A DNA stretch of 64,000 nt. Origin: an uncultured Kiritimatiellota bacterium. Its GTDB lineage: Bacteria > Verrucomicrobiota > Kiritimatiellia > RFP12 > DVOR01. Below are positions 1-64,000 of the stretch, piece by piece. A program made the position numbers and the translations under genes. Position 1 is the stretch's first letter. Each line of letters starts with the position of its first letter. The stretch lies in assembly GCA_944389945.1 (NCBI GenBank), contig CALXOF010000004.1, positions 1 through 64,000 on the forward strand, read 5' to 3'. The notes below the pieces were generated by a model. It was not told the DNA's origin and searched no databases. It saw only the letters and a program-made list of their open reading frames with translations.

Positions 1-33
1 GGGGGGCGGGATGGTCTTCTTCTCTCTCTTCAT
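1..33 (-). CDS. 5' end of an unidentified divergent gene (partial)
   Basis: An ATG on the minus strand at 33-31 opens a frame that runs off the left edge (M-K-R-E-K-K-T-I-P-P-P). An AGAGGA ribosome-binding site lies 6 nt upstream and a TATGAT -10-like hexamer lies further back (64-69 on the complement). Only 11 codons are visible, so no function can be given. It would be divergent from the carboxytransferase gene at 189. Confidence 0.35.
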   Translation of the reverse strand, partial: MKREKKTIPPP

Positions 34-102
34 GACAGGTCCTCTTTAAAGTGCGCAAACACATCATACACTTTCCAGGTCACCAAAACGACTATTGAAA
101 AC

Positions 103-131
103 TTGACCCCGGCGGGAGAAAGTGGGATAAT
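103..131 (+). promoter_or_regulatory. sigma70-type promoter of the oadA/pycB-like gene
   Basis: TTGACC (103-108), a 17-bp spacer and GATAAT (126-131) form a near-consensus promoter. It would give a leader of about 50 nt before the ATG at 189. Confidence 0.7.
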
Positions 132-188
132 GAGAGGCGTTTTATGATTCCAAGCCCCATGGCTTGACCAGCGAAAGGAAGTAGACTC

Positions 189-2045
189 ATGGTCAAAACC
201 GAGAAGAAACGGGTTCGTTTCGTCGACACCACCTTGCGCGACGCTCACCAGTCGCTCTGGGCCACGCGTATGCGCACCAAGGATATCTTGGGCATCCTGG
301 AGGCGGTGGACGACGCGGGCTTCTACGCGATTGAGTGCTGGGGCGGCGCGACGTTCGATGTCTGCATGCGCTTCCTCCGCGAAGACCCCTGGGAGCGTCT
401 GCGCCAAATCAAGGCCGTCTGCAAGAAGACGCCGTTGCAGATGTTGCTCCGCGGCCAGAACTGCCTGGGCTACAAGCACTATCCGGACGACGTGCTGGAG
501 CGTTGCGTCGCGAAGATGTGCGAGAACGGCATGGATATCTTCCGTTGCTTCGACGCGCTGAACGACGTGCGCAACCTCGAGGCCGCCATCAAGGCCGTCA
601 AGAAGTACGGCGGCCACGCGCAGGGCACCATCTGCTACACCGTCTCCCCGGTCCACACCGCGGCCAACTTCGTCAAGTTCGCCAAGGAGCAGGTCGACCT
701 GGGCATCGACTCCCTCGCCATCAAGGACATGGCCGGCATCCTGACGCCCTCCGCCGCCCGTGAGCTCGTCGGCGCCCTCAAGAAGGCCCTCCCCGACCTC
801 CCCATCGAGGTGCACTCGCACATGACCAGCGGCATGGCCCCCGCGATGTACATGGCCGCCGTCGAGGCCGGCGCGGGCGCCATCGACTGCGCCGTCGCCA
901 CCCTCTCGGGCTTCTCCTCGCAGCCGGCCCACGGCACGATGAAGGCCATCTTCGAGGGCTTGGGTTATGAGACCGGCGTGAAGGTCGACCGCATCACTGA
1001 GATTGACGAATACTTCAAGAAGCTCAAGCCCCAGCGCGCCCTCCAGGCCAACGCCAACGCCGAGGTCGTGGACGTGCAGGTGCTCATCCACCACATCCCC
1101 GGCGGCATGATCTCGAACACCCGCAGCCAGCTGGCCCAGCAGGGCGCGCTCGACAAGTTGCCCGAAGTGCTCGAGGAGCTCCCCCGCGTGCGCAAGGACA
1201 TGGGCTATCCCCCGCTCGTCACGCCCACCTCGCAGATTATGGGCGTGCAGGCCGTCCTCAACGTCCTCACCGGCAAGCGCTACGAGACCGTCACCAACGA
1301 GACGCGCCAGTACGTCGCCGGCTACTATGGCCGTTCCCCCGCGCCGGTCGACCCCAAGCTGGAGAAGAAGATTCTCGGCAAGGAGAAGAAGATCACCTGC
1401 CGTCCCGCCGACCTGCTCGAGCCCGGGCTGGCCAAGGCCGCCAAGGAGCTCGACCCCAAGCTGGTGAAGAGCGAGGAAGACATCCTTTCCTACTGCATGT
1501 TCCCGGCCGTGGCGCTTGACTACTTCAAGTGGCGCGCCAAACCCGAGGGCGAGCGCGACCCCATCCCCGCCGATGGCGAGCTCACCATCGCCAAGGCCGC
1601 CGAGCAGGCCAAGAAGGCCGAGGAAGCCCCCAAGCCCGCGCCGCTCTCCGCGGACGACGCCAAGTTCGCCGTCATCGGCAAGCAGTTCGTGGCCCTCTTC
1701 GGGTCGCTGGGCGGCAACATCAAGGTCGACGCCGCCGCGCTGACCGCGACCGCCGCGCCGACGGCTGAAGCCGCCCCTGCCGAGGCCGCGCCCGCGCCTA
1801 CCGCCGCGCCAAAGAAGACGCTGAACGCCACCCTCACCGGCACCTTCTATCGCGCCGACGCTCCCGGCAAGCCCAACATGGTCGAGGAAGGCGCCTCCGT
1901 GAAGGCCGGCCAACCCGTCTGCGTGCTGGAGGCCATGAAGCTCTTCAATCCCGTCAAGGCGACCGAGGATTGCAAGATTGTCCGCTTCCTGGTCAAGCCC
2001 GGCGAGACCGTCCAGAAGGGCGAGCCTCTGGCCGAAATCGAGTAA
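189..2045 (+). CDS. Biotin-dependent carboxytransferase: oxaloacetate decarboxylase alpha / pyruvate carboxylase subunit B
   Basis: Transfers a carboxyl group between biotin and pyruvate/oxaloacetate. The 618-aa order is classic: HMGL-like TIM barrel (about residues 8-270, opening with TTLRDAHQSLWATRMRT), a PYC/OadA conserved domain (about 295-495), an Ala/Pro/Glu linker, and a C-terminal biotinyl domain with EAMKLF where K584 is the biotinylation site. The start is supported by AGGAAG about 8 nt upstream. No membrane beta or gamma subunit and no biotin carboxylase gene is adjacent, so a sodium-pump decarboxylase cannot be told from a two-subunit pyruvate carboxylase here. A strong hairpin follows the stop, so it is probably monocistronic. 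Confidence 0.9.
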   Translation: MVKTEKKRVRFVDTTLRDAHQSLWATRMRTKDILGILEAVDDAGFYAIECWGGATFDVCMRFLREDPWERLRQIKAVCKKTPLQMLLRGQNCLGYKHYPDDVLERCVAKMCENGMDIFRCFDALNDVRNLEAAIKAVKKYGGHAQGTICYTVSPVHTAANFVKFAKEQVDLGIDSLAIKDMAGILTPSAARELVGALKKALPDLPIEVHSHMTSGMAPAMYMAAVEAGAGAIDCAVATLSGFSSQPAHGTMKAIFEGLGYETGVKVDRITEIDEYFKKLKPQRALQANANAEVVDVQVLIHHIPGGMISNTRSQLAQQGALDKLPEVLEELPRVRKDMGYPPLVTPTSQIMGVQAVLNVLTGKRYETVTNETRQYVAGYYGRSPAPVDPKLEKKILGKEKKITCRPADLLEPGLAKAAKELDPKLVKSEEDILSYCMFPAVALDYFKWRAKPEGERDPIPADGELTIAKAAEQAKKAEEAPKPAPLSADDAKFAVIGKQFVALFGSLGGNIKVDAAALTATAAPTAEAAPAEAAPAPTAAPKKTLNATLTGTFYRADAPGKPNMVEEGASVKAGQPVCVLEAMKLFNPVKATEDCKIVRFLVKPGETVQKGEPLAEIE

Positions 2046-2054
2046 ATCCTCAAG

Positions 2055-2080
2055 AGGGGGCCGTCACCCGGCGGCCCCCT
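2055..2080 (+). terminator. Hairpin terminator after the carboxytransferase gene
   Basis: A perfect 9-bp stem (AGGGGGCCG paired with CGGCCCCCT, 8-nt loop) lies 10 nt after the stop codon. The following tract is only moderately T-rich (CCTTCCCTTT). Confidence 0.7.
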
Positions 2081-2099
2081 CCTTCCCTTTGGAGCGTCT

Positions 2100-4127
2100 A
2101 TGCCGCGGAAACAGAAAAAGCATATGCCAGACCCCAGTCAGTTTGGCCGGGAATGGTTCGACCGAGACTATGACGCAAAGACCGTTTATCGGCGTCTGTG
2201 GGGATACGCCAAGAAATATAAAGCCTTAATTTTCACCGGCATGCTCTTGGGCATGCTGACGGGCGGTGCATGGGGCCCCATCTTCATGATGGTCCGCCCT
2301 ATGGCCGAACAGCTTATCCCGCAACAAGTCGAGCAGGTCGCCACCCCTGATGCCGCCCAGCAAGAGGTGCCGACCGAGGCGCAAACGGCGACCGTTACCC
2401 AGAAATCGCCTACCACAACCGAGAAGTTGGCTGAGACCGGCAAAAAAGAAGCCGAGAAAGCCCAAAAGAACCTCTCTGAGGCAGAACGCCTCTTCGACCG
2501 TTTCGGCATCTCCATCTCCAACGAAGACGGTAGCGCCCGAACCAGCATTTTGATTGTTCTACTACTCTTCTTTGCCGCCGCCGTCGGCTTGAAGATGGTC
2601 ACGCAATATTTGAACCAATACTTCCTGACAAAGGCCGGTATGAAGGTGGTGTTGGACTTGCGCAACACGATGTTTGCCCACCTGCAAAATCAGTCCCTCG
2701 CCTTCCACGGACGGTGCGACGTGGGCAAACTGATGAGCCGCGCCACGGGTGACCCCGCCATCGTCCAGACCATCATCTCCTCCACGATGAGTGACCTCTG
2801 CCGCGCCCCCTTCGAGGTGCTCACGGCCATTGTCTTCGTCAGCGCCTACGCCATCCAGAATGGCATGCTGAGCCTCCTGCTCATCACTGTCTTCGGCTAT
2901 CCGCTTTGCATGATTCCGGTGGTGTGGCTGGGCCGTCAAATCCGCCGTTGGACGGCCCGCATGCTCGAGCAGAGCGCCGGCATGGGCTCCAACTTCCATG
3001 AGAACCTCACCTGCGTCCGCATCATCAAGGCCTACAACACCGAGGCCGCGGAGACAGAGAAGTTCCGCCTCATCAGCCTCCGTCAATACAAGATGAACAT
3101 GCGCGCCGTGCGCTTCAGCATCCTGGTCGGGCCGTTGACCGAACTGGTGGCGATGGTCTTGGCCGGCGCCTTCTTGATGATGTGCGCGCTCAATGGGTTC
3201 TCCTTTGTCGAAATCATCCCCTTGTTGCCGCCCTTCCTCATTCTCTACAAGCCCATGAAGCAAATCGGGCGCATCCAGATTGCCTTGGAGAATGGCCGTG
3301 CGGCCCTGCAGCGCGTCTTCTCCCTTCTCGACGTCCACGAAGAACTCATCGAGAAGCCGGACGCCCTGCCCATCAAGTCCTTCAATGACAGCATCGTCTT
3401 CGACCACGTCTCATTCCGCTACGCCGGCTCTGGGGATCTCATCGTCAACGATGCCAACTTCACCATCAAGCGCGGCCAGATGTACGCGGTCGTCGGCTCA
3501 ACCGGCAGTGGCAAGAGCACCATCGCCAACCTCCTCGCCCGCTTCTACGATGTCACCTCCGGCCAAATCCTCATCGATGGCCACGACATCCGGGACTACA
3601 AAATCGCCGACATCCGCGCCGTCATCGGAGCCGTCACCCAAGAGTCCATCCTCTTCAACGACACCATCGCCGCCAACATCGCCTACGGCTCCCCCAACGC
3701 CACCCGCGAACAAATCATCGAGGCCGCCAAACTGGCGAACGCCCACGATTTCATCATGGCGCACCCCGAAGGGTACGAACGTGTGGTCGGCGAAAAGGGC
3801 TTCGTCCTCAGCGGCGGCGAGCGCCAACGCATCGCCATCGCCCGCGCCATCCTGCGCAATCCGCCCATCCTCATCCTCGACGAAGCCACCAGCGCCCTCG
3901 ACACCGTCACCGAGCAACAGGTGCAGGGCGCGATCAACAACCTGATGCAAAACCGCACCATCTTCGCCATCGCCCACCGCCTCTCCACCATTCGCAGTGC
4001 CGATTGCATCCTCGTCCTCGACCACGGTGTCATCAAAGAGCGTGGCACCCATGAGGAGCTCTACGCCCATGGCGGCATCTACCGCCGCCTCTGCGACATC
4101 CAAAACGAACAGCATCTGGAGGCCTAA
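2100..4127 (+). CDS. ABC exporter, fused membrane and ATPase domains (MsbA-like)
   Basis: A 675-aa half-transporter that would work as a homodimer in the inner membrane. The N-terminal part is hydrophobic and the C-terminal part is a complete nucleotide-binding domain: Walker A GSTGSGKST (K472), signature LSGGERQR, Walker B ILILDEATSAL and switch IAHRLSTI. Similarity of layout to MsbA suggests lipid or lipid A export, but the substrate is inferred. Odd feature: between the first and second membrane segments there is a long Gln/Ala/Glu/Lys-rich insert (about residues 70-145) not usual in MsbA. GGAG 5 nt upstream supports the ATG at 2100; a second ATG at 2124 is possible. The Tricorn-like gene starts 3 nt after its stop. 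Confidence 0.85.
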   Translation: MPRKQKKHMPDPSQFGREWFDRDYDAKTVYRRLWGYAKKYKALIFTGMLLGMLTGGAWGPIFMMVRPMAEQLIPQQVEQVATPDAAQQEVPTEAQTATVTQKSPTTTEKLAETGKKEAEKAQKNLSEAERLFDRFGISISNEDGSARTSILIVLLLFFAAAVGLKMVTQYLNQYFLTKAGMKVVLDLRNTMFAHLQNQSLAFHGRCDVGKLMSRATGDPAIVQTIISSTMSDLCRAPFEVLTAIVFVSAYAIQNGMLSLLLITVFGYPLCMIPVVWLGRQIRRWTARMLEQSAGMGSNFHENLTCVRIIKAYNTEAAETEKFRLISLRQYKMNMRAVRFSILVGPLTELVAMVLAGAFLMMCALNGFSFVEIIPLLPPFLILYKPMKQIGRIQIALENGRAALQRVFSLLDVHEELIEKPDALPIKSFNDSIVFDHVSFRYAGSGDLIVNDANFTIKRGQMYAVVGSTGSGKSTIANLLARFYDVTSGQILIDGHDIRDYKIADIRAVIGAVTQESILFNDTIAANIAYGSPNATREQIIEAAKLANAHDFIMAHPEGYERVVGEKGFVLSGGERQRIAIARAILRNPPILILDEATSALDTVTEQQVQGAINNLMQNRTIFAIAHRLSTIRSADCILVLDHGVIKERGTHEELYAHGGIYRRLCDIQNEQHLEA

Positions 4128-4130
4128 TCC

Positions 4131-7100
4131 ATGCGCATCCTTCGCCCCAAAAGGTTCGCCTTTGCATTCCTCCTCTGCGTCACGTTCGCGCTAACCCTCG
4201 GCGCCCAGCAACAACCCCAAGCGGTCCCCCAGCCAGCCGCGGCGCAGGCGTGGTCCTGCCGTCCTCCGGAGGCTCCCCTGCCCCAGGGGTTCGACCCTTC
4301 CCATATTTACCTTGCCAGCCGCCCCTCCCTCCTGCCGGACGGCGAGCGCTTCATCTTTGAGTGGTGCGACGCCATCTGGATTGCGCCCGTCTCCGGCGGC
4401 ACGGCCAAGATTCTCCAACACTCCACCGGCCACGATGCCTGGCCCGTCGTCTCCCGCGACGGCAAGCGCTTCGCTTTCCAGTCCAACCGCGCCGGCGGCT
4501 GGCACGTCTTCGTCGCCGACATTGACGAAGGCGCCGAGGCGCGCCAAATCGGCTTCAACTCCGAAGGCGAGCGCCCCTACCTCTGGTCTGCCGACGACTC
4601 CGAGCTCCTCTGCTACGTCCTGCGCGACGACAACGGCTCAGTCTTCGAGCAAGGGCGCCTGGCTTGGCTCCCCGTCGACGAACGCGCCGCAGAACGCCAG
4701 GTCTTCGACGCCATGGGCAACGACCCCTCCCTCTCCCCGGACGGTCGCTACCTCCTCTTCGTCCAAGAGGGCGACGGTCTCTACCGCAAAGGGTTCACCG
4801 GCGAGAACGCCGCCCGCATCTGGTGCTACGACACCCAGACCCGCACCTTCGCCCTCGCCGTCAAACATCCCACCGAGAGCCTCTCCCCCATTTGGTGCCC
4901 GGACGGCAACGGCTTCTACTACGTCTCCGGCCAGGGCGGCACCCAAAACATCTGGTGGCACGCCTTCCCCGGCACCGAGGAACGCCAGCTCACCTTCTTC
5001 GAGGGTGACAGCGTCATCGCCCCCACCCTCTCCGCAGACGGCCGTACCATGGTCTTCCGCCAGGGCTTTTGGTTCTGGTCCTTCGACCCCACGCGCCCGG
5101 GCCGCGCCCCCCGCCGAATCGACCTCCTGCCGGAAGACACCGGCCTCGTCCGCCCCGCCATCCGCCGTCGTTACTACGACTCCCTCTGGAACAATGACGC
5201 CATCGGGTCCCTTGCCGCCACCGCCGACGGCCTCCAATTCGCCTTCACCGCCGGCGGCGACGTCTACGTCATGGACACCGTCCTCCGCGAGCCCCGCTTG
5301 GTCTACGGCGACTCCCGCACGCACGAACGCGAGGCCGTCTTCTCCAAAGACGCCACCCGCCTCTACATCCTCTCTGACCGCGGTGACGGCACCGCGCTTC
5401 TCCTCGCCGAAAAGGCGCGCCCCGACCACTTCTGGTGGGAGAACTCTGACTTCAACGTCCGTCCCCTCAAAGACGACCCCGTCAACCGCTCCATGCTCTC
5501 CGTCTCACCCGATGGCTCCCGCCTTGCTTGGGTTGAGAACACCTGTCGCCTCGTCGTCGCCGACCTCAACGCAAACGTGATCCGCACCCTTCCCCAGGTC
5601 AAGCGTGTCAACACCTACGACTGGTCTCCGGACGGCCGTTGGCTGGTCGCCGCCATGGAGGATGACTACGTCAACAGCGACATCTGGATTCTCCCCATCG
5701 ATGACCCCGACCAACGCCCCTATAACCTCTCCCGCTCCTTCACTTGGGATGGCACCCCCGCCTGGTCCCCCGATGGCAAGATTATCGCCTGGAACGGCCA
5801 GCGCGTCGGCTCCGGCACCACCCTCTTCTATGTCTGGCTCAACCGCCACGACGAAGAGGCTCTCAAGGCCCAATCCTACCGCAAGGCCATCGAACACATG
5901 GGCCTGAGCCTCCAGGATCGCCCCGAGACCTCCGAGCTCCTCGGCGCCACCGCGCTGGACGCCCCCGACCCCAACAGCCCCAACGCAGACGCCGCAGCGC
6001 CACAGCGCCCCGGCCCGAAACCCGTCGTGGTCGACTTCGCCGACCTCCACGAGCGCGTCCACGCCAAGCCCGTCGCCGCCATGGGCGCCCCCACCTTCGC
6101 CCCGGACAGCCGTCGCATCCTCTTCCCCGCCACCATCGATGGCCGCGCCGGCACCTACGAAGTCACCATCCCGGACGCCATCACCCCCCGCTTCCTCAAC
6201 GCAACTTGGGGCTATCCCATCGGTTGGTTCGGCAAGCCCGGCGCCACCCCGGACCGCCTCATCATGATCACCAACGACAACCGCATCGGCACCCTCAACG
6301 AGCGTTATCCCTTCAACGTCTACCAGGAGCTCTACCTCCCGGACTACCAAGAGCTCGCCTTCCTCTCAGCCTGGCGTGTCCTGCGCGATGAGTTCTACGA
6401 CGCCAACCACCACGGCGCCGACTGGGAGCGCGTCCGCCTCAAATACCAGGCCGCCGCCCGCTACGCCCCCAACGCCTCCGTCTTCAACCGCATCATCCAG
6501 GCCCTCAACGGCGAGCTCAACGCCTCTCACCTCGGCTTCTATCCCTCCGAGAATTCTCGCAAGGAATGGGAGCGCGACACCTCCGCCAACGCCTGGGAGC
6601 CCGTCACCTCTCACCTCGGCATCCAGTTCGACAACACCTACACCGGCGACGTCGGCTGGATGGTCCGCCGCGTCATCCCGGACGGCCCCGCGGACTCCGC
6701 GCAAATCAACCTCAAGCCCGGCGACCTCATCGTCTCCATCAACGGCAAGCCCATCCGTAACGGCATGGACCCCACCCTCCTTCTCAACGGCCCCCGCCCC
6801 GGCAAGTTCACCATCGAGGTCCGCTCCGGTGACACCACCCGCAAGGTCTACATCGAGGCCATCACCTACGGCCAAGCCCGCAACCTTCTCCAGAAGGCCA
6901 TGTACGCCGACCGCCGCGACTACGTCCACCGCCGTTCCGGCGGCGCCTTCGGCTACATCAACATCACCCAGATGAACAACGACGAATACAACCGCTTCGA
7001 GCGCGAAATCTTCGCCGAAGGCTTCGACAAGGCCGGCATGGTCATCGATGTCCGCGACAACACCGGCGGCTTCACCGCCGACCGCGTCCTCAACATCCTC

Positions 7101-7565
7101 GGCATCCAGCGCCACTCCTGGTCTGTCCCCCGCCACGGCTCCCCCGCCTACCTCGCCGGCTACTGGGGCCGCCCCGTCTTCGACAAGCCCATCGTTGTCC
7201 TCTGCAACCAAAACACCGTCTCCAACGGCGAAATCTTCTCCCACGCCATCAAGCAGCTCGGCCGCGGCAAGCTCGTCGGCGTCCAGACCCAGGGCGGTGT
7301 CATCGCCACCAACGATCGCCCCCTCCTTGACGTTGGCACCTTCCGCCACGCCCACTACGGCTGGTACACCCTCGATGGCACCGATATGGAGCTCCACGGC
7401 GCCATCCCGGACGTCATCGTCGAGACGACCCCTGCCGACGCCGTCGCCGGCAGAGACCCCCAGCTGGATGCCGCCATCGATGTCCTCACCAGTGAAGTCG
7501 ATGCCTTCGAACGTTCCCACAAACCCTTCGTACCCAACACCTACAAGTGGGATTGGAAACCCTGA
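4131..7565 (+). CDS. Exported Tricorn-like S41 peptidase with WD40-like propeller and PDZ domain
   Basis: Degrades peptides or proteins outside the cytoplasm. The 1144-aa chain starts with a signal peptide (basic MRILRPKR, hydrophobic core, cleavage near LGA). Many WD40/PD40-type blades follow (repeated 'SPDG' and 'W' signatures to about residue 560), then a C1-like helical domain with GELNASHLGF (H800, matching the catalytic His of Tricorn), a PDZ domain (VRRVIPDGPA ... LKPGDLIVSINGK) and the S41 core with VSNGEIF, where S1031 is the predicted nucleophile. Archaeal Tricorn has S-D-G-E at this place; here the Asp is Asn (N1032). Length is close to the family. It starts 3 nt after the ABC exporter gene and is followed 2 nt later by panD, so all three may be co-transcribed. 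Confidence 0.88.
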   Translation: MRILRPKRFAFAFLLCVTFALTLGAQQQPQAVPQPAAAQAWSCRPPEAPLPQGFDPSHIYLASRPSLLPDGERFIFEWCDAIWIAPVSGGTAKILQHSTGHDAWPVVSRDGKRFAFQSNRAGGWHVFVADIDEGAEARQIGFNSEGERPYLWSADDSELLCYVLRDDNGSVFEQGRLAWLPVDERAAERQVFDAMGNDPSLSPDGRYLLFVQEGDGLYRKGFTGENAARIWCYDTQTRTFALAVKHPTESLSPIWCPDGNGFYYVSGQGGTQNIWWHAFPGTEERQLTFFEGDSVIAPTLSADGRTMVFRQGFWFWSFDPTRPGRAPRRIDLLPEDTGLVRPAIRRRYYDSLWNNDAIGSLAATADGLQFAFTAGGDVYVMDTVLREPRLVYGDSRTHEREAVFSKDATRLYILSDRGDGTALLLAEKARPDHFWWENSDFNVRPLKDDPVNRSMLSVSPDGSRLAWVENTCRLVVADLNANVIRTLPQVKRVNTYDWSPDGRWLVAAMEDDYVNSDIWILPIDDPDQRPYNLSRSFTWDGTPAWSPDGKIIAWNGQRVGSGTTLFYVWLNRHDEEALKAQSYRKAIEHMGLSLQDRPETSELLGATALDAPDPNSPNADAAAPQRPGPKPVVVDFADLHERVHAKPVAAMGAPTFAPDSRRILFPATIDGRAGTYEVTIPDAITPRFLNATWGYPIGWFGKPGATPDRLIMITNDNRIGTLNERYPFNVYQELYLPDYQELAFLSAWRVLRDEFYDANHHGADWERVRLKYQAAARYAPNASVFNRIIQALNGELNASHLGFYPSENSRKEWERDTSANAWEPVTSHLGIQFDNTYTGDVGWMVRRVIPDGPADSAQINLKPGDLIVSINGKPIRNGMDPTLLLNGPRPGKFTIEVRSGDTTRKVYIEAITYGQARNLLQKAMYADRRDYVHRRSGGAFGYINITQMNNDEYNRFEREIFAEGFDKAGMVIDVRDNTGGFTADRVLNILGIQRHSWSVPRHGSPAYLAGYWGRPVFDKPIVVLCNQNTVSNGEIFSHAIKQLGRGKLVGVQTQGGVIATNDRPLLDVGTFRHAHYGWYTLDGTDMELHGAIPDVIVETTPADAVAGRDPQLDAAIDVLTSEVDAFERSHKPFVPNTYKWDWKP

Positions 7566-7567
7566 TC

Positions 7568-7927
7568 ATGACCCTGACTCTCCTCCACGCCAAGCTTCAC
7601 CACCTGCGCGTTACCCAGGCCGACCTCGAATATCTCGGCTCCCTCACCGTCGATGAAGACCTCATGGATGCCGTTGGCATCCGCGCCTACGAAAAGGTCC
7701 TCGTCGCCAACCTCGACAACGGCCAGCGCCTCGAGACCTACGTCATCCCCGGCGTCCGCGGCTCCCGTATCGCCTGCCTCAACGGCGCCGCCGCCTACAT
7801 GGGCAAGGTCGGCGACCGCCTCATCGTCATGGCCTTCGCCCAAGTCCCCGAGCAGGACGCCCCCACCCACCAACCCAAAGTCGTCCGCCTCGACGCCGAC
7901 AACAACATCATCGCCCAGGCTTACTAA
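7568..7927 (+). CDS. panD: Aspartate 1-decarboxylase
   Basis: Makes beta-alanine from L-aspartate for pantothenate and coenzyme A. The 119-aa protein has the family length. It shows YLGSLTVDEDLMDA, in which self-cleavage between G24 and S25 gives the pyruvoyl cofactor, and the conserved NGQRLETYVI and NGAAA segments. I place the start at the internal ATG (7568) because residue numbering of the cleavage site then matches E. coli exactly and the gene begins 2 nt after the previous stop; the frame stays open upstream to 7547. The next gene is coaB, so two steps of CoA synthesis sit together. Confidence 0.93.
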   Translation: MTLTLLHAKLHHLRVTQADLEYLGSLTVDEDLMDAVGIRAYEKVLVANLDNGQRLETYVIPGVRGSRIACLNGAAAYMGKVGDRLIVMAFAQVPEQDAPTHQPKVVRLDADNNIIAQAY

Positions 7928-7947
7928 GTCGGGCCAGCCCGACTTAG
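7924..7947 (+). terminator. Perfect palindrome overlapping the panD stop
   Basis: CTAAGTCGGGC pairs perfectly with GCCCGACTTAG around a 2-nt loop. The stop codon of panD lies inside the stem. There is no T-tract, so it may act as an mRNA end-stabiliser or a weak terminator. Confidence 0.55.
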
Positions 7948-8252
7948 TAGAGAACAGAGAACGGAGCGTGCAGGCCCGAAGGGACAAACCTTCCACGGCC
8001 ACAGAGAACAGAACGCCCTTACGGGTGACGGGCGAACGTCCTCGTTCCCTTTGTGGCACGTCCCGTCAAGCCGTATACGTTCTTTCTCTGTAGACCTTCG
8101 TGGTTCTTCGTGCCCCTTCGTGTCAGCCCCGCAGGGCAAACACCACACGGCTCACCCACCGCCCCATCCGTCGCCCCGCAGGGGCGCTCCGTTCTCCGTT
8201 CTCCGTTCTCCGTTTTCCCCCACCTCCTTCCAGCCCTCCAACAGTCCCTCCC
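7948..8252 (+). repeat. Mosaic spacer (word-repeat DNA) between panD and coaB
   Basis: No gene seen. The stretch holds short words that recur in other spacers of this window: GAGCGTGCAGGC, CCTTCCACGGC, CGTTCTCCGTTCTCCG and CGCCCCGCAGGGGCG, each repeated with a 9-12 bp step. Confidence 0.7.
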
Positions 8253-8882
8253 ATGTCACACATCCTCATCACCGCCGGCCCTACGCGCGAGCCCATTGAC
8301 CCCGTTCGCTTCCTCTCCAACCGTTCCACCGGCCGTATGGGCTTCGCCATTGCCCAGGCCGCCGCCGAGGCCGGCCACACCGTCACCCTCATCGCCGGCC
8401 CCGTTGAGCTCCCCACCCCGCCCAACGTCCGCCGTGTCGATGTCGTTACCGCCCGCGATATGCTTGCCGCCGTCCAGCGTGAACTGGTTCAGGCCGATGT
8501 CCTCATCGCCTCCGCCGCCGTCGCCGACTGGCGCCCCGAGACCTGCTCCCCCACCAAACTCAAAAAGTCCGGCATGAACGGCGTCCTCCGCCTCGTCCCC
8601 AATCCCGACATCCTCAAGACCATCCTTCCCCAAAAAGGGAACCGCCGCTTCATCGGCTTCGCCGCCGAGACCGGCGAACCGACCGCCGAGGCCGGGCGCA
8701 AACTCCGCGAGAAGGGCCTCGACCTCATCGTCGCCAACGACGTCACCGCCCCCGGCGCCGGCTTCGCCGTCGAGACCAACCGCGTCACCCTCCTCTACCC
8801 CGATGGCCGCCGTGAGGCCCTCCCCCTCCTCTCCAAACTCGACCTCGCCCGCCGCCTCATCGCCCTCCTTCCCGCTCTCTGA
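8253..8882 (+). CDS. coaB: Phosphopantothenate-cysteine ligase (stand-alone CoaB)
   Basis: Joins cysteine to 4'-phosphopantothenate with CTP in coenzyme A synthesis. The 209-aa protein is only the CoaB half of the usual CoaBC fusion. Visible motifs: [11 protein letters not shown] at the N-terminus, the nucleotide-binding [21 protein letters not shown], the Lys-rich KLKKSG and LIVANDV. The start is the ATG that gives [16 protein letters not shown]; the upstream open frame is repeat DNA. No coaC decarboxylase is nearby, so it must be encoded elsewhere or replaced. Stand-alone CoaB enzymes are known in other bacteria. Confidence 0.88.
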
Positions 8883-9076
8883 ATAACGCTCCGCTCGGCC
8901 AGACGTTGCCGAGGCGCAGAGAAGCACCGCAACCTCGCAACTGTGGGCACAAAGCGCCCCTTGTGCCCAGGCCTTGCATTCCCTTTTCCCTTCGTGTCTT
9001 CGTGGAAAGAGGCCTCCAAACTTCCCAATACTCTCCGGGGAAGTTTCCTCGTCGACCAACAAGGGCGTCAAACTGT
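8883..9076 (+). repeat. Mosaic spacer after coaB
   Basis: No gene seen. Contains CCTTCGTGTCTTCGTGG and related word repeats, then passes into AT-richer DNA that leads to element A. Confidence 0.55.
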
Positions 9077-9283
9077 ACCTTATATAATAAGGCCACTGTG
9101 AGACCGCTCCCCATGGTCAATCATTCGATACAAACCCGTCTATTCAGTTGTCAAAGATCAGGCGTGGTTGCTTCATGACGGTTCCACGCACCCTTGCCCA
9201 AGACCTGTCATTCGTCTTCCCTAAATCAATAGCAAGCACACTTTCTATAGGAAGATAAACCATCATTAAGACCTGTCATTGGG
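9077..9283 (+). repeat. Dispersed element A, copy 1
   Basis: AT-rich intergenic element with an ordered set of motifs: palindromic CCTTATATAATAAGG at the left edge, GATACAAAC, ATTCAGTTGTCAAAGATCA, CACGCACCCTTGCC, then AAGACCTGTCATT at 9200 and again at 9268. The two copies of the last motif are 68 bp apart. The same order and the same 68-bp spacing occur at 35814-36022 (inverted) and 43325-43527. No open frame is conserved between copies. Confidence 0.75.
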
Positions 9284-9480
9284 TACTTCGCGCTCGCCCA
9301 TCATCTTCCTGCTGCGAGCGTGCACCCAGGGAAACGACAAAGACGCAAAGGAGGGAGCTAGGGTGTGGGGCAAAGCCCTCCCCGAAAACCAAGCGCTCAA
9401 GCCTCCAAACTTCCAATCTTCCACTCCTTTTGCTATTCTATGGGCACGCCGCGGGAGAGCCGCGGTTTGATTGCGCTTTG
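9284..9480 (+). repeat. Mosaic spacer upstream of the type ISP leader
   Basis: No gene seen. Contains word-repeat DNA such as CAAGCCTCCAAACTTCCAA and a local palindrome TTGCGCTTTGCGCAA (9471-9485). Confidence 0.5.
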
Positions 9481-9512
9481 CGCAAACAGGTTGTCTCACT
9501 GAAACTTGGAAC

Positions 9513-9636
9513 CTTTCATGCCTAGACAACGTGTTTGGCGAGGTGCGCCGGTATCGGCGCGCCTCCTTTCACGTATTCTAGGTAGGGCTCGTTCCAAGGC
9601 CTCAGTGAGGTGCGTGAAAGGATGCGCGCCTTTTTT
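9513..9636 (+). promoter_or_regulatory. Attenuator-like leader of the restriction-modification gene
   Basis: Two mutually exclusive RNA structures can form just before the gene at 9672. The first is an 11-bp hairpin, 9540-9550 with 9555-9565 (GTAT loop). The second is a long stem, 9556-9573 with 9613-9630 (17 pairs, one mismatch), directly followed by TTTTTT (9631-9636), that is, an intrinsic terminator. Both need 9556-9565. The CCTTTCA at 9512-9518 could also compete for the terminator's TGAAAGG arm. This is the layout of a transcription attenuator or riboswitch-type leader. Confidence 0.5.
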
Positions 9637-9671
9637 GTGGCCTCGGCCCAAGGCGCGAAGGAGGCCGGGCC

Positions 9672-12600
9672 ATGGGCATGACATTGGATGAGGTGTTGAC
9701 GCGCTTTCGCGAGGAGGCGCAGGGCAATCTTGCCGCCATGGGGTCCCGCTTCGAGCGGTTGGTGAAACGTCTGCTCACGCAGTTGCCGCTCTACCGGACG
9801 CAGTTCACCCGCGTCTGGCTCTGGTCGGAACTCAACCTCGGTCACGACACAGGCATCGACCTGGTCGCCGAAGACATCCACGGCGAACTCTACGGCATCC
9901 AGGCCAAATGCTACGAAAACGGCCACGTCGTCTCCAAGCCCGACATTGATACCTTCCTCTCCAAGCTCGGCGAGTACCTTCCCTTCGAGGGCGCCAAGCG
10001 CACCTTCGCCCACGGCCTCATCTTCTCCACCACCGATGCTTGGGGCGACAACGCCGAGCGCACGCTCGCCGACCGCCCCATCCCCGTCCAGGTGATGACC
10101 CTCTCGCGCCTCCGCGCCCTCGAGGCCAACTGGGAGGCCCTCGCCGGCCTCACCCCCGGCCCCGCCGTCACCCCCAAATCCCTCCGCGACTACCAACAAG
10201 AGGCCCTCGCGGCCGCCGCCGCACACTATGCCACGCACGACCGCGGCAAACTCATCATGGCCTGCGGCACCGGCAAGACCTTCACCTCCCTGCGCCTCAT
10301 CGAGCAAGAGACCGGCGGCAAGGGCCTCGTCCTCTTCCTCGTCCCCTCCATCGCCCTCCTCAACCAGACCCTCGTGGCCTGGTGCGACGACGCCGCCAAA
10401 CCCCTCCACGCCGTCTGCGTCTGCTCCGACGCCCAGGCCAACCAGCGCATCAAGCGTGGCGAAGACGAACCCGAGGAAGACCCCAACGCCCTGGCCCTGC
10501 CCCCGACCACCCGCCCCGACATCCTCGCCAAACGCATCCGTTACCTCCGCGAGAAATATCCCGACGCCCTCACCGTCGTCTTCTCCACCTATCAATCCAT
10601 CGCCGTCGTCGAGGAGGCCCAGCGCACCTACCTCGGGCGCGACGCCTTCGCCTTCGACTTCGCCGTCTGTGACGAGGCCCACCGTACCACCGGCGCCATC
10701 GCCAAGGAAGAAAAAGAGCCCGCCTTCACCTACATCCACGACGACGCCCACGTCCTCGCCCGCCGCCGCCTCTACATGACCGCCACCCCGCGCCTCTACG
10801 CCGACTCCGCCAAGGTCAAAGCCAAAGAGCGCTCCATCGAACTCTGCTCCATGGACGACGCGGCCCTCTACGGCGAGGAAATCTACCGCATTGGCTTCGG
10901 CACCGCCGTCGCCAAGGGATGCCTCGCGGATTACAAGGTCCTCGTCCTCACCCTTCCCGAGGGCGAACTCCCCGAAGACTCCCCCTACGAGCAGCTCACC
11001 ACCGAGGAGCGCAAGGCCCTCGAAAGCCGCAACGACGACGGCCGCACCACCGCCGTCAAACTCCTGGGCTGCATCAACGCCCTCGCCAAGCGCCTCAAAG
11101 ATTCCCCTCTCCTCACCACCGCCGATGGCGTGCCCGCCCGCCGTGCCGTCGCCTTCTGCCGCACCATCAAGACCTCCAAGGCCACCACCGCCCTCTTCCA
11201 AAAGTTCGCCGCCGACCCGCGCTTCAACACCCCGCTGCGCGTCGAGGCCCGCCACGTCGACGGCGAGATGGGCGCCCTCGCCCGCAACGATGCCCTCGCC
11301 TGGCTCAAGGCCGACGGCGGCCCCGCCGCCTGCCACCTCCTCACCAACGTCCGCTGCCTCTCCGAAGGCGTCGACGTTCCCTCGCTCGATGCCGTCCTCT
11401 TTCTCTCCAAGCGCAACTCCCAGATTGACGTCGTGCAGAGCGTGGGCCGCGTCATGCGCACCGCACCCGGCAAGCGCTACGGCTACATCGTCATCCCCGT
11501 TGTCATCCCTGCGGACAAAGACCCCAAGGAAGAGCTCGACAACTCCGACACCTTCGGCGTCGTCTGGACCGTCCTCAACGCCCTCCGCGCACACGACGAC
11601 CGCTTCGAGGCCACCATCAATAAACTCCGCTTCGATAAGCCCACCAAGGGCGAAACCCTCCCCGGCCCCAACGACCCCATCGACCCCGAGGAGCCCCCCT
11701 CCATCACCATCTCCTCTGGCCTCAGCGTCAATGAGAACGGCGCCTCCCCCTTCGAGCAGGGCGCGCCCGGCGCCATCCAAGACTCCTTCGACCTTCGCTT
11801 CCCCGAGAAGATGGAGCAATACCGCGACCTCCTCTATGGCCGCATCGTCAAAAACTGCGGAGACCGCAAATACTTCGAACGCTGGGCCACCGAGGTCGCC
11901 GCCATCGCCAAACGCCTGGTCGAGACCCTCAAAGCCCGTTGCGTTGCCGACCCCCGCGCCGCGGACACCTTCCACCGCTTCCACGCCCTCCTCCAGACCG
12001 CCGTCTACGCCAACGTCTCGGAAGAAGACGCCCGCGTCATGCTCGTCCAACAACGCATCACCGGCCCCATCTTCGATGCTCTCTTCGGCGGCAACGGCTT
12101 CACCGCCCACAACCCTGTCTCCCAGGCCCTTGACCACGCCTTTGACCTCCTCGCCGCCCTCGACACGGAAGAGGACCGCCGCACCCTCGCCCGCTTCTAC
12201 CAAGACGTCCGCACCCGTGTCGGCGACATCCAGAGCGCAGATGGCAAACTCGAGATTATTCGCACACTCTACGACACCTTCTTCGCCGCCGCCTTCAAGT
12301 CCACCGTTGAAAAACTCGGCATCGTCTTCACCCCCATCGAGGCCGTCGATTTCATCCTCCGCTCCGCCGACGGCGCCCTGCGCAAATACTTCGGTAAACG
12401 CCTCTCCGATGAAGGCGTCCACATCCTCGACCCCTTCACCGGCACGGGCACCTTCATCGCTCGCCTCCTCCAGAAGGACCTCGGCCTTATCCGCGACGAC
12501 GACCTCTACCGCAAGTACACCCAAGAGCTCCACGCCAACGAGATTGTCCTCCTCTCCTACTACATCGCCGCCGTCAACATCGAGAATGTCTTCCACGACC

Positions 12601-14486
12601 GCCAAGGCCGCAAAGAGAAATACTCCGCCTTCCCCGGCATCGTCTTCGGCGACACCTTCCGAATGCGCGAGGTCAAGCCAGACGACCTCCTCGACGACGA
12701 GGAACTCCGACCCAACTCCGAGCGCATCCTCGCCCAAAACAACGCCCCCATCTCCGTCATCGTCGGCAACCCACCCTACTCCGTCGCCAAGGGCGAGAGC
12801 TACCCTTCCCTCAACGAACGTATCGAGGAAACCTACGTCGCCGCCTCCTCCGCCACGAACAAGAACTCCCTCTACGATTCCTACATCAAGGCCTTTCGGT
12901 GGTCCTCCGATGTCATCAAGAACGACCGCGGCGGCGTCCTCTGCTTCATCTCCAACGGCGGTTGGCTCGACTCCAATGCCTGTGATGCCTTCCGCCGTTG
13001 CCTCGTCCAAGAGTTCGACGAAATCTACTGCTACAACCTCCGCGGGAACCAGTACACGCAGGGAGAGGTCTCTAGACGGGAGGGTGGGAAGTTCTTTGAC
13101 GCCGGAAGTCGATGCCCCATCACCATCCTCCTCCTCGTTCGTCTGCCGGCAGGACAACACCACGGCAACGCCACTATCCACTACCGTGACATCGGCGACT
13201 ACAAAACCCGCGAGGAAAAACTCCACGACGTGCTGATGTACGGGTCCTTCCTCAGCGAAGCCTGGCTCGATGGCGCACAAACCATCGTCCCCAATGAACA
13301 CGGCGACTGGATTAACCAACGCAACGACGCCTTCTCCACCTATATCCCCCTCGAACCCACCAAGAAGTTCGACACGCACACCCAGTCCGCCTTCGTGACG
13401 AACAGCAATGGTCAACAAACGAATCGTGATGCCTGGGTTTACAACTTCTCTAAAACGCAGTTACTTGAAAATTGCAAACGTCATATCGAAGCATACAATT
13501 CATGCCTTGGAAAAGCTTTAGAAGAAGATGAAACCAAGTTGCATTGGTCGAGCAGCCTCATAAGCTACCATGAGCGAAACATAGCGCTTTCTTTTAACCG
13601 TGAAACTCCACGTATTGCACACTATCGACCGTTCTCTATCGTATGGTTATATTACGACTCACACCTTAACCATCGTCCATACCAAATCCCCAAGCTCTTC
13701 CCAACGGGGAAACGCGGGGAAAACCTGGTGATTTGTGTGAGTGGCGTAGGAGGGAACAACCCCTTCTCTTGCATCATCACGGACATCACGCCCGACTTGG
13801 AACTTATCGGCAAGAGCCAGTGTTTCCCGCTGTATTGGTATGAAGAGAAAGACGTTGACCTCTTCGGGAAGCGGACGCTCGTGCGGCACGATGGCGTGAG
13901 CGACTGGATTCAACGTCGGGCGGAGCGTCAGTATGGCACGACCGTGACAAAGGAAGAGATTTTCTACTACGTCTACGGCTTCCTCCATCAGCCGACCTAT
14001 CGGGAGGCCTTCGCGGCCGACCTGAAGAAGTCGTTGCCGCGGATTCCGCTGGTGGAGCGCTACGAAGACTTCAAGAAGACCTCCGACATCGGGCGGCAGT
14101 TGGCCGCCCTGCACCTCAATTACGAGACGTTGGAGCCCTATCCGCTAGAGGAAAAGGGCGACTTCTCCGACACGCGGGTGACCAAGATGAAGTTCGGCGG
14201 GAAGGGCGGGAAAGACCGCTCCACCCTCATCGTGAATGGCACACTGACCCTGCGCGGCATTCCCGAAGAGGCCTATCGCTACCAGGTGAATGGCCGCAGT
14301 CCCATCGAGTGGGCAGTGGACCGCTATCAAGTGCGCCAAGACACCAAAAGCGGCATCATCAACGACCCCAACCTCTGGGCCCCGGACAACCCGCGCTACA
14401 TCCCCGACCTCATCAAGCGCCTCGTCACCCTCTCCATCGACTCCCTCAACCTCATCAATGCCCTCCCACCCTTCACCGCCGAGTGA
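9672..14486 (+). CDS. Type ISP restriction-modification enzyme (nuclease + helicase + N6-adenine methyltransferase + target recognition in one chain)
   Basis: Cuts foreign DNA and methylates its own target with one 1604-aa polypeptide. Domains in order: Mrr-like nuclease (D63 in GIDLVAED, Q77-A-K79), superfamily 2 helicase (Walker A ACGTGKTF with K202, DEAH at 334-337, MTATPRLY, QSVGRVMRTAPGKRYGY), helical coupler, gamma-class methyltransferase (DPFTGTGTF from D920; catalytic NPPY at 1033-1036), and a C-terminal target-recognition region. This matches the LlaGI/LlaBIII family. The stretch coding for about residues 1249-1336 is clearly AT-richer, with codons unlike the rest, as expected for an exchanged specificity segment. 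No separate S subunit is present or needed. AAGGAGGC lies upstream of ATGs at 9672 and 9678; either may be used. Confidence 0.88.
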   Translation: MGMTLDEVLTRFREEAQGNLAAMGSRFERLVKRLLTQLPLYRTQFTRVWLWSELNLGHDTGIDLVAEDIHGELYGIQAKCYENGHVVSKPDIDTFLSKLGEYLPFEGAKRTFAHGLIFSTTDAWGDNAERTLADRPIPVQVMTLSRLRALEANWEALAGLTPGPAVTPKSLRDYQQEALAAAAAHYATHDRGKLIMACGTGKTFTSLRLIEQETGGKGLVLFLVPSIALLNQTLVAWCDDAAKPLHAVCVCSDAQANQRIKRGEDEPEEDPNALALPPTTRPDILAKRIRYLREKYPDALTVVFSTYQSIAVVEEAQRTYLGRDAFAFDFAVCDEAHRTTGAIAKEEKEPAFTYIHDDAHVLARRRLYMTATPRLYADSAKVKAKERSIELCSMDDAALYGEEIYRIGFGTAVAKGCLADYKVLVLTLPEGELPEDSPYEQLTTEERKALESRNDDGRTTAVKLLGCINALAKRLKDSPLLTTADGVPARRAVAFCRTIKTSKATTALFQKFAADPRFNTPLRVEARHVDGEMGALARNDALAWLKADGGPAACHLLTNVRCLSEGVDVPSLDAVLFLSKRNSQIDVVQSVGRVMRTAPGKRYGYIVIPVVIPADKDPKEELDNSDTFGVVWTVLNALRAHDDRFEATINKLRFDKPTKGETLPGPNDPIDPEEPPSITISSGLSVNENGASPFEQGAPGAIQDSFDLRFPEKMEQYRDLLYGRIVKNCGDRKYFERWATEVAAIAKRLVETLKARCVADPRAADTFHRFHALLQTAVYANVSEEDARVMLVQQRITGPIFDALFGGNGFTAHNPVSQALDHAFDLLAALDTEEDRRTLARFYQDVRTRVGDIQSADGKLEIIRTLYDTFFAAAFKSTVEKLGIVFTPIEAVDFILRSADGALRKYFGKRLSDEGVHILDPFTGTGTFIARLLQKDLGLIRDDDLYRKYTQELHANEIVLLSYYIAAVNIENVFHDRQGRKEKYSAFPGIVFGDTFRMREVKPDDLLDDEELRPNSERILAQNNAPISVIVGNPPYSVAKGESYPSLNERIEETYVAASSATNKNSLYDSYIKAFRWSSDVIKNDRGGVLCFISNGGWLDSNACDAFRRCLVQEFDEIYCYNLRGNQYTQGEVSRREGGKFFDAGSRCPITILLLVRLPAGQHHGNATIHYRDIGDYKTREEKLHDVLMYGSFLSEAWLDGAQTIVPNEHGDWINQRNDAFSTYIPLEPTKKFDTHTQSAFVTNSNGQQTNRDAWVYNFSKTQLLENCKRHIEAYNSCLGKALEEDETKLHWSSSLISYHERNIALSFNRETPRIAHYRPFSIVWLYYDSHLNHRPYQIPKLFPTGKRGENLVICVSGVGGNNPFSCIITDITPDLELIGKSQCFPLYWYEEKDVDLFGKRTLVRHDGVSDWIQRRAERQYGTTVTKEEIFYYVYGFLHQPTYREAFAADLKKSLPRIPLVERYEDFKKTSDIGRQLAALHLNYETLEPYPLEEKGDFSDTRVTKMKFGGKGGKDRSTLIVNGTLTLRGIPEEAYRYQVNGRSPIEWAVDRYQVRQDTKSGIINDPNLWAPDNPRYIPDLIKRLVTLSIDSLNLINALPPFTAE

Positions 14487-14518
14487 AACTCAAAGTGCCT
14501 CCGCCGGGTCCCGTAAAG

Positions 14519-14705
14519 GGCCCTTTTCGGACCCCTATAAGGGTCGGCCTTGGACCACTATAAGGGTTGACCCTCGACCCTTATAGGGTCTCACCCCCGA
14601 CCCTTATAGTGGTTGACCTCGGACCCTTATAGGGTCTCAGAAAGACCCCTTAAGCGTCTCGCCAAAGACCCTTTTTGGGCCTCCAGAAGGTACTATATAA
14701 TAAGG
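14519..14705 (+). repeat. Palindrome array B, copy 1 (23-bp phased)
   Basis: Seven units, each starting GACC and carrying a small palindrome such as CCCTATAAGGG or CCCTTATAGGG. GACC starts fall at 14530, 14553, 14576, 14599, 14622, 14644 and 14667, i.e. every 22-23 bp. The array ends in TACTATATAATAAGG, resembling the edge palindrome of element A. Related arrays lie at 33087-33195 and 53385-53475. Confidence 0.85.
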
Positions 14706-14753
14706 TAAGGGGGAAGGGTCGGTGAGTTTTCCACGAAAACACGAAGGAGCGCA

Positions 14754-16331
14754 TTAGGCAAGCGGTTCAGCGGCGGTGCCGGTGAGGCGGCGGGTGGCGC
14801 CATCGAAGGAGAGGCCGATGAGGTGGACTTCCTTGCCGCTGTGGCGATAGGGCTCGGCGTAGCCCTTCTCCTTGATTTGAGCGAGGGCCTCTTGAGGCGT
14901 GCCGTCGACCTTGAGTTCGAAGACGAAGACGCGTTCGGGCGTCTCGGCGACCAAGTCGGCGCGGCCCTTGACTTGGCGGTCTTCGGCGGTGACACGGAAG
15001 AAGCCGCTGGCGGTCAGCAGAACGTAGAGGATGCGCTGGAAGGAGAACTCCTGCACGCGCTCCTCTTTGGAGCCGTAGATGAGATGGGCGTAGAGGTCGG
15101 AGAGGTTACCGAAGAAGGTGTCGAAGTCGGCCTGCTTCAAGGCCCGGCAGACCATGCTGAGATAGTGGTTGTCTTCCTTCTGCGCAAATTTCTTGACGAG
15201 CTGGGCGTTGAAGGCACGGCGGACCTCTTCGTCCGGGATACCGAGGGTAAAGACGCCGTCTTGGAAATCTTTGATGGTGAGGTAGCCGCCTTGGTAGAGC
15301 ATGGCAATAGGACGGATATTTTCCAGTCCACAAACGTCCAGGTCTTCCTCCAAAACATCCTCAACGTTCTCGTAGTCCTTCTCAATGAGTTGGTTGTTCG
15401 TGAAGTAGTTGATGACGGTGGAGGTCTGGCCGGTGGAAATCCATGTGCCGAAGAACGCGGGTTCGCAGGCACCAAGCGTTTGGCCGATGGCATAGGGGTT
15501 GTAGACCTTGGTCGTGTTCCATCGGGCGAAACGATAGCCGTTGTACCACCAACGGAGCTTCTCGCGATAATCTTCGTAGGAGAGGCCCATGACCTCGGCG
15601 TGGCGGTGCATCGTCTTAGGGAAGTTAGCCTCCAGCTCCTCGTCGGTGTAGCCAAGGAGCGTGGCATAGCGGCTGTCCATCGTGAGGTCAGTGAGGTTGT
15701 TGAGCGCGGAGAAGACGGAGAGCTGCGTGAACCGCGTGACGCCGGTCATCATCATGAAGCGGATAGCACCGACATTGTTCTTGATTTGGATATAGAAATC
15801 CGAGAGCTCCTGCCGGATGGCTTCGGCCTTTTTGATATCGTTCAGTGCGTGGCCAACGGGCGCGTCATACTCGTCGATGAGGATGACCACGGACTTCTGT
15901 TCCGAGGCCTCCGCCAAGGTTTTGATGGCCCGGCTGAAGTTGGCGCTGGGGAAGTCAGCGTCGTTCCATGCGCATCCGGCCTTGGTCAACGTCTCCTTGA
16001 CGTAACTCCTAAAGTCAATCTTGAAGGTCTCGAGCGTCTCTATTTTGAGGCCTGCGAAGTTGAAGTGGAGGATGGGATAGGACTTCCAGTCGTAGTCCAT
16101 CGTGTCGATGGCGAGGCCCTTGAAGAGTTCGCGTTCGCCGCGGAAGAGACACTCCAAGGTGGAGAGCATCAGCGACTTGCCGAAGCGCCGCGGCCGGGAG
16201 ATGAAGAAGAAGCCATCGCCATCTCGCGTAACAAGCGGATACAACAGCGCCGTCTTGTCCACATAGCGATAGCTCTTCTCCCGCATGACGCGGAAGTCGT
16301 AGGTCCCTTGCGCAATCTTCTCTTCTTCCAT
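14754..16331 (-). CDS. AAA-ATPase / PD-(D/E)XK nuclease family protein
   Basis: A 525-aa member of the 'AAA-ATPase-like plus PDDEXK' proteins common in gut bacteria, whose role is not established. The N-terminal ATPase has FISRPRRFGKSLMLS (K52) and Walker B VVILIDEYDAPV. The C-terminal part has GRADLVAETPERVFVFELKV, the D...E-x-K core of a PD-(D/E)XK nuclease. It lies convergent to the restriction enzyme with palindrome array B between them. A defence or mobile-element role is possible but is only suggested by the neighbourhood. Confidence 0.8.
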   Translation of the reverse strand: MEEEKIAQGTYDFRVMREKSYRYVDKTALLYPLVTRDGDGFFFISRPRRFGKSLMLSTLECLFRGERELFKGLAIDTMDYDWKSYPILHFNFAGLKIETLETFKIDFRSYVKETLTKAGCAWNDADFPSANFSRAIKTLAEASEQKSVVILIDEYDAPVGHALNDIKKAEAIRQELSDFYIQIKNNVGAIRFMMMTGVTRFTQLSVFSALNNLTDLTMDSRYATLLGYTDEELEANFPKTMHRHAEVMGLSYEDYREKLRWWYNGYRFARWNTTKVYNPYAIGQTLGACEPAFFGTWISTGQTSTVINYFTNNQLIEKDYENVEDVLEEDLDVCGLENIRPIAMLYQGGYLTIKDFQDGVFTLGIPDEEVRRAFNAQLVKKFAQKEDNHYLSMVCRALKQADFDTFFGNLSDLYAHLIYGSKEERVQEFSFQRILYVLLTASGFFRVTAEDRQVKGRADLVAETPERVFVFELKVDGTPQEALAQIKEKGYAEPYRHSGKEVHLIGLSFDGATRRLTGTAAEPLA

Positions 16332-16379
16332 GAATCTACTCCTAGTTCATAGTATAGCATAACCCCATGAGCAAGGCGG

Positions 16380-16885
16380 GAGAGCAATAGTGTCCGGGGA
16401 AAATTAAGAGGTTCGCGAGGGACTGCCAGTGTTGAAACCGCAGATGTTCCGTCGCTCCGCTAGGAAGACCTTACGGTATCTCGCAGATTTTGGCAGATTT
16501 AGGGCGTGCTACCGCAAGCTGATTGATAGCACGGCGGCTTCGTCCGTCGCACGTTTACCGCGCGCTCCGTTCTCCTGATTGGTGGAAGCTTGGAAGTTTA
16601 GAGGTTTGGAGGCTTGGCTTTGCGGCTGAGGCCGCTTTGCACAGCGGCCTCAGCCGTCGCCCCGCAGGGGCGCTCTGTAGCCGTGAAAGGTTTGTCACTT
16701 CGCGTCTACACGGTAATTTCCAATCATTCTGGCAGTCTAGCGTGCGCTAGCACGCCCTTAATCTGCTCAAAATCTGTGTTACCGAAGGTCTTCCTAGCAA
16801 AGCGACGGAACAATCTGCGTTTCCCCTCTGGCAGTCCTTCTCTGTGGTTCTCTGTGTATCCCTCGGTGGCGCTCTGTGATCTAAA
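16380..16885 (+). repeat. Mosaic spacer between the AAA-ATPase and the large repeat protein
   Basis: No gene seen in about 500 bp. Words shared with other spacers include CGCCCCGCAGGGGCG, TCTGTGGTTCTCTGTG, TGGAAGCTTGGAAG, GGACTGCCAGTG and GCACGCCCTTAATCTG. Confidence 0.7.
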
Positions 16886-16886
16886 C

Positions 16887-16918
16887 AAAAAAAGGAGGGG
16901 CGCGGAACCGCGCCCCTC
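16887..16918 (-). terminator. Intrinsic terminator of the large repeat protein gene
   Basis: On the minus strand GAGGGGCGCGG pairs perfectly with CCGCGCCCCTC (16895-16918, 2-nt loop) and is followed by CTTTTTTTG. It lies 26 nt beyond the stop. Confidence 0.92.
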
Positions 16919-16943
16919 TTTGGGATTTGTCCGATGGACGGCC

Positions 16944-19900
16944 TCACTCGGCGGAAGGCGGGGTCAGGCGGACCTTGAAGAGGACCGTGCCGGCGGTGGC
17001 ATCGGGCGAAGGCAGCGTCAGCGCGCCATCAGCGCCGACCTCGGCAGTGCCAAGCACATCGCCGGGCTCCGTGCCATCCAGGGTCACGGGCACCAACTCC
17101 ACCTTCACACCGGACTTAAGCGTGAGCGGCGTGGCCTCGCCGTCGGCGCCGGTGAGGGCGGCCGCGACGACTACCTTGCCATCCGCAATCTCAATCGAGG
17201 TGATGGTGAGGTTGCACGCCGCCGTGACCGTGGCCACGCCTTCCTCAACGGTGACGGTGAGCGGGAGGTTCGTGACGCACGCGACCAGGTCGTTGAAGGT
17301 CGCCGTGTCGGCGGACTGTCCATTCAGCGTGAGGGTGACGGAACCCACCGAGGTCACACCCTCGTTCCCCGCCACGGCACCAAGAATCGCCGCCTGGGCA
17401 GCCTCGGAGAAGCCGCCGGCTTCATCGCCCACCACGCCCTCAGGCAGGGGAATGGTAGCCTGAGCTTCCACGGTGATGGCTTTTTCGCCGAAGTCAACGA
17501 GCCAGTTCTCCGCCGTCACGCCGGTGAAAACGATATCGGCAGGCTCCAACCCACCGGACGCAAGCTCGGCGTAGGTTACGAGCGTCTGCGGCTCCTCGGT
17601 GGCAACGAAGTCCGCGGCCAAAGCGATGGTGATAACGGGGGTTTCCGCCTCGTCCACGATGCCCGGCACCGTCAGGGTGCCCTTGATAGCCAGCGGCAGA
17701 CCCGCTGAGAGGTCGAGTGTCGTCCCATCGGCCAAGGTAAGGTTGACAAGGGTCGTGTTCGCGGCGGGGGCCAGCGCTCCGGCCTGGACTTCGATGTTCA
17801 CGCCGACGTTCGCGCCTTCCGCAATGGCGAGCGTACCCGTCCCCGTCTTGACGATGGAGCCGGCGCCGGTCACCGTGCCGGAGACCTCGTCCTTGCTGAA
17901 GGTGGCATAGGTCAGCGTGGCGTTGAGGGTCGTCTCGGCAGGAAGCGTGAGCGCCCCATCACCAACGTACAGGTCACCATTAACCGTCAGCGCGGCAGGT
18001 TCAAACGCCACAATGCCCTCGCTTGCCAAGGTCAGCTGATGTTCGCTCGCGTTGATGGTCAGCGAGGCCGGCGCAGCCGTGTCGACATACACCCGGGCAC
18101 CCTCGGTGGTCGCGGTCAGGACAAGCGACAGGTTCGCCATATCGCCCCGCAGGTAGTCACGGATGATCGGGGGAATCTCCACGTTATTCGCGTCCGTCCA
18201 GACGAGATTTTCCCAGTTGGCAGTACCACTGACCGACGCAGAGAAGGGCTGCGTGAAGTCCTTCGTCAGCACGTAACCGGTGCCGCCAAGATTGCGCACG
18301 CGATAGCCGGCTGGCACACCGGTGAAGGTGAAGTCCGTCACCACAGAGGTAACCAAAACGTAAACATTTGTGGTAGGAGCCGCCGCCTCCGGCAGGTTCA
18401 ACGCGGACAGATCGAGCGCCAACTCCTTCTTACCAGTGAATTCATTAGCAGTGAGGATGAAGTAGCCGACACCCGTGGGCTTGATGGTCGCGCCCTCGGC
18501 GAAGGCAATGGACTTGGCGGTGATGGTGCCATTGCCGCCAAGCGTCCCGGCGACGGTCACCGTATCCGTAATCGCGAGGTTGGAACCTGCAGACCCGGCA
18601 AGCGCCTTGGGCTCCGCCCACACGTAGGTCGCGGCCTCCGTGGGAGGCGTCTGCAACCCAACAATATCCGTATACGGATGATCCAAGTCGACCGTCACTT
18701 CGTTCGTATCACGGGCCAAGACATACCACCCGACTGGAAACTTAGAGGCATCTGCACCGGTAGCCACGTTGTAGCTGTCGAAGGAGATGGTCTTCCCTTC
18801 ACCGGCATCAATCTGGATGAAGGTGCCTTGCGTAAGAGCCGTCTCCGTGCCGAAGGAACCATCCACCGCGTTCGCGGCAGATTCGACGCCACTCACGGCC
18901 ATTCCCTCAAGATTGACCGGCTCACCATCACGGTAAAGCGTGAACTCGGAGATGCTACTAGTGCCAGCCGAAAGCGTCATGAAGGTGACATAGCGGGCGG
19001 AGATGGGCTGAGAAAGGAGGGTGAGCGAGCCATCCGCCGTGACCTCGAGGGAGTCCGCACCGAAGTTCTCCGCTCCGAACGCATAGTCACCGGAGATGGT
19101 GACGGCACCGGCGGCAGGGGTGTCCGCAGGAACGACAACGTTCTCGACAACGTCATTCGCACCGAAGGTGACGTTGGCCCCCGCGACATAGTCCGGCAGA
19201 CCCGTGGCCCAATCACCCGCGCCATTCACCCACGTCAAGTCACCGGAGGGAGCGCCCTCCACGACCTTGAGGGTGGTGCCGTCGACCGCGAGGGCGAGGC
19301 CGGTGGCCAACTCGGCGGAGAAGGCAACGGCATCGGCGGGGCCGGTGGTCCATGTGGCGAGCTCGGTGCCGATGGCAACCTCCGCAGGAAGCGTCACCGG
19401 AATGGTCGCGCCCTCGGCAACGGAGAGCGTATCGAAGGTCACCGCACCGGCAGAGGCATCGATGGACGCACCCTCCTGCAGGGCGATGGCACCCGCAATC
19501 GTACCCGCGCTCTTGATGGCACCGTAAACATTCAGCGTGGTGGAGCCGCTGACCGTGAGCGTGCCGCCCTCGGCAATAGAGACGGGGCCACGACCCAGCG
19601 CATCGGCGGCGGCGGTGTGAAGCAGATTCACGATCTCCGTACCACCGGTGTAGGAGCTATCGACAGAGAACGTGATACGCGTCGCGCCATTGTTTCCAGA
19701 GCCATCGCTGTTGGCATCGGCGACACGAAGCTTCAGCACGCCATCCAGACCATCGGCGACCCCGACATCTCGAATGGAATAACCGTTAGAACTACCCTCC
19801 GTAAAGAGCAGGGTTCCCTTGCCGGAGATACCGCCGGCGAAGTTGGAGGAGTCGCCATTGGAAGAGCCCAAGATGCGCGCAGCCTTCTCGTCCGTCCCAT

Positions 19901-22900
19901 CGTTGTTAACCACGACAGCAGCCGCGATTTTACGATTCGGGCGATTTGTGCCATTGCCGTTCTGAAGACGAATGGCGCCGCCGTCAATCAAGGTGATGGT
20001 CGCCTCGGCATCCGTGATGGTATTGTTCCATTTATCAACGCCAAAGATGGCATCCCCGACAACTTCGATGTTCGGGATGTCGGCATAGGCGCCATCGGAG
20101 GCAAGCGCAAGCACGCCTTCCTCCACCCGGACGGTAGGCGTGACAGTCGTACCACTGCCCAGCGAGAGGGTGCCGACGCCGGTCTTGACGATAGTGCCCG
20201 TGCCGGAGATGGCAGGCAGGGTGTAGCCAGAAGAAGCATTCATCACCCAGGTGCCATTGACCGTGACGGAAGCGGGCGTCTCTTCATTCAATGCAGTCAC
20301 CACGAACTGCGCCGTGTCGGTGTGCAGTTCAGCACCCGCTTCGACGGTGAGGCTTGAGGTATGGAGCTGCCCACCCGACAGCGTCAGCGGAGCGGTGCCC
20401 ACAACCGTTAATCCACCGATATAATAAGGCAGGTCGGAAAGCGTGGCAGTGCCGTTAACCGTGATTTCAACAGCAGAAGTACGCAGAGCAGAAATGACCT
20501 CCCACTGCGTGGGAGCAATGGCCTCGCCATTTGCGTCCGTCCACGTGGCTTCAATCCACGTGGTGTCGCCCGTAAGCGTCGCCTTCCACGGGAAGGGCGC
20601 ATCCTTGGCCAGGATATACTGGCTGAGCACATCCGTCATCTGGACTTCGTTGACGACAAAGCCATCGGGCAGGTTGGCAAAGGTCAGTCCGGTCTGAGCG
20701 ACCAAGAAGGTCTGGCCGACATAGCCTTCCGCCATCACGGCGGAGGTATCGAGCGCAATGCCGCCTTCCTGCGCAGTGACTGCGCCGTTAATCATGAGGT
20801 ACTTGCCGGCGGCCAACTTCAGCGTGCCGGTCTCACCGAAGGTCACGTCGCCCTCAATACCACCGGCGGCGGTGAGGGCACCATTGACGGTGACGCCTTC
20901 CGCGACGGTGATGGCAACGTTTCTTACCTGCCCTACCTGAAACGCCTCGTCCAACCATGCACTCGACGTCCACGTGTTAGCCTCTTCTGTGGTAAAGCTC
21001 TGTTGGTCAAGCAATGTCCACGTGCTATTGTCATTGCTGATTTCAAGCTTCCATTCCCGAGGATTACGCCCATTTTGGTCTGCCATCGCCAAATTGTACG
21101 CATCAAAGACGAAGGCTTGCCCTTCACCGGCGTCAAAAGTAATCGAGCAATTCGTGAACGTCGCAGGGGCGGCAGACCAATACCACTTTGTGGAAGTATT
21201 GCCATCCAACAGATAAGCAGCCTCGTGATGGTTGTTATCCGAGCCAACGGATTGCGCTTGCGTAGCCGTGACGGTAGCCCCCGTCATATCCACGCGCTCC
21301 CCAAACCAATAAAGACCAAACTCGGAAAGCGCAACGCCTTGATTGGTGTTATTTCCGGTCGTAGTACGCGCAGTCGGACTCCAACGAACGTAACGAGCAG
21401 AGGCGAAGTTAGAGGTCCCAAGGGTCAGCGTACCACCCTCGGCGACGGTAACGGTGTCGGCGGTGAGTGCGCCGTTGCCATTGAGGGTGTAGTCGCCCGA
21501 GACGGTGACGGCACCGGCGAGGATGTCCTGGTCAAGGGTGACGGACTCGTTGGCCTCGTTCGTGCCGAAGGTGGCGTTGTCGCCGGGCTTGAAGTCGGGC
21601 AGACCGGCCGACCAGTTGGAGCCCTCGGCGGGGGTGGTCCATGTGATATCCTGCGCCGCGTCGGTGCGGACGTAGCAAAGATTGCCCTCAACGACCTGGG
21701 CCGCCCACGTACCGACCTGCAGGTCAGGCGCGGAGATTGTCAGGGTTTCGGGGACGGCCTCGCCGGCAAACTTGAAAAGCGTGACGGAACCGGCCGCGAC
21801 GTCCGCGGTGGAGAGTGCGATGGAGATCGTGCCGGAGGGGTCCTCGGCGAGGGTGGCCTCGGGCAGACGCTGGTCGCCGAGGGCGAGCGTACCGCCGGAA
21901 AGCGTGACGGAGGTGGAATCGAAATCGCCGATGATCGCATTGGAGAGGTCGACCGTCTTGCCCTCAGCCGCCTCAATCACGAGCGCGGAGGTGCCGGAGG
22001 TCACGGTTTCATCGGTGACAACGCCGGGAGCGACCTCGCCAATGAAGACGCCACCCTTGAGGGTGACCGTGGCGGTACCGGAAACGGTGGCCTTGGGGCC
22101 CTTGCCGCCGGCGTAAATGCCATCGGGGAAGGTGACGCCGTTCGCATCGATGGTCACGGCGGTGTTGCCCGTGATGGCGAAAGAGCCGGTGCCCTGATCG
22201 ACATTACACGAACCGCCGTAAATCGTCTTCGCGAACGTGCCGGAGCCCTCATTGAGGACGACCTCGACCGCAGTGTTGCCGGTGATGGGCAAAGCCGAGG
22301 CCCAGTTCGGATCTTGTTGATTGCCGGAGACGTTGCTCACGGCACCACCAACGATAGCAGAGGAAATCGCTTGGTAGTTCCCAGAATCCCCATTCTCATC
22401 CTGCAACGTATAGACGCGAACTGTCGCATTTCCATTGTGGACAGGACGCTTGCGGTGTTGCGAGACACCAGAGCCAACGACGGTTCCGGAAACCTTCGCG
22501 CCATCCGTAAGAGTGACCAGCGTATCACCGGTGAAGGTCATTCCGTCCCCTTCGCCACCGGCACCATTACTTCCACCGATATTGGAGCCGACCACGGTCT
22601 GCGCCGTAGTTCCCTCGCCGGTCAGCTCAACGAGCAGATTGCCGGTAATGTGATTCGCGTGATTGTTCTCCCAGCCATTGTCCTTACCGCCGATGATGGA
22701 GGCATAGGCACCGCCGGAAACCTTCAGCCACACATCGCGCTCAAGCGTGGACTTGTCACCCTGGGTCGAATCGGTGATACCGTAAACAGTGGGCGTGTTC
22801 GTGGCACCGGTGATGTGCATGACGTTCCTGGCGCGAGCACCTTCAGGTTCCTGACGCGCCAGAGGAAGCAACTCCAACTGCGTGGTACCGGAGACAGTGT

Positions 22901-23747
22901 CGGTGTAGGCCTCGGTGGGAGCCGTCCCCCACCCTTCCGGCACGCCCTCGAAGGTCACCGGCTCAATCGGCAAGATAATCTCCCCGGTGCAGACGATTTG
23001 GAAGGCGGCGATGGTACCTCTGGCAACCCACGTGTTACCATTTTTTACCTGCTTGGCACATTGGATGGTCAGCGTCTCGCCAGAAAGTCCCGTGATACGC
23101 AAGGCGTTCTTACCGTATTCTGGGGTTGAATCTTCAGTAACGGTGTCTTTCGCACTGGCGTATCCGAAGTAATCTCCAGCATCAATGGCGGTGATTGAAC
23201 CGCCATCAACCTTAACCGTCGCGCCTTCCTTCCACGTGTAAAGGTCTCCATTCACCTCAACAGGCAGAAACTTTGAGTCATGACCATTGTTCGCGTCCAC
23301 GGAGAAGTAGACAATCACATCATAGGAAGAAAAGGGCACCCCGGAAACCGTGATAGTCGGCCCCAGGTCTTTTCCGCCGTGCGAGTTGTCCGCCAAATAG
23401 GAACCCATAAAAGGAGCTCCCGGCGTGAAATCACCAAAACCGTCGACCATCGAGAAATTATTGTTTGCCTCAAAGGTCATCGTGGCGACAGAATCGCCTG
23501 TCCCGATGGAGATGTCTGTACCACTCTTTCCTTCCACGTCCGTCCACACCGAGCCGGGCACCGGCTCCAAGCCATATGAATCTTCTGTGTCCGGGACAAA
23601 ATTCGCGGTCCCTTTGGCAAAGTTGACGCTGATTGTCTGGGCGTATGCCTCTCCGCTTTCTTGTGCGAAGGTGGGGGCGGCGAGGAGGGCCGCGGTAAGG
23701 GCCAGGAGGGTGGGTCTCAGGCGCGAGTAGGTTGATGTTGAGTTCAT
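16944..23747 (-). CDS. Very large exported beta-strand-repeat protein (adhesin-like)
   Basis: 2267 aa with a signal peptide (cleavage after about A28, PTFA-QESG). The N-terminal 250 residues form an unnamed domain rich in aromatic and Gly residues. The rest is Thr/Gly/Val/Ala-rich beta-helix material of the autotransporter-associated beta-strand-repeat type (repeated TVAEGGTL, SGTGTIVKTGTGTL-like steps). Two paralogous modules (coding about 21.65-20.9 kb and 19.2-18.7 kb) each begin with a W..(G/N)LPD segment and contain a discoidin-like part starting SARYV. No C-terminal beta-barrel, sorting signal or membrane segment is visible: the chain ends FKVRLTPPSAE. The exit route and anchor are therefore unknown. 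AAGGAG lies 7 nt before the ATG. Probably monocistronic. Confidence 0.75.
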   Translation of the reverse strand: MNSTSTYSRLRPTLLALTAALLAAPTFAQESGEAYAQTISVNFAKGTANFVPDTEDSYGLEPVPGSVWTDVEGKSGTDISIGTGDSVATMTFEANNNFSMVDGFGDFTPGAPFMGSYLADNSHGGKDLGPTITVSGVPFSSYDVIVYFSVDANNGHDSKFLPVEVNGDLYTWKEGATVKVDGGSITAIDAGDYFGYASAKDTVTEDSTPEYGKNALRITGLSGETLTIQCAKQVKNGNTWVARGTIAAFQIVCTGEIILPIEPVTFEGVPEGWGTAPTEAYTDTVSGTTQLELLPLARQEPEGARARNVMHITGATNTPTVYGITDSTQGDKSTLERDVWLKVSGGAYASIIGGKDNGWENNHANHITGNLLVELTGEGTTAQTVVGSNIGGSNGAGGEGDGMTFTGDTLVTLTDGAKVSGTVVGSGVSQHRKRPVHNGNATVRVYTLQDENGDSGNYQAISSAIVGGAVSNVSGNQQDPNWASALPITGNTAVEVVLNEGSGTFAKTIYGGSCNVDQGTGSFAITGNTAVTIDANGVTFPDGIYAGGKGPKATVSGTATVTLKGGVFIGEVAPGVVTDETVTSGTSALVIEAAEGKTVDLSNAIIGDFDSTSVTLSGGTLALGDQRLPEATLAEDPSGTISIALSTADVAAGSVTLFKFAGEAVPETLTISAPDLQVGTWAAQVVEGNLCYVRTDAAQDITWTTPAEGSNWSAGLPDFKPGDNATFGTNEANESVTLDQDILAGAVTVSGDYTLNGNGALTADTVTVAEGGTLTLGTSNFASARYVRWSPTARTTTGNNTNQGVALSEFGLYWFGERVDMTGATVTATQAQSVGSDNNHHEAAYLLDGNTSTKWYWSAAPATFTNCSITFDAGEGQAFVFDAYNLAMADQNGRNPREWKLEISNDNSTWTLLDQQSFTTEEANTWTSSAWLDEAFQVGQVRNVAITVAEGVTVNGALTAAGGIEGDVTFGETGTLKLAAGKYLMINGAVTAQEGGIALDTSAVMAEGYVGQTFLVAQTGLTFANLPDGFVVNEVQMTDVLSQYILAKDAPFPWKATLTGDTTWIEATWTDANGEAIAPTQWEVISALRTSAVEITVNGTATLSDLPYYIGGLTVVGTAPLTLSGGQLHTSSLTVEAGAELHTDTAQFVVTALNEETPASVTVNGTWVMNASSGYTLPAISGTGTIVKTGVGTLSLGSGTTVTPTVRVEEGVLALASDGAYADIPNIEVVGDAIFGVDKWNNTITDAEATITLIDGGAIRLQNGNGTNRPNRKIAAAVVVNNDGTDEKAARILGSSNGDSSNFAGGISGKGTLLFTEGSSNGYSIRDVGVADGLDGVLKLRVADANSDGSGNNGATRITFSVDSSYTGGTEIVNLLHTAAADALGRGPVSIAEGGTLTVSGSTTLNVYGAIKSAGTIAGAIALQEGASIDASAGAVTFDTLSVAEGATIPVTLPAEVAIGTELATWTTGPADAVAFSAELATGLALAVDGTTLKVVEGAPSGDLTWVNGAGDWATGLPDYVAGANVTFGANDVVENVVVPADTPAAGAVTISGDYAFGAENFGADSLEVTADGSLTLLSQPISARYVTFMTLSAGTSSISEFTLYRDGEPVNLEGMAVSGVESAANAVDGSFGTETALTQGTFIQIDAGEGKTISFDSYNVATGADASKFPVGWYVLARDTNEVTVDLDHPYTDIVGLQTPPTEAATYVWAEPKALAGSAGSNLAITDTVTVAGTLGGNGTITAKSIAFAEGATIKPTGVGYFILTANEFTGKKELALDLSALNLPEAAAPTTNVYVLVTSVVTDFTFTGVPAGYRVRNLGGTGYVLTKDFTQPFSASVSGTANWENLVWTDANNVEIPPIIRDYLRGDMANLSLVLTATTEGARVYVDTAAPASLTINASEHQLTLASEGIVAFEPAALTVNGDLYVGDGALTLPAETTLNATLTYATFSKDEVSGTVTGAGSIVKTGTGTLAIAEGANVGVNIEVQAGALAPAANTTLVNLTLADGTTLDLSAGLPLAIKGTLTVPGIVDEAETPVITIALAADFVATEEPQTLVTYAELASGGLEPADIVFTGVTAENWLVDFGEKAITVEAQATIPLPEGVVGDEAGGFSEAAQAAILGAVAGNEGVTSVGSVTLTLNGQSADTATFNDLVACVTNLPLTVTVEEGVATVTAACNLTITSIEIADGKVVVAAALTGADGEATPLTLKSGVKVELVPVTLDGTEPGDVLGTAEVGADGALTLPSPDATAGTVLFKVRLTPPSAE

Positions 23748-24362
23748 GGGATGCTCCTTTCGGAAAAGGATTCTTGTGACAAACGGCGGCCCAAGGGTGT
23801 GCCCTGCGCCTACATTGATAGATTAGCACGTTTTCTGTGGATGGCGCAAGAACGTTTTCCACAAAAACAAAAAGCACGACGCAAGGGGAACCGCCGATTC
23901 CGAAGAACACAGAGGACACAGAGAGGACAGAGGGGCACAGAGGCGGGCGGCGTGCTAGCGCACGCAGGACTGCCAGTATGTTTTAGATCACAGAGGACAC
24001 AGAGGGTTGCACAGAGGAACACAGAGAAGGACGGCCAGTGTATTTTTACCACAAAGGACACGAAGAACCACAAAGGACACCGTGCAGGCGCGAAGCGACA
24101 AACCTCCCACGGCTAAGAAGGCGACGCTGGGGTAGGCCTGTAGGGCGTGGCGGGCTTCGCACGCCACGCTTTGGGGAGGGGCGGCGATGGCCGCCCCGGG
24201 GGACTTGCCACGACGCGTTTCAAGAAATTCAGTCAGATGCAGGAGCGCGCGGCAGGCGCGCGACGGATGAGGCCGCTGTAAAAAGCCAACCTCCAAGCAT
24301 CCAAACTTCTAAGCTTCCAATCAGATGCAGGAGCGCGCGACGGATGAGGTCGAAGAAAAGTT
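23748..24362 (+). repeat. Mosaic spacer upstream of the large repeat protein
   Basis: No gene seen. Contains CACAGAGGACACAGAG, GGACTGCCAGT, ACCACAAAGGACACG, GCGACAAACCTCCCACGGC and CATCCAAACTTCTAAGC word repeats. The first 100 bp (right next to the ATG at 23747) are not repetitive and should hold the promoter. Confidence 0.7.
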
Positions 24363-24375
24363 GCCCTTAGGGCAT

Positions 24376-24408
24376 AAAAAAGCCACCGACGTGATGTCGG
24401 TGGCTTTT
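24376..24408 (-). terminator. Bidirectional terminator downstream of the beta-galactosidase gene
   Basis: AGCCACCGAC pairs perfectly with GTCGGTGGCT around GTGAT (24381-24405). On the minus strand a run of T follows; on the plus strand TTTTG follows. Confidence 0.9.
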
Positions 24409-24426
24409 GTTGAGGGAAAGGAGCCC

Positions 24427-28212
<3,786 letters not shown>

Positions 28213-28274
28213 TCAAGTCTCCTTGAAAGGGATTTGGTCTTTATTATCATCCCATACCAGAGGGCGGAAAGTCA

Positions 28275-29028
28275 ACCGCGGAGGGCAGGGAATGTCGATC
28301 TGCGTCAGGCAAGACGCAGGAGGGGCGCTGACGCGCCCCGGAGAACGGAGAACAGAACGCCCCTGCGGGGCGACGGGTGGAGTCGCTGACAGGGTGTAGA
28401 AGGTTTACCCTGCGGGGCTGACACGAAGGGACACGAAGAACCACAAAGGGCCACAAAGGACTGCCAGAATAGGGGAACCGCCGATTACGCCGATTGGAGC
28501 CGATTAGGGGCCGGCTACCGCCGGCAGGACGCTGAAGGGGAAGTTTGGAAGCTTGGAGGTTTGGAGGCTTGGACAGGTCTCACGCTGCGCGGCTATCACA
28601 AAGGACGAAGAACCACGAAGGGACACAAAGCACGACGCAGGGGGAACCGCAGATTTCGCAGATTTTGAGCAGATTAAGGGCGTGCTACCGCACGCTGGAC
28701 TGCCAGTGTGTTTTAGATCACAGAGGACACAAGGAAGGCGACGCTGGGGCGGGCCGTGCGTGTGCGCAAGGCACACGTCCAGCCCGAAGGCCTGTAGAGC
28801 GTGGCGGGCTTCGCACGCCACGCTTTGGGAGAGGGGCGGCGATGGCCACCCTGGGGGGCGTTTCAGGAGATGCAGGAAATACAGGAGATACAGGAGCGCG
28901 CGGCAAGCGCGCGACGGAGGAGACTACACGCCATGTCTTCCGGTCTCATCGTCGCCAAGGGCGGCGGCCCGGGCTTCAACCTCCGGAGCTCCTCCAAGCC
29001 TCCAAGCATCCAAACTTCTAAGCTTCCA
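28275..29028 (+). repeat. Mosaic spacer between nrdR and the beta-galactosidase gene
   Basis: No gene seen in about 750 bp. One of the densest word-repeat tracts: GGAGAACGGAGAACAG, CGCCCCTGCGGGGCGAC, GACACGAAGGGACACGAAG, CCGCCGATTACGCCGATT, TTTGGAAGCTTGGAGG, GCAGATTTCGCAGATT, GGACTGCCAGTGTG, CAGGAGATACAGGAG. Confidence 0.75.
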
Positions 29029-29029
29029 C

Positions 29030-29509
29030 TTACCGGCGGGTGCGGCGCTTGGGGAGGGGGGCGGGGGTGATGGTGCGGATGAGGTCGATGAACTGGGAGA
29101 GTTCATCGAAGGCGGAGTAGACCGAGGCAAAGCGGACGTAGGCCACGGGGTCGAGCGCGCGCAAACGCTCCATGACCAAGGAGCCGATTTTGGAAGTGGT
29201 GACCTCGGCGGCGCCGCTCATCTCCACCTCGTCCATGACGTCATCGATTAGACGGTCAATGGCGTTGCCAGGGATGGGGCGTTTCTGACAGGCAATGGAG
29301 AGGCCGCGAACCAACTTCTCGCGGTCGAAGGCCTCGGTGCGGCCATCGCGCTTGACGACGCGCGGCAAGTGGCGCTCCAAGCGCTCGTAGGTGGTATAAC
29401 GATAGCCGCAGGCGAGGCATTTGCGGCGCCGACGGATGGTGTCGCCCCCGTGAGTGGCGCGGGAGTCGACCACCTGGTCGTTATCAGCGCCGCATTTGGG
29501 GCAGTGCAT
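29030..29509 (-). CDS. nrdR: Transcriptional repressor NrdR
   Basis: Represses ribonucleotide reductase genes in response to nucleotide level. The 159-aa protein has the family length and its two parts: a zinc ribbon with C3-P-K-C6 and C31-L-A-C34 and the HGGDTIRRRRKCLACGYR signature, then an ATP-cone (VVKRDGRTEAFDREKLVRGL). The C-terminus is a basic PKRRTRR tail. The start is the ATG giving MHCPKCGA; the frame stays open upstream as the shadow of the regulator gene, from which it is separated by 10 nt. It is the last gene of a four-gene operon. Confidence 0.95.
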   Translation of the reverse strand: MHCPKCGADNDQVVDSRATHGGDTIRRRRKCLACGYRYTTYERLERHLPRVVKRDGRTEAFDREKLVRGLSIACQKRPIPGNAIDRLIDDVMDEVEMSGAAEVTTSKIGSLVMERLRALDPVAYVRFASVYSAFDELSQFIDLIRTITPAPLPKRRTRR

Positions 29510-29519
29510 GGCGGCGGCC

Positions 29520-30284
29520 TCAGACGATGGCGGCGAGGGCGGCCTGGGCGATGTCTGCGCCGTCGGTGCCGGAGACCTTGGAGACGCGGCGCGGGTCGAT
29601 GAAGGCCCACTTATCGGGGGCCGTCTCGGCGGCGTAGACCACCACGGGGAGTTCCTGGCCGGCGGGAAGCTTGCGGAGAATCTCCAACACGGCGTCGGCG
29701 GAGAGGCCCTCGGCGTTGAGCGGCAGGATGAGGCCGGCGGGGCGGCGAGCGATGACGGCCTCGACGGCCTCGGCGCCGGTGCGGACGACCTCGACGGAGA
29801 AGCCGGCCTTGCCCAAAGCCTCGCGCAAGGCGTTGGCTCGGATGGGGTTGGCCTCGGCGAGGACGACCAGACGACGGACGTCGTCGCCCACCACGAGGGT
29901 GTCGCCACGGGGGAGGTCGCCCTCGGAGAAGAGGATGCGCTGGACCTCGGCCAAGAGCTCGTCGGGGTCGGCGGGCTTGGTGACGAAGCCGGCAATCTGC
30001 TTGTCGGCGAAGAACTCCGCCATGTCGCCGCGCGCGGTAAGGACGAGGATGGGCACGCGGGTGCGGCCCAAGCGGTCGGTGACGCGTTCGAGGAAACCGG
30101 TGCCGCCCATGCCGGGCATGCCGAGATCGAGGATGGCGAGGTCGGGGAGGGACTCGCTCATGATGCGGAGGGCCTCCTCGCCGGATTCGGCGCAGGTGAC
30201 CTCGTAGCCGGCACCCATGAGGAAGTCGCCGAGCATCATGCGGATGTTCGGGTCGTCATCAATCAGCAGCAAGCGTTTGGGCAT
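29520..30284 (-). CDS. Response-regulator protein with one active and one degenerate receiver domain
   Basis: 254 aa. The first 120 residues are a complete receiver: acidic pair D9/D10, phospho-acceptor D53 (LDLGMPGMGG), T83 and K103. Residues about 128-254 look like a second receiver fold (TLVVGDD.., AEANPIRANALREALGKAG) but the phospho-Asp position reads ILPLN, so it is a pseudo-receiver. No DNA-binding or enzymatic output domain is visible; it probably acts through protein contacts. AGGAG 5 nt before the ATG fixes the start. No histidine kinase is adjacent. It sits between the M18 peptidase gene and nrdR. Confidence 0.8.
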   Translation of the reverse strand: MPKRLLLIDDDPNIRMMLGDFLMGAGYEVTCAESGEEALRIMSESLPDLAILDLGMPGMGGTGFLERVTDRLGRTRVPILVLTARGDMAEFFADKQIAGFVTKPADPDELLAEVQRILFSEGDLPRGDTLVVGDDVRRLVVLAEANPIRANALREALGKAGFSVEVVRTGAEAVEAVIARRPAGLILPLNAEGLSADAVLEILRKLPAGQELPVVVYAAETAPDKWAFIDPRRVSKVSGTDGADIAQAALAAIV

Positions 30285-30303
30285 GGGGGCTCCTGGGTTG
30301 GGC

Positions 30304-31704
30304 TCAATCGGCCAAGAAGACACGATAGGCGCGATAGGTCATGTAGCAATCGAGCTTGGAGGCGGTCTCCCACGGCGCGTGCATGTTGAAGAGAGGCACG
30401 CCGAAGTCGACCACGTCCATGCCGTAGCGAGCCATGTAGAGGGCGATGGTGCCGCCGCCGCCCTTCTCGCAACGGCCCAGCTCGCCGGCCTGCCAGACCA
30501 CGCCATCCTTGGCGAAGATGCGGCGGAGGTCGGCGATGAACTCGGCGCGGGCGTCGGAGGCGCCGCTCTTGCCGCGGGCGCCGGTGTACTTGATGAGACA
30601 GCCGCCGGCGTTCATCTTGGCCATGTTGCCGGTGGAATCGGCGTTGGGGAAGTGCGGGTCGCTGGCGGCGCAGACGTCGGCCGAGAGCATGCGGCTGGCC
30701 TCGAGGGCGCGGCGCACAGCGATCTCGGGCCGGGGGGTGTCCTGGCGCGCGATCAGCTCGGCCACGGAGTTCTCGAAGAAGGTGGAGTCCATGCCGGTGG
30801 CGCCGACGGAACCGATTTCCTCCTTGTCGCAGAGGAGAACCATGCCGGTGCGGCGGGGGATGGCGGGGAGGTCCATGAGGGCGCGGAGGCCGGCGTAGGC
30901 GCAGACGCGGTCGTCGTGGCCGTAGCCGGTAATCATGGAGCGGTCGAGGCCCAGGTCGCGCGGCATGCCGGCGGGGACGAGCTCGAGCTCGGCAGAGAGG
31001 AAGTCCTCCTCGGTCACGCCGTAAGTGTCGGCCAGGAGGCGCAGGATGTTGCGCTTGACGGTCTCCTTGGCGTCCTTGTCGGCGTTGGGCTCGGGGGCCG
31101 AGCCGATGAGCACGTCCATGTCCTCGGGGTCGAAGGCCTCAGAGACCTTCTTGCCGCTCTGCTCGGCGCCGAAGTGCGGGAGGATGTCAGTGATCTGGAA
31201 GACGGGATCTCCGGGATTGTCACCGATGGCGACCTCGACCTTCGAGCCATCGGGCTTGACGATGACCCCGTAGAGGGCGAGAGGGTGAACCAGCCAGTGA
31301 AACTTCTTGATGCCGCCGTAGTAATGGGTGTCGAAGTAGGCCAGGCCGCCCTTTTCGCAGAGGGGGACGGGCTTGAGGTCGATGCGCGGGGCGTCGGTGT
31401 GGCCGCCGATGACGTTGATACCGTTGGCGACGGGCTCCTGGCCGATGACGGCGGCCATCAGCGTCTTGCCGTGGTAGCCGCGATAGACCTTGTCGCCGGG
31501 CTTCAGCGTCTCGAAGGTCGAGAGTTCACGGAAGCCGAGGGCCTCGATGCGGCGCACGGCCTCGGCGTAGGCGCGGCGCTCGGTCTTGGCGATGCCCAGA
31601 TAGCTGACGTAATCCTTGGCGTAATCCGCGCAGGCGGCGGCCTCTTTTTCGGAGAGACGGCCGATGGCGTTTTCGCGCTTCACGGTTCCAACGATGTCAC
31701 TCAT
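30304..31704 (-). CDS. M18 family aminopeptidase (aspartyl aminopeptidase-like)
   Basis: Metal-dependent removal of N-terminal residues from peptides in the cytoplasm. 466 aa with family metal motifs: GGHTDAPRIDLKP, LCDKEEIGSVGATGM (catalytic and metal Glu), CAASDPHFPNADSTGN and the C-terminal FNMHAPWETASKLD with the last metal His. I start at the ATG that gives MSDIVGTVKREN because GGAG lies 7 nt before it; an upstream in-frame TTG is unlikely. Spacing to the neighbours is 18-19 nt on both sides, so it is co-transcribed. Confidence 0.92.
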   Translation of the reverse strand: MSDIVGTVKRENAIGRLSEKEAAACADYAKDYVSYLGIAKTERRAYAEAVRRIEALGFRELSTFETLKPGDKVYRGYHGKTLMAAVIGQEPVANGINVIGGHTDAPRIDLKPVPLCEKGGLAYFDTHYYGGIKKFHWLVHPLALYGVIVKPDGSKVEVAIGDNPGDPVFQITDILPHFGAEQSGKKVSEAFDPEDMDVLIGSAPEPNADKDAKETVKRNILRLLADTYGVTEEDFLSAELELVPAGMPRDLGLDRSMITGYGHDDRVCAYAGLRALMDLPAIPRRTGMVLLCDKEEIGSVGATGMDSTFFENSVAELIARQDTPRPEIAVRRALEASRMLSADVCAASDPHFPNADSTGNMAKMNAGGCLIKYTGARGKSGASDARAEFIADLRRIFAKDGVVWQAGELGRCEKGGGGTIALYMARYGMDVVDFGVPLFNMHAPWETASKLDCYMTYRAYRVFLAD

Positions 31705-31722
31705 GATGAGACTCCTTTTCAA

Positions 31723-32832
31723 TCAAAAGCCGGTGCGGTAGATGTCCATGACCTCCTCGGGGGAGGGCATGGTGCGATAGCGGCGGACGAGCTCAAGGCG
31801 GAGCGGCTCGCGGGTGTAACGCATCAGTTCGTCCTCGCTCGGGGCCTCGGGGGTCGTTCCCATCGTGTCCAAAAGGGCGTCGACCAGACCGTGGAGCTCC
31901 TCGCCAGTGGTCAGGTGCGCGGCATTCAGGATACGCTCGGTGAGCGCGGCGCAGGGGCGCGTCATAAAGTCGAGGTAACCGGCCAAGAGGATGCCGTTGG
32001 CGCGACCGTGGGGGATGCCTTTATAATAGGTAAGCGGATAGCCCATCGCGTGCACCAGGCCCGTGCCCGTCTGCGCGATGACCACGCCGGCCACGGTCGC
32101 GGCGTATTGCAGCTGCGCGAGGTTCACGAAGACACCATGCGCCATGCGCACCAATTCCGGCACGATGGTGCGAACGGCCTCCAATGCCATCATCTCGGTG
32201 AAACGCGAACAGCGCGGGGAATAGGCGCCCTCGATGGCGTGCGACAGCGCGTCCAACGCCGTATCGCTGAGCACCGCGGGGGGCAGGCTGGAGAGGTAAC
32301 GCGCGTCCAAAAGCGCCGTCCGCGGGAAGAGGCTGGGACCGGAGACGTTCTTTTTGGTCTTGGCCTGGTGGTCCGTGATGATGGAATAAGGCGTCACCTC
32401 ACTGCCCGTGCCGCAGGTGGTCGGAACAGCCACGATGGGCAACGCCTTGTCGCCCGGCTCCGGGCGCATCCGGAAGAAGCGTTCCTGGGGCACGTCCATC
32501 GCGGCCGCCCAGGCAATGGCCTTGGCCGCGTCCAGCGGCGAACCGCCGCCGATGCCCACCACGAAGTCGCATCCTTCTTCCTTCGCGCGGGCCACACCGG
32601 CGTAAACTTGGTCTGCATCCGGGTTCGCAGAAATACCATCGAAATGCGTCCATGCCACGCCGCGCGCCTCAAGCGCCGTCTGCACGTCAGCCAATGCGCC
32701 GGAAGCCGCGGCCCCGCCGTGGCCCGTCACCAACAGCGCCTTGTTGCCGCAGGCCCAACGCTCTGCCGCCAGGCGCACGCAATTGGCCCCAGATTCTATC
32801 GTCGTCGGAAGGAAGAAACGCAAGCTGTCCAT
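31723..32832 (-). CDS. Iron-containing alcohol dehydrogenase
   Basis: NAD(P)-dependent alcohol/aldehyde oxidoreductase of the type III family. 369 aa with the nucleotide-binding GIGGGSPLDAAKA, substrate-pocket VPTTCGTGSEVT, and metal ligands in DALSHAIEGAYS, HAMGYPL and IPHGRANG. The exact alcohol cannot be read from sequence. First gene of the operon ADH - M18 peptidase - response regulator - nrdR; a promoter is visible upstream. Confidence 0.93.
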   Translation of the reverse strand: MDSLRFFLPTTIESGANCVRLAAERWACGNKALLVTGHGGAAASGALADVQTALEARGVAWTHFDGISANPDADQVYAGVARAKEEGCDFVVGIGGGSPLDAAKAIAWAAAMDVPQERFFRMRPEPGDKALPIVAVPTTCGTGSEVTPYSIITDHQAKTKKNVSGPSLFPRTALLDARYLSSLPPAVLSDTALDALSHAIEGAYSPRCSRFTEMMALEAVRTIVPELVRMAHGVFVNLAQLQYAATVAGVVIAQTGTGLVHAMGYPLTYYKGIPHGRANGILLAGYLDFMTRPCAALTERILNAAHLTTGEELHGLVDALLDTMGTTPEAPSEDELMRYTREPLRLELVRRYRTMPSPEEVMDIYRTGF

Positions 32833-32864
32833 AGAACCTCAAATGCACCTTAAAATCGTTTATC

Positions 32865-32893
32865 ATTGTACCATATCGCCCCCACCCTGCGAA
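32865..32893 (-). promoter_or_regulatory. Promoter of the alcohol dehydrogenase-nrdR operon
   Basis: Minus strand TTCGCA (32893-32888), 17-bp spacer, TACAAT (32870-32865) preceded by TGG (extended -10). Confidence 0.6.
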
Positions 32894-32929
32894 ACGGTTT
32901 TTCGCAATCCAATACTGTTCGGAGAAAAT

Positions 32930-33060
32930 AAAAGGTTCGCGAGGAACTGCCAGTGTTGAAATCGCAGATATGGGCAGATTTAGGGCGTGCCATCGTATGC
33001 CCCGGCTGGGGGAAACACCCCCTGCACCCGCGGGCACGTCTGCGATGACACAGGTGAGTA
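32930..33060 (+). repeat. Short mosaic spacer
   Basis: Carries AGGAACTGCCAGTGTTGAAA, a GCAGATATGGGCAGATTTAGG word and a diverged form of the CCCCTGCACCC...GCACGTCTGCGA module found at 34.6 and 55.3 kb. Confidence 0.55.
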
Positions 33061-33086
33061 CAACAGGAGCCTTCAGCCCCCTCCGC

Positions 33087-33195
33087 GGCCCCTTAAGGGT
33101 TTCGGGATGGACCACTATAGGGTCTCAACTCCGACCACTATAGTGGTTGACCTCGGACCACTATAGGGTCTCGCGGAGTGCCCTTTTAGGGGGCT
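33087..33195 (+). repeat. Palindrome array B, copy 2 (23-bp phased)
   Basis: Five units starting at 33087, 33110, 33133, 33156 and 33179, exactly 23 bp apart. Cores: CCCTTAAGGG, CCACTATAGGG, CCACTATAGTGG, CCACTATAGGG and CCCTTTTAGGG. Confidence 0.85.
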
Positions 33196-33316
33196 TAGAC
33201 GAGGGAGCTGGGGTGGTTGGCGACAAAGCCGTAGAGCGACCGATGGAGTCCGAGGTGTTTCGCGCCACCCCTTGCGTCTTTGCGGGCGCTTTTCCGACAC
33301 GAAAAAAGGAAAAGCG

Positions 33317-33346
33317 TTGCGCAGGGTCCGTTCTTTTTGTTAGACT
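33317..33346 (+). promoter_or_regulatory. Possible promoter of the H1-like/DksA fusion gene
   Basis: TTGCGC, 18-bp spacer, TAGACT. Moderate match; the leader would be about 65 nt. Confidence 0.4.
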
Positions 33347-33417
33347 TTAATCGTTACGTACAGAAGGTAGGCGAAGACGCCACTGTGATACGGAGCCTAA
33401 AACAAGGAGTGACACCC

Positions 33418-34413
33418 ATGGCCACGACAAAGAAAAACGCTAAACCAGCGAAATCCGCGCCCGCAAAGTCTGCCACCAAGACGACTTCAACCAAGCGTGT
33501 CACCCCCACCGCCAAACCCAAGGCATCCGCAACGAAGGCCGTGGCAAAGAGCACGCCCAAGAAGGCTGACGCAAAGAAGGCCGAGCCCAAGGCCAAGGCC
33601 GTCACGCCGAAGGCCACGCCTAAGAAACCCACTGCGAAGAAGCCAGAGCCCACCAAGGCCAAGGCTCCCGCCAAGGCCAAGACGGCCGCGACAAAGGCTA
33701 CGGCGAAGACCACACCCAAGAAACCCGCCGCGAAAAAGTCCGAGCCGAAGACCAAAGCACCCACCAAGACTAAAGCGACCGCAACGAAGGCTACGGCGAA
33801 GACCACACCCAAGAAGCCCGCCGCGAAAAAGTCCGAGCCGAAGACCAAGGCCCCCACCAAGCCCAAGGCGACCACGACGAAGCGTTCGGCCCAAAAGACG
33901 GAGAAAGCCCCCGTTCCCACCCCTGCCGTTGCAAACAAGGCAGACAAGAAGCCCACGCAGTTGAAGTCCAATTATGGCATCATCCGTCCTTCTGGCGCCA
34001 AAGCGCAGAAGCCCACGACCAAGCCCACCGCTACCAAGTCGCGCCTAAGCGATGCCACCTTGGAAATCTTCCGCAAGCGCCTGCTCGCCGACCGTGCGGC
34101 CATTGAAGCACAACTCAACGCCGCCCGTTCCAATGCTTTGCGTCAAACCGACGAAGAGAATCAAGAAGAAGACGGTTCCAACTCCTTCAACCGCGCCGCC
34201 GACCTCAATCGCGCTGACGATCAGCACAAGCGTCTGCGCGCCATTGACGATGCCCTTCTGGCCATCAAAGAGAAGACCTATGGCATTTGTTCCATGTGCG
34301 GCAAACCCATTCCTCGCGACCGCCTGGAAGCCGCGCCCTTCGCCATCCGTTGCGTCACCTGCAAGGAAATCTGGGAAAAGACCATGGCTAAGGAGCGCAA
34401 CCAGTCGCTCTGA
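33418..34413 (+). CDS. Histone H1-like basic tail fused to a DksA/TraR zinc-finger domain
   Basis: 331 aa in two parts. The first 215 residues are Lys/Ala/Pro/Thr-rich repeats (KKPAAKKSEPKTKAPTK-type units; two are 31-residue copies 93 bp apart at 33697 and 33790) like histone H1 tails and chlamydial Hc proteins. The last 110 residues are a DksA/TraR-type domain: a coiled-coil hairpin (LSDATLEIFRKRLLADRAAIEAQ split), then a zinc finger C-S-M-C...C-V-T-C (GICSMCGKPIPRD, IRCVTCKEIW). DksA proteins act on RNA polymerase; the tail would bind DNA or RNA. Start chosen at ATG 33418 with AAGGAG 9 nt upstream; the open frame before it is not coding-like. Followed by a terminator. Confidence 0.85.
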   Translation: MATTKKNAKPAKSAPAKSATKTTSTKRVTPTAKPKASATKAVAKSTPKKADAKKAEPKAKAVTPKATPKKPTAKKPEPTKAKAPAKAKTAATKATAKTTPKKPAAKKSEPKTKAPTKTKATATKATAKTTPKKPAAKKSEPKTKAPTKPKATTTKRSAQKTEKAPVPTPAVANKADKKPTQLKSNYGIIRPSGAKAQKPTTKPTATKSRLSDATLEIFRKRLLADRAAIEAQLNAARSNALRQTDEENQEEDGSNSFNRAADLNRADDQHKRLRAIDDALLAIKEKTYGICSMCGKPIPRDRLEAAPFAIRCVTCKEIWEKTMAKERNQSL

Positions 34414-34434
34414 GTGCCGTCTAGACCCCGCCAC

Positions 34435-34469
34435 CCAAGCCGATACGCCCACAAGGCGCGTCGGCTTGG
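34435..34469 (+). terminator. Terminator after the H1-like/DksA gene
   Basis: CCAAGCCGA pairs with TCGGCTTGG and CGCC with GGCG around CACAA, with one mismatch and one wobble. It is followed by CGTTTATAAG. Confidence 0.7.
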
Positions 34470-34479
34470 CGTTTATAAG

Positions 34480-34990
34480 CATGGGAGATTTTAGATCACA
34501 GAGGGTTACAGAGAGGACTGCCAGGGTGTTTTAACCACAAAGAGCTCAAGGAAACACAAAGAACACAAGGGAATTAGCTGATTAGCTGATTGGAAGGGCG
34601 TGGGGCGCTACCCCACGCCCCGGCAGGGAGAAGTTCTCCCTGCACCCCCGGCACGTCTGCGACGTACCAATGGGCGACGTAAAGGCGCGCAAGAGACACA
34701 GGGGAAACCACAGATTGTTCCGTCACTTCGCTAGGAAGACCTTCGGTGACACAGATTTTAAGCGGGTTTAGAGCCGGCTACCGCCGACAAGACGTACAAT
34801 TGGAAGTTTAGAAGTTCGGATGTTTGGCCGTTTGGACAGGCCTCACGCTGTGCGGCTATCACAAATAACACGCAGGACGAAGAGGCGCTGGCACACCCCG
34901 GAGCATGCAGGCCCGGAGGGCCAAACCTTCCACGGCTACGGAGAAGCGCCCCTGCGGAGCACGACAAGCACGCCCCGGACGAGGCGCTAG
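34480..34990 (+). repeat. Mosaic spacer including a 57-bp exact module
   Basis: No gene seen. Word repeats GATCACAGAGGGTTACAGAG, GATTAGCTGATTGG, TTGGAAGTTTAGAAG. Positions 34609-34665 are identical to 55300-55356 over 57 bp and contain the palindrome GGGAGAAGTTCTCCC. Confidence 0.75.
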
Positions 34991-35021
34991 AAGACCTTTT
35001 CATACCCGTATTCTTTTTTCC

Positions 35022-35050
35022 TTGCCTGACTCTTGATCCTTTGCTAAAAT
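35022..35050 (+). promoter_or_regulatory. Promoter of a predicted small RNA
   Basis: TTGCCT (35022-35027), 17-bp spacer, TAAAAT (35045-35050). Confidence 0.6.
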
Positions 35051-35056
35051 ACCCCC

Positions 35057-35148
35057 GTATTCGCACCTGTGTAGGCGACGCCTCGCGCACACCCAACATG
35101 CCGAGGCGGCGGGCGACGAAGGATTCTTCCCCTTCGCGCCCGTTTTTT
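35057..35148 (+). ncRNA. Predicted small RNA with its own promoter and terminator
   Basis: About 92 nt between a good promoter and a strong terminator, with no open frame or ribosome-binding site. Predicted folds: a hairpin with GTGTAGGC (35069-35076) pairing to GCCT and ACAC (35080-35092), a small GCCG-AGG-CGGC hairpin (35100-35110), and the terminator GGGCG-A-CGAAGG / CCTTCG-CGCCC (35111-35141) followed by GTTTTTT. I do not recognise it as a known RNA class. It lies 230 bp upstream of the tRNA genes and is transcribed in the same direction. Confidence 0.55.
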
Positions 35149-35331
35149 ATGCCCAGAATCCGCTTTCTGAATGTGAAGACCACATGGGCAGGGGCTTTGA
35201 GTCACCCAAAAATTGAGCGCGAAACGGACTCCAAACGTCAGACAACTCTCAAAAGAGAACTTTTTATCAACTTGAATAGGTCGAAATTACAATGGGTTAC
35301 GAAATTATTAGAAAAAAGTTCAAAAAAGGGC

Positions 35332-35360
35332 TTGCACAGAATGGGAGACTTTGATACCTT
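35332..35360 (+). promoter_or_regulatory. Promoter of the tRNA operon
   Basis: TTGCAC (35332-35337), 17-bp spacer, TACCTT (35355-35360), 14 bp before the first tRNA. Confidence 0.6.
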
Positions 35361-35374
35361 ATGTCTCGTTTTCA

Positions 35375-35451
35375 GCGCCTTTAGCTCAATTGGATAGAGC
35401 ATCTGACTACGGATCAGAAGGTTGGAGGTTCAAATCCTCCAAGGCGCGCCA
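35375..35451 (+). tRNA. tRNA-Arg (anticodon ACG)
   Basis: Full cloverleaf: acceptor GCGCCTT/AAGGCGC, D arm GCTC/GAGC, anticodon stem TCTGA/TCAGA with loop CTACGGA (anticodon ACG, wobble A probably changed to inosine), T arm GGAGG-TTCAAAT-CCTCC. CCA is encoded. Confidence 0.97.
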
Positions 35452-35458
35452 TCCTAAA

Positions 35459-35535
<77 letters not shown>

Positions 35536-35543
35536 TAAAAGAG

Positions 35544-35574
35544 GCCGTAACCACAAAAGGTTACGGCTTTTTTT
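35544..35574 (+). terminator. Terminator of the tRNA operon
   Basis: GCCGTAACC pairs perfectly with GGTTACGGC around ACAAAA and is followed by eight T. Confidence 0.95.
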
Positions 35575-35813
35575 TGTTATATCCACTGTAGTAAAATCGT
35601 AGCAAGAAGCTTAGGATAAAGCGAGCAGGGGAGATTCACGCCTCTCGTGTCCAGAGAGGGTTCTCACGAAGACACAAGAGGAACGCAAGGTCCTGAACGC
35701 TTCACCGTTCGGCCCTACGAGTTCCTCTACCGCGTCCATTCCTTGCGTTTCTCTCTTTCCCTGGAATTCACGCTCCACTTCAACAGAGCAAGGTGATGGG
35801 CGGGAACGTTGCA

Positions 35814-36022
35814 CCAAATGACAGGTCTTGGAAATGTCACATCTTACTATAAGTGATGTGGTTGACATTGATTTAGAGAAGACAAATGACAGGTCTTTAG
35901 CAAAGGTGCATGGTGCAGTCATGAAGCAACCACGCTTGATCTTTGACAACTGAATGTATGTGTTTGTATCGAATGATTGACCGCAGGGAAGCAATCTCAA
36001 GAGGGCCTTATTATATAAAGGT
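35814..36022 (-). repeat. Dispersed element A, copy 2 (inverted)
   Basis: Same motif order as copy 1 on the opposite strand. The two GACAGGTCTT motifs end at 35829 and 35897, again 68 bp apart; TTTGACAACTGAAT and GTTTGTATCGAATGATTGAC follow; CCTTATTATATAAAGGT closes the element at 36006-36022. The stretch between the tRNA terminator and this element (35575-35813) shows nothing recognisable. Confidence 0.75.
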
Positions 36023-36166
36023 ACTAATTGACGCTCTGCAGGTCGATGCGATGAGTCGCCTCATGGGAAACTTTTCCCGGACGGTATGTGTTCCTGCAGG
36101 AAGTGGGCGCGCGGATTCCGCTATTGTGGTAAAATACGCGACAATTCGATTTAAGGAGCATGGACA

Positions 36167-38587
36167 ATGCGCGTACCGTTGAGTTGGCTGAATGAATTTG
36201 TGGACCTGCGTGACCAGACGCCGCAGCAAGTGGCGGATCTGTTGACCTTTTCCGGGGTGGAAGTGGAAGCCATCGAGCAAACCGGAACGGTGCTGGACAG
36301 CCATTTCGTGGTGGGTGAGGTGACGGAATGCGTCATGCACCCGGATTCTGACCACCTGCACGTGTGCAAAGTCTTTGACGGCACGGAGACGTTGCAGGTC
36401 GTCTGCGGCGCGCCGAATGTGCGCGTGGGCGTGAAGGCGCCGCTCGCGAAAATCGGCGCGACGATGCCCGGTCCGGAAGGCTTCGCCATCAAGAAGGGTA
36501 AGTTGCGCGGCGTGGAGAGCTTCGGTATGCTCTGCTCGAAGGACGAGCTGGGGCTGGGCGGTGCGCATGACGGCATCTGGGAGCTTCCCGCGGAGGCCGT
36601 GGCCGGCGCGCCGGTGCAGCCTTTCATGCCCGAGGCCGACACTGTTTATGATTTGGAAGTGACGTGGAACCGTCCTGACTGCCTCTCGGTGCGCGGTATT
36701 GCGCGTGAGCTAGGGGCGCTTCTTGGGCGTCCGCTCATGGAGCCGCCGACCGATTTTACCGAGGGCGAAGAGCCCGTCGAAAAGTATGTGAAGGTGCGCG
36801 TGGAGGCCCCGAAGGACTGCCCACGTTACACCGCGCGCGTCGTGACCGGATTGGACCCGAACGCGCCGACGCCGGACTGGATGGCGCGCCGCCTGGAACA
36901 GTGCGGCCAGCGTAGCCTGGGTCTGGCGGTGGACGTGACGAACTATGTGATGATGGAAGTGGGTCACCCGCTCCATGCCTTTGACCACGCGACGTTGCGC
37001 GGCGGGGAAATCGTGGTGCGTCTGGCCAAGCCCGGCGAGACCATCCGCACGTTGGACGGGACGGACCGGAAGCTGGACGAGACGATGCTTGTCATCGCCG
37101 ATGCCGAGCGCCCCACGGCGGTCGCCGGCGTGATGGGCGGTGAAGAGAGCGAAATTGAGCACGCCACCGGCACGGTGGTGCTGGAATCCGCCCTCTTCGA
37201 CCCCGCGAGCGTGAAGTTCACGGCCACCAAGCTAGGCATGACCTCCGAGGCGACCTATCGTTACGCCCGCGGCGTGGACAAGGGCTTGGCCGATTGGGCC
37301 AGCCGCCGCGCCATCCACCTGCTCGTGAAGTACGGCGGGGCCACCGCGTGCAAGGGCGTGCAGGACGTGGATTCGCGCGACCCTGCCCCCATCGATGTGG
37401 CCCTGCGTTACCGCCGTTGTGACGAGGTGATCGGCACCCCCGTGGCACCGGAGAAGGTGGATGCCATTCTGACGAGCTTGGGCATCGAGAAGATCTCGGG
37501 CGACGCGGAGCACGGCGTCTTCCGCAGCCCCAGCTGGCGCTACGACCTGACGCGCGAGGCTGACCTCATCGAAGAAGTCACCCGCATGAACGGGTTGGAC
37601 GCTGTGCCCGAGCGCATGCCCTCGGCCCCCTCCGTCTCCCCCCTGCAAGAGACGGACTATCAGGCCAAACGCGCCGTGCGCCACGCTCTACTCGCCCTCG
37701 GTCTGACCGAGGCGATGCACTACTCCTTCCTCTCCAAGGCCGAGCTCGACGCCTTCGACCCGGAGGCCAAGAACCGCCTGGTTCTGCCTAACCCCGTTTC
37801 GGCCGACTACGGCGTGATGCGCGACACCCTCTTGCCGCAACTCATCGGCTCGCTGGGCCGTAACGCCGCGCGCCAGGTGGAGAGCTGCGGGCTCTTCGAG
37901 ATCGGCCGCGTCTTCTCCGTGGACCCGAAGACGGGCAAGCCGGCGGAGTCCGAGCGCGTGGCGTTGGGCATGATGGGTCCCTTCGGACGCGACGCCCTGC
38001 ACACCCACGAGCCGGTGAAGGACGAAGAGGCGCTCTTGTGGTTGAAGGGCGCGATTGAGGCACTCTGTGAGCGTCTGCACGCGCCGCGTTTCGGGTTCTT
38101 CCCCTGCAAGCACCCCGCCTTCGCGCCGGGCTTCGCGGTGGAGATTTGCCTGGGCCGCAAGCGTGTGGGCCTGATGGGCGCGGTGAACGCCGCCCAACGT
38201 CACCGCTACCGTCTCAACACGCCGTTGGTTGTGGCGGAGCTGGACCTGGCGCAGTTGACCAAGGGCCTGAACGCGTTGCCGCGTCTGAAGCCCGTGCCGC
38301 AGTTCCCCGCCAGCCGCAAAGACATCGCCTTCATTGCCCCCGATGGATTGACGCACGAAACGATTGTGCGCACCATCCGCAAGGCCGCGCCGCCGGAATT
38401 GACCGACGTGCGTCTCTTTGATATCTTTATGTCGAAGGCCATTGGCGCCGGGAAGCGTTCCATGGGGTACTCCCTGGAATTCCGTTCCGCCGAGCGGACG
38501 CTCCGCGACGCCGAGGTCAACGCCGCCTTCGCCAAGATTGCCGACGCGCTCCGCAAGGAGCTCAACGTGGAGATCCGCGAGGGTTGA
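36167..38587 (+). CDS. pheT: Phenylalanyl-tRNA synthetase beta chain
   Basis: The beta subunit of the alpha2beta2 enzyme that charges tRNA-Phe; it holds the tRNA-binding and editing sites. 806 aa, normal length. N-terminus MRVPLSWLNEFVD, EMAP/OB-type tRNA-binding domain (about 40-150, GEVTECVMHPDSDHLHVCK), B3/B4 editing domain (DVTNYVMMEVGHPLHAFD), B5 domain, catalytic-like core and a C-terminal FDX-ACB domain (PQFPASRKDIAFI, RSAERTLRDAEVN). AAGGAG about 9 nt upstream supports the ATG at 36167; an earlier out-of-frame ATG is not used. The alpha gene pheS is not adjacent, unlike the usual pheST operon. Confidence 0.96.
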   Translation: MRVPLSWLNEFVDLRDQTPQQVADLLTFSGVEVEAIEQTGTVLDSHFVVGEVTECVMHPDSDHLHVCKVFDGTETLQVVCGAPNVRVGVKAPLAKIGATMPGPEGFAIKKGKLRGVESFGMLCSKDELGLGGAHDGIWELPAEAVAGAPVQPFMPEADTVYDLEVTWNRPDCLSVRGIARELGALLGRPLMEPPTDFTEGEEPVEKYVKVRVEAPKDCPRYTARVVTGLDPNAPTPDWMARRLEQCGQRSLGLAVDVTNYVMMEVGHPLHAFDHATLRGGEIVVRLAKPGETIRTLDGTDRKLDETMLVIADAERPTAVAGVMGGEESEIEHATGTVVLESALFDPASVKFTATKLGMTSEATYRYARGVDKGLADWASRRAIHLLVKYGGATACKGVQDVDSRDPAPIDVALRYRRCDEVIGTPVAPEKVDAILTSLGIEKISGDAEHGVFRSPSWRYDLTREADLIEEVTRMNGLDAVPERMPSAPSVSPLQETDYQAKRAVRHALLALGLTEAMHYSFLSKAELDAFDPEAKNRLVLPNPVSADYGVMRDTLLPQLIGSLGRNAARQVESCGLFEIGRVFSVDPKTGKPAESERVALGMMGPFGRDALHTHEPVKDEEALLWLKGAIEALCERLHAPRFGFFPCKHPAFAPGFAVEICLGRKRVGLMGAVNAAQRHRYRLNTPLVVAELDLAQLTKGLNALPRLKPVPQFPASRKDIAFIAPDGLTHETIVRTIRKAAPPELTDVRLFDIFMSKAIGAGKRSMGYSLEFRSAERTLRDAEVNAAFAKIADALRKELNVEIREG

Positions 38588-38599
38588 CGAACAGGATTT

Positions 38600-38765
38600 G
38601 CCGCTTCGGCGGCTAAAGGAAGTGGGCCCTGTCCTAAACGCGAATTGGCTGATGTTTCTCTGGCCTACACGTCTTTAGGATGGATCGGAGCCTCCGGTGG
38701 AATGGCGCGCGCGAGCGTACCCGAAGCCGGGGGGATGAACCGTCACTTAAACACCCAGGGCTTCC
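38600..38765 (+). ncRNA. Possible structured RNA between pheT and the Mla-type operon
   Basis: The 258-bp gap has no open frame but strong pairing. GCCGC-TTCG-GCGGC (38600-38613) is a perfect UUCG hairpin just after pheT. A closing helix joins GGAA (38618-38621) and GCCCTG (38626-38631) to CAGGGC and TTCC (38756-38765). Inside lie TCCTAAA/TTTAGGA (38632-38680) and CCTCCGG/CCGGGGG (38691-38733). The rod-like layout recalls 6S RNA, but I cannot confirm the class; it could also be the 3' untranslated region of pheT. Confidence 0.35.
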
Positions 38766-38845
38766 AGAGGAGGAAGCGATACGTCTGGACGGGGCTTTTG
38801 TTTTGATGGGCGCGGCGGCGCCAGAAATGAGATGAGGGACGCGCA

Positions 38846-39910
38846 ATGCTGAAACGCATTCTCATGGTCGCGGCACTGATGGGCGCCGGATTGGTCTCGG
38901 CCGCGGGGGAAGCCTCCGACATGGCCATCCAGCTCTTCGGCAAGGAAGAGTCGGGTAAACGCGTCGAGACCGGCGCGCTCTTCATCGATGGCCTCTATAT
39001 CAAGGGGCCCTATGAAGTGACGCGCCAAGGCAACGTCATCCTCATCAACGGTCGCGTTGCCAGCCGTTTCAAGGTCGAAGCCAAGGCCAAAGCCGCCGCC
39101 GAACAACAAGCCGCGCGGGAAGCCGCCGCGAAGGAACGTGCCGAGGCGAAGGCCAAGGCCGCTGAAGAGGCGAAGCAGGCCGCTGAAGACCACCGCACCG
39201 CGGCCCGCGCCCAAAGCGGCGGCGCCACCCCGCGCCAACGCCAAAACATTCGCGGCGGCCTCAAGGAACGCCAGGCCCAAAAGCAACGCGACAAAGCCAT
39301 TGCCGCGGCCTCCGGGCAGAGCGGCTTCAACACCGACCCCGCCGGCGGCGACCCCACGGCCCTTTTCGAAGAGGCCGACTACACCTACACCCCGCCCGAC
39401 CGCCCCGAACCCAAGGCCGTCCCCTACGTCCGCCCCGGCGCCAAACAAAACCTCCGCCAACGTATCGCGGCTCGCGATGAACGTGTAGCCGCCGCGCAGA
39501 AACCCAAACAGGATGAGACTGCGGACGACGGTGAGGAAATCGCCACCGAGAACTTTGACGACCTCACCGAAGAGGAAATCAAAGCTTACACCGAGCAGTT
39601 CACCAAGCGGCGTGCCACCCTCGAAACCTTGCTCGCCCGTGACAGCCTTCTACTGCTCAGCTCGCAAAGTTCCGGCGCGCTTTACAAGAACCAGTCCACG
39701 ATGTGCCGCTTCGTGACGCAACTCGGCGGACTCTGCCAGGCCGGAAACGCCAACAAGCTCATCTCTGCTTGGGGCAAGGAAATCCCCCGCGCCTACCTCC
39801 AGCGCATCTACAACAATCGCACTGCCAACAGCACCGAGATGGAGTCCCTCATCCGCCGCGCGAAGGACATCCTCGAAGCCGCCCGTAAGCGCTCCGAAAG
39901 CCGCATCTGA
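38846..39910 (+). CDS. Exported coiled-coil protein of unknown function
   Basis: 354 aa, not recognised. Signal peptide MLKRILMVAALMGAGLVSAA-GEA. Residues 30-75 form a short beta-rich segment (GALFIDGLYIKGPYEVTRQG). Residues 75-120 are an Ala/Lys/Glu coiled coil and the middle is charged and low-complexity. The last 110 residues form a helical domain with two Cys (CRFVTQLGGLC) that could make a disulfide. It begins the transcription unit that continues with the Mla-type genes 7 nt later, so a role in envelope lipid transport is possible but unproven. Confidence 0.6.
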   Translation: MLKRILMVAALMGAGLVSAAGEASDMAIQLFGKEESGKRVETGALFIDGLYIKGPYEVTRQGNVILINGRVASRFKVEAKAKAAAEQQAAREAAAKERAEAKAKAAEEAKQAAEDHRTAARAQSGGATPRQRQNIRGGLKERQAQKQRDKAIAAASGQSGFNTDPAGGDPTALFEEADYTYTPPDRPEPKAVPYVRPGAKQNLRQRIAARDERVAAAQKPKQDETADDGEEIATENFDDLTEEEIKAYTEQFTKRRATLETLLARDSLLLLSSQSSGALYKNQSTMCRFVTQLGGLCQAGNANKLISAWGKEIPRAYLQRIYNNRTANSTEMESLIRRAKDILEAARKRSESRI

Positions 39911-39917
39911 GCCCCGA

Positions 39918-40958
39918 ATGGCAGACGTATCGATTTCGCTCCCAGAGGAATTGACACGGGGTTCCGTTGAGACGGCCTGCCTCGACGCCAATCCCCAGGC
40001 GATGTATGACTGCGCCGCCGTGCGCCATGCAGACGGCGCTGGGCTCGCCTTCCTCTGGCTTCTCCGCGGCCAAAAGCGCCTGACCGGCACGCTCTCCGCG
40101 GAGCTCGCCAAGTCGTTGGAAGCCTTCGATGCCGCCCAGGCCGCACTTCCCAAAGTCACGCCGCCTCCCAAAGAGCCACCTCTCGTCGCGTTGGGCCGCG
40201 CAGAATGCGAACTCTTTGCCCGTTGGGGCGAGGCCATCGCCTATCTGGGCGAGACGCTCTGCGCCTTCGGCACACTCTTTCGCGGTCATTTTCGGTGGGG
40301 CGACTGTGGGCTGGCCTTCTTCCGGTGTGGCGTGCAAGCCGTCCCCGTGATGATGCTCATCGGCTTCCTGTTAGGCCTCATCCTCGCCTTCCAATCGGCC
40401 ATTCCCCTCCAACTCTTTGGTGCCGAAAGTTTCGTCGGCGGCTTAGTCGGTATCGCCCTGGTACGCGAATTAGGTGTCCTCGTCGCGGCCATCCTCATGG
40501 CCGGTCGCACCGGTTCCGCCTTCGCCGCAGAGCTCGGCGCCATGAAGGTCAATGAGGAGATTGACGCCCTCGAAACGATGGGTCTGCGCCCTGTCCGCTT
40601 CCTGGTTCTCCCGCGCGTCTTGGCCGGCACGCTGGCCTTGCCGCTCCTCTCCCTCTTCGTCACCTTCGCCGGCCTAATCGGCGGAGGCACTGTCATGGGC
40701 ATCCTGGGCTTCTCCGGCAACTATTACCTCGACCAACTCCAACTTTTCGTTGACCTCTCCGATGTCCTCGGTAGCTTCTGCAAGGCCTTCGCCTTCGGCT
40801 TCTCCGTCTCGGCGGTTGGATGTTGGTGTGGTCTGCGCGCGGGGCGCGATGCCGGCGCCGTCGGCACGGCCACTACCGCGGCCGTCGTCACCGGCATCGT
40901 CTCCATCGCCCTCCTCGAGGGACTCTTCTCCGTCGTCTTCTACGCAATGGGGTGGTGA
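39918..40958 (+). CDS. mlaE: MlaE-type lipid ABC transporter permease with N-terminal STAS-like extension
   Basis: Inner-membrane permease of the MCE/Mla lipid transport complex between inner and outer membrane. 346 aa: residues 1-85 look like a degenerate STAS domain (the part played by separate MlaB in E. coli). The MlaE domain follows with five or so membrane segments and the family signatures LVRELGVLVAAILMAGRTGS and AELGAMKVNEEIDALETMG. mlaF follows after 3 nt. Confidence 0.9.
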   Translation: MADVSISLPEELTRGSVETACLDANPQAMYDCAAVRHADGAGLAFLWLLRGQKRLTGTLSAELAKSLEAFDAAQAALPKVTPPPKEPPLVALGRAECELFARWGEAIAYLGETLCAFGTLFRGHFRWGDCGLAFFRCGVQAVPVMMLIGFLLGLILAFQSAIPLQLFGAESFVGGLVGIALVRELGVLVAAILMAGRTGSAFAAELGAMKVNEEIDALETMGLRPVRFLVLPRVLAGTLALPLLSLFVTFAGLIGGGTVMGILGFSGNYYLDQLQLFVDLSDVLGSFCKAFAFGFSVSAVGCWCGLRAGRDAGAVGTATTAAVVTGIVSIALLEGLFSVVFYAMGW

Positions 40959-40961
40959 GCC

Positions 40962-41726
40962 ATGGCACGCGCGGTCATCGAATGTGAACACGTCGTCACC
41001 GGTTATCCCGGCAATCCCCTCATGCGCGACGTCTCCCTCACCATTTCCGAAGGCGAGGTCGTCTTCATCCTCGGCGGCTCCGGCTGCGGCAAATCCACCC
41101 TCCTCAAGCACATCATCGGCCAGCTTCCGACCCTCGGCGGCACCATCCGCATTCTGGGCCAAGACATCGCCACCGCCGAAGGCCCGGACCGCGACCGCCT
41201 CCTCCGTACCTTCGGCATGATGTACCAGAGTGGCGCCCTCTTCGGCAACCTCACCGTCCTGGAAAACATCCTCCTTCCCCTCGAGGAGTTCACCCCCTTC
41301 CCTGAGCCTCTCCGCCGCGCCATCGCCCGCCTCAAGCTCACCCAGGTCGACCTCCTCGACCGTGCCGATGCCTTTCCCGCCGAACTCTCCGGCGGCCAAG
41401 TCAAGCGCGCCGCCATCGCCCGCGCCATGGCCCTCGACCCCAAAATCCTCTTCCTCGACGAGCCCTCCGCCGGCCTCGACCCCATCACCTCCGCCTCCCT
41501 CGACGCCCTCATCAAATCCCTCTCCCGAAACCTCGGTATCACCGTCGTCATCATCTCCCACGAGCTCGCCTCCATCAACGCCATTGCCGACCGCGCCCTC
41601 TATCTCGACCGCACCGTCGGCGGCGTCCTCGACCAAGGCGCCCCCGCCGAGCTCCGCGACCACAGCCCCCACCCCGCCGTTCGCGCCTTCTTCAACCGCG
41701 CCCCCAACCCCGGAGACCTCCCATGA
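40962..41726 (+). CDS. mlaF: MlaF-type lipid transport ATPase
   Basis: Cytoplasmic ATPase that powers the Mla/MCE complex. 254 aa with Walker A LGGSGCGKST, signature LSGGQVKRAAIARAMALDPK, Walker B ILFLDEPSAGLDP and switch VVIISHEL. Its last 4 nt (ATGA) overlap the start of the MCE gene, so translation is coupled. Confidence 0.93.
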   Translation: MARAVIECEHVVTGYPGNPLMRDVSLTISEGEVVFILGGSGCGKSTLLKHIIGQLPTLGGTIRILGQDIATAEGPDRDRLLRTFGMMYQSGALFGNLTVLENILLPLEEFTPFPEPLRRAIARLKLTQVDLLDRADAFPAELSGGQVKRAAIARAMALDPKILFLDEPSAGLDPITSASLDALIKSLSRNLGITVVIISHELASINAIADRALYLDRTVGGVLDQGAPAELRDHSPHPAVRAFFNRAPNPGDLP

Positions 41727-42769
41727 CATCCGGCAAACGACACTTCGCCATCGGCCTCTTCACCCTCCTTGGCCTCCTCCTCCTGGCCACCGCCTGCATC
41801 ATCTTTGGCGGCGGCGACCTCTTCGCTAAAAAAGTCTACTTCGAGACCTACTTCGAGACCTCCGTCCAAGGCCTCGAGGTCGGCAGCCCCGTCAAGCTCC
41901 GCGGCGTCCAGGTCGGTTCCGTCGAGTCCATAGGCTTTGCCGGCGCCACCTACGGCGACCAAGTCTACGTCAATCGCGACAATCCCCAATCCGTTCGCCC
42001 CCTCAACTACGTCCGCGTCCTCTGCTCCATCGATCTCGACAAGCACCCCGACATGGACCAAGCCCGCCTCGCCAGCATGGTCGACCACGGCCTCCGCGCC
42101 AACCTCGCCCTCCAGGGCATCACCGGCCAAGTCCTCGTCAACCTCGACTTCCCCCGCCACAGTGGCCTCGCCGCCCCCGAACAGGAGCTCGATGTCCCCT
42201 GGAAGCCGGAATCTATCTACATCCCCTCCACCCCGACCACCCTCCAAACCCTTCTCAACAGTGCCCAAGCCATCGCCGAAAGCCTCGGCAAGAGCGACAT
42301 CCCAGAGGCTGTCGAAGCCCTCACCGCCCTCGCCAAAAACGTCGACAAAATCGCCACCGAGTCCAACATCCCCAAGCTCACCGCCACCTTCACCGAGCTC
42401 GGCGCCTCCCTCAACAAGCAATCCGAGCAACTCTCCGCCATCCTCGCACGCCTGGACGCCGCCCGTCTCGGCGACAACCTCCAAACCCTTACTGACAACC
42501 TCGCCCAAACCTCCACCGTCCTCCGCGAGGAAATCCCCGCGCTCGCCGCACAGCTAGAAGAGACCCTCGAGCAAGCCAAATCCCTCATCGCCCAAGCCGA
42601 TGCCACCCTCGCCGAGCTTCGCACGGATGTGGATGCCCCTGCCCTCGCCAAAGACCTCGAACAAACCCTCTCCGCACTTGCCCGCACCACTGCCTCCACC
42701 GAGGCCCTCGTCCGGGAAATCCGCCAAAAGCCCTCCCGCCTCATCTTTGACGAACCCCTCGAGGATTGA
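41723..42769 (+). CDS. mlaD: MlaD-type MCE-domain protein
   Basis: Membrane-anchored periplasmic substrate-binding component of the lipid transporter. 348 aa: one membrane segment (residues about 7-28), an MCE domain (about 38-150; YFETSVQGLEVGSPVKLRGVQ is split in the family logo) and a long Ala/Leu/Thr-rich coiled coil to the C-terminus. Longer than E. coli MlaD (183 aa), closer to the multi-heptad MCE proteins of other diderms. Overlaps mlaF by 4 nt. Confidence 0.9.
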   Translation: MTSGKRHFAIGLFTLLGLLLLATACIIFGGGDLFAKKVYFETYFETSVQGLEVGSPVKLRGVQVGSVESIGFAGATYGDQVYVNRDNPQSVRPLNYVRVLCSIDLDKHPDMDQARLASMVDHGLRANLALQGITGQVLVNLDFPRHSGLAAPEQELDVPWKPESIYIPSTPTTLQTLLNSAQAIAESLGKSDIPEAVEALTALAKNVDKIATESNIPKLTATFTELGASLNKQSEQLSAILARLDAARLGDNLQTLTDNLAQTSTVLREEIPALAAQLEETLEQAKSLIAQADATLAELRTDVDAPALAKDLEQTLSALARTTASTEALVREIRQKPSRLIFDEPLED

Positions 42770-42772
42770 CCT

Positions 42773-43294
42773 ATGAACCGCCTCCTCCCCACCTTGCTCC
42801 TCCCCCTCCTCCTCGTCGGCTGCTTCTCCTCCGGCACGCCCCCACAGCGCCGCTACACCGTCCTCGACCCGACGGCCGCCCAACTCCCCGTCACCCCCGC
42901 CAACCTCGACATCTCCGTCCGCATGGCCCCCGACCTCCGCGCCGCAGACGCCCCCACCCTCTACCGCGCCGATGGCTCCGTCTCCACCCTCCGCGTCCTC
43001 ACCTACTACGCCCCCCTCGAGCTCGCCATCCCCCGAGCTCTCCGTGAACGTGCCAGCCTGGCCGACTTCGGCCTTCAGCCCGGTCAAGCCCTCGTGCTCC
43101 ACATCCACGACTTCTGCGTCGATTACCGCACTAGCGATGGCATCCCCGTCGCCCGCATCACCCTCTCCGCCAACGGTCACACCCTTATTACCACCTCCCA
43201 ACCGCTCCCCGCCAACGCCACCCCGGCCCAAATCCGCGCCACCCTCGCCGACTGCCTCCTCAAGGCCATCCGCCGCTCCCTCGCCCAACCCTAA
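42773..43294 (+). CDS. ABC-type transport auxiliary lipoprotein (PqiC-like)
   Basis: 173 aa with a lipoprotein signal (MNRLLPTLLLPLLLVGC, lipid on C17). The body (RRYTVLDPTAAQ ... ISVRMAPDLRAADAPTLYRADG split) fits the ABC_trans_aux/PqiC fold, an outer-membrane lipoprotein that pairs with MCE tunnels. Last gene of the operon, 3 nt after mlaD. No MlaC or MlaA gene is present here. Confidence 0.75.
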   Translation: MNRLLPTLLLPLLLVGCFSSGTPPQRRYTVLDPTAAQLPVTPANLDISVRMAPDLRAADAPTLYRADGSVSTLRVLTYYAPLELAIPRALRERASLADFGLQPGQALVLHIHDFCVDYRTSDGIPVARITLSANGHTLITTSQPLPANATPAQIRATLADCLLKAIRRSLAQP

Positions 43295-43324
43295 TCCTTG
43301 GACTGCGCCATAGCCGTGCCTCTG

Positions 43325-43527
43325 CCTTATTATAATAAGGTCGAGGCTCCCAGCCCGAGCGCCCAATACAAACACCATCTATTCAGTTGTCAAAGATCAG
43401 GCGTGACGAGACTGTTTGACAATCGTGTCACGCACCCTTGCCAAAGACCTGTCATTTGCCTTTCCTAAATCACACACAATCCCAGTACACAGCGTCAGAT
43501 ACGCCGCCCTAAAGACCTGTCATTTGG
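43325..43527 (+). repeat. Dispersed element A, copy 3
   Basis: GCCTTATTATAATAAGG at the left, then AATACAAAC, CTATTCAGTTGTCAAAGATC, CACGCACCCTTGCC, and AAGACCTGTCATTTG at 43444 and 43512 (68 bp apart). The rest of the gap to 43682 holds a small hairpin (ACGCCG/CGGCGT, 43586-43605) that could end the minus-strand Sel1 gene. Confidence 0.75.
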
Positions 43528-43682
43528 TAGTACTCGGGTGGTCGACTTCCACGAGCGCTTGACCTTACGGTAAAGGTGATACGCAACGCCGACATGAGGC
43601 GGCGTCCAACGCTTCCTCGATAAAATCCAGACATCCGCCGACGAAGCGCCTCATTCAACCCCAAGCGCCCTTTCACCGCTAC

Positions 43683-45698
43683 TCAATCGTTCCAATCCAC
43701 CCACCATTGAGCATAGGCATCTCCGTTCACGGCGGCTTTCCGGTACCACTCACGCGCCGTCTCCGCTGATTGAGGAACACCCAAACCATACCAATAATAT
43801 TCTGCCAAACGCCTTTGAGCTTCCGCGATACCCGCCTCTGCATAGGGCAACAAGGCACGAAACTTCTCTTCATTAGTTCCTTCTTTCCATCTGCCTTCTT
43901 CAAACATTTGTGCTAAAGCATCTTTCGCCATCGTATTTCCTTGCTTAGCGGCGGCAGAGAGTGCGTCTTTTGCCTTTTCGTTACCTTGCTTGGCAACGAG
44001 AAAGAGGCAGTCTGCAACGGTCTCTTCCGGAAGGTTGAGGGTCGCACCTTCCGCGAGTTTGTTGCCGAGATAGACTCTAACACGTTCGTTACCACTCTTG
44101 GCGGCGGAGAGGAGAATTGGAAGCACCTTCTGCTCTGTCTTTGCCGAGTAGTGCCCCACAAAAACGTTTTCTATTAGTTGCTCTTTCGCCTTCTCATTCC
44201 CTTGCTTAGCGGCGGCAAGGAGCCACTCCACGGGTAAGTCTTTCCAAGAGGCGTCTGTATACAGCCCAAATTGTACCAAGTCGACGATTCTCCCTTGGGC
44301 CAACACATTGCCCTGCTTAGCGGCGACGAGGAGATAGACGGTGGCGGTCTCCTGCGAGATAGGCAGGCTTTCTCCTTCCGCGAGCCTTGTACCGAGAAGC
44401 AATTGCGCTTTTTCATTGTCTTGCTTGGCGGCGGCAAGGAGACAGGTGATGGCGGTCTCTTCCGGGAGGTCGAGGGGCGCGCCTTCTGCGAGTTTGGCAC
44501 CGAGGTGGGCCTGGGCGGCTTCGTTGTTGTTCTGGGCGGCGGCAATGAGCCACGCGACAGGCAAATTGTCCCAAGTGGTGTCCTTGTAAAGGCCGGATTG
44601 CATCAGCTCGACAATCCGTATCTGAGCCTTTTCGTTGCCTTGCTTGGCGGCGGCAAGAAGCCACGCCGTGGGGAGGTCGTCCCAGCTAGAGTCGCGATAG
44701 GCGCCTTGTTGGGCCAACTCAACAATCCGTATCTGCGCCTTTTCGTTGCCTTGCTTGGCGGCGGCAAGAAGCCACGCCGTGGGGAGGGCGTCCCAGCTAG
44801 AGTCGCGATAGGTGCCTTGTTGGGCCAACTCAACGATCCGCGTCTGGGCCTTTTCATTGCCCTGCTTGGCGGCGGCAAGGAAACAACGTATCGTGGTCTC
44901 TTGCGAGAGATCGATGGTTTCTCCTTCTGCGAGCTTGATGCCAAGGATGGCTTGAGCGTCTTCATTCCCGACCATGGCGGCTTCGGAAAGCCAGTCGGTG
45001 GCTTCCGGGTGTTGCGCCAAGGTTTCATCGCCAGCGGCGATACGCTCACCAAGGAAGAGACGCGCGGCAATATATTCATGGAGAAGGATGTGCGAGCCGG
45101 AAGGTTCACTCTCCACATTGAGTAACCATTCAGAAGGGAACTCATTGGGTTTGGGGCTCCACCAGCGATTTTTATAGTCGTAGGCTAAGCCGACCAGTTT
45201 CGACTGCGCACTCACGTTACCCCGGGCGGCGGCCACGCGATACCACGCCACGGCCTCGGCGTAGTCCTGCGGCACGGAGAAAGAACCTTTCCTATAGGTC
45301 GAGGCAATCCAGACCATCACGTCGGTCGAGCCAGACTCAAAGAGGTCCTGTTTGGCCGCCTCGAGAACTTTCGTTGTTGGCACTTTGCTTGCCGCAAGGC
45401 AATCGGAGAACGCGTCCCCATGCAAGGGGCAGTTCTCTATCTGTGCGGCGGGTGCGACGCCCAGACCGAAGTCTTTGCAGAGGGTTAGACGACAAGCCAC
45501 GCTCGCTTTCACGGCGTCATTGTCGCGGCGTGCCGCCTCTTGATAATACGCGTAGGCTTGGCCCCAGTCGCCCGCTTGCAATGCCGCATTGCCCTTGTCA
45601 AAGAACTGCTCGGCACGATAGTCGCGGAGCTTCAGATAACCGACGGGGGCCGCAATCAGCGCCACCACCTCGAGGGTAAAAAGTATTTTCGAAAACAT
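43683..45698 (-). CDS. Membrane-anchored Sel1-repeat protein A
   Basis: 671 aa. An N-terminal membrane segment (MFSKILFTLEVVALIAAPVG) is followed by one TPR-like unit (FDKGNAALQAGDWGQAYAYY) and then by about a dozen Sel1-type helical repeats of 36-37 residues with the core LLAAAKQGNEKAQ. The C-terminus is a textbook Sel1 repeat (YYWYGLGVPQSAETAREWY). Sel1 repeats are protein-binding scaffolds, and the sidedness of the repeats is not clear. Start chosen at the ATG giving MFSKILF with AAGGTG upstream. It is a paralogue of the next gene and lies 87 nt downstream of it in the same direction. Function unknown. Confidence 0.8.
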   Translation of the reverse strand: MFSKILFTLEVVALIAAPVGYLKLRDYRAEQFFDKGNAALQAGDWGQAYAYYQEAARRDNDAVKASVACRLTLCKDFGLGVAPAAQIENCPLHGDAFSDCLAASKVPTTKVLEAAKQDLFESGSTDVMVWIASTYRKGSFSVPQDYAEAVAWYRVAAARGNVSAQSKLVGLAYDYKNRWWSPKPNEFPSEWLLNVESEPSGSHILLHEYIAARLFLGERIAAGDETLAQHPEATDWLSEAAMVGNEDAQAILGIKLAEGETIDLSQETTIRCFLAAAKQGNEKAQTRIVELAQQGTYRDSSWDALPTAWLLAAAKQGNEKAQIRIVELAQQGAYRDSSWDDLPTAWLLAAAKQGNEKAQIRIVELMQSGLYKDTTWDNLPVAWLIAAAQNNNEAAQAHLGAKLAEGAPLDLPEETAITCLLAAAKQDNEKAQLLLGTRLAEGESLPISQETATVYLLVAAKQGNVLAQGRIVDLVQFGLYTDASWKDLPVEWLLAAAKQGNEKAKEQLIENVFVGHYSAKTEQKVLPILLSAAKSGNERVRVYLGNKLAEGATLNLPEETVADCLFLVAKQGNEKAKDALSAAAKQGNTMAKDALAQMFEEGRWKEGTNEEKFRALLPYAEAGIAEAQRRLAEYYWYGLGVPQSAETAREWYRKAAVNGDAYAQWWVDWND
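44633..44854 (-). repeat. 111-bp tandem duplication inside Sel1 protein A
   Basis: Two near-identical 111-bp units (37 codons), starting at 44633 and 44744, differ at only a few bases. They code for two Sel1 repeats and mark a recent internal duplication. Confidence 0.85.
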
Positions 45699-45785
45699 GG
45701 TCACCTTCTCACGAGAACATTTAGACGGCGACCGCACTGAGATCCCAGCTCGTCCGCCGCCGAAAAGCCTCCTACAAATCTATGC

Positions 45786-47630
45786 TTATTCTCCATTTTC
45801 TGATATCCACCATTGAGCATAGCTGTCTCCATTCTCGGCGGCCTTTTGATACCACTCTCGCGCCTTCTCCTTTGATTTGGGGATACCCAAGCCATACAAA
45901 TAATGGTCGGCCACGCGTTTTTGAGCTACTGCGATATCCGCCTCCGCATAAGGTAACAAAGCACGAAACGTCTCTTCGTTCGTACCTTTTTTCCACGAGC
46001 CTCGTGCGAACGCTTGCTTTAAAACGTCTTTTGCCTGCTCGTTGCCTCGTTTGATTGCGGCGAGTAGGCAGTCGGTGGTAACCTCTTCCGGGAGGTCGAG
46101 GATTGCCCCTTCGGCAATCTTGGTGCCAAGGTAAGCTTTCGTTTTCTCGTTACCCTGCTTGGTGATGGCGAGGAGTGCGCGTTGTGCTCTCCCATTGTTT
46201 TGCTTGGCGGTAGCAAGAATGTAAGGCGTGGCCGTTTCGTCACCTTGCTTGGCAGCGGCGAGAAGACACTCGACAACCGTTTCATCCGGAAGGTCGAGGG
46301 GTACCCCCTCCGCGAGTTTGGCACCGAGATAGGCTTGGACAGGTTCGTTACCGCTCTGAGCGGAGGTGATGAGGAAAGGAAGCGCCTCTCGCTCCGTTTC
46401 TGGTGAGCATTCCTTTGCCAAAATAGTCTCGATAATTTGCGCCTGAGCCAGTTCGTTACCGTTCTTAGCGGCGGTAAGGAGTTCGCCTTGAGCCTCTTCG
46501 TTGCCTTGCTTGGCGGCAACGATAAGATAGTCGGTGGCGATCTCTTCCGGAAGATCTAGCGTTTCTCCTTCTGCGAGTTTGGCACCGAGGTGGGCTTGGG
46601 CGGCTTCGTTGTTGTTCTGGGCGGCGGCGATAAGCCATGCGATGGGCAGTTCGTCCCAAGTGGCATCTGTGTAGAGGCCGAATTGGATCAGTTCAACGAT
46701 GCGTACTTGGGCCTTCTCGTTGCCCTGCTTGGCAGCAAGAAGAATCCATTCCGTGGGGAAGCTGTCCCAGCGGGCGTCGCGATAGATATTGCGTTGAGCC
46801 AGCTCCACAATCTGCGCTTGGGCCTTTTCGTTGCCCTGCCTGGCGGCGGCGAGGACATAGTTTGTCGCGGTCTCTTGCGGAATCAGGAAGTGCTCACCTT
46901 CCGCGAGTTTGATGCCGATGCAGGCTTGGGCCGCGGCATTGCCATCGTTGGCGGCGGCGAGGATCCAGTCTGTGGCCTCCGGGTGTTCTGCCAGGGCTTC
47001 ATCGCCGGCGGCAATGCGTTCGCCCAGGAGAATACGCGCGATGAGCATGTCCTTCGTGTTGAGCAACCAGTCCGAAGGCAGTTCGCCCGGACTTGGAGTC
47101 CATTGCTGGAAGTAGGCCATGGAGATCAGGTATCGTTGGGCGTCTAAGTGCCCCCGGGCGGCGGCCATGCGATACCACGCCGCGGCCTCATCGTAGTCCT
47201 GCGGCACGGTGGGATAACTGTCTTTGTAGGCCGAGGCGACCCAGACAATCAGGTCGGTCGAGCCGGACTTGGCGAGGTTTTGCTTGGTCGCCTCGAACAC
47301 GCGCTTCGGCGCCACCCTGCTTGCCTCCAGGCAATCGGCGAAAGCAGTCCCATGCCAAGGACACTTCTCCAACCGCTCGGTGGGCGCGACGCCCAGGCCG
47401 AAGTCCTTGCAGAGGGTCAGACGACAAGCCACGATTCCGGCCAGAGTTTTGTTGTCGCGGCGGGCCGCCTCTTGGTAGCATGTATAGGCCTGATTCCAGT
47501 TGCCCTCCCGCAACGCCGCCTCGCCCTTGTCAAAGAACTGCTCGGCACGGTATTCGCGGAGCATTAGAAACCCGATGGGCGCCGCAATCAGCGCCATCAC
47601 TTCGAGACCAAACAACACTTTCGAGAACAT
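45786..47630 (-). CDS. Membrane-anchored Sel1-repeat protein B
   Basis: 614 aa and the same plan as protein A: membrane segment MFSKVLFGLEVMALIAAPIG, a TPR-like unit, many Sel1 repeats (ILAAANDGNAAAQACIG, VLAARQGNEKAQAQIVE-type) and a C-terminal HYLYGLGIPKSKEKAREWY. Start at the ATG with AAGGAGG 6 nt upstream. It begins 10 nt after the stop of the GTPase gene, which shows co-transcription. The two Sel1 proteins share N- and C-terminal regions but differ in repeat number. Confidence 0.8.
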   Translation of the reverse strand: MFSKVLFGLEVMALIAAPIGFLMLREYRAEQFFDKGEAALREGNWNQAYTCYQEAARRDNKTLAGIVACRLTLCKDFGLGVAPTERLEKCPWHGTAFADCLEASRVAPKRVFEATKQNLAKSGSTDLIVWVASAYKDSYPTVPQDYDEAAAWYRMAAARGHLDAQRYLISMAYFQQWTPSPGELPSDWLLNTKDMLIARILLGERIAAGDEALAEHPEATDWILAAANDGNAAAQACIGIKLAEGEHFLIPQETATNYVLAAARQGNEKAQAQIVELAQRNIYRDARWDSFPTEWILLAAKQGNEKAQVRIVELIQFGLYTDATWDELPIAWLIAAAQNNNEAAQAHLGAKLAEGETLDLPEEIATDYLIVAAKQGNEEAQGELLTAAKNGNELAQAQIIETILAKECSPETEREALPFLITSAQSGNEPVQAYLGAKLAEGVPLDLPDETVVECLLAAAKQGDETATPYILATAKQNNGRAQRALLAITKQGNEKTKAYLGTKIAEGAILDLPEEVTTDCLLAAIKRGNEQAKDVLKQAFARGSWKKGTNEETFRALLPYAEADIAVAQKRVADHYLYGLGIPKSKEKAREWYQKAAENGDSYAQWWISENGE

Positions 47631-47640
47631 GGTCGCCTCC

Positions 47641-48858
47641 TTACGCGAGGACCCACACTGCGGCCCAAGCCGCGATGGCGGCCACGCCGCCCAACGCGGA
47701 GAGCATCGCCCAGACGCGCCTGGAGTGGCGTTCGGCCAGGATGGCCTGTTTGGTCTTGAGCAACGCTGTGATGGCATCCTGCTTCCACCCCGCGGAACGC
47801 GAGGTCGGCGCGGTCAAGGCCCTGAGGGCCTCGACGGTCTTGTCGATGGCGGGGATGGCCGCCGGCGTACGGGACTCCGCGATGGTGGGGTGCAGGGTCT
47901 TGCACAAGGTCTCAGCAAAGTCGCATTCGTCGTCCGTGGTGGCAAGGCCATCGTCGCTCTCGCCCGGGGCCTCCAGGAACCAGTGCAGACGCAATGCGTC
48001 GGTCGCCGCGCGGCAGGCCTTTGGCGCTGCCACAAGCCCCTGAAACGTCACCGACCCAAGCGAAGAACAGAAGTCCCGCAAATACGAGACGAAGGCTTTG
48101 CGCGTCTGCCGACAGGCCGCGATGGCCTGTTGTACCACCGGCGTATCCACCAAGCACCGGAGCATCAGATTATCCATGCCGATGGTCGTGTCGGCCGTGC
48201 CAAGGGCCGAGACCGCAAGCACGTCCAGATTCGGATAGTTCCCCGCAATCAAGGGTAGGTGCTGCGCCACGAAGGCGCGCGGGTCCAGCTCCACCGTGTC
48301 GGGGCTGAGATAGCGGTCAATCTGCGTGAGGAGCAGGGTCACCTTCGGGTGCGTGTGGAGACGGAAGAGGAAGTCCAGGCACGCGTTCGTCACCCACACG
48401 GCGTCCAAGTTGTCCGGGGTCGTCTCCAGATGCTCCGCGTCCGCCAGATTGAAGAGCACGAAGACTTGGTCGGACTGCGTCAGGTGGCCCAAGAAGGCGT
48501 CCAGTTCCTCTTGGTTCGCGGCAATGCGCTCCGAGAAAGAGACGGGGTCTTGGTTGTCCATCTCGTCCAAGAAGGCCAGACGGTAAATCTCGCCCGGATA
48601 GTCCAGGATGTCGCAGGTGCGCTGGGGTTTGCCGCCATAGCACGCGCTCCAGGCCAGACGGCGCAGACTCGTGGTCTGGTGCGGCAACGACTCCCCTTCC
48701 AGTTGCTCCGGGAGCAACGTCAGGAAGCGAAAGGCCTCGCGCGTCTCCGGTCGCAACGACCATCCCGTCCGCTCATGTGCCTTGAAGGTCTTGACCAACG
48801 CCATCGTCAGCACCGACTTGCCGGAGCCTTCAACGCCCAAAAAGGTGATGTTTCCCAT
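47641..48858 (-). CDS. Tail-anchored P-loop GTPase of unknown function
   Basis: 405 aa. G1 is LGVEGSGKS (8-15, K14), G3 is DYPGE (86-90), G4 is TQID (178-181) and G5 is probably SALG (217-220), so a GTPase rather than an ATPase fold is likely. Between G1 and G3 lies an Arg/Trp-rich switch region. The last 25 residues (MLSALGGVAAIAAWAAVWVLA) are a single membrane tail with almost nothing after it. First gene of an operon with two membrane Sel1-repeat proteins, suggesting a GTP-switched membrane scaffold. GGAG precedes the ATG. I do not know a described system with this composition. Confidence 0.75.
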   Translation of the reverse strand: MGNITFLGVEGSGKSVLTMALVKTFKAHERTGWSLRPETREAFRFLTLLPEQLEGESLPHQTTSLRRLAWSACYGGKPQRTCDILDYPGEIYRLAFLDEMDNQDPVSFSERIAANQEELDAFLGHLTQSDQVFVLFNLADAEHLETTPDNLDAVWVTNACLDFLFRLHTHPKVTLLLTQIDRYLSPDTVELDPRAFVAQHLPLIAGNYPNLDVLAVSALGTADTTIGMDNLMLRCLVDTPVVQQAIAACRQTRKAFVSYLRDFCSSLGSVTFQGLVAAPKACRAATDALRLHWFLEAPGESDDGLATTDDECDFAETLCKTLHPTIAESRTPAAIPAIDKTVEALRALTAPTSRSAGWKQDAITALLKTKQAILAERHSRRVWAMLSALGGVAAIAAWAAVWVLA

Positions 48859-48921
48859 GATTCTCCAACGCTTTCCGATTCAGGCCGACGCACTGCACAC
48901 GTCCGCCTCAATACGGTACGT

Positions 48922-48951
48922 ATGCTAGCACATTAAGTGGTATCACGGCAA
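48922..48951 (-). promoter_or_regulatory. Possible promoter of the GTPase/Sel1 operon
   Basis: Minus strand TTGCCG (48951-48946), 18-bp spacer, TAGCAT (48927-48922); about 60 nt before the GTPase start. Confidence 0.4.
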
Positions 48952-48954
48952 ATG

Positions 48955-49299
48955 GCAGAGTGGCGGTGAGAAGCAGGGAGAACGGAAAACGGAGAACGGA
49001 GAAAGGAACGCCCCTGCGGGGCGACGGGCAGGGCATTGTTCAATTAAAAGGCGTGCGCCAGCACGCCCAAAATCTGCATCAATCTGCGAGATCTGCGTTT
49101 CCCATTCTGGCAGTCCTGCCGGCGGTAGCCGGCCCCTAATCGGCTTCAATCTGCGTAATCGGCGGTTTCACCCTCTGGCAGTCTTTCAGTATTCGGTCTC
49201 ATCGTCGCCGTAGGCGACAGCCCAGGCACCAACCTCCGGGGCTCCTCCAAGCCTCCAAGCCTCTAAACTTCCAAGCTTCCTTGGGGCGGCAACGACGCC
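48955..49299 (+). repeat. Mosaic spacer upstream of the GTPase operon
   Basis: No gene seen. Words: GGAGAACGGAAAACGGAG, CGCCCCTGCGGGGCGAC, GCATCAATCTGCGAGATC, CAAGCCTCCAAGCCTC and CTGGCAGTC. Confidence 0.7.
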
Positions 49300-50493
49300 C
49301 TAGAGAACATCGGGTGGCAACGCTTGGGCGATGTAGGGTGAGACGCCCCAGAATTCCTTGAGCGCCCGATATTCGGCGATGGCTTCGCCGAGGCCCGGGC
49401 GGAGTCCGCGTTGGGCGCGGATAAGGATGTTGCGGCCGGTGGCCTCTTGGGAGACGAACTCCATGACGGCGGCACGGTAACCGCAGATGCGGAGAACCTG
49501 CGCACGGAAGGTGTCGGTGAGGAGGTCGGCGAGGCGCTCGCGCAGGATGCCGTGACGCAAGAGCGCCCGCATGGGGCCGCCGCCGACAAGGGCGTGATGG
49601 AGTTCGTGCTGGCAGCAGGGAACACAGAGGATACGCTGGGCCTTGGTGCGGACGGCCATGATGAGGGCGTCATCGGTGGCGGTGTCACAGGCGTGGAGGC
49701 TCATGACGAGGTCAGGCGTCTGGGGCCACTGGGCGTCCTTGATGTCGGCGCACTGGAAGTCGACTTCGCCCTCCAGGCGGAGCGTCTGGGCCATGGCGCG
49801 AGCGCTCTCGACGACGCCTTGGTTGCGATCGATGCCGAGGGTCGCGACCTTGGGCCACTGCTTGGCCTGGGTGAGGTAGGCGTGAAGGGCGAGGGTGAGA
49901 TAGGCCTTGCCGCACCCGCAGGCAACGATGGAGAAGGAGTCCGGCGGGGTCTCCGGCAGAATCGGCTCCAGGGCGCGGAGCAGAGCATTGACCTGGTCGT
50001 ACTTGCCGCGCATAGAGGCACGGATGGTGCCGTCCGCCGCGGCGATACCGAGGACGCGGAGGAGCGGCGCGGAATCGAAGTCCGTGAGAGGCTGCCGCTT
50101 GGTACGGTCGTTACCGGCGGGAGCGACGGCGGCGGGCGCGGCCTTTGGTTTACCGCGGGAGACGAGCGGGGTACCGCGCTTCCCGATGCGGACGTGGAGG
50201 TCGCCCTCTGTGGTGACGAGGTGGAGCTCACGCTTGCCGGTCTGCACCAAGATATCCTCCAGGCCCTTGCGAGCGGCGGGCTCGGTGAGATTGCGGGTCT
50301 TGGACTGGGTGCCGTCGCGCATCTCGGCCTGCCAGAGGTCCTGCCCCTTGATACGGACGGGGCGGAGGGAAATGCGAAAAGGCTGACCCTGGCGGGTGAG
50401 GGTCTGCGTGAGGCGGATGAGGCCGGGGGCAAAGACGCGGCGGCGAATCTCGTCAGCTAGCGCTTCGGGAAGGGTGTCGGTTTCTTCAGTCAT
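49300..50493 (-). CDS. Class I SAM-dependent methyltransferase (substrate unknown)
   Basis: 397 aa. The C-terminal 250 residues form a Rossmann methyltransferase: motif I IVACGCGKAYLTLALHAYL, an acidic GIDRN at the end of strand 2, QCADI, then LVMSLHACDTATDDAL and CVPCCQHELH. The Cys/His-rich CVPCCQHE segment and ACDTATD resemble the METTL25/Methyltransf_32 type seen in bacteria and eukaryotes. The N-terminal 130 residues are a separate, basic domain (RPVRIKGQDLWQAEMRDG) that may bind RNA. No clear ribosome-binding site precedes the ATG. Divergent from gyrA. Confidence 0.75.
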   Translation of the reverse strand: MTEETDTLPEALADEIRRRVFAPGLIRLTQTLTRQGQPFRISLRPVRIKGQDLWQAEMRDGTQSKTRNLTEPAARKGLEDILVQTGKRELHLVTTEGDLHVRIGKRGTPLVSRGKPKAAPAAVAPAGNDRTKRQPLTDFDSAPLLRVLGIAAADGTIRASMRGKYDQVNALLRALEPILPETPPDSFSIVACGCGKAYLTLALHAYLTQAKQWPKVATLGIDRNQGVVESARAMAQTLRLEGEVDFQCADIKDAQWPQTPDLVMSLHACDTATDDALIMAVRTKAQRILCVPCCQHELHHALVGGGPMRALLRHGILRERLADLLTDTFRAQVLRICGYRAAVMEFVSQEATGRNILIRAQRGLRPGLGEAIAEYRALKEFWGVSPYIAQALPPDVL

Positions 50494-50598
50494 GGCAAAG
50501 GCATTGGATGTGTGCGGCGCACCCCGGGGCTTCCCGGGAAAGCCAGTCGCATATCTCTTAGGGTAGCAAACCGCGGCGACGCGGGGAAGGGGAAATTA

Positions 50599-50607
50599 TG
50601 GTATACT
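50599..50607 (+). promoter_or_regulatory. Extended -10 promoter of gyrA
   Basis: TGG followed by TATACT, 43 bp before the start codon; no good -35. Confidence 0.5.
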
Positions 50608-50649
50608 ATCAGAATTATTGAGAGGATTTTCTGAAAAGGATTTTCGAAC

Positions 50650-53265
50650 ATGGATGAAGAGACGCAGGTGAGCCCGGCGGCGGACACGCGATTGACCTCA
50701 ATCAACGTCGAGGAGGAGATGAAGAGCTCCTACATCGACTACTCGATGAGCGTCATCGTGGCGCGTGCCCTGCCGGACGCGCGTGATGGGTTCAAGCCGG
50801 TGCACCGGCGCGTGCTCTACTCGATGCACGAGAACAAGAACTTCTTCAACGCGCCTTACCGCAAGTGCGCCCGCGTGGTGGGTGACGTGATGGGTAAGTA
50901 TCACCCGCACGGCGACAGCTCCATCTATGACACGCTGGTGCGCCTGGCCCAGTGGTTCAGCATGCGCGAAAAGCTCGTGGACGGCCACGGCAACTTCGGC
51001 ACCATCGACGGCGACGGCGCGGCGGCTTACCGTTACACCGAGGCCCGCCTGGCGAAGATCTCCAACGAGATGCTCGCCGACATCGACAAAGACACCGTCG
51101 ACTTCATCCCGAACTACGACAACACCACGGTGGAGCCGCGCGTCCTCCCCGCCAAGTTGCCCAACCTCCTTCTGAACGGCTCCCAGGGCATCGCCGTGGG
51201 CATGGCCACCAACATTCCGCCGCACAACCTGCGCGAACTCTGCGACGGCCTCATCCACTTTGTGGCCCACCCCGACGCCTCCATCGATGAGCTCATGCAG
51301 TTCGTCAAGGGCCCCGACTTCCCCACCGGCGCCCTCATCTGCGGCCGCTCCGGCATCGAGGCGATGTACAAGACCGGCCGCGGCTCCATCACCGTGCGCG
51401 GCGAGGCCGAGGTCGTCCAAGACGGCAAGCATGAGTCCATCCTCATTACCTCCATCCCTTACATGGTCAACAAGTCCGCGATGGTCGCCAAGATGGCCGA
51501 GCTCGTCAAGACCGGCGTCATCGAGGGCATCGCCGACATCCGCGACGAGACCAGCCTGAAGGACGGCATCCGCGTCGTCATCGAGCTGAAGCAGAACGCC
51601 AAGCCCGGCGCCGTCATCCTCAACCAGCTCTATAAGCATAGTGACCTGCAGACCACCTTCGGCGCAAACATGATCGCCCTCGACCACGGGCGCCCGCGCC
51701 GCATGACCCTGCGCGACTTCTTCCAGTGCTACGTCGATCACCGCTTCGAGGTGCACACCCGCCGCTGCCGCTTCGAGCTCGCCAAGGCCAAGGAGCGCCT
51801 CCACATCGTCGACGGCCTCCTCATCGCCCAGGACAACCTCGACGAGGTCATCCACATCATCCGCGACTCCAAGACCAACGACGAGGCCAAGTCCCGCCTC
51901 TGCGAGCGCTTCGGTTTCTCCGATGCCCAGGTCACCGCCATCCTCGAGATGCGCCTCCGCCAGCTCACCGGCCTCGAGCGCGACAAGCTTCTCGCCGAAC
52001 AGGCCGACCTCCGTGCCAAGATCGCCGAGCTCCAGTCCATCCTCGAAGACCCCGCCAAGGTCTTTGCCCTCATCACCAAGGACCTCGAGGACATCAAGGC
52101 CGCCTACACCAAGGAGGGTGACCGCCTCACCAAGATCGTCCCCATGGCCGGCGATGTCAACTTCGAGGACCTCGTGGCCGACGAACCCTGCGTCGTCACC
52201 CTCTCCCACCGCGGCTACGTCAAGCGCACCGCCCTCTCCGTCTACGCCGCCCAGAAGCGCGGCGGCAAGGGCAAGAAGGGCGTCCTCATCAAGGACGAAG
52301 ACTTCATCGAGCGCGTCTACGTCCCCCTGGCGCACGACACCCTCCTCTTCTTCACCGACACCGGCCGCGTCTACGCCGAGCGCGCCTTCGAGATTCCCGA
52401 GACCAGCCGCACCTCCGCCGGCACGCCTATCGTGAATGTCATCGAGGGCCTCCAGAAGGAAGAGCGCATCGTCGACATCCTCTCCATCCGCGGCTTCGAC
52501 GAGGATCGCTCCATCACCTTCGTCCTGTCCGACGGCACCATCAAGCGCACCGCGCTAGCCGACTACCGCAACGTCAACCGCCGCGGCATCATCGCCATCA
52601 ATATCGAGGAAGGCAACGCCCTCGTCAAGGTCGCCCTCACCCGCCCCGGCGACGTCGCCTTCATCGCCACCCGCGAGGGCCGCGTCAACGCCTTCAAGCT
52701 CGACGAGGTCCGCGAGATGGGCCGTGCCGCCACCGGCGTCATCGGCATCCGCTTCAAGGTGCCCGGCGACCGCGTTTGCGGTTTCGCCGTCCAAGAGGAA
52801 GGCGCCCAGATGCTCATGGTCACCGAAAACGGCCGTGGCAAGCGCAGCGACTTCTCCGACTTCTACGTCAACCAGGAAGACGGCACGCTCCGTCTGAACC
52901 ACCGCGGCTCCATGGGCGTTATCGCCAACCCCGTCAGCGAGAAGAACGGCAAGCTCATCGGCATCGCCGCCGTCAAGGGCGACGAGACCATCGTCTTCCT
53001 CACCACCGCCGGCCTCATGATTCGCACCCGCGTGGACGAGATTCCCACCCATGGCCGCACCGCCGCCGGCGTCAAGTTCCTCACCCTCCCCGAGGACGTC
53101 ACCCTCGCCACCTTCTCCTTGGCCCCCGCCGAGGATGAGGATGAGCCTGCGCCCGAAGGAACCACGGAACCCGCCGCCGAAGGCTCCGAGGAAGCCCCCG
53201 CCAAACCCGCATCCGAGGCCAACCCCGATAGCGACCCTGCCCCAACGGACGGCCAAGACGCCTAA
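50650..53265 (+). CDS. gyrA: DNA gyrase subunit A
   Basis: Breaks and rejoins DNA in the A2B2 gyrase, giving negative supercoils. 871 aa with catalytic Y129 (AAAYRYTEAR). The quinolone-resistance region reads HPHGDSSIYD: S90 and D94 match the sensitive-type Ser83 and Asp87 of E. coli. The C-terminal beta-pinwheel has a gyrase box QKRGGKG (535-541), which separates GyrA from ParC. The tail is acidic and Pro/Ala-rich (EDEDEPAPEGTTEPAAEG), as in GyrA proteins whose tail tunes supercoiling. AAAGGA lies upstream. gyrB is not adjacent. Confidence 0.97.
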   Translation: MDEETQVSPAADTRLTSINVEEEMKSSYIDYSMSVIVARALPDARDGFKPVHRRVLYSMHENKNFFNAPYRKCARVVGDVMGKYHPHGDSSIYDTLVRLAQWFSMREKLVDGHGNFGTIDGDGAAAYRYTEARLAKISNEMLADIDKDTVDFIPNYDNTTVEPRVLPAKLPNLLLNGSQGIAVGMATNIPPHNLRELCDGLIHFVAHPDASIDELMQFVKGPDFPTGALICGRSGIEAMYKTGRGSITVRGEAEVVQDGKHESILITSIPYMVNKSAMVAKMAELVKTGVIEGIADIRDETSLKDGIRVVIELKQNAKPGAVILNQLYKHSDLQTTFGANMIALDHGRPRRMTLRDFFQCYVDHRFEVHTRRCRFELAKAKERLHIVDGLLIAQDNLDEVIHIIRDSKTNDEAKSRLCERFGFSDAQVTAILEMRLRQLTGLERDKLLAEQADLRAKIAELQSILEDPAKVFALITKDLEDIKAAYTKEGDRLTKIVPMAGDVNFEDLVADEPCVVTLSHRGYVKRTALSVYAAQKRGGKGKKGVLIKDEDFIERVYVPLAHDTLLFFTDTGRVYAERAFEIPETSRTSAGTPIVNVIEGLQKEERIVDILSIRGFDEDRSITFVLSDGTIKRTALADYRNVNRRGIIAINIEEGNALVKVALTRPGDVAFIATREGRVNAFKLDEVREMGRAATGVIGIRFKVPGDRVCGFAVQEEGAQMLMVTENGRGKRSDFSDFYVNQEDGTLRLNHRGSMGVIANPVSEKNGKLIGIAAVKGDETIVFLTTAGLMIRTRVDEIPTHGRTAAGVKFLTLPEDVTLATFSLAPAEDEDEPAPEGTTEPAAEGSEEAPAKPASEANPDSDPAPTDGQDA

Positions 53266-53284
53266 GTCCAACTCGGACAGACAC

Positions 53285-53320
53285 AGAAGCGGCGGACCGA
53301 AAGGCCCGCCGCTTCTCTTT
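53285..53320 (+). terminator. Terminator of gyrA
   Basis: AGAAGCGGCGG pairs with CCGCCGCTTCT with one inner mismatch and a GAAA tetraloop (53285-53316), followed by CTTTTCC. Confidence 0.9.
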
Positions 53321-53384
53321 TCCCCCTCGCTTATCACTCCTTCAGTTCGGTATCACGGATGGGCCTCTAGAACCCTCTTTCTGA

Positions 53385-53475
53385 GACCCTATAAGGGTTG
53401 ACCTCCGACCACTATAGTGGTTGACCTCCGACCACTATAGGGTCTCAATCCCGACCCTTAAGGGTCTCTCCAACA
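53385..53475 (+). repeat. Palindrome array B, copy 3 (23-bp phased)
   Basis: GACC starts at 53385, 53407, 53430 and 53453. Cores: CCCTATAAGGG, CCACTATAGTGG, CCACTATAGGG and CCCTTAAGGG. The flank to 53650 is otherwise featureless apart from a short word repeat. Confidence 0.85.
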
Positions 53476-53656
53476 CCCCTTCTTAAGGTGATCAGAAGTG
53501 TCGGATGCTTTCCACGAAGACACGGGTGCTCCGCTAGAGCGCCCAGTTGATTGGCTGATAAAAACAAAGCGAACCATTCGGCGCGTTGCGCCTCACTCTC
53601 GTGCCCGTCCCTTGCGTCTCTAGCATCTTTCTGGGAAACGGGTACGATTCAACAAT

Positions 53657-53690
53657 AACGGCCACCGCTTTTGGCGGAGGCCGTTTTGTT
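53657..53690. terminator. Hairpin terminator downstream of lpxI
   Basis: AACGGCC pairs with GGCCGTT and CCGC with GCGG (53657-53685, one A-A mismatch). On the plus strand TTTTGTTTTG follows; it also lies just beyond the lpxI stop on the minus strand. Confidence 0.65.
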
Positions 53691-53710
53691 TTGCTCCTAA
53701 GAATCTTCGG

Positions 53711-54550
53711 TCAAGGCTCAAGCGGAGCAGGGGGCAAGTCGGTATGGAGGGAGACCAGGGAGATGCCGTAGCGGTTTGCCAATTCCACAACGCGCGGACG
53801 ATTAATCATCACCAAACGATGCGCCTGGAAGGCGACCGCGGAGACCCCACACTTGTGGCAAAGGCGCACCGTGTGCTCCCCAAAGACAGGAATATCGAAA
53901 CGCATATCGTGACCGGCCTTGGCGACCTTCACCATCACCGCGCCCTTGCCGCCGAGCTTCGCCCCGCGGCGCACGGTTGCGTTCGTACCCTCAAAGGCCT
54001 CGACGGCCAAGACCATGCCTTCCTTCACCAAAATCGTCTGGCCGATATCCAGTCCGCAGACCCCCATCGCGGCCTCGTGGCCGAAGCGGATGTCCTGTTC
54101 CTCGCGGGCATCCGGCGCACGCGCCGTGAGCACCCCCTCACCGGGGATATGCGCCCCCATGAAACACGAAGAGGGAATCACCTGCACACCGCGCGCCTCC
54201 ACCTCTTGGATGATACGGCCAAAGATGGAATGCGCGTTCTTGATGGGAAGCTCAGAAAGAATCCGGCGCGTCAAGGCATCGAAGCGCGTACGGAACAGTG
54301 CCAACGGCGTGATTTGGCCCACCAAGAGCATATGGCGCACCCCGCACCGCTCCAGCCAATCCAAGGCGTGCCCCAATTCCCCCGCGCCAAAGACGACAGA
54401 TTCATCCGCCGCACGAAGCACCCGCCGCTCCACCATGCCACGCACGCCAATGACGACAATACGCCGCACGCCTGCCGCACGGGCACCGGCCAACGCACAC
54501 GCAGGGTAATCCCCGCGCCCGGCCAACAACACCAAAGAATCCGGAATCAT
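53711..54550 (-). CDS. lpxI: UDP-2,3-diacylglucosamine pyrophosphatase LpxI
   Basis: Cleaves UDP-2,3-diacylglucosamine to lipid X and UMP in lipid A synthesis; it replaces LpxH in bacteria that lack it. 279 aa, family length. N-terminus DSLVLLAGRGDYPACALAGARA; family segments LLVGQITPLALFR, GVLTARAPDAREEQDIRFGHE, GTNATVRRGAKLGGKGAVMVKVAK is split, and the end FGEHTVRLCHKCGVSAVAFQA. It shows that the organism makes lipid A. The ftsB-like gene ends 13 nt upstream, so the two are co-transcribed. Confidence 0.93.
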   Translation of the reverse strand: MIPDSLVLLAGRGDYPACALAGARAAGVRRIVVIGVRGMVERRVLRAADESVVFGAGELGHALDWLERCGVRHMLLVGQITPLALFRTRFDALTRRILSELPIKNAHSIFGRIIQEVEARGVQVIPSSCFMGAHIPGEGVLTARAPDAREEQDIRFGHEAAMGVCGLDIGQTILVKEGMVLAVEAFEGTNATVRRGAKLGGKGAVMVKVAKAGHDMRFDIPVFGEHTVRLCHKCGVSAVAFQAHRLVMINRPRVVELANRYGISLVSLHTDLPPAPLEP

Positions 54551-54563
54551 CGGGCGGCCGCCC

Positions 54564-54848
54564 TCAGTCCTCGAAAATCACCAGCACTTCGCCGTCCGCC
54601 ACACGGCGGTTCGCGCGCGCCAGTTGCTCCACGTAGTAAGGCGAACGCTCCAGACGATCAATGGAGCGCTTCGTCTCCTCGATTTGTTGCTTCAATTCAT
54701 CAGACTCTGCACGCAATGCCGCGCGCTGAGCACGCGTGTCCTGCCACTGATGATACGTGGGCAACAGACAACGCACCGCCACCAGCAAGCTTACGCCCGC
54801 AACAATCGCCACAAAGGCAAACGCCATTCGCCTCAACAAATCCTGCAT
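54564..54848 (-). CDS. FtsB/DivIC-like septum protein
   Basis: 94 aa: a short cytoplasmic start (MQDLLRR), one membrane segment (MAFAFVAIVAGVSLLVAVRC), a coiled coil (AQRAALRAESDELKQQIEET) and a short end (SPYYVEQLARANRRVADGE) that matches the FtsB/DivIC pattern around 'YIEKIARE'. Such proteins link division proteins FtsQ and FtsL. AAGGAG lies 7 nt before the ATG. A coiled-coil membrane protein of another type cannot be ruled out. Confidence 0.72.
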   Translation of the reverse strand: MQDLLRRMAFAFVAIVAGVSLLVAVRCLLPTYHQWQDTRAQRAALRAESDELKQQIEETKRSIDRLERSPYYVEQLARANRRVADGEVLVIFED

Positions 54849-54867
54849 GTCCCGCTCCTTTGCAGTT

Positions 54868-54876
54868 ATAATACCA
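54868..54876 (-). promoter_or_regulatory. Extended -10 promoter of the ftsB-like/lpxI operon
   Basis: On the minus strand TGG followed by TATTAT, about 20 nt before the start codon; the -35 region (TGAAAC at 54896-54891) is weak. Confidence 0.5.
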
Positions 54877-54914
54877 CAATCCCTTTTTCCGTTTCAATGC
54901 CTTTTCCCTAAAAT

Positions 54915-55589
54915 CCGTGCCGACCGGGGTTTTGAAGGGGCGACCTTCCGCCCCCAGAGAACGGAGAAGAGAGAACGGAGCGTGCAGGCGCAAAGCGCCA
55001 AACCTTCCACGGCTACGGAGCGCCCCTACGGGGCGACCGGTGAGGCAGTGGGAGGGTGTGGAAGGTTTATCCTGCGGGGCTGACACGAAGCGCACGAAGG
55101 GCCACGAGGATACACGAAGGACTGCCAATGTGTCTTTACCACAAAGGACACAAGGAAAGCACAAAGGCCACAAAGGTTGAAAACGCAGATTTCGCAGATT
55201 AATGCAGATTAAGGGCGTGCTGGCGCACGCTAGATAAGGGGCGGCGGGGCCGCCCGCTGATTAACTGATTAGCTGATTGGGAGATTGGTTGTGGAGCGTT
55301 ACCCCACGCCCCGGCAGGGAGAAGTTCTCCCTGCACCCCCGGCACGTCTGCGACGTGCCTTACAGTACGGCGGAGGCTACGCAGGAAAAGCCAACCACCT
55401 AAGCCTCCAGACGTTCACTTTGTGTCCTTTGCGGGCCTTTGTGTCTTTGCGGGTGCCGCGCAGCAATACACAGCGGTTTCGCCGGTCGCCCCGCAGGGGC
55501 GCTCCGTAGCCGTGGAAGGTTTGGCGCCTTGCGCCTGCACGCTCCGTTCTCTGTTCTCCGTTCTCTGGGCGCGTCAGCGCCCCTTAACC
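54915..55589 (+). repeat. Mosaic spacer upstream of the ISAs1-type element
   Basis: No gene seen in about 670 bp. Words: AGAGAACGGAGAAGAGAGAA, CGCCCCTACGGGGCGACC, GCAGATTTCGCAGATTAAT, GATTAGCTGATTGGGAG, GAGCGTGCAGGCGCAAAGCG. Positions 55300-55356 equal 34609-34665. Confidence 0.75.
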
Positions 55590-55598
55590 CCACTGAAG

Positions 55599-56759
55599 CA
55601 GGGCAAACGCATCTAATTTTGGTAAATATAAAGGGATGAATGAGAATCATGTTTTGTTTCGTTTGATGTTGGCGGTCAAAGAGCCCCGAGTGGCGCGGAC
55701 GCGGGTGTATGAACTGCCGCAAATTCTCTTTTGCGCCGTGGTGGCGATGCTCTCGGGGGCGACGACGTTCACGGAAATGGAACTTGTCACGAGGACGCGA
55801 CGGAAGTGGATAGAGAAATGGATCGCATTGCCCGGAATACCGAGCCATGACACGTTCAATCGGGTGTTGCAATTGATCGAACCGCAGGCATTGGAGGCCT
55901 TTCTGAGGGGCGTGGCCCAGTGGCTGGCGCAGGCTACGGGTGTGCCGCAAGGGATCGCGGTGGACGGAAAGACGGTGCACGGGAGTCAGAAGGCGGGGAA
56001 GGCCATCCATCTGCTGAATGCTTGGGCGGACAAAACGCGCTTGGTCATCGGCCAACGTTTGGTGGACGGGAAGAGCAATGAAATCATGGAGGTGCCCCAA
56101 CTCTTGGAGTCATTGTTTCTGGACGGTTGCGTCGTTACGGTCGATGCGCTCAACACCCAAACGGCCATCGCCCAAAAGATCGTCGACAAGGGCGCCGACT
56201 ACGTCCTTCCCCTGAAAGGCAACCCTCCCACGCACCAAAGTGTCGTCGCCGCGATCATGCGCGACGTCGCCGCCTCGCGGCCCCCCGACCTTGAGCAGGT
56301 CGAGAAAGACCACGGACGCCTGGAGACGCGCCGTTGTTGGGTCACCCCCGAGCTCTCCCTCTTCCTCGAAAAAGACAAGTGGCCGAAACTCCAAACGCTT
56401 GTGCGCATCGACCGCACCCGGTATTTCGCCGACGGCCACGAAACCACCGAGAGCGCACTCTTCCTCAGCAGCCTCCCCGCCGACGCCCCCACCATCGCCA
56501 ACGCCGTCCGCCGGCACTGGAGCGTCGAAAATCAATGCCACTGGCTGCTAGACGTCGTTTTCCGCGAAGACGCCTGCCGCGCCCGCTCGCGCAATGCCGC
56601 CCAAAACCTCTCCGTGCTTCGTGTCTGCCTCCTGAATCTGCTCCGCCACCACAAAACGCCCTCAGACAGTTTCCGCCGCATGATCATGCGTGCCGCCTTG
56701 GACCCAGACTACCTCGAATTCCTCTTGAATCTTCAACAAAATTAGATGCGTTTGCCCTG
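55599..56759 (+). mobile_element. Intact ISAs1-family insertion sequence
   Basis: 1161 bp with perfect 23-bp terminal inverted repeats (55599-55621 and 56737-56759, outer ends CAGGGCAAACGCATC...). A perfect 9-bp target duplication CCACTGAAG lies at 55590-55598 and 56760-56768. The stop codon of the transposase lies in the right repeat. All parts are intact, so the insertion is recent. Confidence 0.95.
55636..56745 (+). CDS. ISAs1-family transposase
   Basis: 369 aa, the normal length for this family (H-repeat-associated proteins). Family features: N-terminal YELPQILFCAVVAMLSGA and PSHDTFNRV, the core GIAVDGKTVHGSQ (first catalytic Asp) and VVTVDALNTQ (second Asp), DYVLPLKGNP, and RRHWSVENQCHWLLDVVFRED with the catalytic Glu. 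Uninterrupted and flanked by perfect inverted repeats, so probably active. Confidence 0.95.
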   Translation: MNENHVLFRLMLAVKEPRVARTRVYELPQILFCAVVAMLSGATTFTEMELVTRTRRKWIEKWIALPGIPSHDTFNRVLQLIEPQALEAFLRGVAQWLAQATGVPQGIAVDGKTVHGSQKAGKAIHLLNAWADKTRLVIGQRLVDGKSNEIMEVPQLLESLFLDGCVVTVDALNTQTAIAQKIVDKGADYVLPLKGNPPTHQSVVAAIMRDVAASRPPDLEQVEKDHGRLETRRCWVTPELSLFLEKDKWPKLQTLVRIDRTRYFADGHETTESALFLSSLPADAPTIANAVRRHWSVENQCHWLLDVVFREDACRARSRNAAQNLSVLRVCLLNLLRHHKTPSDSFRRMIMRAALDPDYLEFLLNLQQN

Positions 56760-56774
56760 CCACTGAAGGACGTA

Positions 56775-56803
56775 TTGACAATCCCCATCTATCGTGCTAG
56801 AGT
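56775..56803 (+). promoter_or_regulatory. Promoter of lipoprotein 1, next to the IS
   Basis: TTGACA (56775-56780), 17-bp spacer, TAGAGT (56798-56803). It starts 6 bp outside the IS target duplication, so the insertion left it intact but replaced everything upstream. Confidence 0.6.
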
Positions 56804-56849
56804 ATACCTATCCTGTTGGGGATTTCTCCATCCCCACGGCGGCCCGTCA

Positions 56850-56892
56850 ATGACGAACTCGGCCCGCTCCCATCCGGGGGGAACCAACCGTC
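56850..56892 (+). promoter_or_regulatory. Conserved 43-nt leader of lipoprotein gene 1
   Basis: Identical base for base to 59810-59852 upstream of the paralogous lipoprotein gene. It begins ATGACGAACTCGGCCCGC and ends AACCAACCGTC, 18 nt before the ATG. It also encodes a 15-codon frame (MTNSARSHPGGTNRP) that closes at TGA in this copy only. Confidence 0.75.
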
Positions 56893-56910
56893 CGTGAAAG
56901 GAAGAAAGTC

Positions 56911-57381
56911 ATGAAAAAAGCATCTATGCTCACCATCGCCGCACTCTGTGCGCTCACTGCGATGACCGGTTGCATCACCGTGAACAAGAACGATGGCGGC
57001 GAATCGGGGATGCGTGTCCCGGTGTCGCAAGACGTGATCCATGAGCAGATTACCGTGGACAAGACCCCGGTTACCGCTCAGGATGAAGTCAAGTGCCTCT
57101 TCGGCCTTATCACGTGGGGTTCCTCCGCCTCCCATGTTGCCGACGTGACGGACGAATTGGTGCCCTTCGGGGCCTCCGTGAAAGCCAAGAATGGCGCCTA
57201 TGCCAACGCTTGCGACAAAGCCAAGTGTGACCGTTTGGTGGCCACCCGCTACAAAATCACCACCAATGATTACTTCGTCTACAAGACCGTGAAGGCCGAG
57301 GTAACCGGTTATCCCGCGAAGATCTCCGGCGTCAAGGTGATTGAGACGACCCCCTCCAAGGTGACCCCGGTTCTCCGCTAA
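56911..57381 (+). CDS. Small TRL-like lipoprotein 1 (paralogue of lipoprotein 2)
   Basis: 156 aa. Lipoprotein signal MKKASMLTIAALCALTAMTGC (lipobox LTAMTGC split over residues 15-21). The body has CLFGLITWGSSASHVADV and CDRLVATRYKITTNDYFVY, shared with the protein at 59874 (LFGIFTWGGAGTADYTDF; CDALVASRYTVKAKDYIVY). The pattern LFG.I.WG.A...A recalls TRL-like/DUF-type small lipoproteins of other diderms, whose role is unknown. GAAAGGAAG precedes the ATG. A strong terminator follows. Confidence 0.75.
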   Translation: MKKASMLTIAALCALTAMTGCITVNKNDGGESGMRVPVSQDVIHEQITVDKTPVTAQDEVKCLFGLITWGSSASHVADVTDELVPFGASVKAKNGAYANACDKAKCDRLVATRYKITTNDYFVYKTVKAEVTGYPAKISGVKVIETTPSKVTPVLR

Positions 57382-57436
57382 AAGAGCGAAGGTCGCATTG
57401 CGAGATCGTATGCAAAACACGTTGAAGTGTTTTGAG

Positions 57437-57469
57437 ACGCGGCCCCCGGACCCGGGGGCCGCGTTTTTG
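57437..57469 (+). terminator. Terminator of lipoprotein gene 1
   Basis: A 13-bp perfect GC-rich stem (57437-57449 with 57452-57464) followed by TTTTT. Confidence 0.95.
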
Positions 57470-57541
57470 CCGAACTTGAAGCGTGATTCATGACAAATGA
57501 CGAGTGAAGACCAAACTGCGAACCTCTTCACCATCTTTTCT

Positions 57542-57784
57542 ATCAAGCCCCAACCGGAAATCGTCCGAATGGGCGATGGCTGAAAGCTTCGCTACGATTG
57601 AGACTTCGCGGACCCCACCGAACTCTTCGTCAACGGGAAATCCGCAGGCATCGCCGAGCCCGACGCTCTCCGGGTGCTCACGTGGAAAGGCGTTGCCCTG
57701 AATCCCGGAGAGAACGTGATCGAGCTCCGAGCCGTCAATGGCAAAGCCTCCGACACGTGCCGCTGGAACCGCCCCAAGGAATGA
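57542..57784 (+). pseudogene. C-terminal remnant of a glycoside hydrolase family 2-type enzyme
   Basis: The frame ending at TGA 57782-57784 reads DFADPTELFVNGKSAGIAEP and then LTWKGVALNPGENVIELRAV, typical of the C-terminal domain of GH2 beta-galactosidases. Upstream in the same frame two TGA codons (57581 and 57599) sit where Trp would fit (GDG-W-KLRYD-W-DFAD). No start codon or catalytic domain is present, so this is a decayed fragment, possibly left by the nearby IS30-type events. Confidence 0.6.
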
Positions 57785-57931
57785 AGCTCACGCGCCCTCC
57801 CGCCCACCTTCCGGGAGGCTCCGTATCCTGAGGCGAGATGCACTATGTCCCAAGGTGAGATGTAGTGCACCCTGTAGAATGTCAATAGATTTGCGCAGTG
57901 CGTTTGGGAAGACTTGAAACATACGCATGGG
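57785..57931. other. Inverted-repeat DNA next to the IS30 pseudogene
   Basis: CCTCCCG/CGGGAGG (about 57788-57815) and TGCACTA/TAGTGCA (about 57839-57870) pairs lie here. The second may be the terminal repeat of the decayed IS30 element. Confidence 0.35.
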
Positions 57932-58500
57932 TTAGGAGACCTTTTTGGGGGAGTGTGGGTAGTGGACGATGAGGCGATGGGTCTGTTTAAGCGTGCGAGG
58001 GCTTAGCTTGGAAAAGTTGGTGGATTTGGGGCAGTAGAGGCGCAGGAGGCGGTTGTGGCGTTCAATGGAGCCTTTCTCCCAAGCACTGTAGGGATGGCAG
58101 TAGTAGATGGGGACATGAAGGAGGGCTTCAAGCGTGTCTTCATGGAGAAACTCCGAGCCATTATCGGTGAGAATCGTCTTAAGTTCGTGGCCGTTGGCGC
58201 GAAGGTCGCGGCGAAAACAACGAAGTGCGGAGGTCACGGAGGCTTGAGAAATGGTTGGAAGGGCGTACATATAGAAACGACGAAGCGCTGTTGGATCGCC
58301 ATAGTTGGGTCGACAAGGGTGAGGATGCCACCGCGGCCGCCGGAAGAATGGACGGTGTCCATCTGGAAATGTCCGGGCTCGGTGTGATGGCGCGCGGCAG
58401 GAGGAAGGTCGTCGATCATGTGCTTGGGGGCGTAGTTGCGGGGAGCCTTCTTTGCCTTACTGGATGCGTCATTACATTTTGCATCGATCGGCCAAATTCG
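57932..58500 (-). pseudogene. IS30-family transposase, 5'-truncated and frameshifted
   Basis: Two minus-strand frames together make the catalytic core of an IS30 transposase. The upstream frame has GHFQMDTVHSSGGRGGILTL and the downstream frame has ILTDNGSEFLHEDTLEAL and EKGSIERHNRLLRLYCP. They join by a frameshift near 58240-58270, and the N-terminal helix-turn-helix part is missing. The D, D and E residues are still readable, but no intact protein can be made. It is clearly diverged from the intact copy next to it. Confidence 0.85.
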
Positions 58501-58534
58501 AGACGGCTGATTGCAAGCAAAACCGTGAAGTTTT

Positions 58535-59638
58535 TTAGGCAATAGCTGAAAAAGCTTCATTGGCGGAGAGTCCTTTCAGGGAAGTGGTGCGGGAGATGTG
58601 GTTGATGAGGGCTTCGACGCGGGCGATCGTGCGGGCGCTGACGGTCGAGAAGTCGGTGCCTTTGCCGAGGTGACGTCGGAGTTGGCGGTTGAAGTTTTCG
58701 ACGGAGCCTTTCTGCCAGGCGCTGTAGGCGTAGGTGTAGTAGACAGGGGCGCGGACGATGCGTTCGAGGGCGGCGGGGCAGAGGAACTCGCTCCCGTTGT
58801 CGGTGAGCAACGCCTTCACGGTCTTCAACTTCTTCTGGCGCATGAGTTTCTTGAGGGCGGCGCAGACGGCTTCTTGGCTGATTTCGGGGAGTTTGACGGC
58901 GTAGGATTTGCGGGTCTGGCGTTCGGTGAGGGTGAGGAGGCCGCCCTTCCCGCCTCGGCAGGAGTGGACGGTGTCCATTTCCCAGACGCCGAAGGTCTGT
59001 TGGCGGCAGAGAAGGGTTTCGGGCATGTCCAGGATGGAGTGGTCGGGGGGGCAGCGTTTGGCAACGCGTCCTTTCCGCTCGGAGGGGTTGACGCGCTTGC
59101 GTTTGCCCTTTTCCGGCAGCCACGAGGCGTCCATCCCGGCGCAGGAGCGTCCTGCCGTGATGCGGTTGTAAATCGTTTTGACGCAAGGGATTCTCCCGTC
59201 CCACCCAGGCGCCTTCCCGAGGATCTCCGCGCGATTCTTGTCATCCCGAAGGGCCGCTTCCAAGTCCTTGAGGGCCGTCGTGGGGGCGATTTCTCCTTTG
59301 GGACTCATGAACGGCTTGAGCGCATGGAAGAAAGCCTCCGGGAACAGTTTGGCGTCGGCGTGCCTTTGGCGTGCTTTGAGGGCGTTGTCCTCGAGTTTCC
59401 GCATATCAAGCTGGAAGCGTTGGAGTTGTTTGTTTCCGAAGCGCGAAGGCAGACAGGTTTGGGCGCGGGTAATGATGTCGCGGAACGAACTGTCCGGGAC
59501 GCCTAATTCCTCTGCGATCTGGCTGAGCGGCCTAGGGTTCTTTCGGCACAGATTCCTTTCGTATGCCTCAAACATTCTCCTGAGATCCGCCACTGAGTAG
59601 TGTTTGCCTCGCGTTTTCCCTGTGGTATCATTTCTCAT
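58535..59638 (-). CDS. IS30-family transposase (intact)
   Basis: 367 aa. N-terminal helix-turn-helix region (LSQIAEELGVPDSSFRDI), middle IPCVKTIYNRI, and an rve-type core with D222 (WEMDTVHS), D280 (ALLTDNGSEF) and E314 (KGSVENFNR), giving the DD(33)E spacing of IS30. The frame is intact. I could not define matching terminal inverted repeats; a palindrome at its 5' side (59638-59702) may be one end. It lies directly beside the decayed IS30 copy. Confidence 0.9.
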   Translation of the reverse strand: MRNDTTGKTRGKHYSVADLRRMFEAYERNLCRKNPRPLSQIAEELGVPDSSFRDIITRAQTCLPSRFGNKQLQRFQLDMRKLEDNALKARQRHADAKLFPEAFFHALKPFMSPKGEIAPTTALKDLEAALRDDKNRAEILGKAPGWDGRIPCVKTIYNRITAGRSCAGMDASWLPEKGKRKRVNPSERKGRVAKRCPPDHSILDMPETLLCRQQTFGVWEMDTVHSCRGGKGGLLTLTERQTRKSYAVKLPEISQEAVCAALKKLMRQKKLKTVKALLTDNGSEFLCPAALERIVRAPVYYTYAYSAWQKGSVENFNRQLRRHLGKGTDFSTVSARTIARVEALINHISRTTSLKGLSANEAFSAIA

Positions 59639-59702
59639 GTCAGCACCTTCCGGATGGTTGGTTTTACTTGCGCTATTATGCGCCTTTCCGGAAGGGCTGA
59701 CA
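59638..59702. repeat. Palindrome at the 5' side of the IS30 transposase
   Basis: TGTCAGC-A-CCTTCCGGA (59638-59654) is mirrored by TCCGGAAGG-G-CTGACA (59687-59702), with GCGC-TATTAT-GCGC in the loop. Confidence 0.65.
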
Positions 59703-59735
59703 TTTTCCCTTCCTTTTCCGTCCCGGTTCGCGGCC

Positions 59736-59754
59736 GGCCCCCCCTAGGGGGGCC
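59736..59754. other. Pure G/C hairpin before lipoprotein gene 2
   Basis: GGCCCCCC pairs with GGGGGGCC around CTA. It is followed by CCTGGGGGCCTTT. It may insulate the lipoprotein gene from transcription out of the IS. Confidence 0.5.
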
Positions 59755-59809
59755 CTGGGGGCCTTTCGCTTCCTCTTGGAAAATCCACGGCCTAATTTTA
59801 CAACGTGCC

Positions 59810-59852
59810 ATGACGAACTCGGCCCGCTCCCATCCGGGGGGAACCAACCGTC
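59810..59852 (+). promoter_or_regulatory. Conserved 43-nt leader of lipoprotein gene 2
   Basis: Identical to 56850-56892. It ends 21 nt before the ATG of the second lipoprotein gene. In this copy the 15-codon frame has no stop after CGT and runs on past the start of the gene. Confidence 0.75.
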
Positions 59853-59873
59853 TAGTGAAAGGAGTCAAACTCC

Positions 59874-60443
59874 ATGAAGAAACTCAACGCGTTCGCCGTT
59901 GCCGCCGTCACCGCCGTCGTCGCGCTCACCGGCTGCCAGTCCATCAGCACCAGTGATGCCGGCGGCTTGACCATCAACCCCAAGACCGTCTGCCCCGTCG
60001 ACGCCTATCGCCCCACCTACAAGGTCGATAGCGCCAAGACGGTCACCGGTAATGCCAAGATCCACGCGCTCTTCGGCATCTTCACGTGGGGTGGCGCCGG
60101 CACCGCCGATTACACCGACTTCGCTGGCGACTCCTTCCTCGCGAAGATTCTCCCCTCCGCGAAGGCCCAGGGCGCCAAGGCCGCCGTCTATGACGCCTGT
60201 GTCGCCAACAACTGCGATGCGCTCGTCGCCTCTCGCTACACCGTCAAGGCCAAGGACTACATCGTCTACGCCCAGTACGACATCACCGTCGAGGGCTATC
60301 CCGTCACCCAGACCGGGGTTGAGACGATCAAGCCCGTCCCCTACTACATCGATGCCGGTGGCAAGGTCGTGATTCTCGACAAGTTCGTGAACATGGTCAA
60401 CGTTGCCCCCGCCACCGCCGAGGATGATGGCTGGCTGTTCTAA
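59874..60443 (+). CDS. Small TRL-like lipoprotein 2 (paralogue of lipoprotein 1)
   Basis: 189 aa. Lipoprotein signal ending VVALTGC (residues 15-21). Shared core with lipoprotein 1: ALFGIFTWGG, CDALVASRYTV, DYIVYAQYDITVEGYPV. It has a longer C-terminal tail (YYIDAGGKVVILDKFVNM). AAAGGAG precedes the ATG. Function unknown; the two copies arose by duplication, and IS elements now separate them. Confidence 0.75.
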   Translation: MKKLNAFAVAAVTAVVALTGCQSISTSDAGGLTINPKTVCPVDAYRPTYKVDSAKTVTGNAKIHALFGIFTWGGAGTADYTDFAGDSFLAKILPSAKAQGAKAAVYDACVANNCDALVASRYTVKAKDYIVYAQYDITVEGYPVTQTGVETIKPVPYYIDAGGKVVILDKFVNMVNVAPATAEDDGWLF

Positions 60444-60461
60444 GCCGTCCATCGCGGTCAA

Positions 60462-60488
60462 ACGGCCCGGCCTCGTGCCGGGCCTTTT
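60462..60488 (+). terminator. Terminator of lipoprotein gene 2
   Basis: GGCCCGGC pairs with GCCGGGCC around CTCGT, followed by TTTT. Confidence 0.9.
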
Positions 60489-60513
60489 CATCCACCTTTC
60501 CGGGGCCTCTGCC

Positions 60514-61263
60514 ATGAAACTTCACCTCCTGTTCCCCACCCTTCTCCTTGCGGCGTTCGCCTACGCTGCGCCCCCGGACAATCCGGACCCCGCCCAGCCG
60601 CCCTCTCTGCGTGGTGCCTGGCGCGCCTATGTCTCCCGTTCCGATGTCATCGTCGCGCGTACCGACACGCGTTATGTCTTCGGTAACATCGGCTGGGCTC
60701 TCTTGACGCCCGACGGCCCCGTCCATCAGGATCGCTACCAAATCCACGACGCCAAACTCTACCTCTATCCGAACCCGGAGTCCGTCCCGGAGGGATTCGA
60801 CCCCAAGACCTCCGCACTCGTCGCCACCCTTGACGTGCTCCCCGACGGCACCGTCCGCGCCTTTTCGATTCCCGACCCCACCCAGCCCGACCGCGCCATC
60901 CGCTGTGAGCGCGAGCCCTCCCTCCCCGACCTTTCCCCGCAATCCCTTGCCGGCTCCTACACGATTGTCCAACGCCGTCTCGGCTCTGACGACACGCACG
61001 AGGCTCCCTACACACTCACGCTCACCGATCAAAAGACCTATACCCTCGCCGGCAAGGTTCCCCAAGGCGCGCCCTACGCCACCGGCACCTATGACATCCA
61101 AGGGCCGTTGCTCTCCCTCACGCCGGCCGCGCCCTCCCAAGGATTCTGGGACAATCCCACCTTCTTCCCCCACGGCGGCGACCTTGTCCTCGACAATCCC
61201 GAGTATTCCGTCCACCTCATCCCCAAGAGCGGCCAATCCATCGTGGTCCCAGCAAAGCCTTGA
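60514..61263 (+). CDS. Exported protein of unknown function
   Basis: 249 aa. Signal peptide MKLHLLFPTLLLAAFAYA, cleavage near AYA-APPDN. The mature part is beta-rich with repeated short segments (GAWRAYVSRSDVIVARTDT, GSYTIVQRRLGSDDTHEAPY), suggesting a lipocalin-like or two-lobed beta sandwich. No family recognised. Start at the ATG that gives the signal peptide. It follows the terminator of lipoprotein 2 and ends before a bidirectional terminator. Confidence 0.65.
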   Translation: MKLHLLFPTLLLAAFAYAAPPDNPDPAQPPSLRGAWRAYVSRSDVIVARTDTRYVFGNIGWALLTPDGPVHQDRYQIHDAKLYLYPNPESVPEGFDPKTSALVATLDVLPDGTVRAFSIPDPTQPDRAIRCEREPSLPDLSPQSLAGSYTIVQRRLGSDDTHEAPYTLTLTDQKTYTLAGKVPQGAPYATGTYDIQGPLLSLTPAAPSQGFWDNPTFFPHGGDLVLDNPEYSVHLIPKSGQSIVVPAKP

Positions 61264-61280
61264 ATACGGCAGATAAAAAT

Positions 61281-61310
61281 AAGGGCGCCCCGTGAGGGAC
61301 GCCCTTTTCG
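61281..61310. terminator. Bidirectional terminator between the exported protein and the bS22-like gene
   Basis: AAGGGCG pairs with CGCCCTT and CCC with GGG around GTGA (61281-61306). TTTTC follows on the plus strand and TTATTTTTA on the minus strand. Confidence 0.9.
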
Positions 61311-61322
61311 CAAGCCCAAGGC

Positions 61323-61409
61323 TTACTTCTTGTGGCGGTTGGCCTTGATGCGTTTGCGGTATTTGTGCTTGGACATCTTGGCGCGACGTTTCTTCTTGAT
61401 GGAACCCAC
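61323..61409 (-). CDS. 28-residue basic ribosomal-type protein (bS22 / AURKAIP1-COX24 domain)
   Basis: A tiny gene with a GTG start and AAGGAG 7 nt upstream. The protein begins (V/M)GSIKKKRRAKMSKHKYRK and ends ANRHKK; half of its residues are Lys or Arg. This is the AURKAIP1/COX24 pattern and is very close to the start of mycobacterial bS22 (MGSVIKKRRKRMSKKKHRK). It would bind ribosomal RNA. It lies 31 nt downstream of hisG in the same direction and just before a strong terminator. Confidence 0.88.
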   Translation of the reverse strand: MGSIKKKRRAKMSKHKYRKRIKANRHKK

Positions 61410-61440
61410 GGTCGTGCTCCTTGGTTATGGTGGTGGGGGA

Positions 61441-62310
61441 TTAGAAAATGACCTTGTTGAGGGCCAATTCGATGATGCCCTGGGCACCGGCGGCGCGAAG
61501 GGCGGGGATGAGGTCACGGACCTCGTCCTCCAAAATGACGGTTTCGATGGCGACCCAGCCTTCGGCGCTGATGCGGTTGACGGTGGGCGCGTGCAGGGAG
61601 GGAAGCAGGGCCGTGATGGCGGGGACCTGCGTCTCGGGGGCGTTCATCTTGAGCAGGACGCGGCTCTCGGCGGCGAGGGCGCCCTGCAACAACATGGCAA
61701 TCTGCTCAATCTTGGCGCGCTTCTCGGGGTTCTCCCAAGCGACCTTGTTGGCGATGAGGCGGGTGGTGGAGGTGAGGACGGTGTCGACGATGCGCAGGTT
61801 GTTGGCGCGCAGGGAGGAACCGGTCTCGGTGAGCTCGATGATGGCGTCGACGAGCTCGGGGGCCTTGACTTCGGTGGCGCCCCAGGAGAACTCGACGGTG
61901 GCCTTGACGCCGTGCTGCTCGAGGTAACGGCGGGCCAGGCCGACGGCCTCGGTGGCGATGCGCTTGCCCTCGAGATCCTTCACGGACTGAATGGGGGAAT
62001 CGTTGGGAACGGCGACGACCCAGCGGACGGGGCGGCTGGTGGCCTTGGAGTAGCACATCTCGCAGACTTCGTGGACGTCCGCGCCGTTCTCGTAGATCCA
62101 GTCGAAGCCGGTGATGCCGGCGTCAAGGAGGCCGAGCTCGACGTAGCGGGCGATTTCCTGCGGGCGGATGAGGCGGCACTTGAGCTGCTCGTCGTTCACC
62201 GTGGGCACGTAGGAGCGGGAAGAGCACGTCATGGCAAAGCCGGCGCGCTTCATAAGGTTAAAGGTGGATTCCTGCAAGGAACCCTTTGGAAGTCCGAGTA
62301 CGATGGGCAT
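61441..62310 (-). CDS. hisG: ATP phosphoribosyltransferase, long form
   Basis: First step of histidine synthesis: joins ATP and PRPP. 289 aa, which is the long form with a C-terminal regulatory (ACT-like) domain that binds histidine, so no HisZ is needed. Seen: LGLPKGSLQEST, the PRPP-binding ELTETGSSLRANNLRIVD, and the C-terminal MNAPETQVPAITALLPSLHAPTV is split across the regulatory domain. GAAGGA precedes the ATG. No other his gene is nearby. The bS22-like gene is downstream. Confidence 0.95.
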   Translation of the reverse strand: MPIVLGLPKGSLQESTFNLMKRAGFAMTCSSRSYVPTVNDEQLKCRLIRPQEIARYVELGLLDAGITGFDWIYENGADVHEVCEMCYSKATSRPVRWVVAVPNDSPIQSVKDLEGKRIATEAVGLARRYLEQHGVKATVEFSWGATEVKAPELVDAIIELTETGSSLRANNLRIVDTVLTSTTRLIANKVAWENPEKRAKIEQIAMLLQGALAAESRVLLKMNAPETQVPAITALLPSLHAPTVNRISAEGWVAIETVILEDEVRDLIPALRAAGAQGIIELALNKVIF

Positions 62311-62342
62311 GTCTAGTCCTTCGGGGTTGGAAAAACCTGTAC

Positions 62343-62371
62343 ATTATGGCACATTCTGGAAATTACCGCAA
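62343..62371 (-). promoter_or_regulatory. Promoter of hisG
   Basis: Minus strand TTGCGG (62371-62366), 17-bp spacer, CATAAT (62348-62343). Confidence 0.65.
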
Positions 62372-62377
62372 CTTCTT

Positions 62378-62386
62378 TGGTATAAT
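62378..62386 (+). promoter_or_regulatory. Extended -10 promoter of glnS
   Basis: TGG followed by a consensus TATAAT (62381-62386), 27 bp before the glnS ATG. It lies back to back with the hisG promoter. Confidence 0.65.
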
Positions 62387-62412
62387 TCGCGCCAACAAAG
62401 GACTTTTCCCCC

Positions 62413-64000
62413 ATGCAAGACGAAGCGAACAAAAGCACCGAGAGCACGGAACTGGACACGTCGCGGCACTTTCTGCGGCAATGGATTGAGGCGGATTTGG
62501 CCGCCGGCAAGAACGATGGCACGGTGGTGACGCGTTTCCCGCCGGAACCCAACGGCTGGATTCACATCGGCCACGCCAAGGCCGTCTGGGTAGACTTCGG
62601 AATGGCCGCGCTCTTCCATGGCCGTTGCCACCTGCGCATGGACGACACGAACCCCTCCAAGGAGTCCGAGGACTTCGTGGAGCAGCTCAAGCGCGACATC
62701 GAGTGGCTGGGCTACAAGTGGGATGCCTTCTTCTACGCCTGCGACCGTTTCGATGAGATGTGGGCCATCGCCGAGGAACTCATCCGCCGCGGCCAGGCCT
62801 ACGTCTGCGAACTCTCCCAGGAAGAGTGGAAAACCTATCGCGGCGTGCCCACCGAACCCGGCCGCCCCTCCCCCTGGCGCGACCGCCCCGCCGAGGAGAG
62901 CCTCGCGCTCTTCCGCAAGATGCGCGCCGGTGAGATTCCCGAGGGCAAGTGCTGCCTCCGCGCCAAGATTGACATGGCCTCGCCCAACATCCACTTCCGC
63001 GACCCCGTCATCTACCGCATCGTCGACCTGCCGCACTATCGCACCGGCACCGCCTGGCATTGCTACCCGATGTATGACTTCGCCCACCCCATCGAGGACG
63101 CGCTCGAGGGCGTTACGCACTCCATGTGCACGCTGGAGTTCGAGGTCCACCGCCCCCTCTACGATTGGGTCATCGACCGTCTGGCCGAGCAGGGCCGCCT
63201 GGTCGTCCGCGACGGCAAGACCATCCGCCCGCAACAGCGCGAGTTCGCCCGCCTCAACCTCACCTACACCGTGATGAGCAAGCGCCTCCTGCGTCAGCTC
63301 GTCGAGGAAGGCCACGTCGATGGCTGGGACGACCCCCGCATGCCCACCGTCGCCGGTATGCGCCGCCGCGGCTACACCCCCGCCGCCATCCGCGACCTCT
63401 GCGAGCGTACCGGCGTCTCCAAGTACAAATCCCTCACCGACCTCGCCCTCCTCGAATGGTGCGTCCGCGACGACCTCAACCGCGTCGCCACCCGCCGCAT
63501 GGCCGTCCTCAACCCCGTCAAGCTGGTCATCGACAACCTGCCCGAGGACGAAGAGCTCATCGCCCACGCGCCCAACAACCCCGAGGACCCCGACGCCGGC
63601 ACCCGCGAGCTCCGCTGCACTCGCGAACTCTGGGTTGACCGCGACGACTTCATGGAGGTGCCCTCCAAGAAGTTCCACCGCCTCACCCCCGGCAACGAGG
63701 TGCGCCTCCGCGGCGCCTGCCTCTTCACCTGCACCCACCTGGTCAAGGACGCCGAGGGCACCGTCACCGAGATCCACGGCACCTATGACCCCGCCGCCGT
63801 GGGCGGCAACCCCGCCGATGGCCGCAAGGTCCGCGGCACCATCCACTGGGTCAGCGCCAAGTACGCCAAGACCGCCGAGGTCCGCCTCTACGACCGCCTC
63901 TTCACCCTCGAAGACCCGATGTCCGCGCCCTCCGGCAACTTCCTGGACGCCATCAACCCCGAGAGCATGAAGGTCGTCACCGCCTACGTCGAGCCCGCCC
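62413..64000 (+). CDS. glnS: Glutaminyl-tRNA synthetase (partial, runs off the right edge)
   Basis: Charges tRNA-Gln with glutamine. 529 codons are visible. Class I signatures: RFPPEPNGWIHIGHAKA with HIGH at 51-54, and VMSKR at 287-291 (KMSKS equivalent). GlnRS-type features include DDTNPSKESEDFV, YPMYDFAHPIEDALEGVTHS, and the start of the anticodon-binding beta barrels (VPSKKFHRLTPGNEVRLRGA). It extends beyond the window. Presence of GlnRS means Gln-tRNA is made directly here, which does not exclude GatCAB for Asn-tRNA. Confidence 0.96.
   Translation, partial: MQDEANKSTESTELDTSRHFLRQWIEADLAAGKNDGTVVTRFPPEPNGWIHIGHAKAVWVDFGMAALFHGRCHLRMDDTNPSKESEDFVEQLKRDIEWLGYKWDAFFYACDRFDEMWAIAEELIRRGQAYVCELSQEEWKTYRGVPTEPGRPSPWRDRPAEESLALFRKMRAGEIPEGKCCLRAKIDMASPNIHFRDPVIYRIVDLPHYRTGTAWHCYPMYDFAHPIEDALEGVTHSMCTLEFEVHRPLYDWVIDRLAEQGRLVVRDGKTIRPQQREFARLNLTYTVMSKRLLRQLVEEGHVDGWDDPRMPTVAGMRRRGYTPAAIRDLCERTGVSKYKSLTDLALLEWCVRDDLNRVATRRMAVLNPVKLVIDNLPEDEELIAHAPNNPEDPDAGTRELRCTRELWVDRDDFMEVPSKKFHRLTPGNEVRLRGACLFTCTHLVKDAEGTVTEIHGTYDPAAVGGNPADGRKVRGTIHWVSAKYAKTAEVRLYDRLFTLEDPMSAPSGNFLDAINPESMKVVTAYVEPA

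What the first reader, a model, noticed from the sequence alone, without database searches (positions are those of the whole stretch)
14519..14705. Arrays of short palindromes phased every 22-23 bp
Seven units here, five at 33087-33195 and four at 53385-53475. Each unit has GACC plus a dyad core (CCACTATAGTGG, CCCTTAAGGG, CCCTATAAGGG or a hybrid). The spacing is 23 bp with rare 22, about two helical turns, so all dyads face the same side of the DNA. Half-sites of one unit can also pair with half-sites of other units. I know no described repeat like this. All three lie between genes next to gene ends, one of them between the restriction enzyme and an AAA/nuclease gene.
Basis: seen in the sequence. 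Interest (0 to 1): 0.75.

Follow-up and report, generated by a model that had tools for sequence, protein, structure and literature searches.

The report
Evenly spaced phased-palindrome arrays across chromosome
A Kiritimatiellaeota bacterium carries an estimated 150 small arrays of short palindromes, repeated every 23 bases, between its genes at strikingly even distances of about 15,000 bases, which looks like a chromosome-wide set of docking sites for an unidentified DNA-binding protein.

Summary
The same units occur hundreds of times in the 2.33-Mb genome, with zero hits for the reversed pattern. 62 arrays were located in 969 kb (about 150 if extrapolated). The arrays are intergenic, indifferent to gene direction, and much more evenly spaced than chance (CV 0.50 against 0.90-0.95; 3 gaps under 5 kb against about 15). 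A sister species keeps arrays in the same intergenic places (9 of 11 clear cases), differing by swapped half-site types and gain or loss of whole ~23-bp units. The exact sequence is confined to three species of one genus. Another species there has its own family: mostly four ACCCTATAGGGT dyads per array, exactly 23 bp apart, with unconstrained 5-bp linkers. A scan of stretches from the class finds a 22-23 bp peak for intergenic dyad arrays. No RAYT/Y1 transposase, target-site duplication, or viral, phage or plasmid copy was found. Best reading: cooperative binding-site arrays for a fast-evolving dimeric DNA-binding protein with a chromosome-scale (nucleoid) role; the protein is unidentified. 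Main rival: old REPIN-like hairpin elements, because arrays here fold into long hairpins (z about -6) with covarying outer flanks, a hairpin not kept in the other species.

The parts
14530..14682 (+). Array 1: GACC boxes at 14530, 14553, 14576, 14599, 14622, 14644 (weak) and 14668 (weak)
   Evidence: sequence; PWM chain 14526-14640, score 131.8; RNA fold z -7.05
33087..33191 (+). Array 2, canonical order CCCTTAAGGG / CCACTATAGGG / CCACTATAGTGG / CCACTATAGGG, then a weak CCCTTTTAGGG unit
   Evidence: sequence; PWM chain 33083-33174, score 104; exact genome-wide matches; fold z -4.90
53385..53466 (+). Array 3, four units (CCCTATAAGGG, CCACTATAGTGG, CCACTATAGGG, CCCTTAAGGG)
   Evidence: sequence; PWM chain 53381-53448, score 87.2
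9672..14486 (+). Neighbour of array 1: Type ISP restriction-modification enzyme
   Evidence: Pfam Type_ISP_C 5.6e-107, ISP_coupler, ResIII, Mrr_cat_2
14754..16331 (-). Neighbour of array 1: AAA-ATPase_like plus PDDEXK_9 protein
   Evidence: Pfam 1.9e-51 and 9.4e-17
31723..32832 (-). Neighbour of array 2: iron-containing alcohol dehydrogenase
   Evidence: Pfam Fe-ADH 9.8e-48
33280..34413 (+). Neighbour of array 2: DksA/TraR zinc-finger protein
   Evidence: Pfam zf-dskA_traR 1.2e-11
50650..53265 (+). Neighbour of array 3: DNA gyrase/topoisomerase IV subunit A
   Evidence: Pfam DNA_topoisoIV 3.3e-161
53711..54550 (-). Neighbour of array 3: LpxI
   Evidence: Pfam LpxI_C 6.2e-41

Best explanation
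Each array is a set of 3-7 tandem binding sites for a dimeric, sequence-specific DNA-binding protein that has not been identified. Dimers bind dyads of the type GACC-(AT-rich, 6-8 bp)-GGTC, repeated every 23 bp, so that neighbouring dimers touch and build one cooperative nucleoprotein complex of about 70-160 bp. The complexes stand at roughly even intervals (about 15 kb in this genome) and serve a chromosome-scale purpose: most likely nucleoid organisation (topological domain borders or loop anchors) or a nucleoid-occlusion-like marking of the chromosome, rather than control of the adjacent genes. The dyad drifts together with its binder, so relatives have other dyads in the same 22-23 bp frame. 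Shown: the sites, their phase, even spacing, intergenic and orientation-neutral placement, positional conservation, and unit-wise evolution. Inferred: the protein, cooperativity and the chromosomal role.
For: Spacing: 62 arrays in 969 kb, CV 0.496 against 0.951 (random) or 0.904 (intergenic sites only), 3 gaps under 5 kb against 16.2 or 14.6, P below 1/5000; the sister species G005 shows the same (40 arrays, CV 0.55 against 0.93, P 0.00025). Three of the four array-free gaps of 27-39 kb contain lower-GC stretches (L050 0.58, L061 0.51, L060 0.61 against about 0.64). Placement: 68 of 70 intergenic; convergent 17, divergent 15, tandem 35; no link to gene strand or local GC skew (37 of 70). Vertical maintenance: 9 of 11 clear G005 arrays have a G000 array in the orthologous gap, with half-site swaps and ~23-bp unit gains or losses. 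DNA-binding logic in G013: mostly four ACCCTATAGGGT per array, period exactly 23, degenerate RRY/RYY flanks, free 5-bp linkers whose halves do not pair (0.75 of 5 matches, chance 1.25). Period 22-23 dominates ab initio intergenic dyad clusters (11 and 12 against 8 at period 18 and 0-3 elsewhere). Chromosomal only: 0 hits in viral contigs, phages and plasmids.
Against: No binding protein is known. The chromosomal ParB is single; the second ParB_N match in G000 lies in prophage-like genes and the G005 match is weak. The commonest G000 unit is a hybrid, not a perfect palindrome. Arrays of this genome fold into long hairpins with covarying outer flanks, which simple operators do not require. G013 has only about 10 arrays of its main family in 2 Mb, so dense even coverage is not general. 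Most other class genomes lack these sequences.
Confidence: 0.45

Rival explanations
1. The arrays are an old miniature mobile element of REPIN/MITE type: a long hairpin amplified by a transposase that is now lost or unrecognised, then inherited vertically. The phased palindromes are the stem of that hairpin.
For: Canonical arrays fold as one hairpin (mean z -6.1 on the + strand, -4.6 on the other) and their outer flanks covary (TTTCT/AGAAA, CTCCGC/GCGGAG; P about 0.001). One four-unit cassette is nearly identical in 51 of 70 sampled arrays, which suggests amplification or conversion.
Against: No Y1/RAYT in G000 or G005. No target-site duplication (direct repeats at flanks no better than permuted). 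REPINs are randomly distributed in extragenic space (PMC3116915), these are even. Positions are conserved between species and change by ~23-bp units. In G013 linkers do not pair, so no long hairpin is kept. No clean empty site was found.
Confidence: 0.27
2. The arrays are preferred gyrase or topoisomerase sites, or bent-DNA barriers, that manage supercoiling at about 15-kb intervals, analogous to BIME-2 in E. coli. The enzyme needs no dedicated binding protein.
For: Length 70-160 bp, phased TATA steps, intergenic, orientation-neutral, even spacing.
Against: Gyrase is conserved, yet the dyad differs between species of one genus and an exact 23-bp frame with a defined 12-18 bp dyad is kept; no enzymatic data.
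Confidence: 0.12
3. The arrays act as RNA: 3'UTR stabilisers, bidirectional terminators or processing hairpins of the adjacent transcripts.
For: Strong RNA folding, more so on the + strand.
Against: 15 of 67 lie between divergent genes; the + strand follows the neighbouring tandem genes no more often than not (14 same, 21 opposite); no T run after the hairpin; RNA function would not produce even spacing.
Confidence: 0.08
4. The arrays are self-recognition marks for DNA uptake or exchange, like USS/DUS, whose even spacing is documented in Haemophilus.
For: Even spacing of USS was noted by Karlin and colleagues (cited in PMC1939737); marks differ between species.
Against: About 150 multi-unit arrays, not thousands of single 10-mers; strictly intergenic; competence genes were not examined.
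Confidence: 0.04

Closest known systems
REP/BIME and REPIN elements with RAYT (Y1) transposases
   Same: Hundreds of intergenic palindromic units, grouped in small clusters, hairpin-forming, species-specific sequence.
   Different: No RAYT in G000 or G005, no GTAG/CGTC tag, head-to-tail 23-bp frame instead of alternating or inverted pairs, even instead of random distribution, hybrid half-sites.
Noc binding sites (B. subtilis) and SlmA sites (E. coli)
   Same: Palindromic sites scattered over the chromosome (about 70 NBS of 14 bp, 24-52 SBS; PMC4726725) for a sequence-specific DNA-binding protein.
   Different: Single sites rather than phased arrays; depleted near the terminus; no extra ParB/Noc was found here. 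SlmA-type binders were not searched.
BIME-2 gyrase sites / topological domain borders
   Same: Dispersed intergenic palindromic clusters thought to act on supercoiling.
   Different: Other sequence and frame; no gyrase data here.
Uptake signal sequences (USS/DUS)
   Same: Lineage-specific dialect and significantly even spacing around the chromosome.
   Different: Short single motifs, largely in genes, thousands of copies.
Operator arrays of cooperative regulators
   Same: Tandem dyads about two helical turns apart, degenerate outer bases, free linkers.
   Different: About 150 copies spread evenly between genes of all orientations, so not a promoter-linked regulon in this genome.

Membership tests
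REP/BIME/REPIN | cognate RAYT (Y1 transposase) in the genome | tested here: not met
   PF01797: no match in G000 (92% complete) or G005 (95%), while other genomes of the order match
REP/BIME/REPIN | GTAG or CGTC tag next to the palindrome | tested here: not met
   units begin GACC and end GGTC or GGTT; no such tag in the consensus (tag classes from the abstract of PMC3733652)
REP/BIME/REPIN | inverted doublet forming a long hairpin | tested here: inconclusive
   G000 arrays fold as one hairpin (z about -6, flank covariation P about 0.001), but units run head to tail, and G013 arrays do not pair through their linkers
REP/BIME/REPIN | random distribution in extragenic space | tested here: not met
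   CV 0.496 against 0.904 for random intergenic placement
Insertion sequence end or MITE | target-site duplication and sharp ends | tested here: not met
   flank direct repeats equal permuted controls; outer units fade gradually; no clean empty site
Noc/SlmA-type nucleoid sites | many dispersed palindromic sites on the chromosome | tested here: met
   62 arrays in 969 kb
Noc/SlmA-type nucleoid sites | depletion around the terminus | not testable with these tools
   draft of 34 contigs; every contig of 100 kb or more carries arrays
Noc/SlmA-type nucleoid sites | a dedicated ParB-family (Noc) binder | tested here: not met
   one chromosomal ParB; the second ParB_N protein is in a prophage-like region; TetR/SlmA-type and other binders were not searched
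Intrinsic terminator / 3'UTR element | located at gene 3' ends in the transcript's direction | tested here: not met
   15 divergent; 14 same-strand against 21 opposite-strand tandem

The most novel reading that the evidence does not exclude
A previously undescribed bacterial chromosome-organising system: evenly spaced multi-dyad complexes in a fixed 22-23 bp frame act as a ruler that divides the chromosome into domains of about 15 kb, and the binder and its dyad co-evolve quickly, so each lineage in the class uses its own sequence.
Probability: 0.3. Interest if true: 0.88.

Novelty: new variant of a known kind. Interest (0 to 1): 0.7.

Why it matters
Evenly spaced, sequence-specific multi-site arrays over a whole bacterial chromosome are rare; the known dispersed nucleoid sites are single and unevenly placed. 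If a protein builds complexes at these sites, Kiritimatiellae would offer a natural system in which chromosome domain borders are written in the DNA. That would make it possible to test directly how domain spacing is set and why the binding dialect changes so fast between related species.

Tried and rejected
RAYT/REP: no Y1 transposase in G000 or G005. IS/MITE insertion: no target-site duplication, and the only candidate empty site is rearranged rather than clean. Terminator/3'UTR: rejected by orientation statistics. KOPS-like polarity: strand does not follow local GC skew (37 of 70). Noc/ParB paralogue: the second ParB_N hit in G000 is in prophage-like genes. Same position with a different family in distant sisters: G013, G015 and G016 arrays are mostly not in gaps orthologous to G000 arrays, so positional conservation is claimed only for G000-G005 and one G004 site. 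A perfect-dyad chain scan misses most G000 arrays because hybrid units are not palindromic. Two pattern searches did not include G013 and G016 and were uninformative; one search repeated the first one properly. Literature searches for the motif or for Kiritimatiellae repeats found nothing relevant.

Full report
Setting. The window lies in a 2.33-Mb draft genome (G000; 34 contigs, 92% complete, about 62% G+C in the window). In the public collection the same kind of arrays was found in an uncultured Kiritimatiellaeota bacterium, BRZ_EK__bin27. I treat that record as G005, the array-rich sister species among the genomes searched, because of its array content and copy number and because proteins at shared loci are mostly 87-100% identical to G000; the identity of the two entries was not otherwise verified.

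The observation. The three arrays are as described. Units follow the form GACC + 6-8 bp with a TATA or TTAA centre + GGTC/GGTT, then a 6-nt spacer, with steps of 23 bp and a few of 22 or 24. A position weight matrix built from other loci of the genome finds exactly these three arrays in the window and none in the reversed window. In the genome the exact strings occur 97, 252 and 319 times, with no hit for the reversed patterns.

Anatomy. Seventy arrays aligned on the GACCACTATAGTGG unit show a canonical order: (weak CCNNAAAGGG) - CCCTTAAGGG - CCACTATAGGG - CCACTATAGTGG - CCACTATAGGG - (weak CCCTTNNGGG). Information is highest in the centre, fades outwards and is near zero beyond about 70 bp from the centre. 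The commonest unit is a hybrid of two half-sites, GACCACTATA and GAGACCCTATA, which differ by one base in the distance of GACC from TATA. In G005 the vocabulary is the same but the mixture differs (GACCCTTATAGGGT most common).

Distribution. On the five largest contigs 62 arrays were found, including degenerate ones recovered in apparent gaps. The mean gap is 14.7 kb with CV 0.496. Random placement gives 0.951, and random choice among real intergenic gaps gives 0.904 with a minimum of 0.596 in 5000 trials. Gaps under 5 kb: 3 observed, 15-16 expected. The sister species gives CV 0.55 against 0.93 (P 0.00025), although only one unit type was listed there. Three of the four longest array-free gaps contain lower-GC stretches, so part of the remaining irregularity may be foreign DNA; this point is suggestive only.

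Placement. Of 70 sampled arrays 68 are intergenic. Array strand does not follow local GC skew (37 of 70). This speaks against terminators, 3'UTR elements, promoter operators and polar replication signals as the general function.

Evolution. G005 arrays were compared by their flanking genes. Nine of eleven clear cases have a G000 array in the orthologous intergenic gap, two do not, and three are ambiguous. G000 sequence held here was biased towards array loci, but array-free stretches made up the larger part (about 340 kb), so 'no' had a fair chance to appear. At shared positions flanks align while the arrays differ by swapped half-site types and by insertion or deletion of whole ~23-bp units. 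One G004 array sits at a site where G000 keeps one degenerate unit. The exact family is limited to G000, G005 and G004 among 346 genomes of the class, and has no copy in viral contigs, phages or plasmids.

Other dialects. Species G013 of the same genus has its own family: about ten arrays, mostly of four ACCCTATAGGGT, exactly 23 bp apart, absent from the other 16 genus genomes. The core is related to the CCCTATAGGG half-sites of G000. Its spacers have degenerate RRY/RYY triplets next to the dyad and five free central bases; the first and third spacers do not complement each other (0.75 of 5; chance 1.25). That is the pattern of a protein site of about 18 bp with a free linker and argues against a long hairpin as the conserved object. 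A period scan over stretches of 16 genomes gives 11 and 12 intergenic dyad-rich clusters at periods 22 and 23, 8 at 18, and 0-3 at every other period from 15 to 35. In more distant families TTCCAANNNTTGGAA pairs at 22 bp occur in 23 of 346 genomes, up to 142 pairs per genome, reversed control zero; there other steps of 30-31 bp also occur, so kinship with the G000 arrays is uncertain.

Hairpin. The G000 arrays fold into single long hairpins (window arrays z -4.9 and -7.1; 25 canonical arrays mean z -6.1 on the + strand and -4.6 on the other), and the outermost flanks covary (P about 0.001). Any array of near-palindromic units will fold well, so the energy alone says little; the flank covariation is the real argument for a hairpin and is the main support for a REPIN-like origin. 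Against it: no RAYT, no target-site duplication, even spacing, conserved positions, and the absence of pairing in G013. A mixed history (ancient mobile origin, present function as binding arrays) is not excluded.

Mechanism. The best-supported explanation is a series of cooperative binding sites for a dimeric DNA-binding protein, with a chromosome-scale role. The steps that are shown are sites, frame, even spacing, placement and maintenance. The protein, its cooperativity and the role in nucleoid organisation are inferred. A search for an extra ParB/Noc gave only a prophage-like protein. At 10.5 bp per turn a 23-bp step rotates each dyad by about 70 degrees, so the complex would wind gently round the DNA rather than lie on one face; this follows from geometry and is not a measurement.

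Known systems. REP/BIME/REPIN fails on partner gene, tag and distribution. Noc and SlmA sites are the nearest functional analogy (about 70 and 24-52 dispersed palindromes; PMC4726725) but are single and depleted near the terminus. USS share even spacing (PMC1939737) and little else. I therefore file the arrays as a new variant of dispersed intergenic repeat, with a distinct chance of being a new kind of chromosome-organising site.

Noticed in passing
L216:7074-7269 (G090), L217, L222 and others: TTCCAANNNTTGGAA palindromes with variable centre, at steps of 22 and 30-31 bp, in 23 of 346 class genomes and up to 142 pairs per genome; no paper found.
   Followed up: partly
L132:2023-2116, L133:11751-11848, L129:724-814 (G013): Two further 22-23 bp phased dyad arrays in the same genome: GGCTATAGCC type (two copies) and TTCATACCAGTATGAA type.
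   Followed up: partly
L124:6999-7109, L137:9018-9149, L139:14810-14944, L141:8714-8848 (G016): AT-rich phased arrays (CAATNTCRGCGAAATTG type in three loci; AAATCCAATGGATTT repeated) at 22-23 bp in another species of the genus.
   Followed up: partly
L143:2875-2943 and 19369-19472 (G015): Phased CCCTAAGG units, and a copy of GACCCTTAAGGGTTTCG identical to the edge unit of G000 arrays.
   Followed up: partly
window 14692-14712; L008, L027, L152, L167 and others: A companion motif TACCTTATTATATAG lies within 300 bp of arrays far more often than elsewhere (11 in 42 kb against 3 in 53 kb of other intergenic DNA).
   Followed up: partly
L107:1466-1550 (G004): The second G004 array with G000-type units lies beside genes that read like Cas4 and Cas7 (by eye, not searched), so it may have come in with a CRISPR locus.
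   Followed up: no
L121:7283-7381, L135:10619-10718 (G013): Non-palindromic TTCAAAAGTGGGCGTAAACC repeats at 22 bp, resembling multiple transposase-binding repeats of insertion sequence ends.
   Followed up: no
L076, downstream of the array at 5662-5745: A further short insertion present in G005 and absent in G000 (GGCCTTAAAAAGGTAAATGCATTCTCGAAGTGGCCC region), seen in the alignment.
   Followed up: no
L235 (G000 contig C13, 20-30 kb): A prophage-like region with a ParB_N protein and no array.
   Followed up: partly
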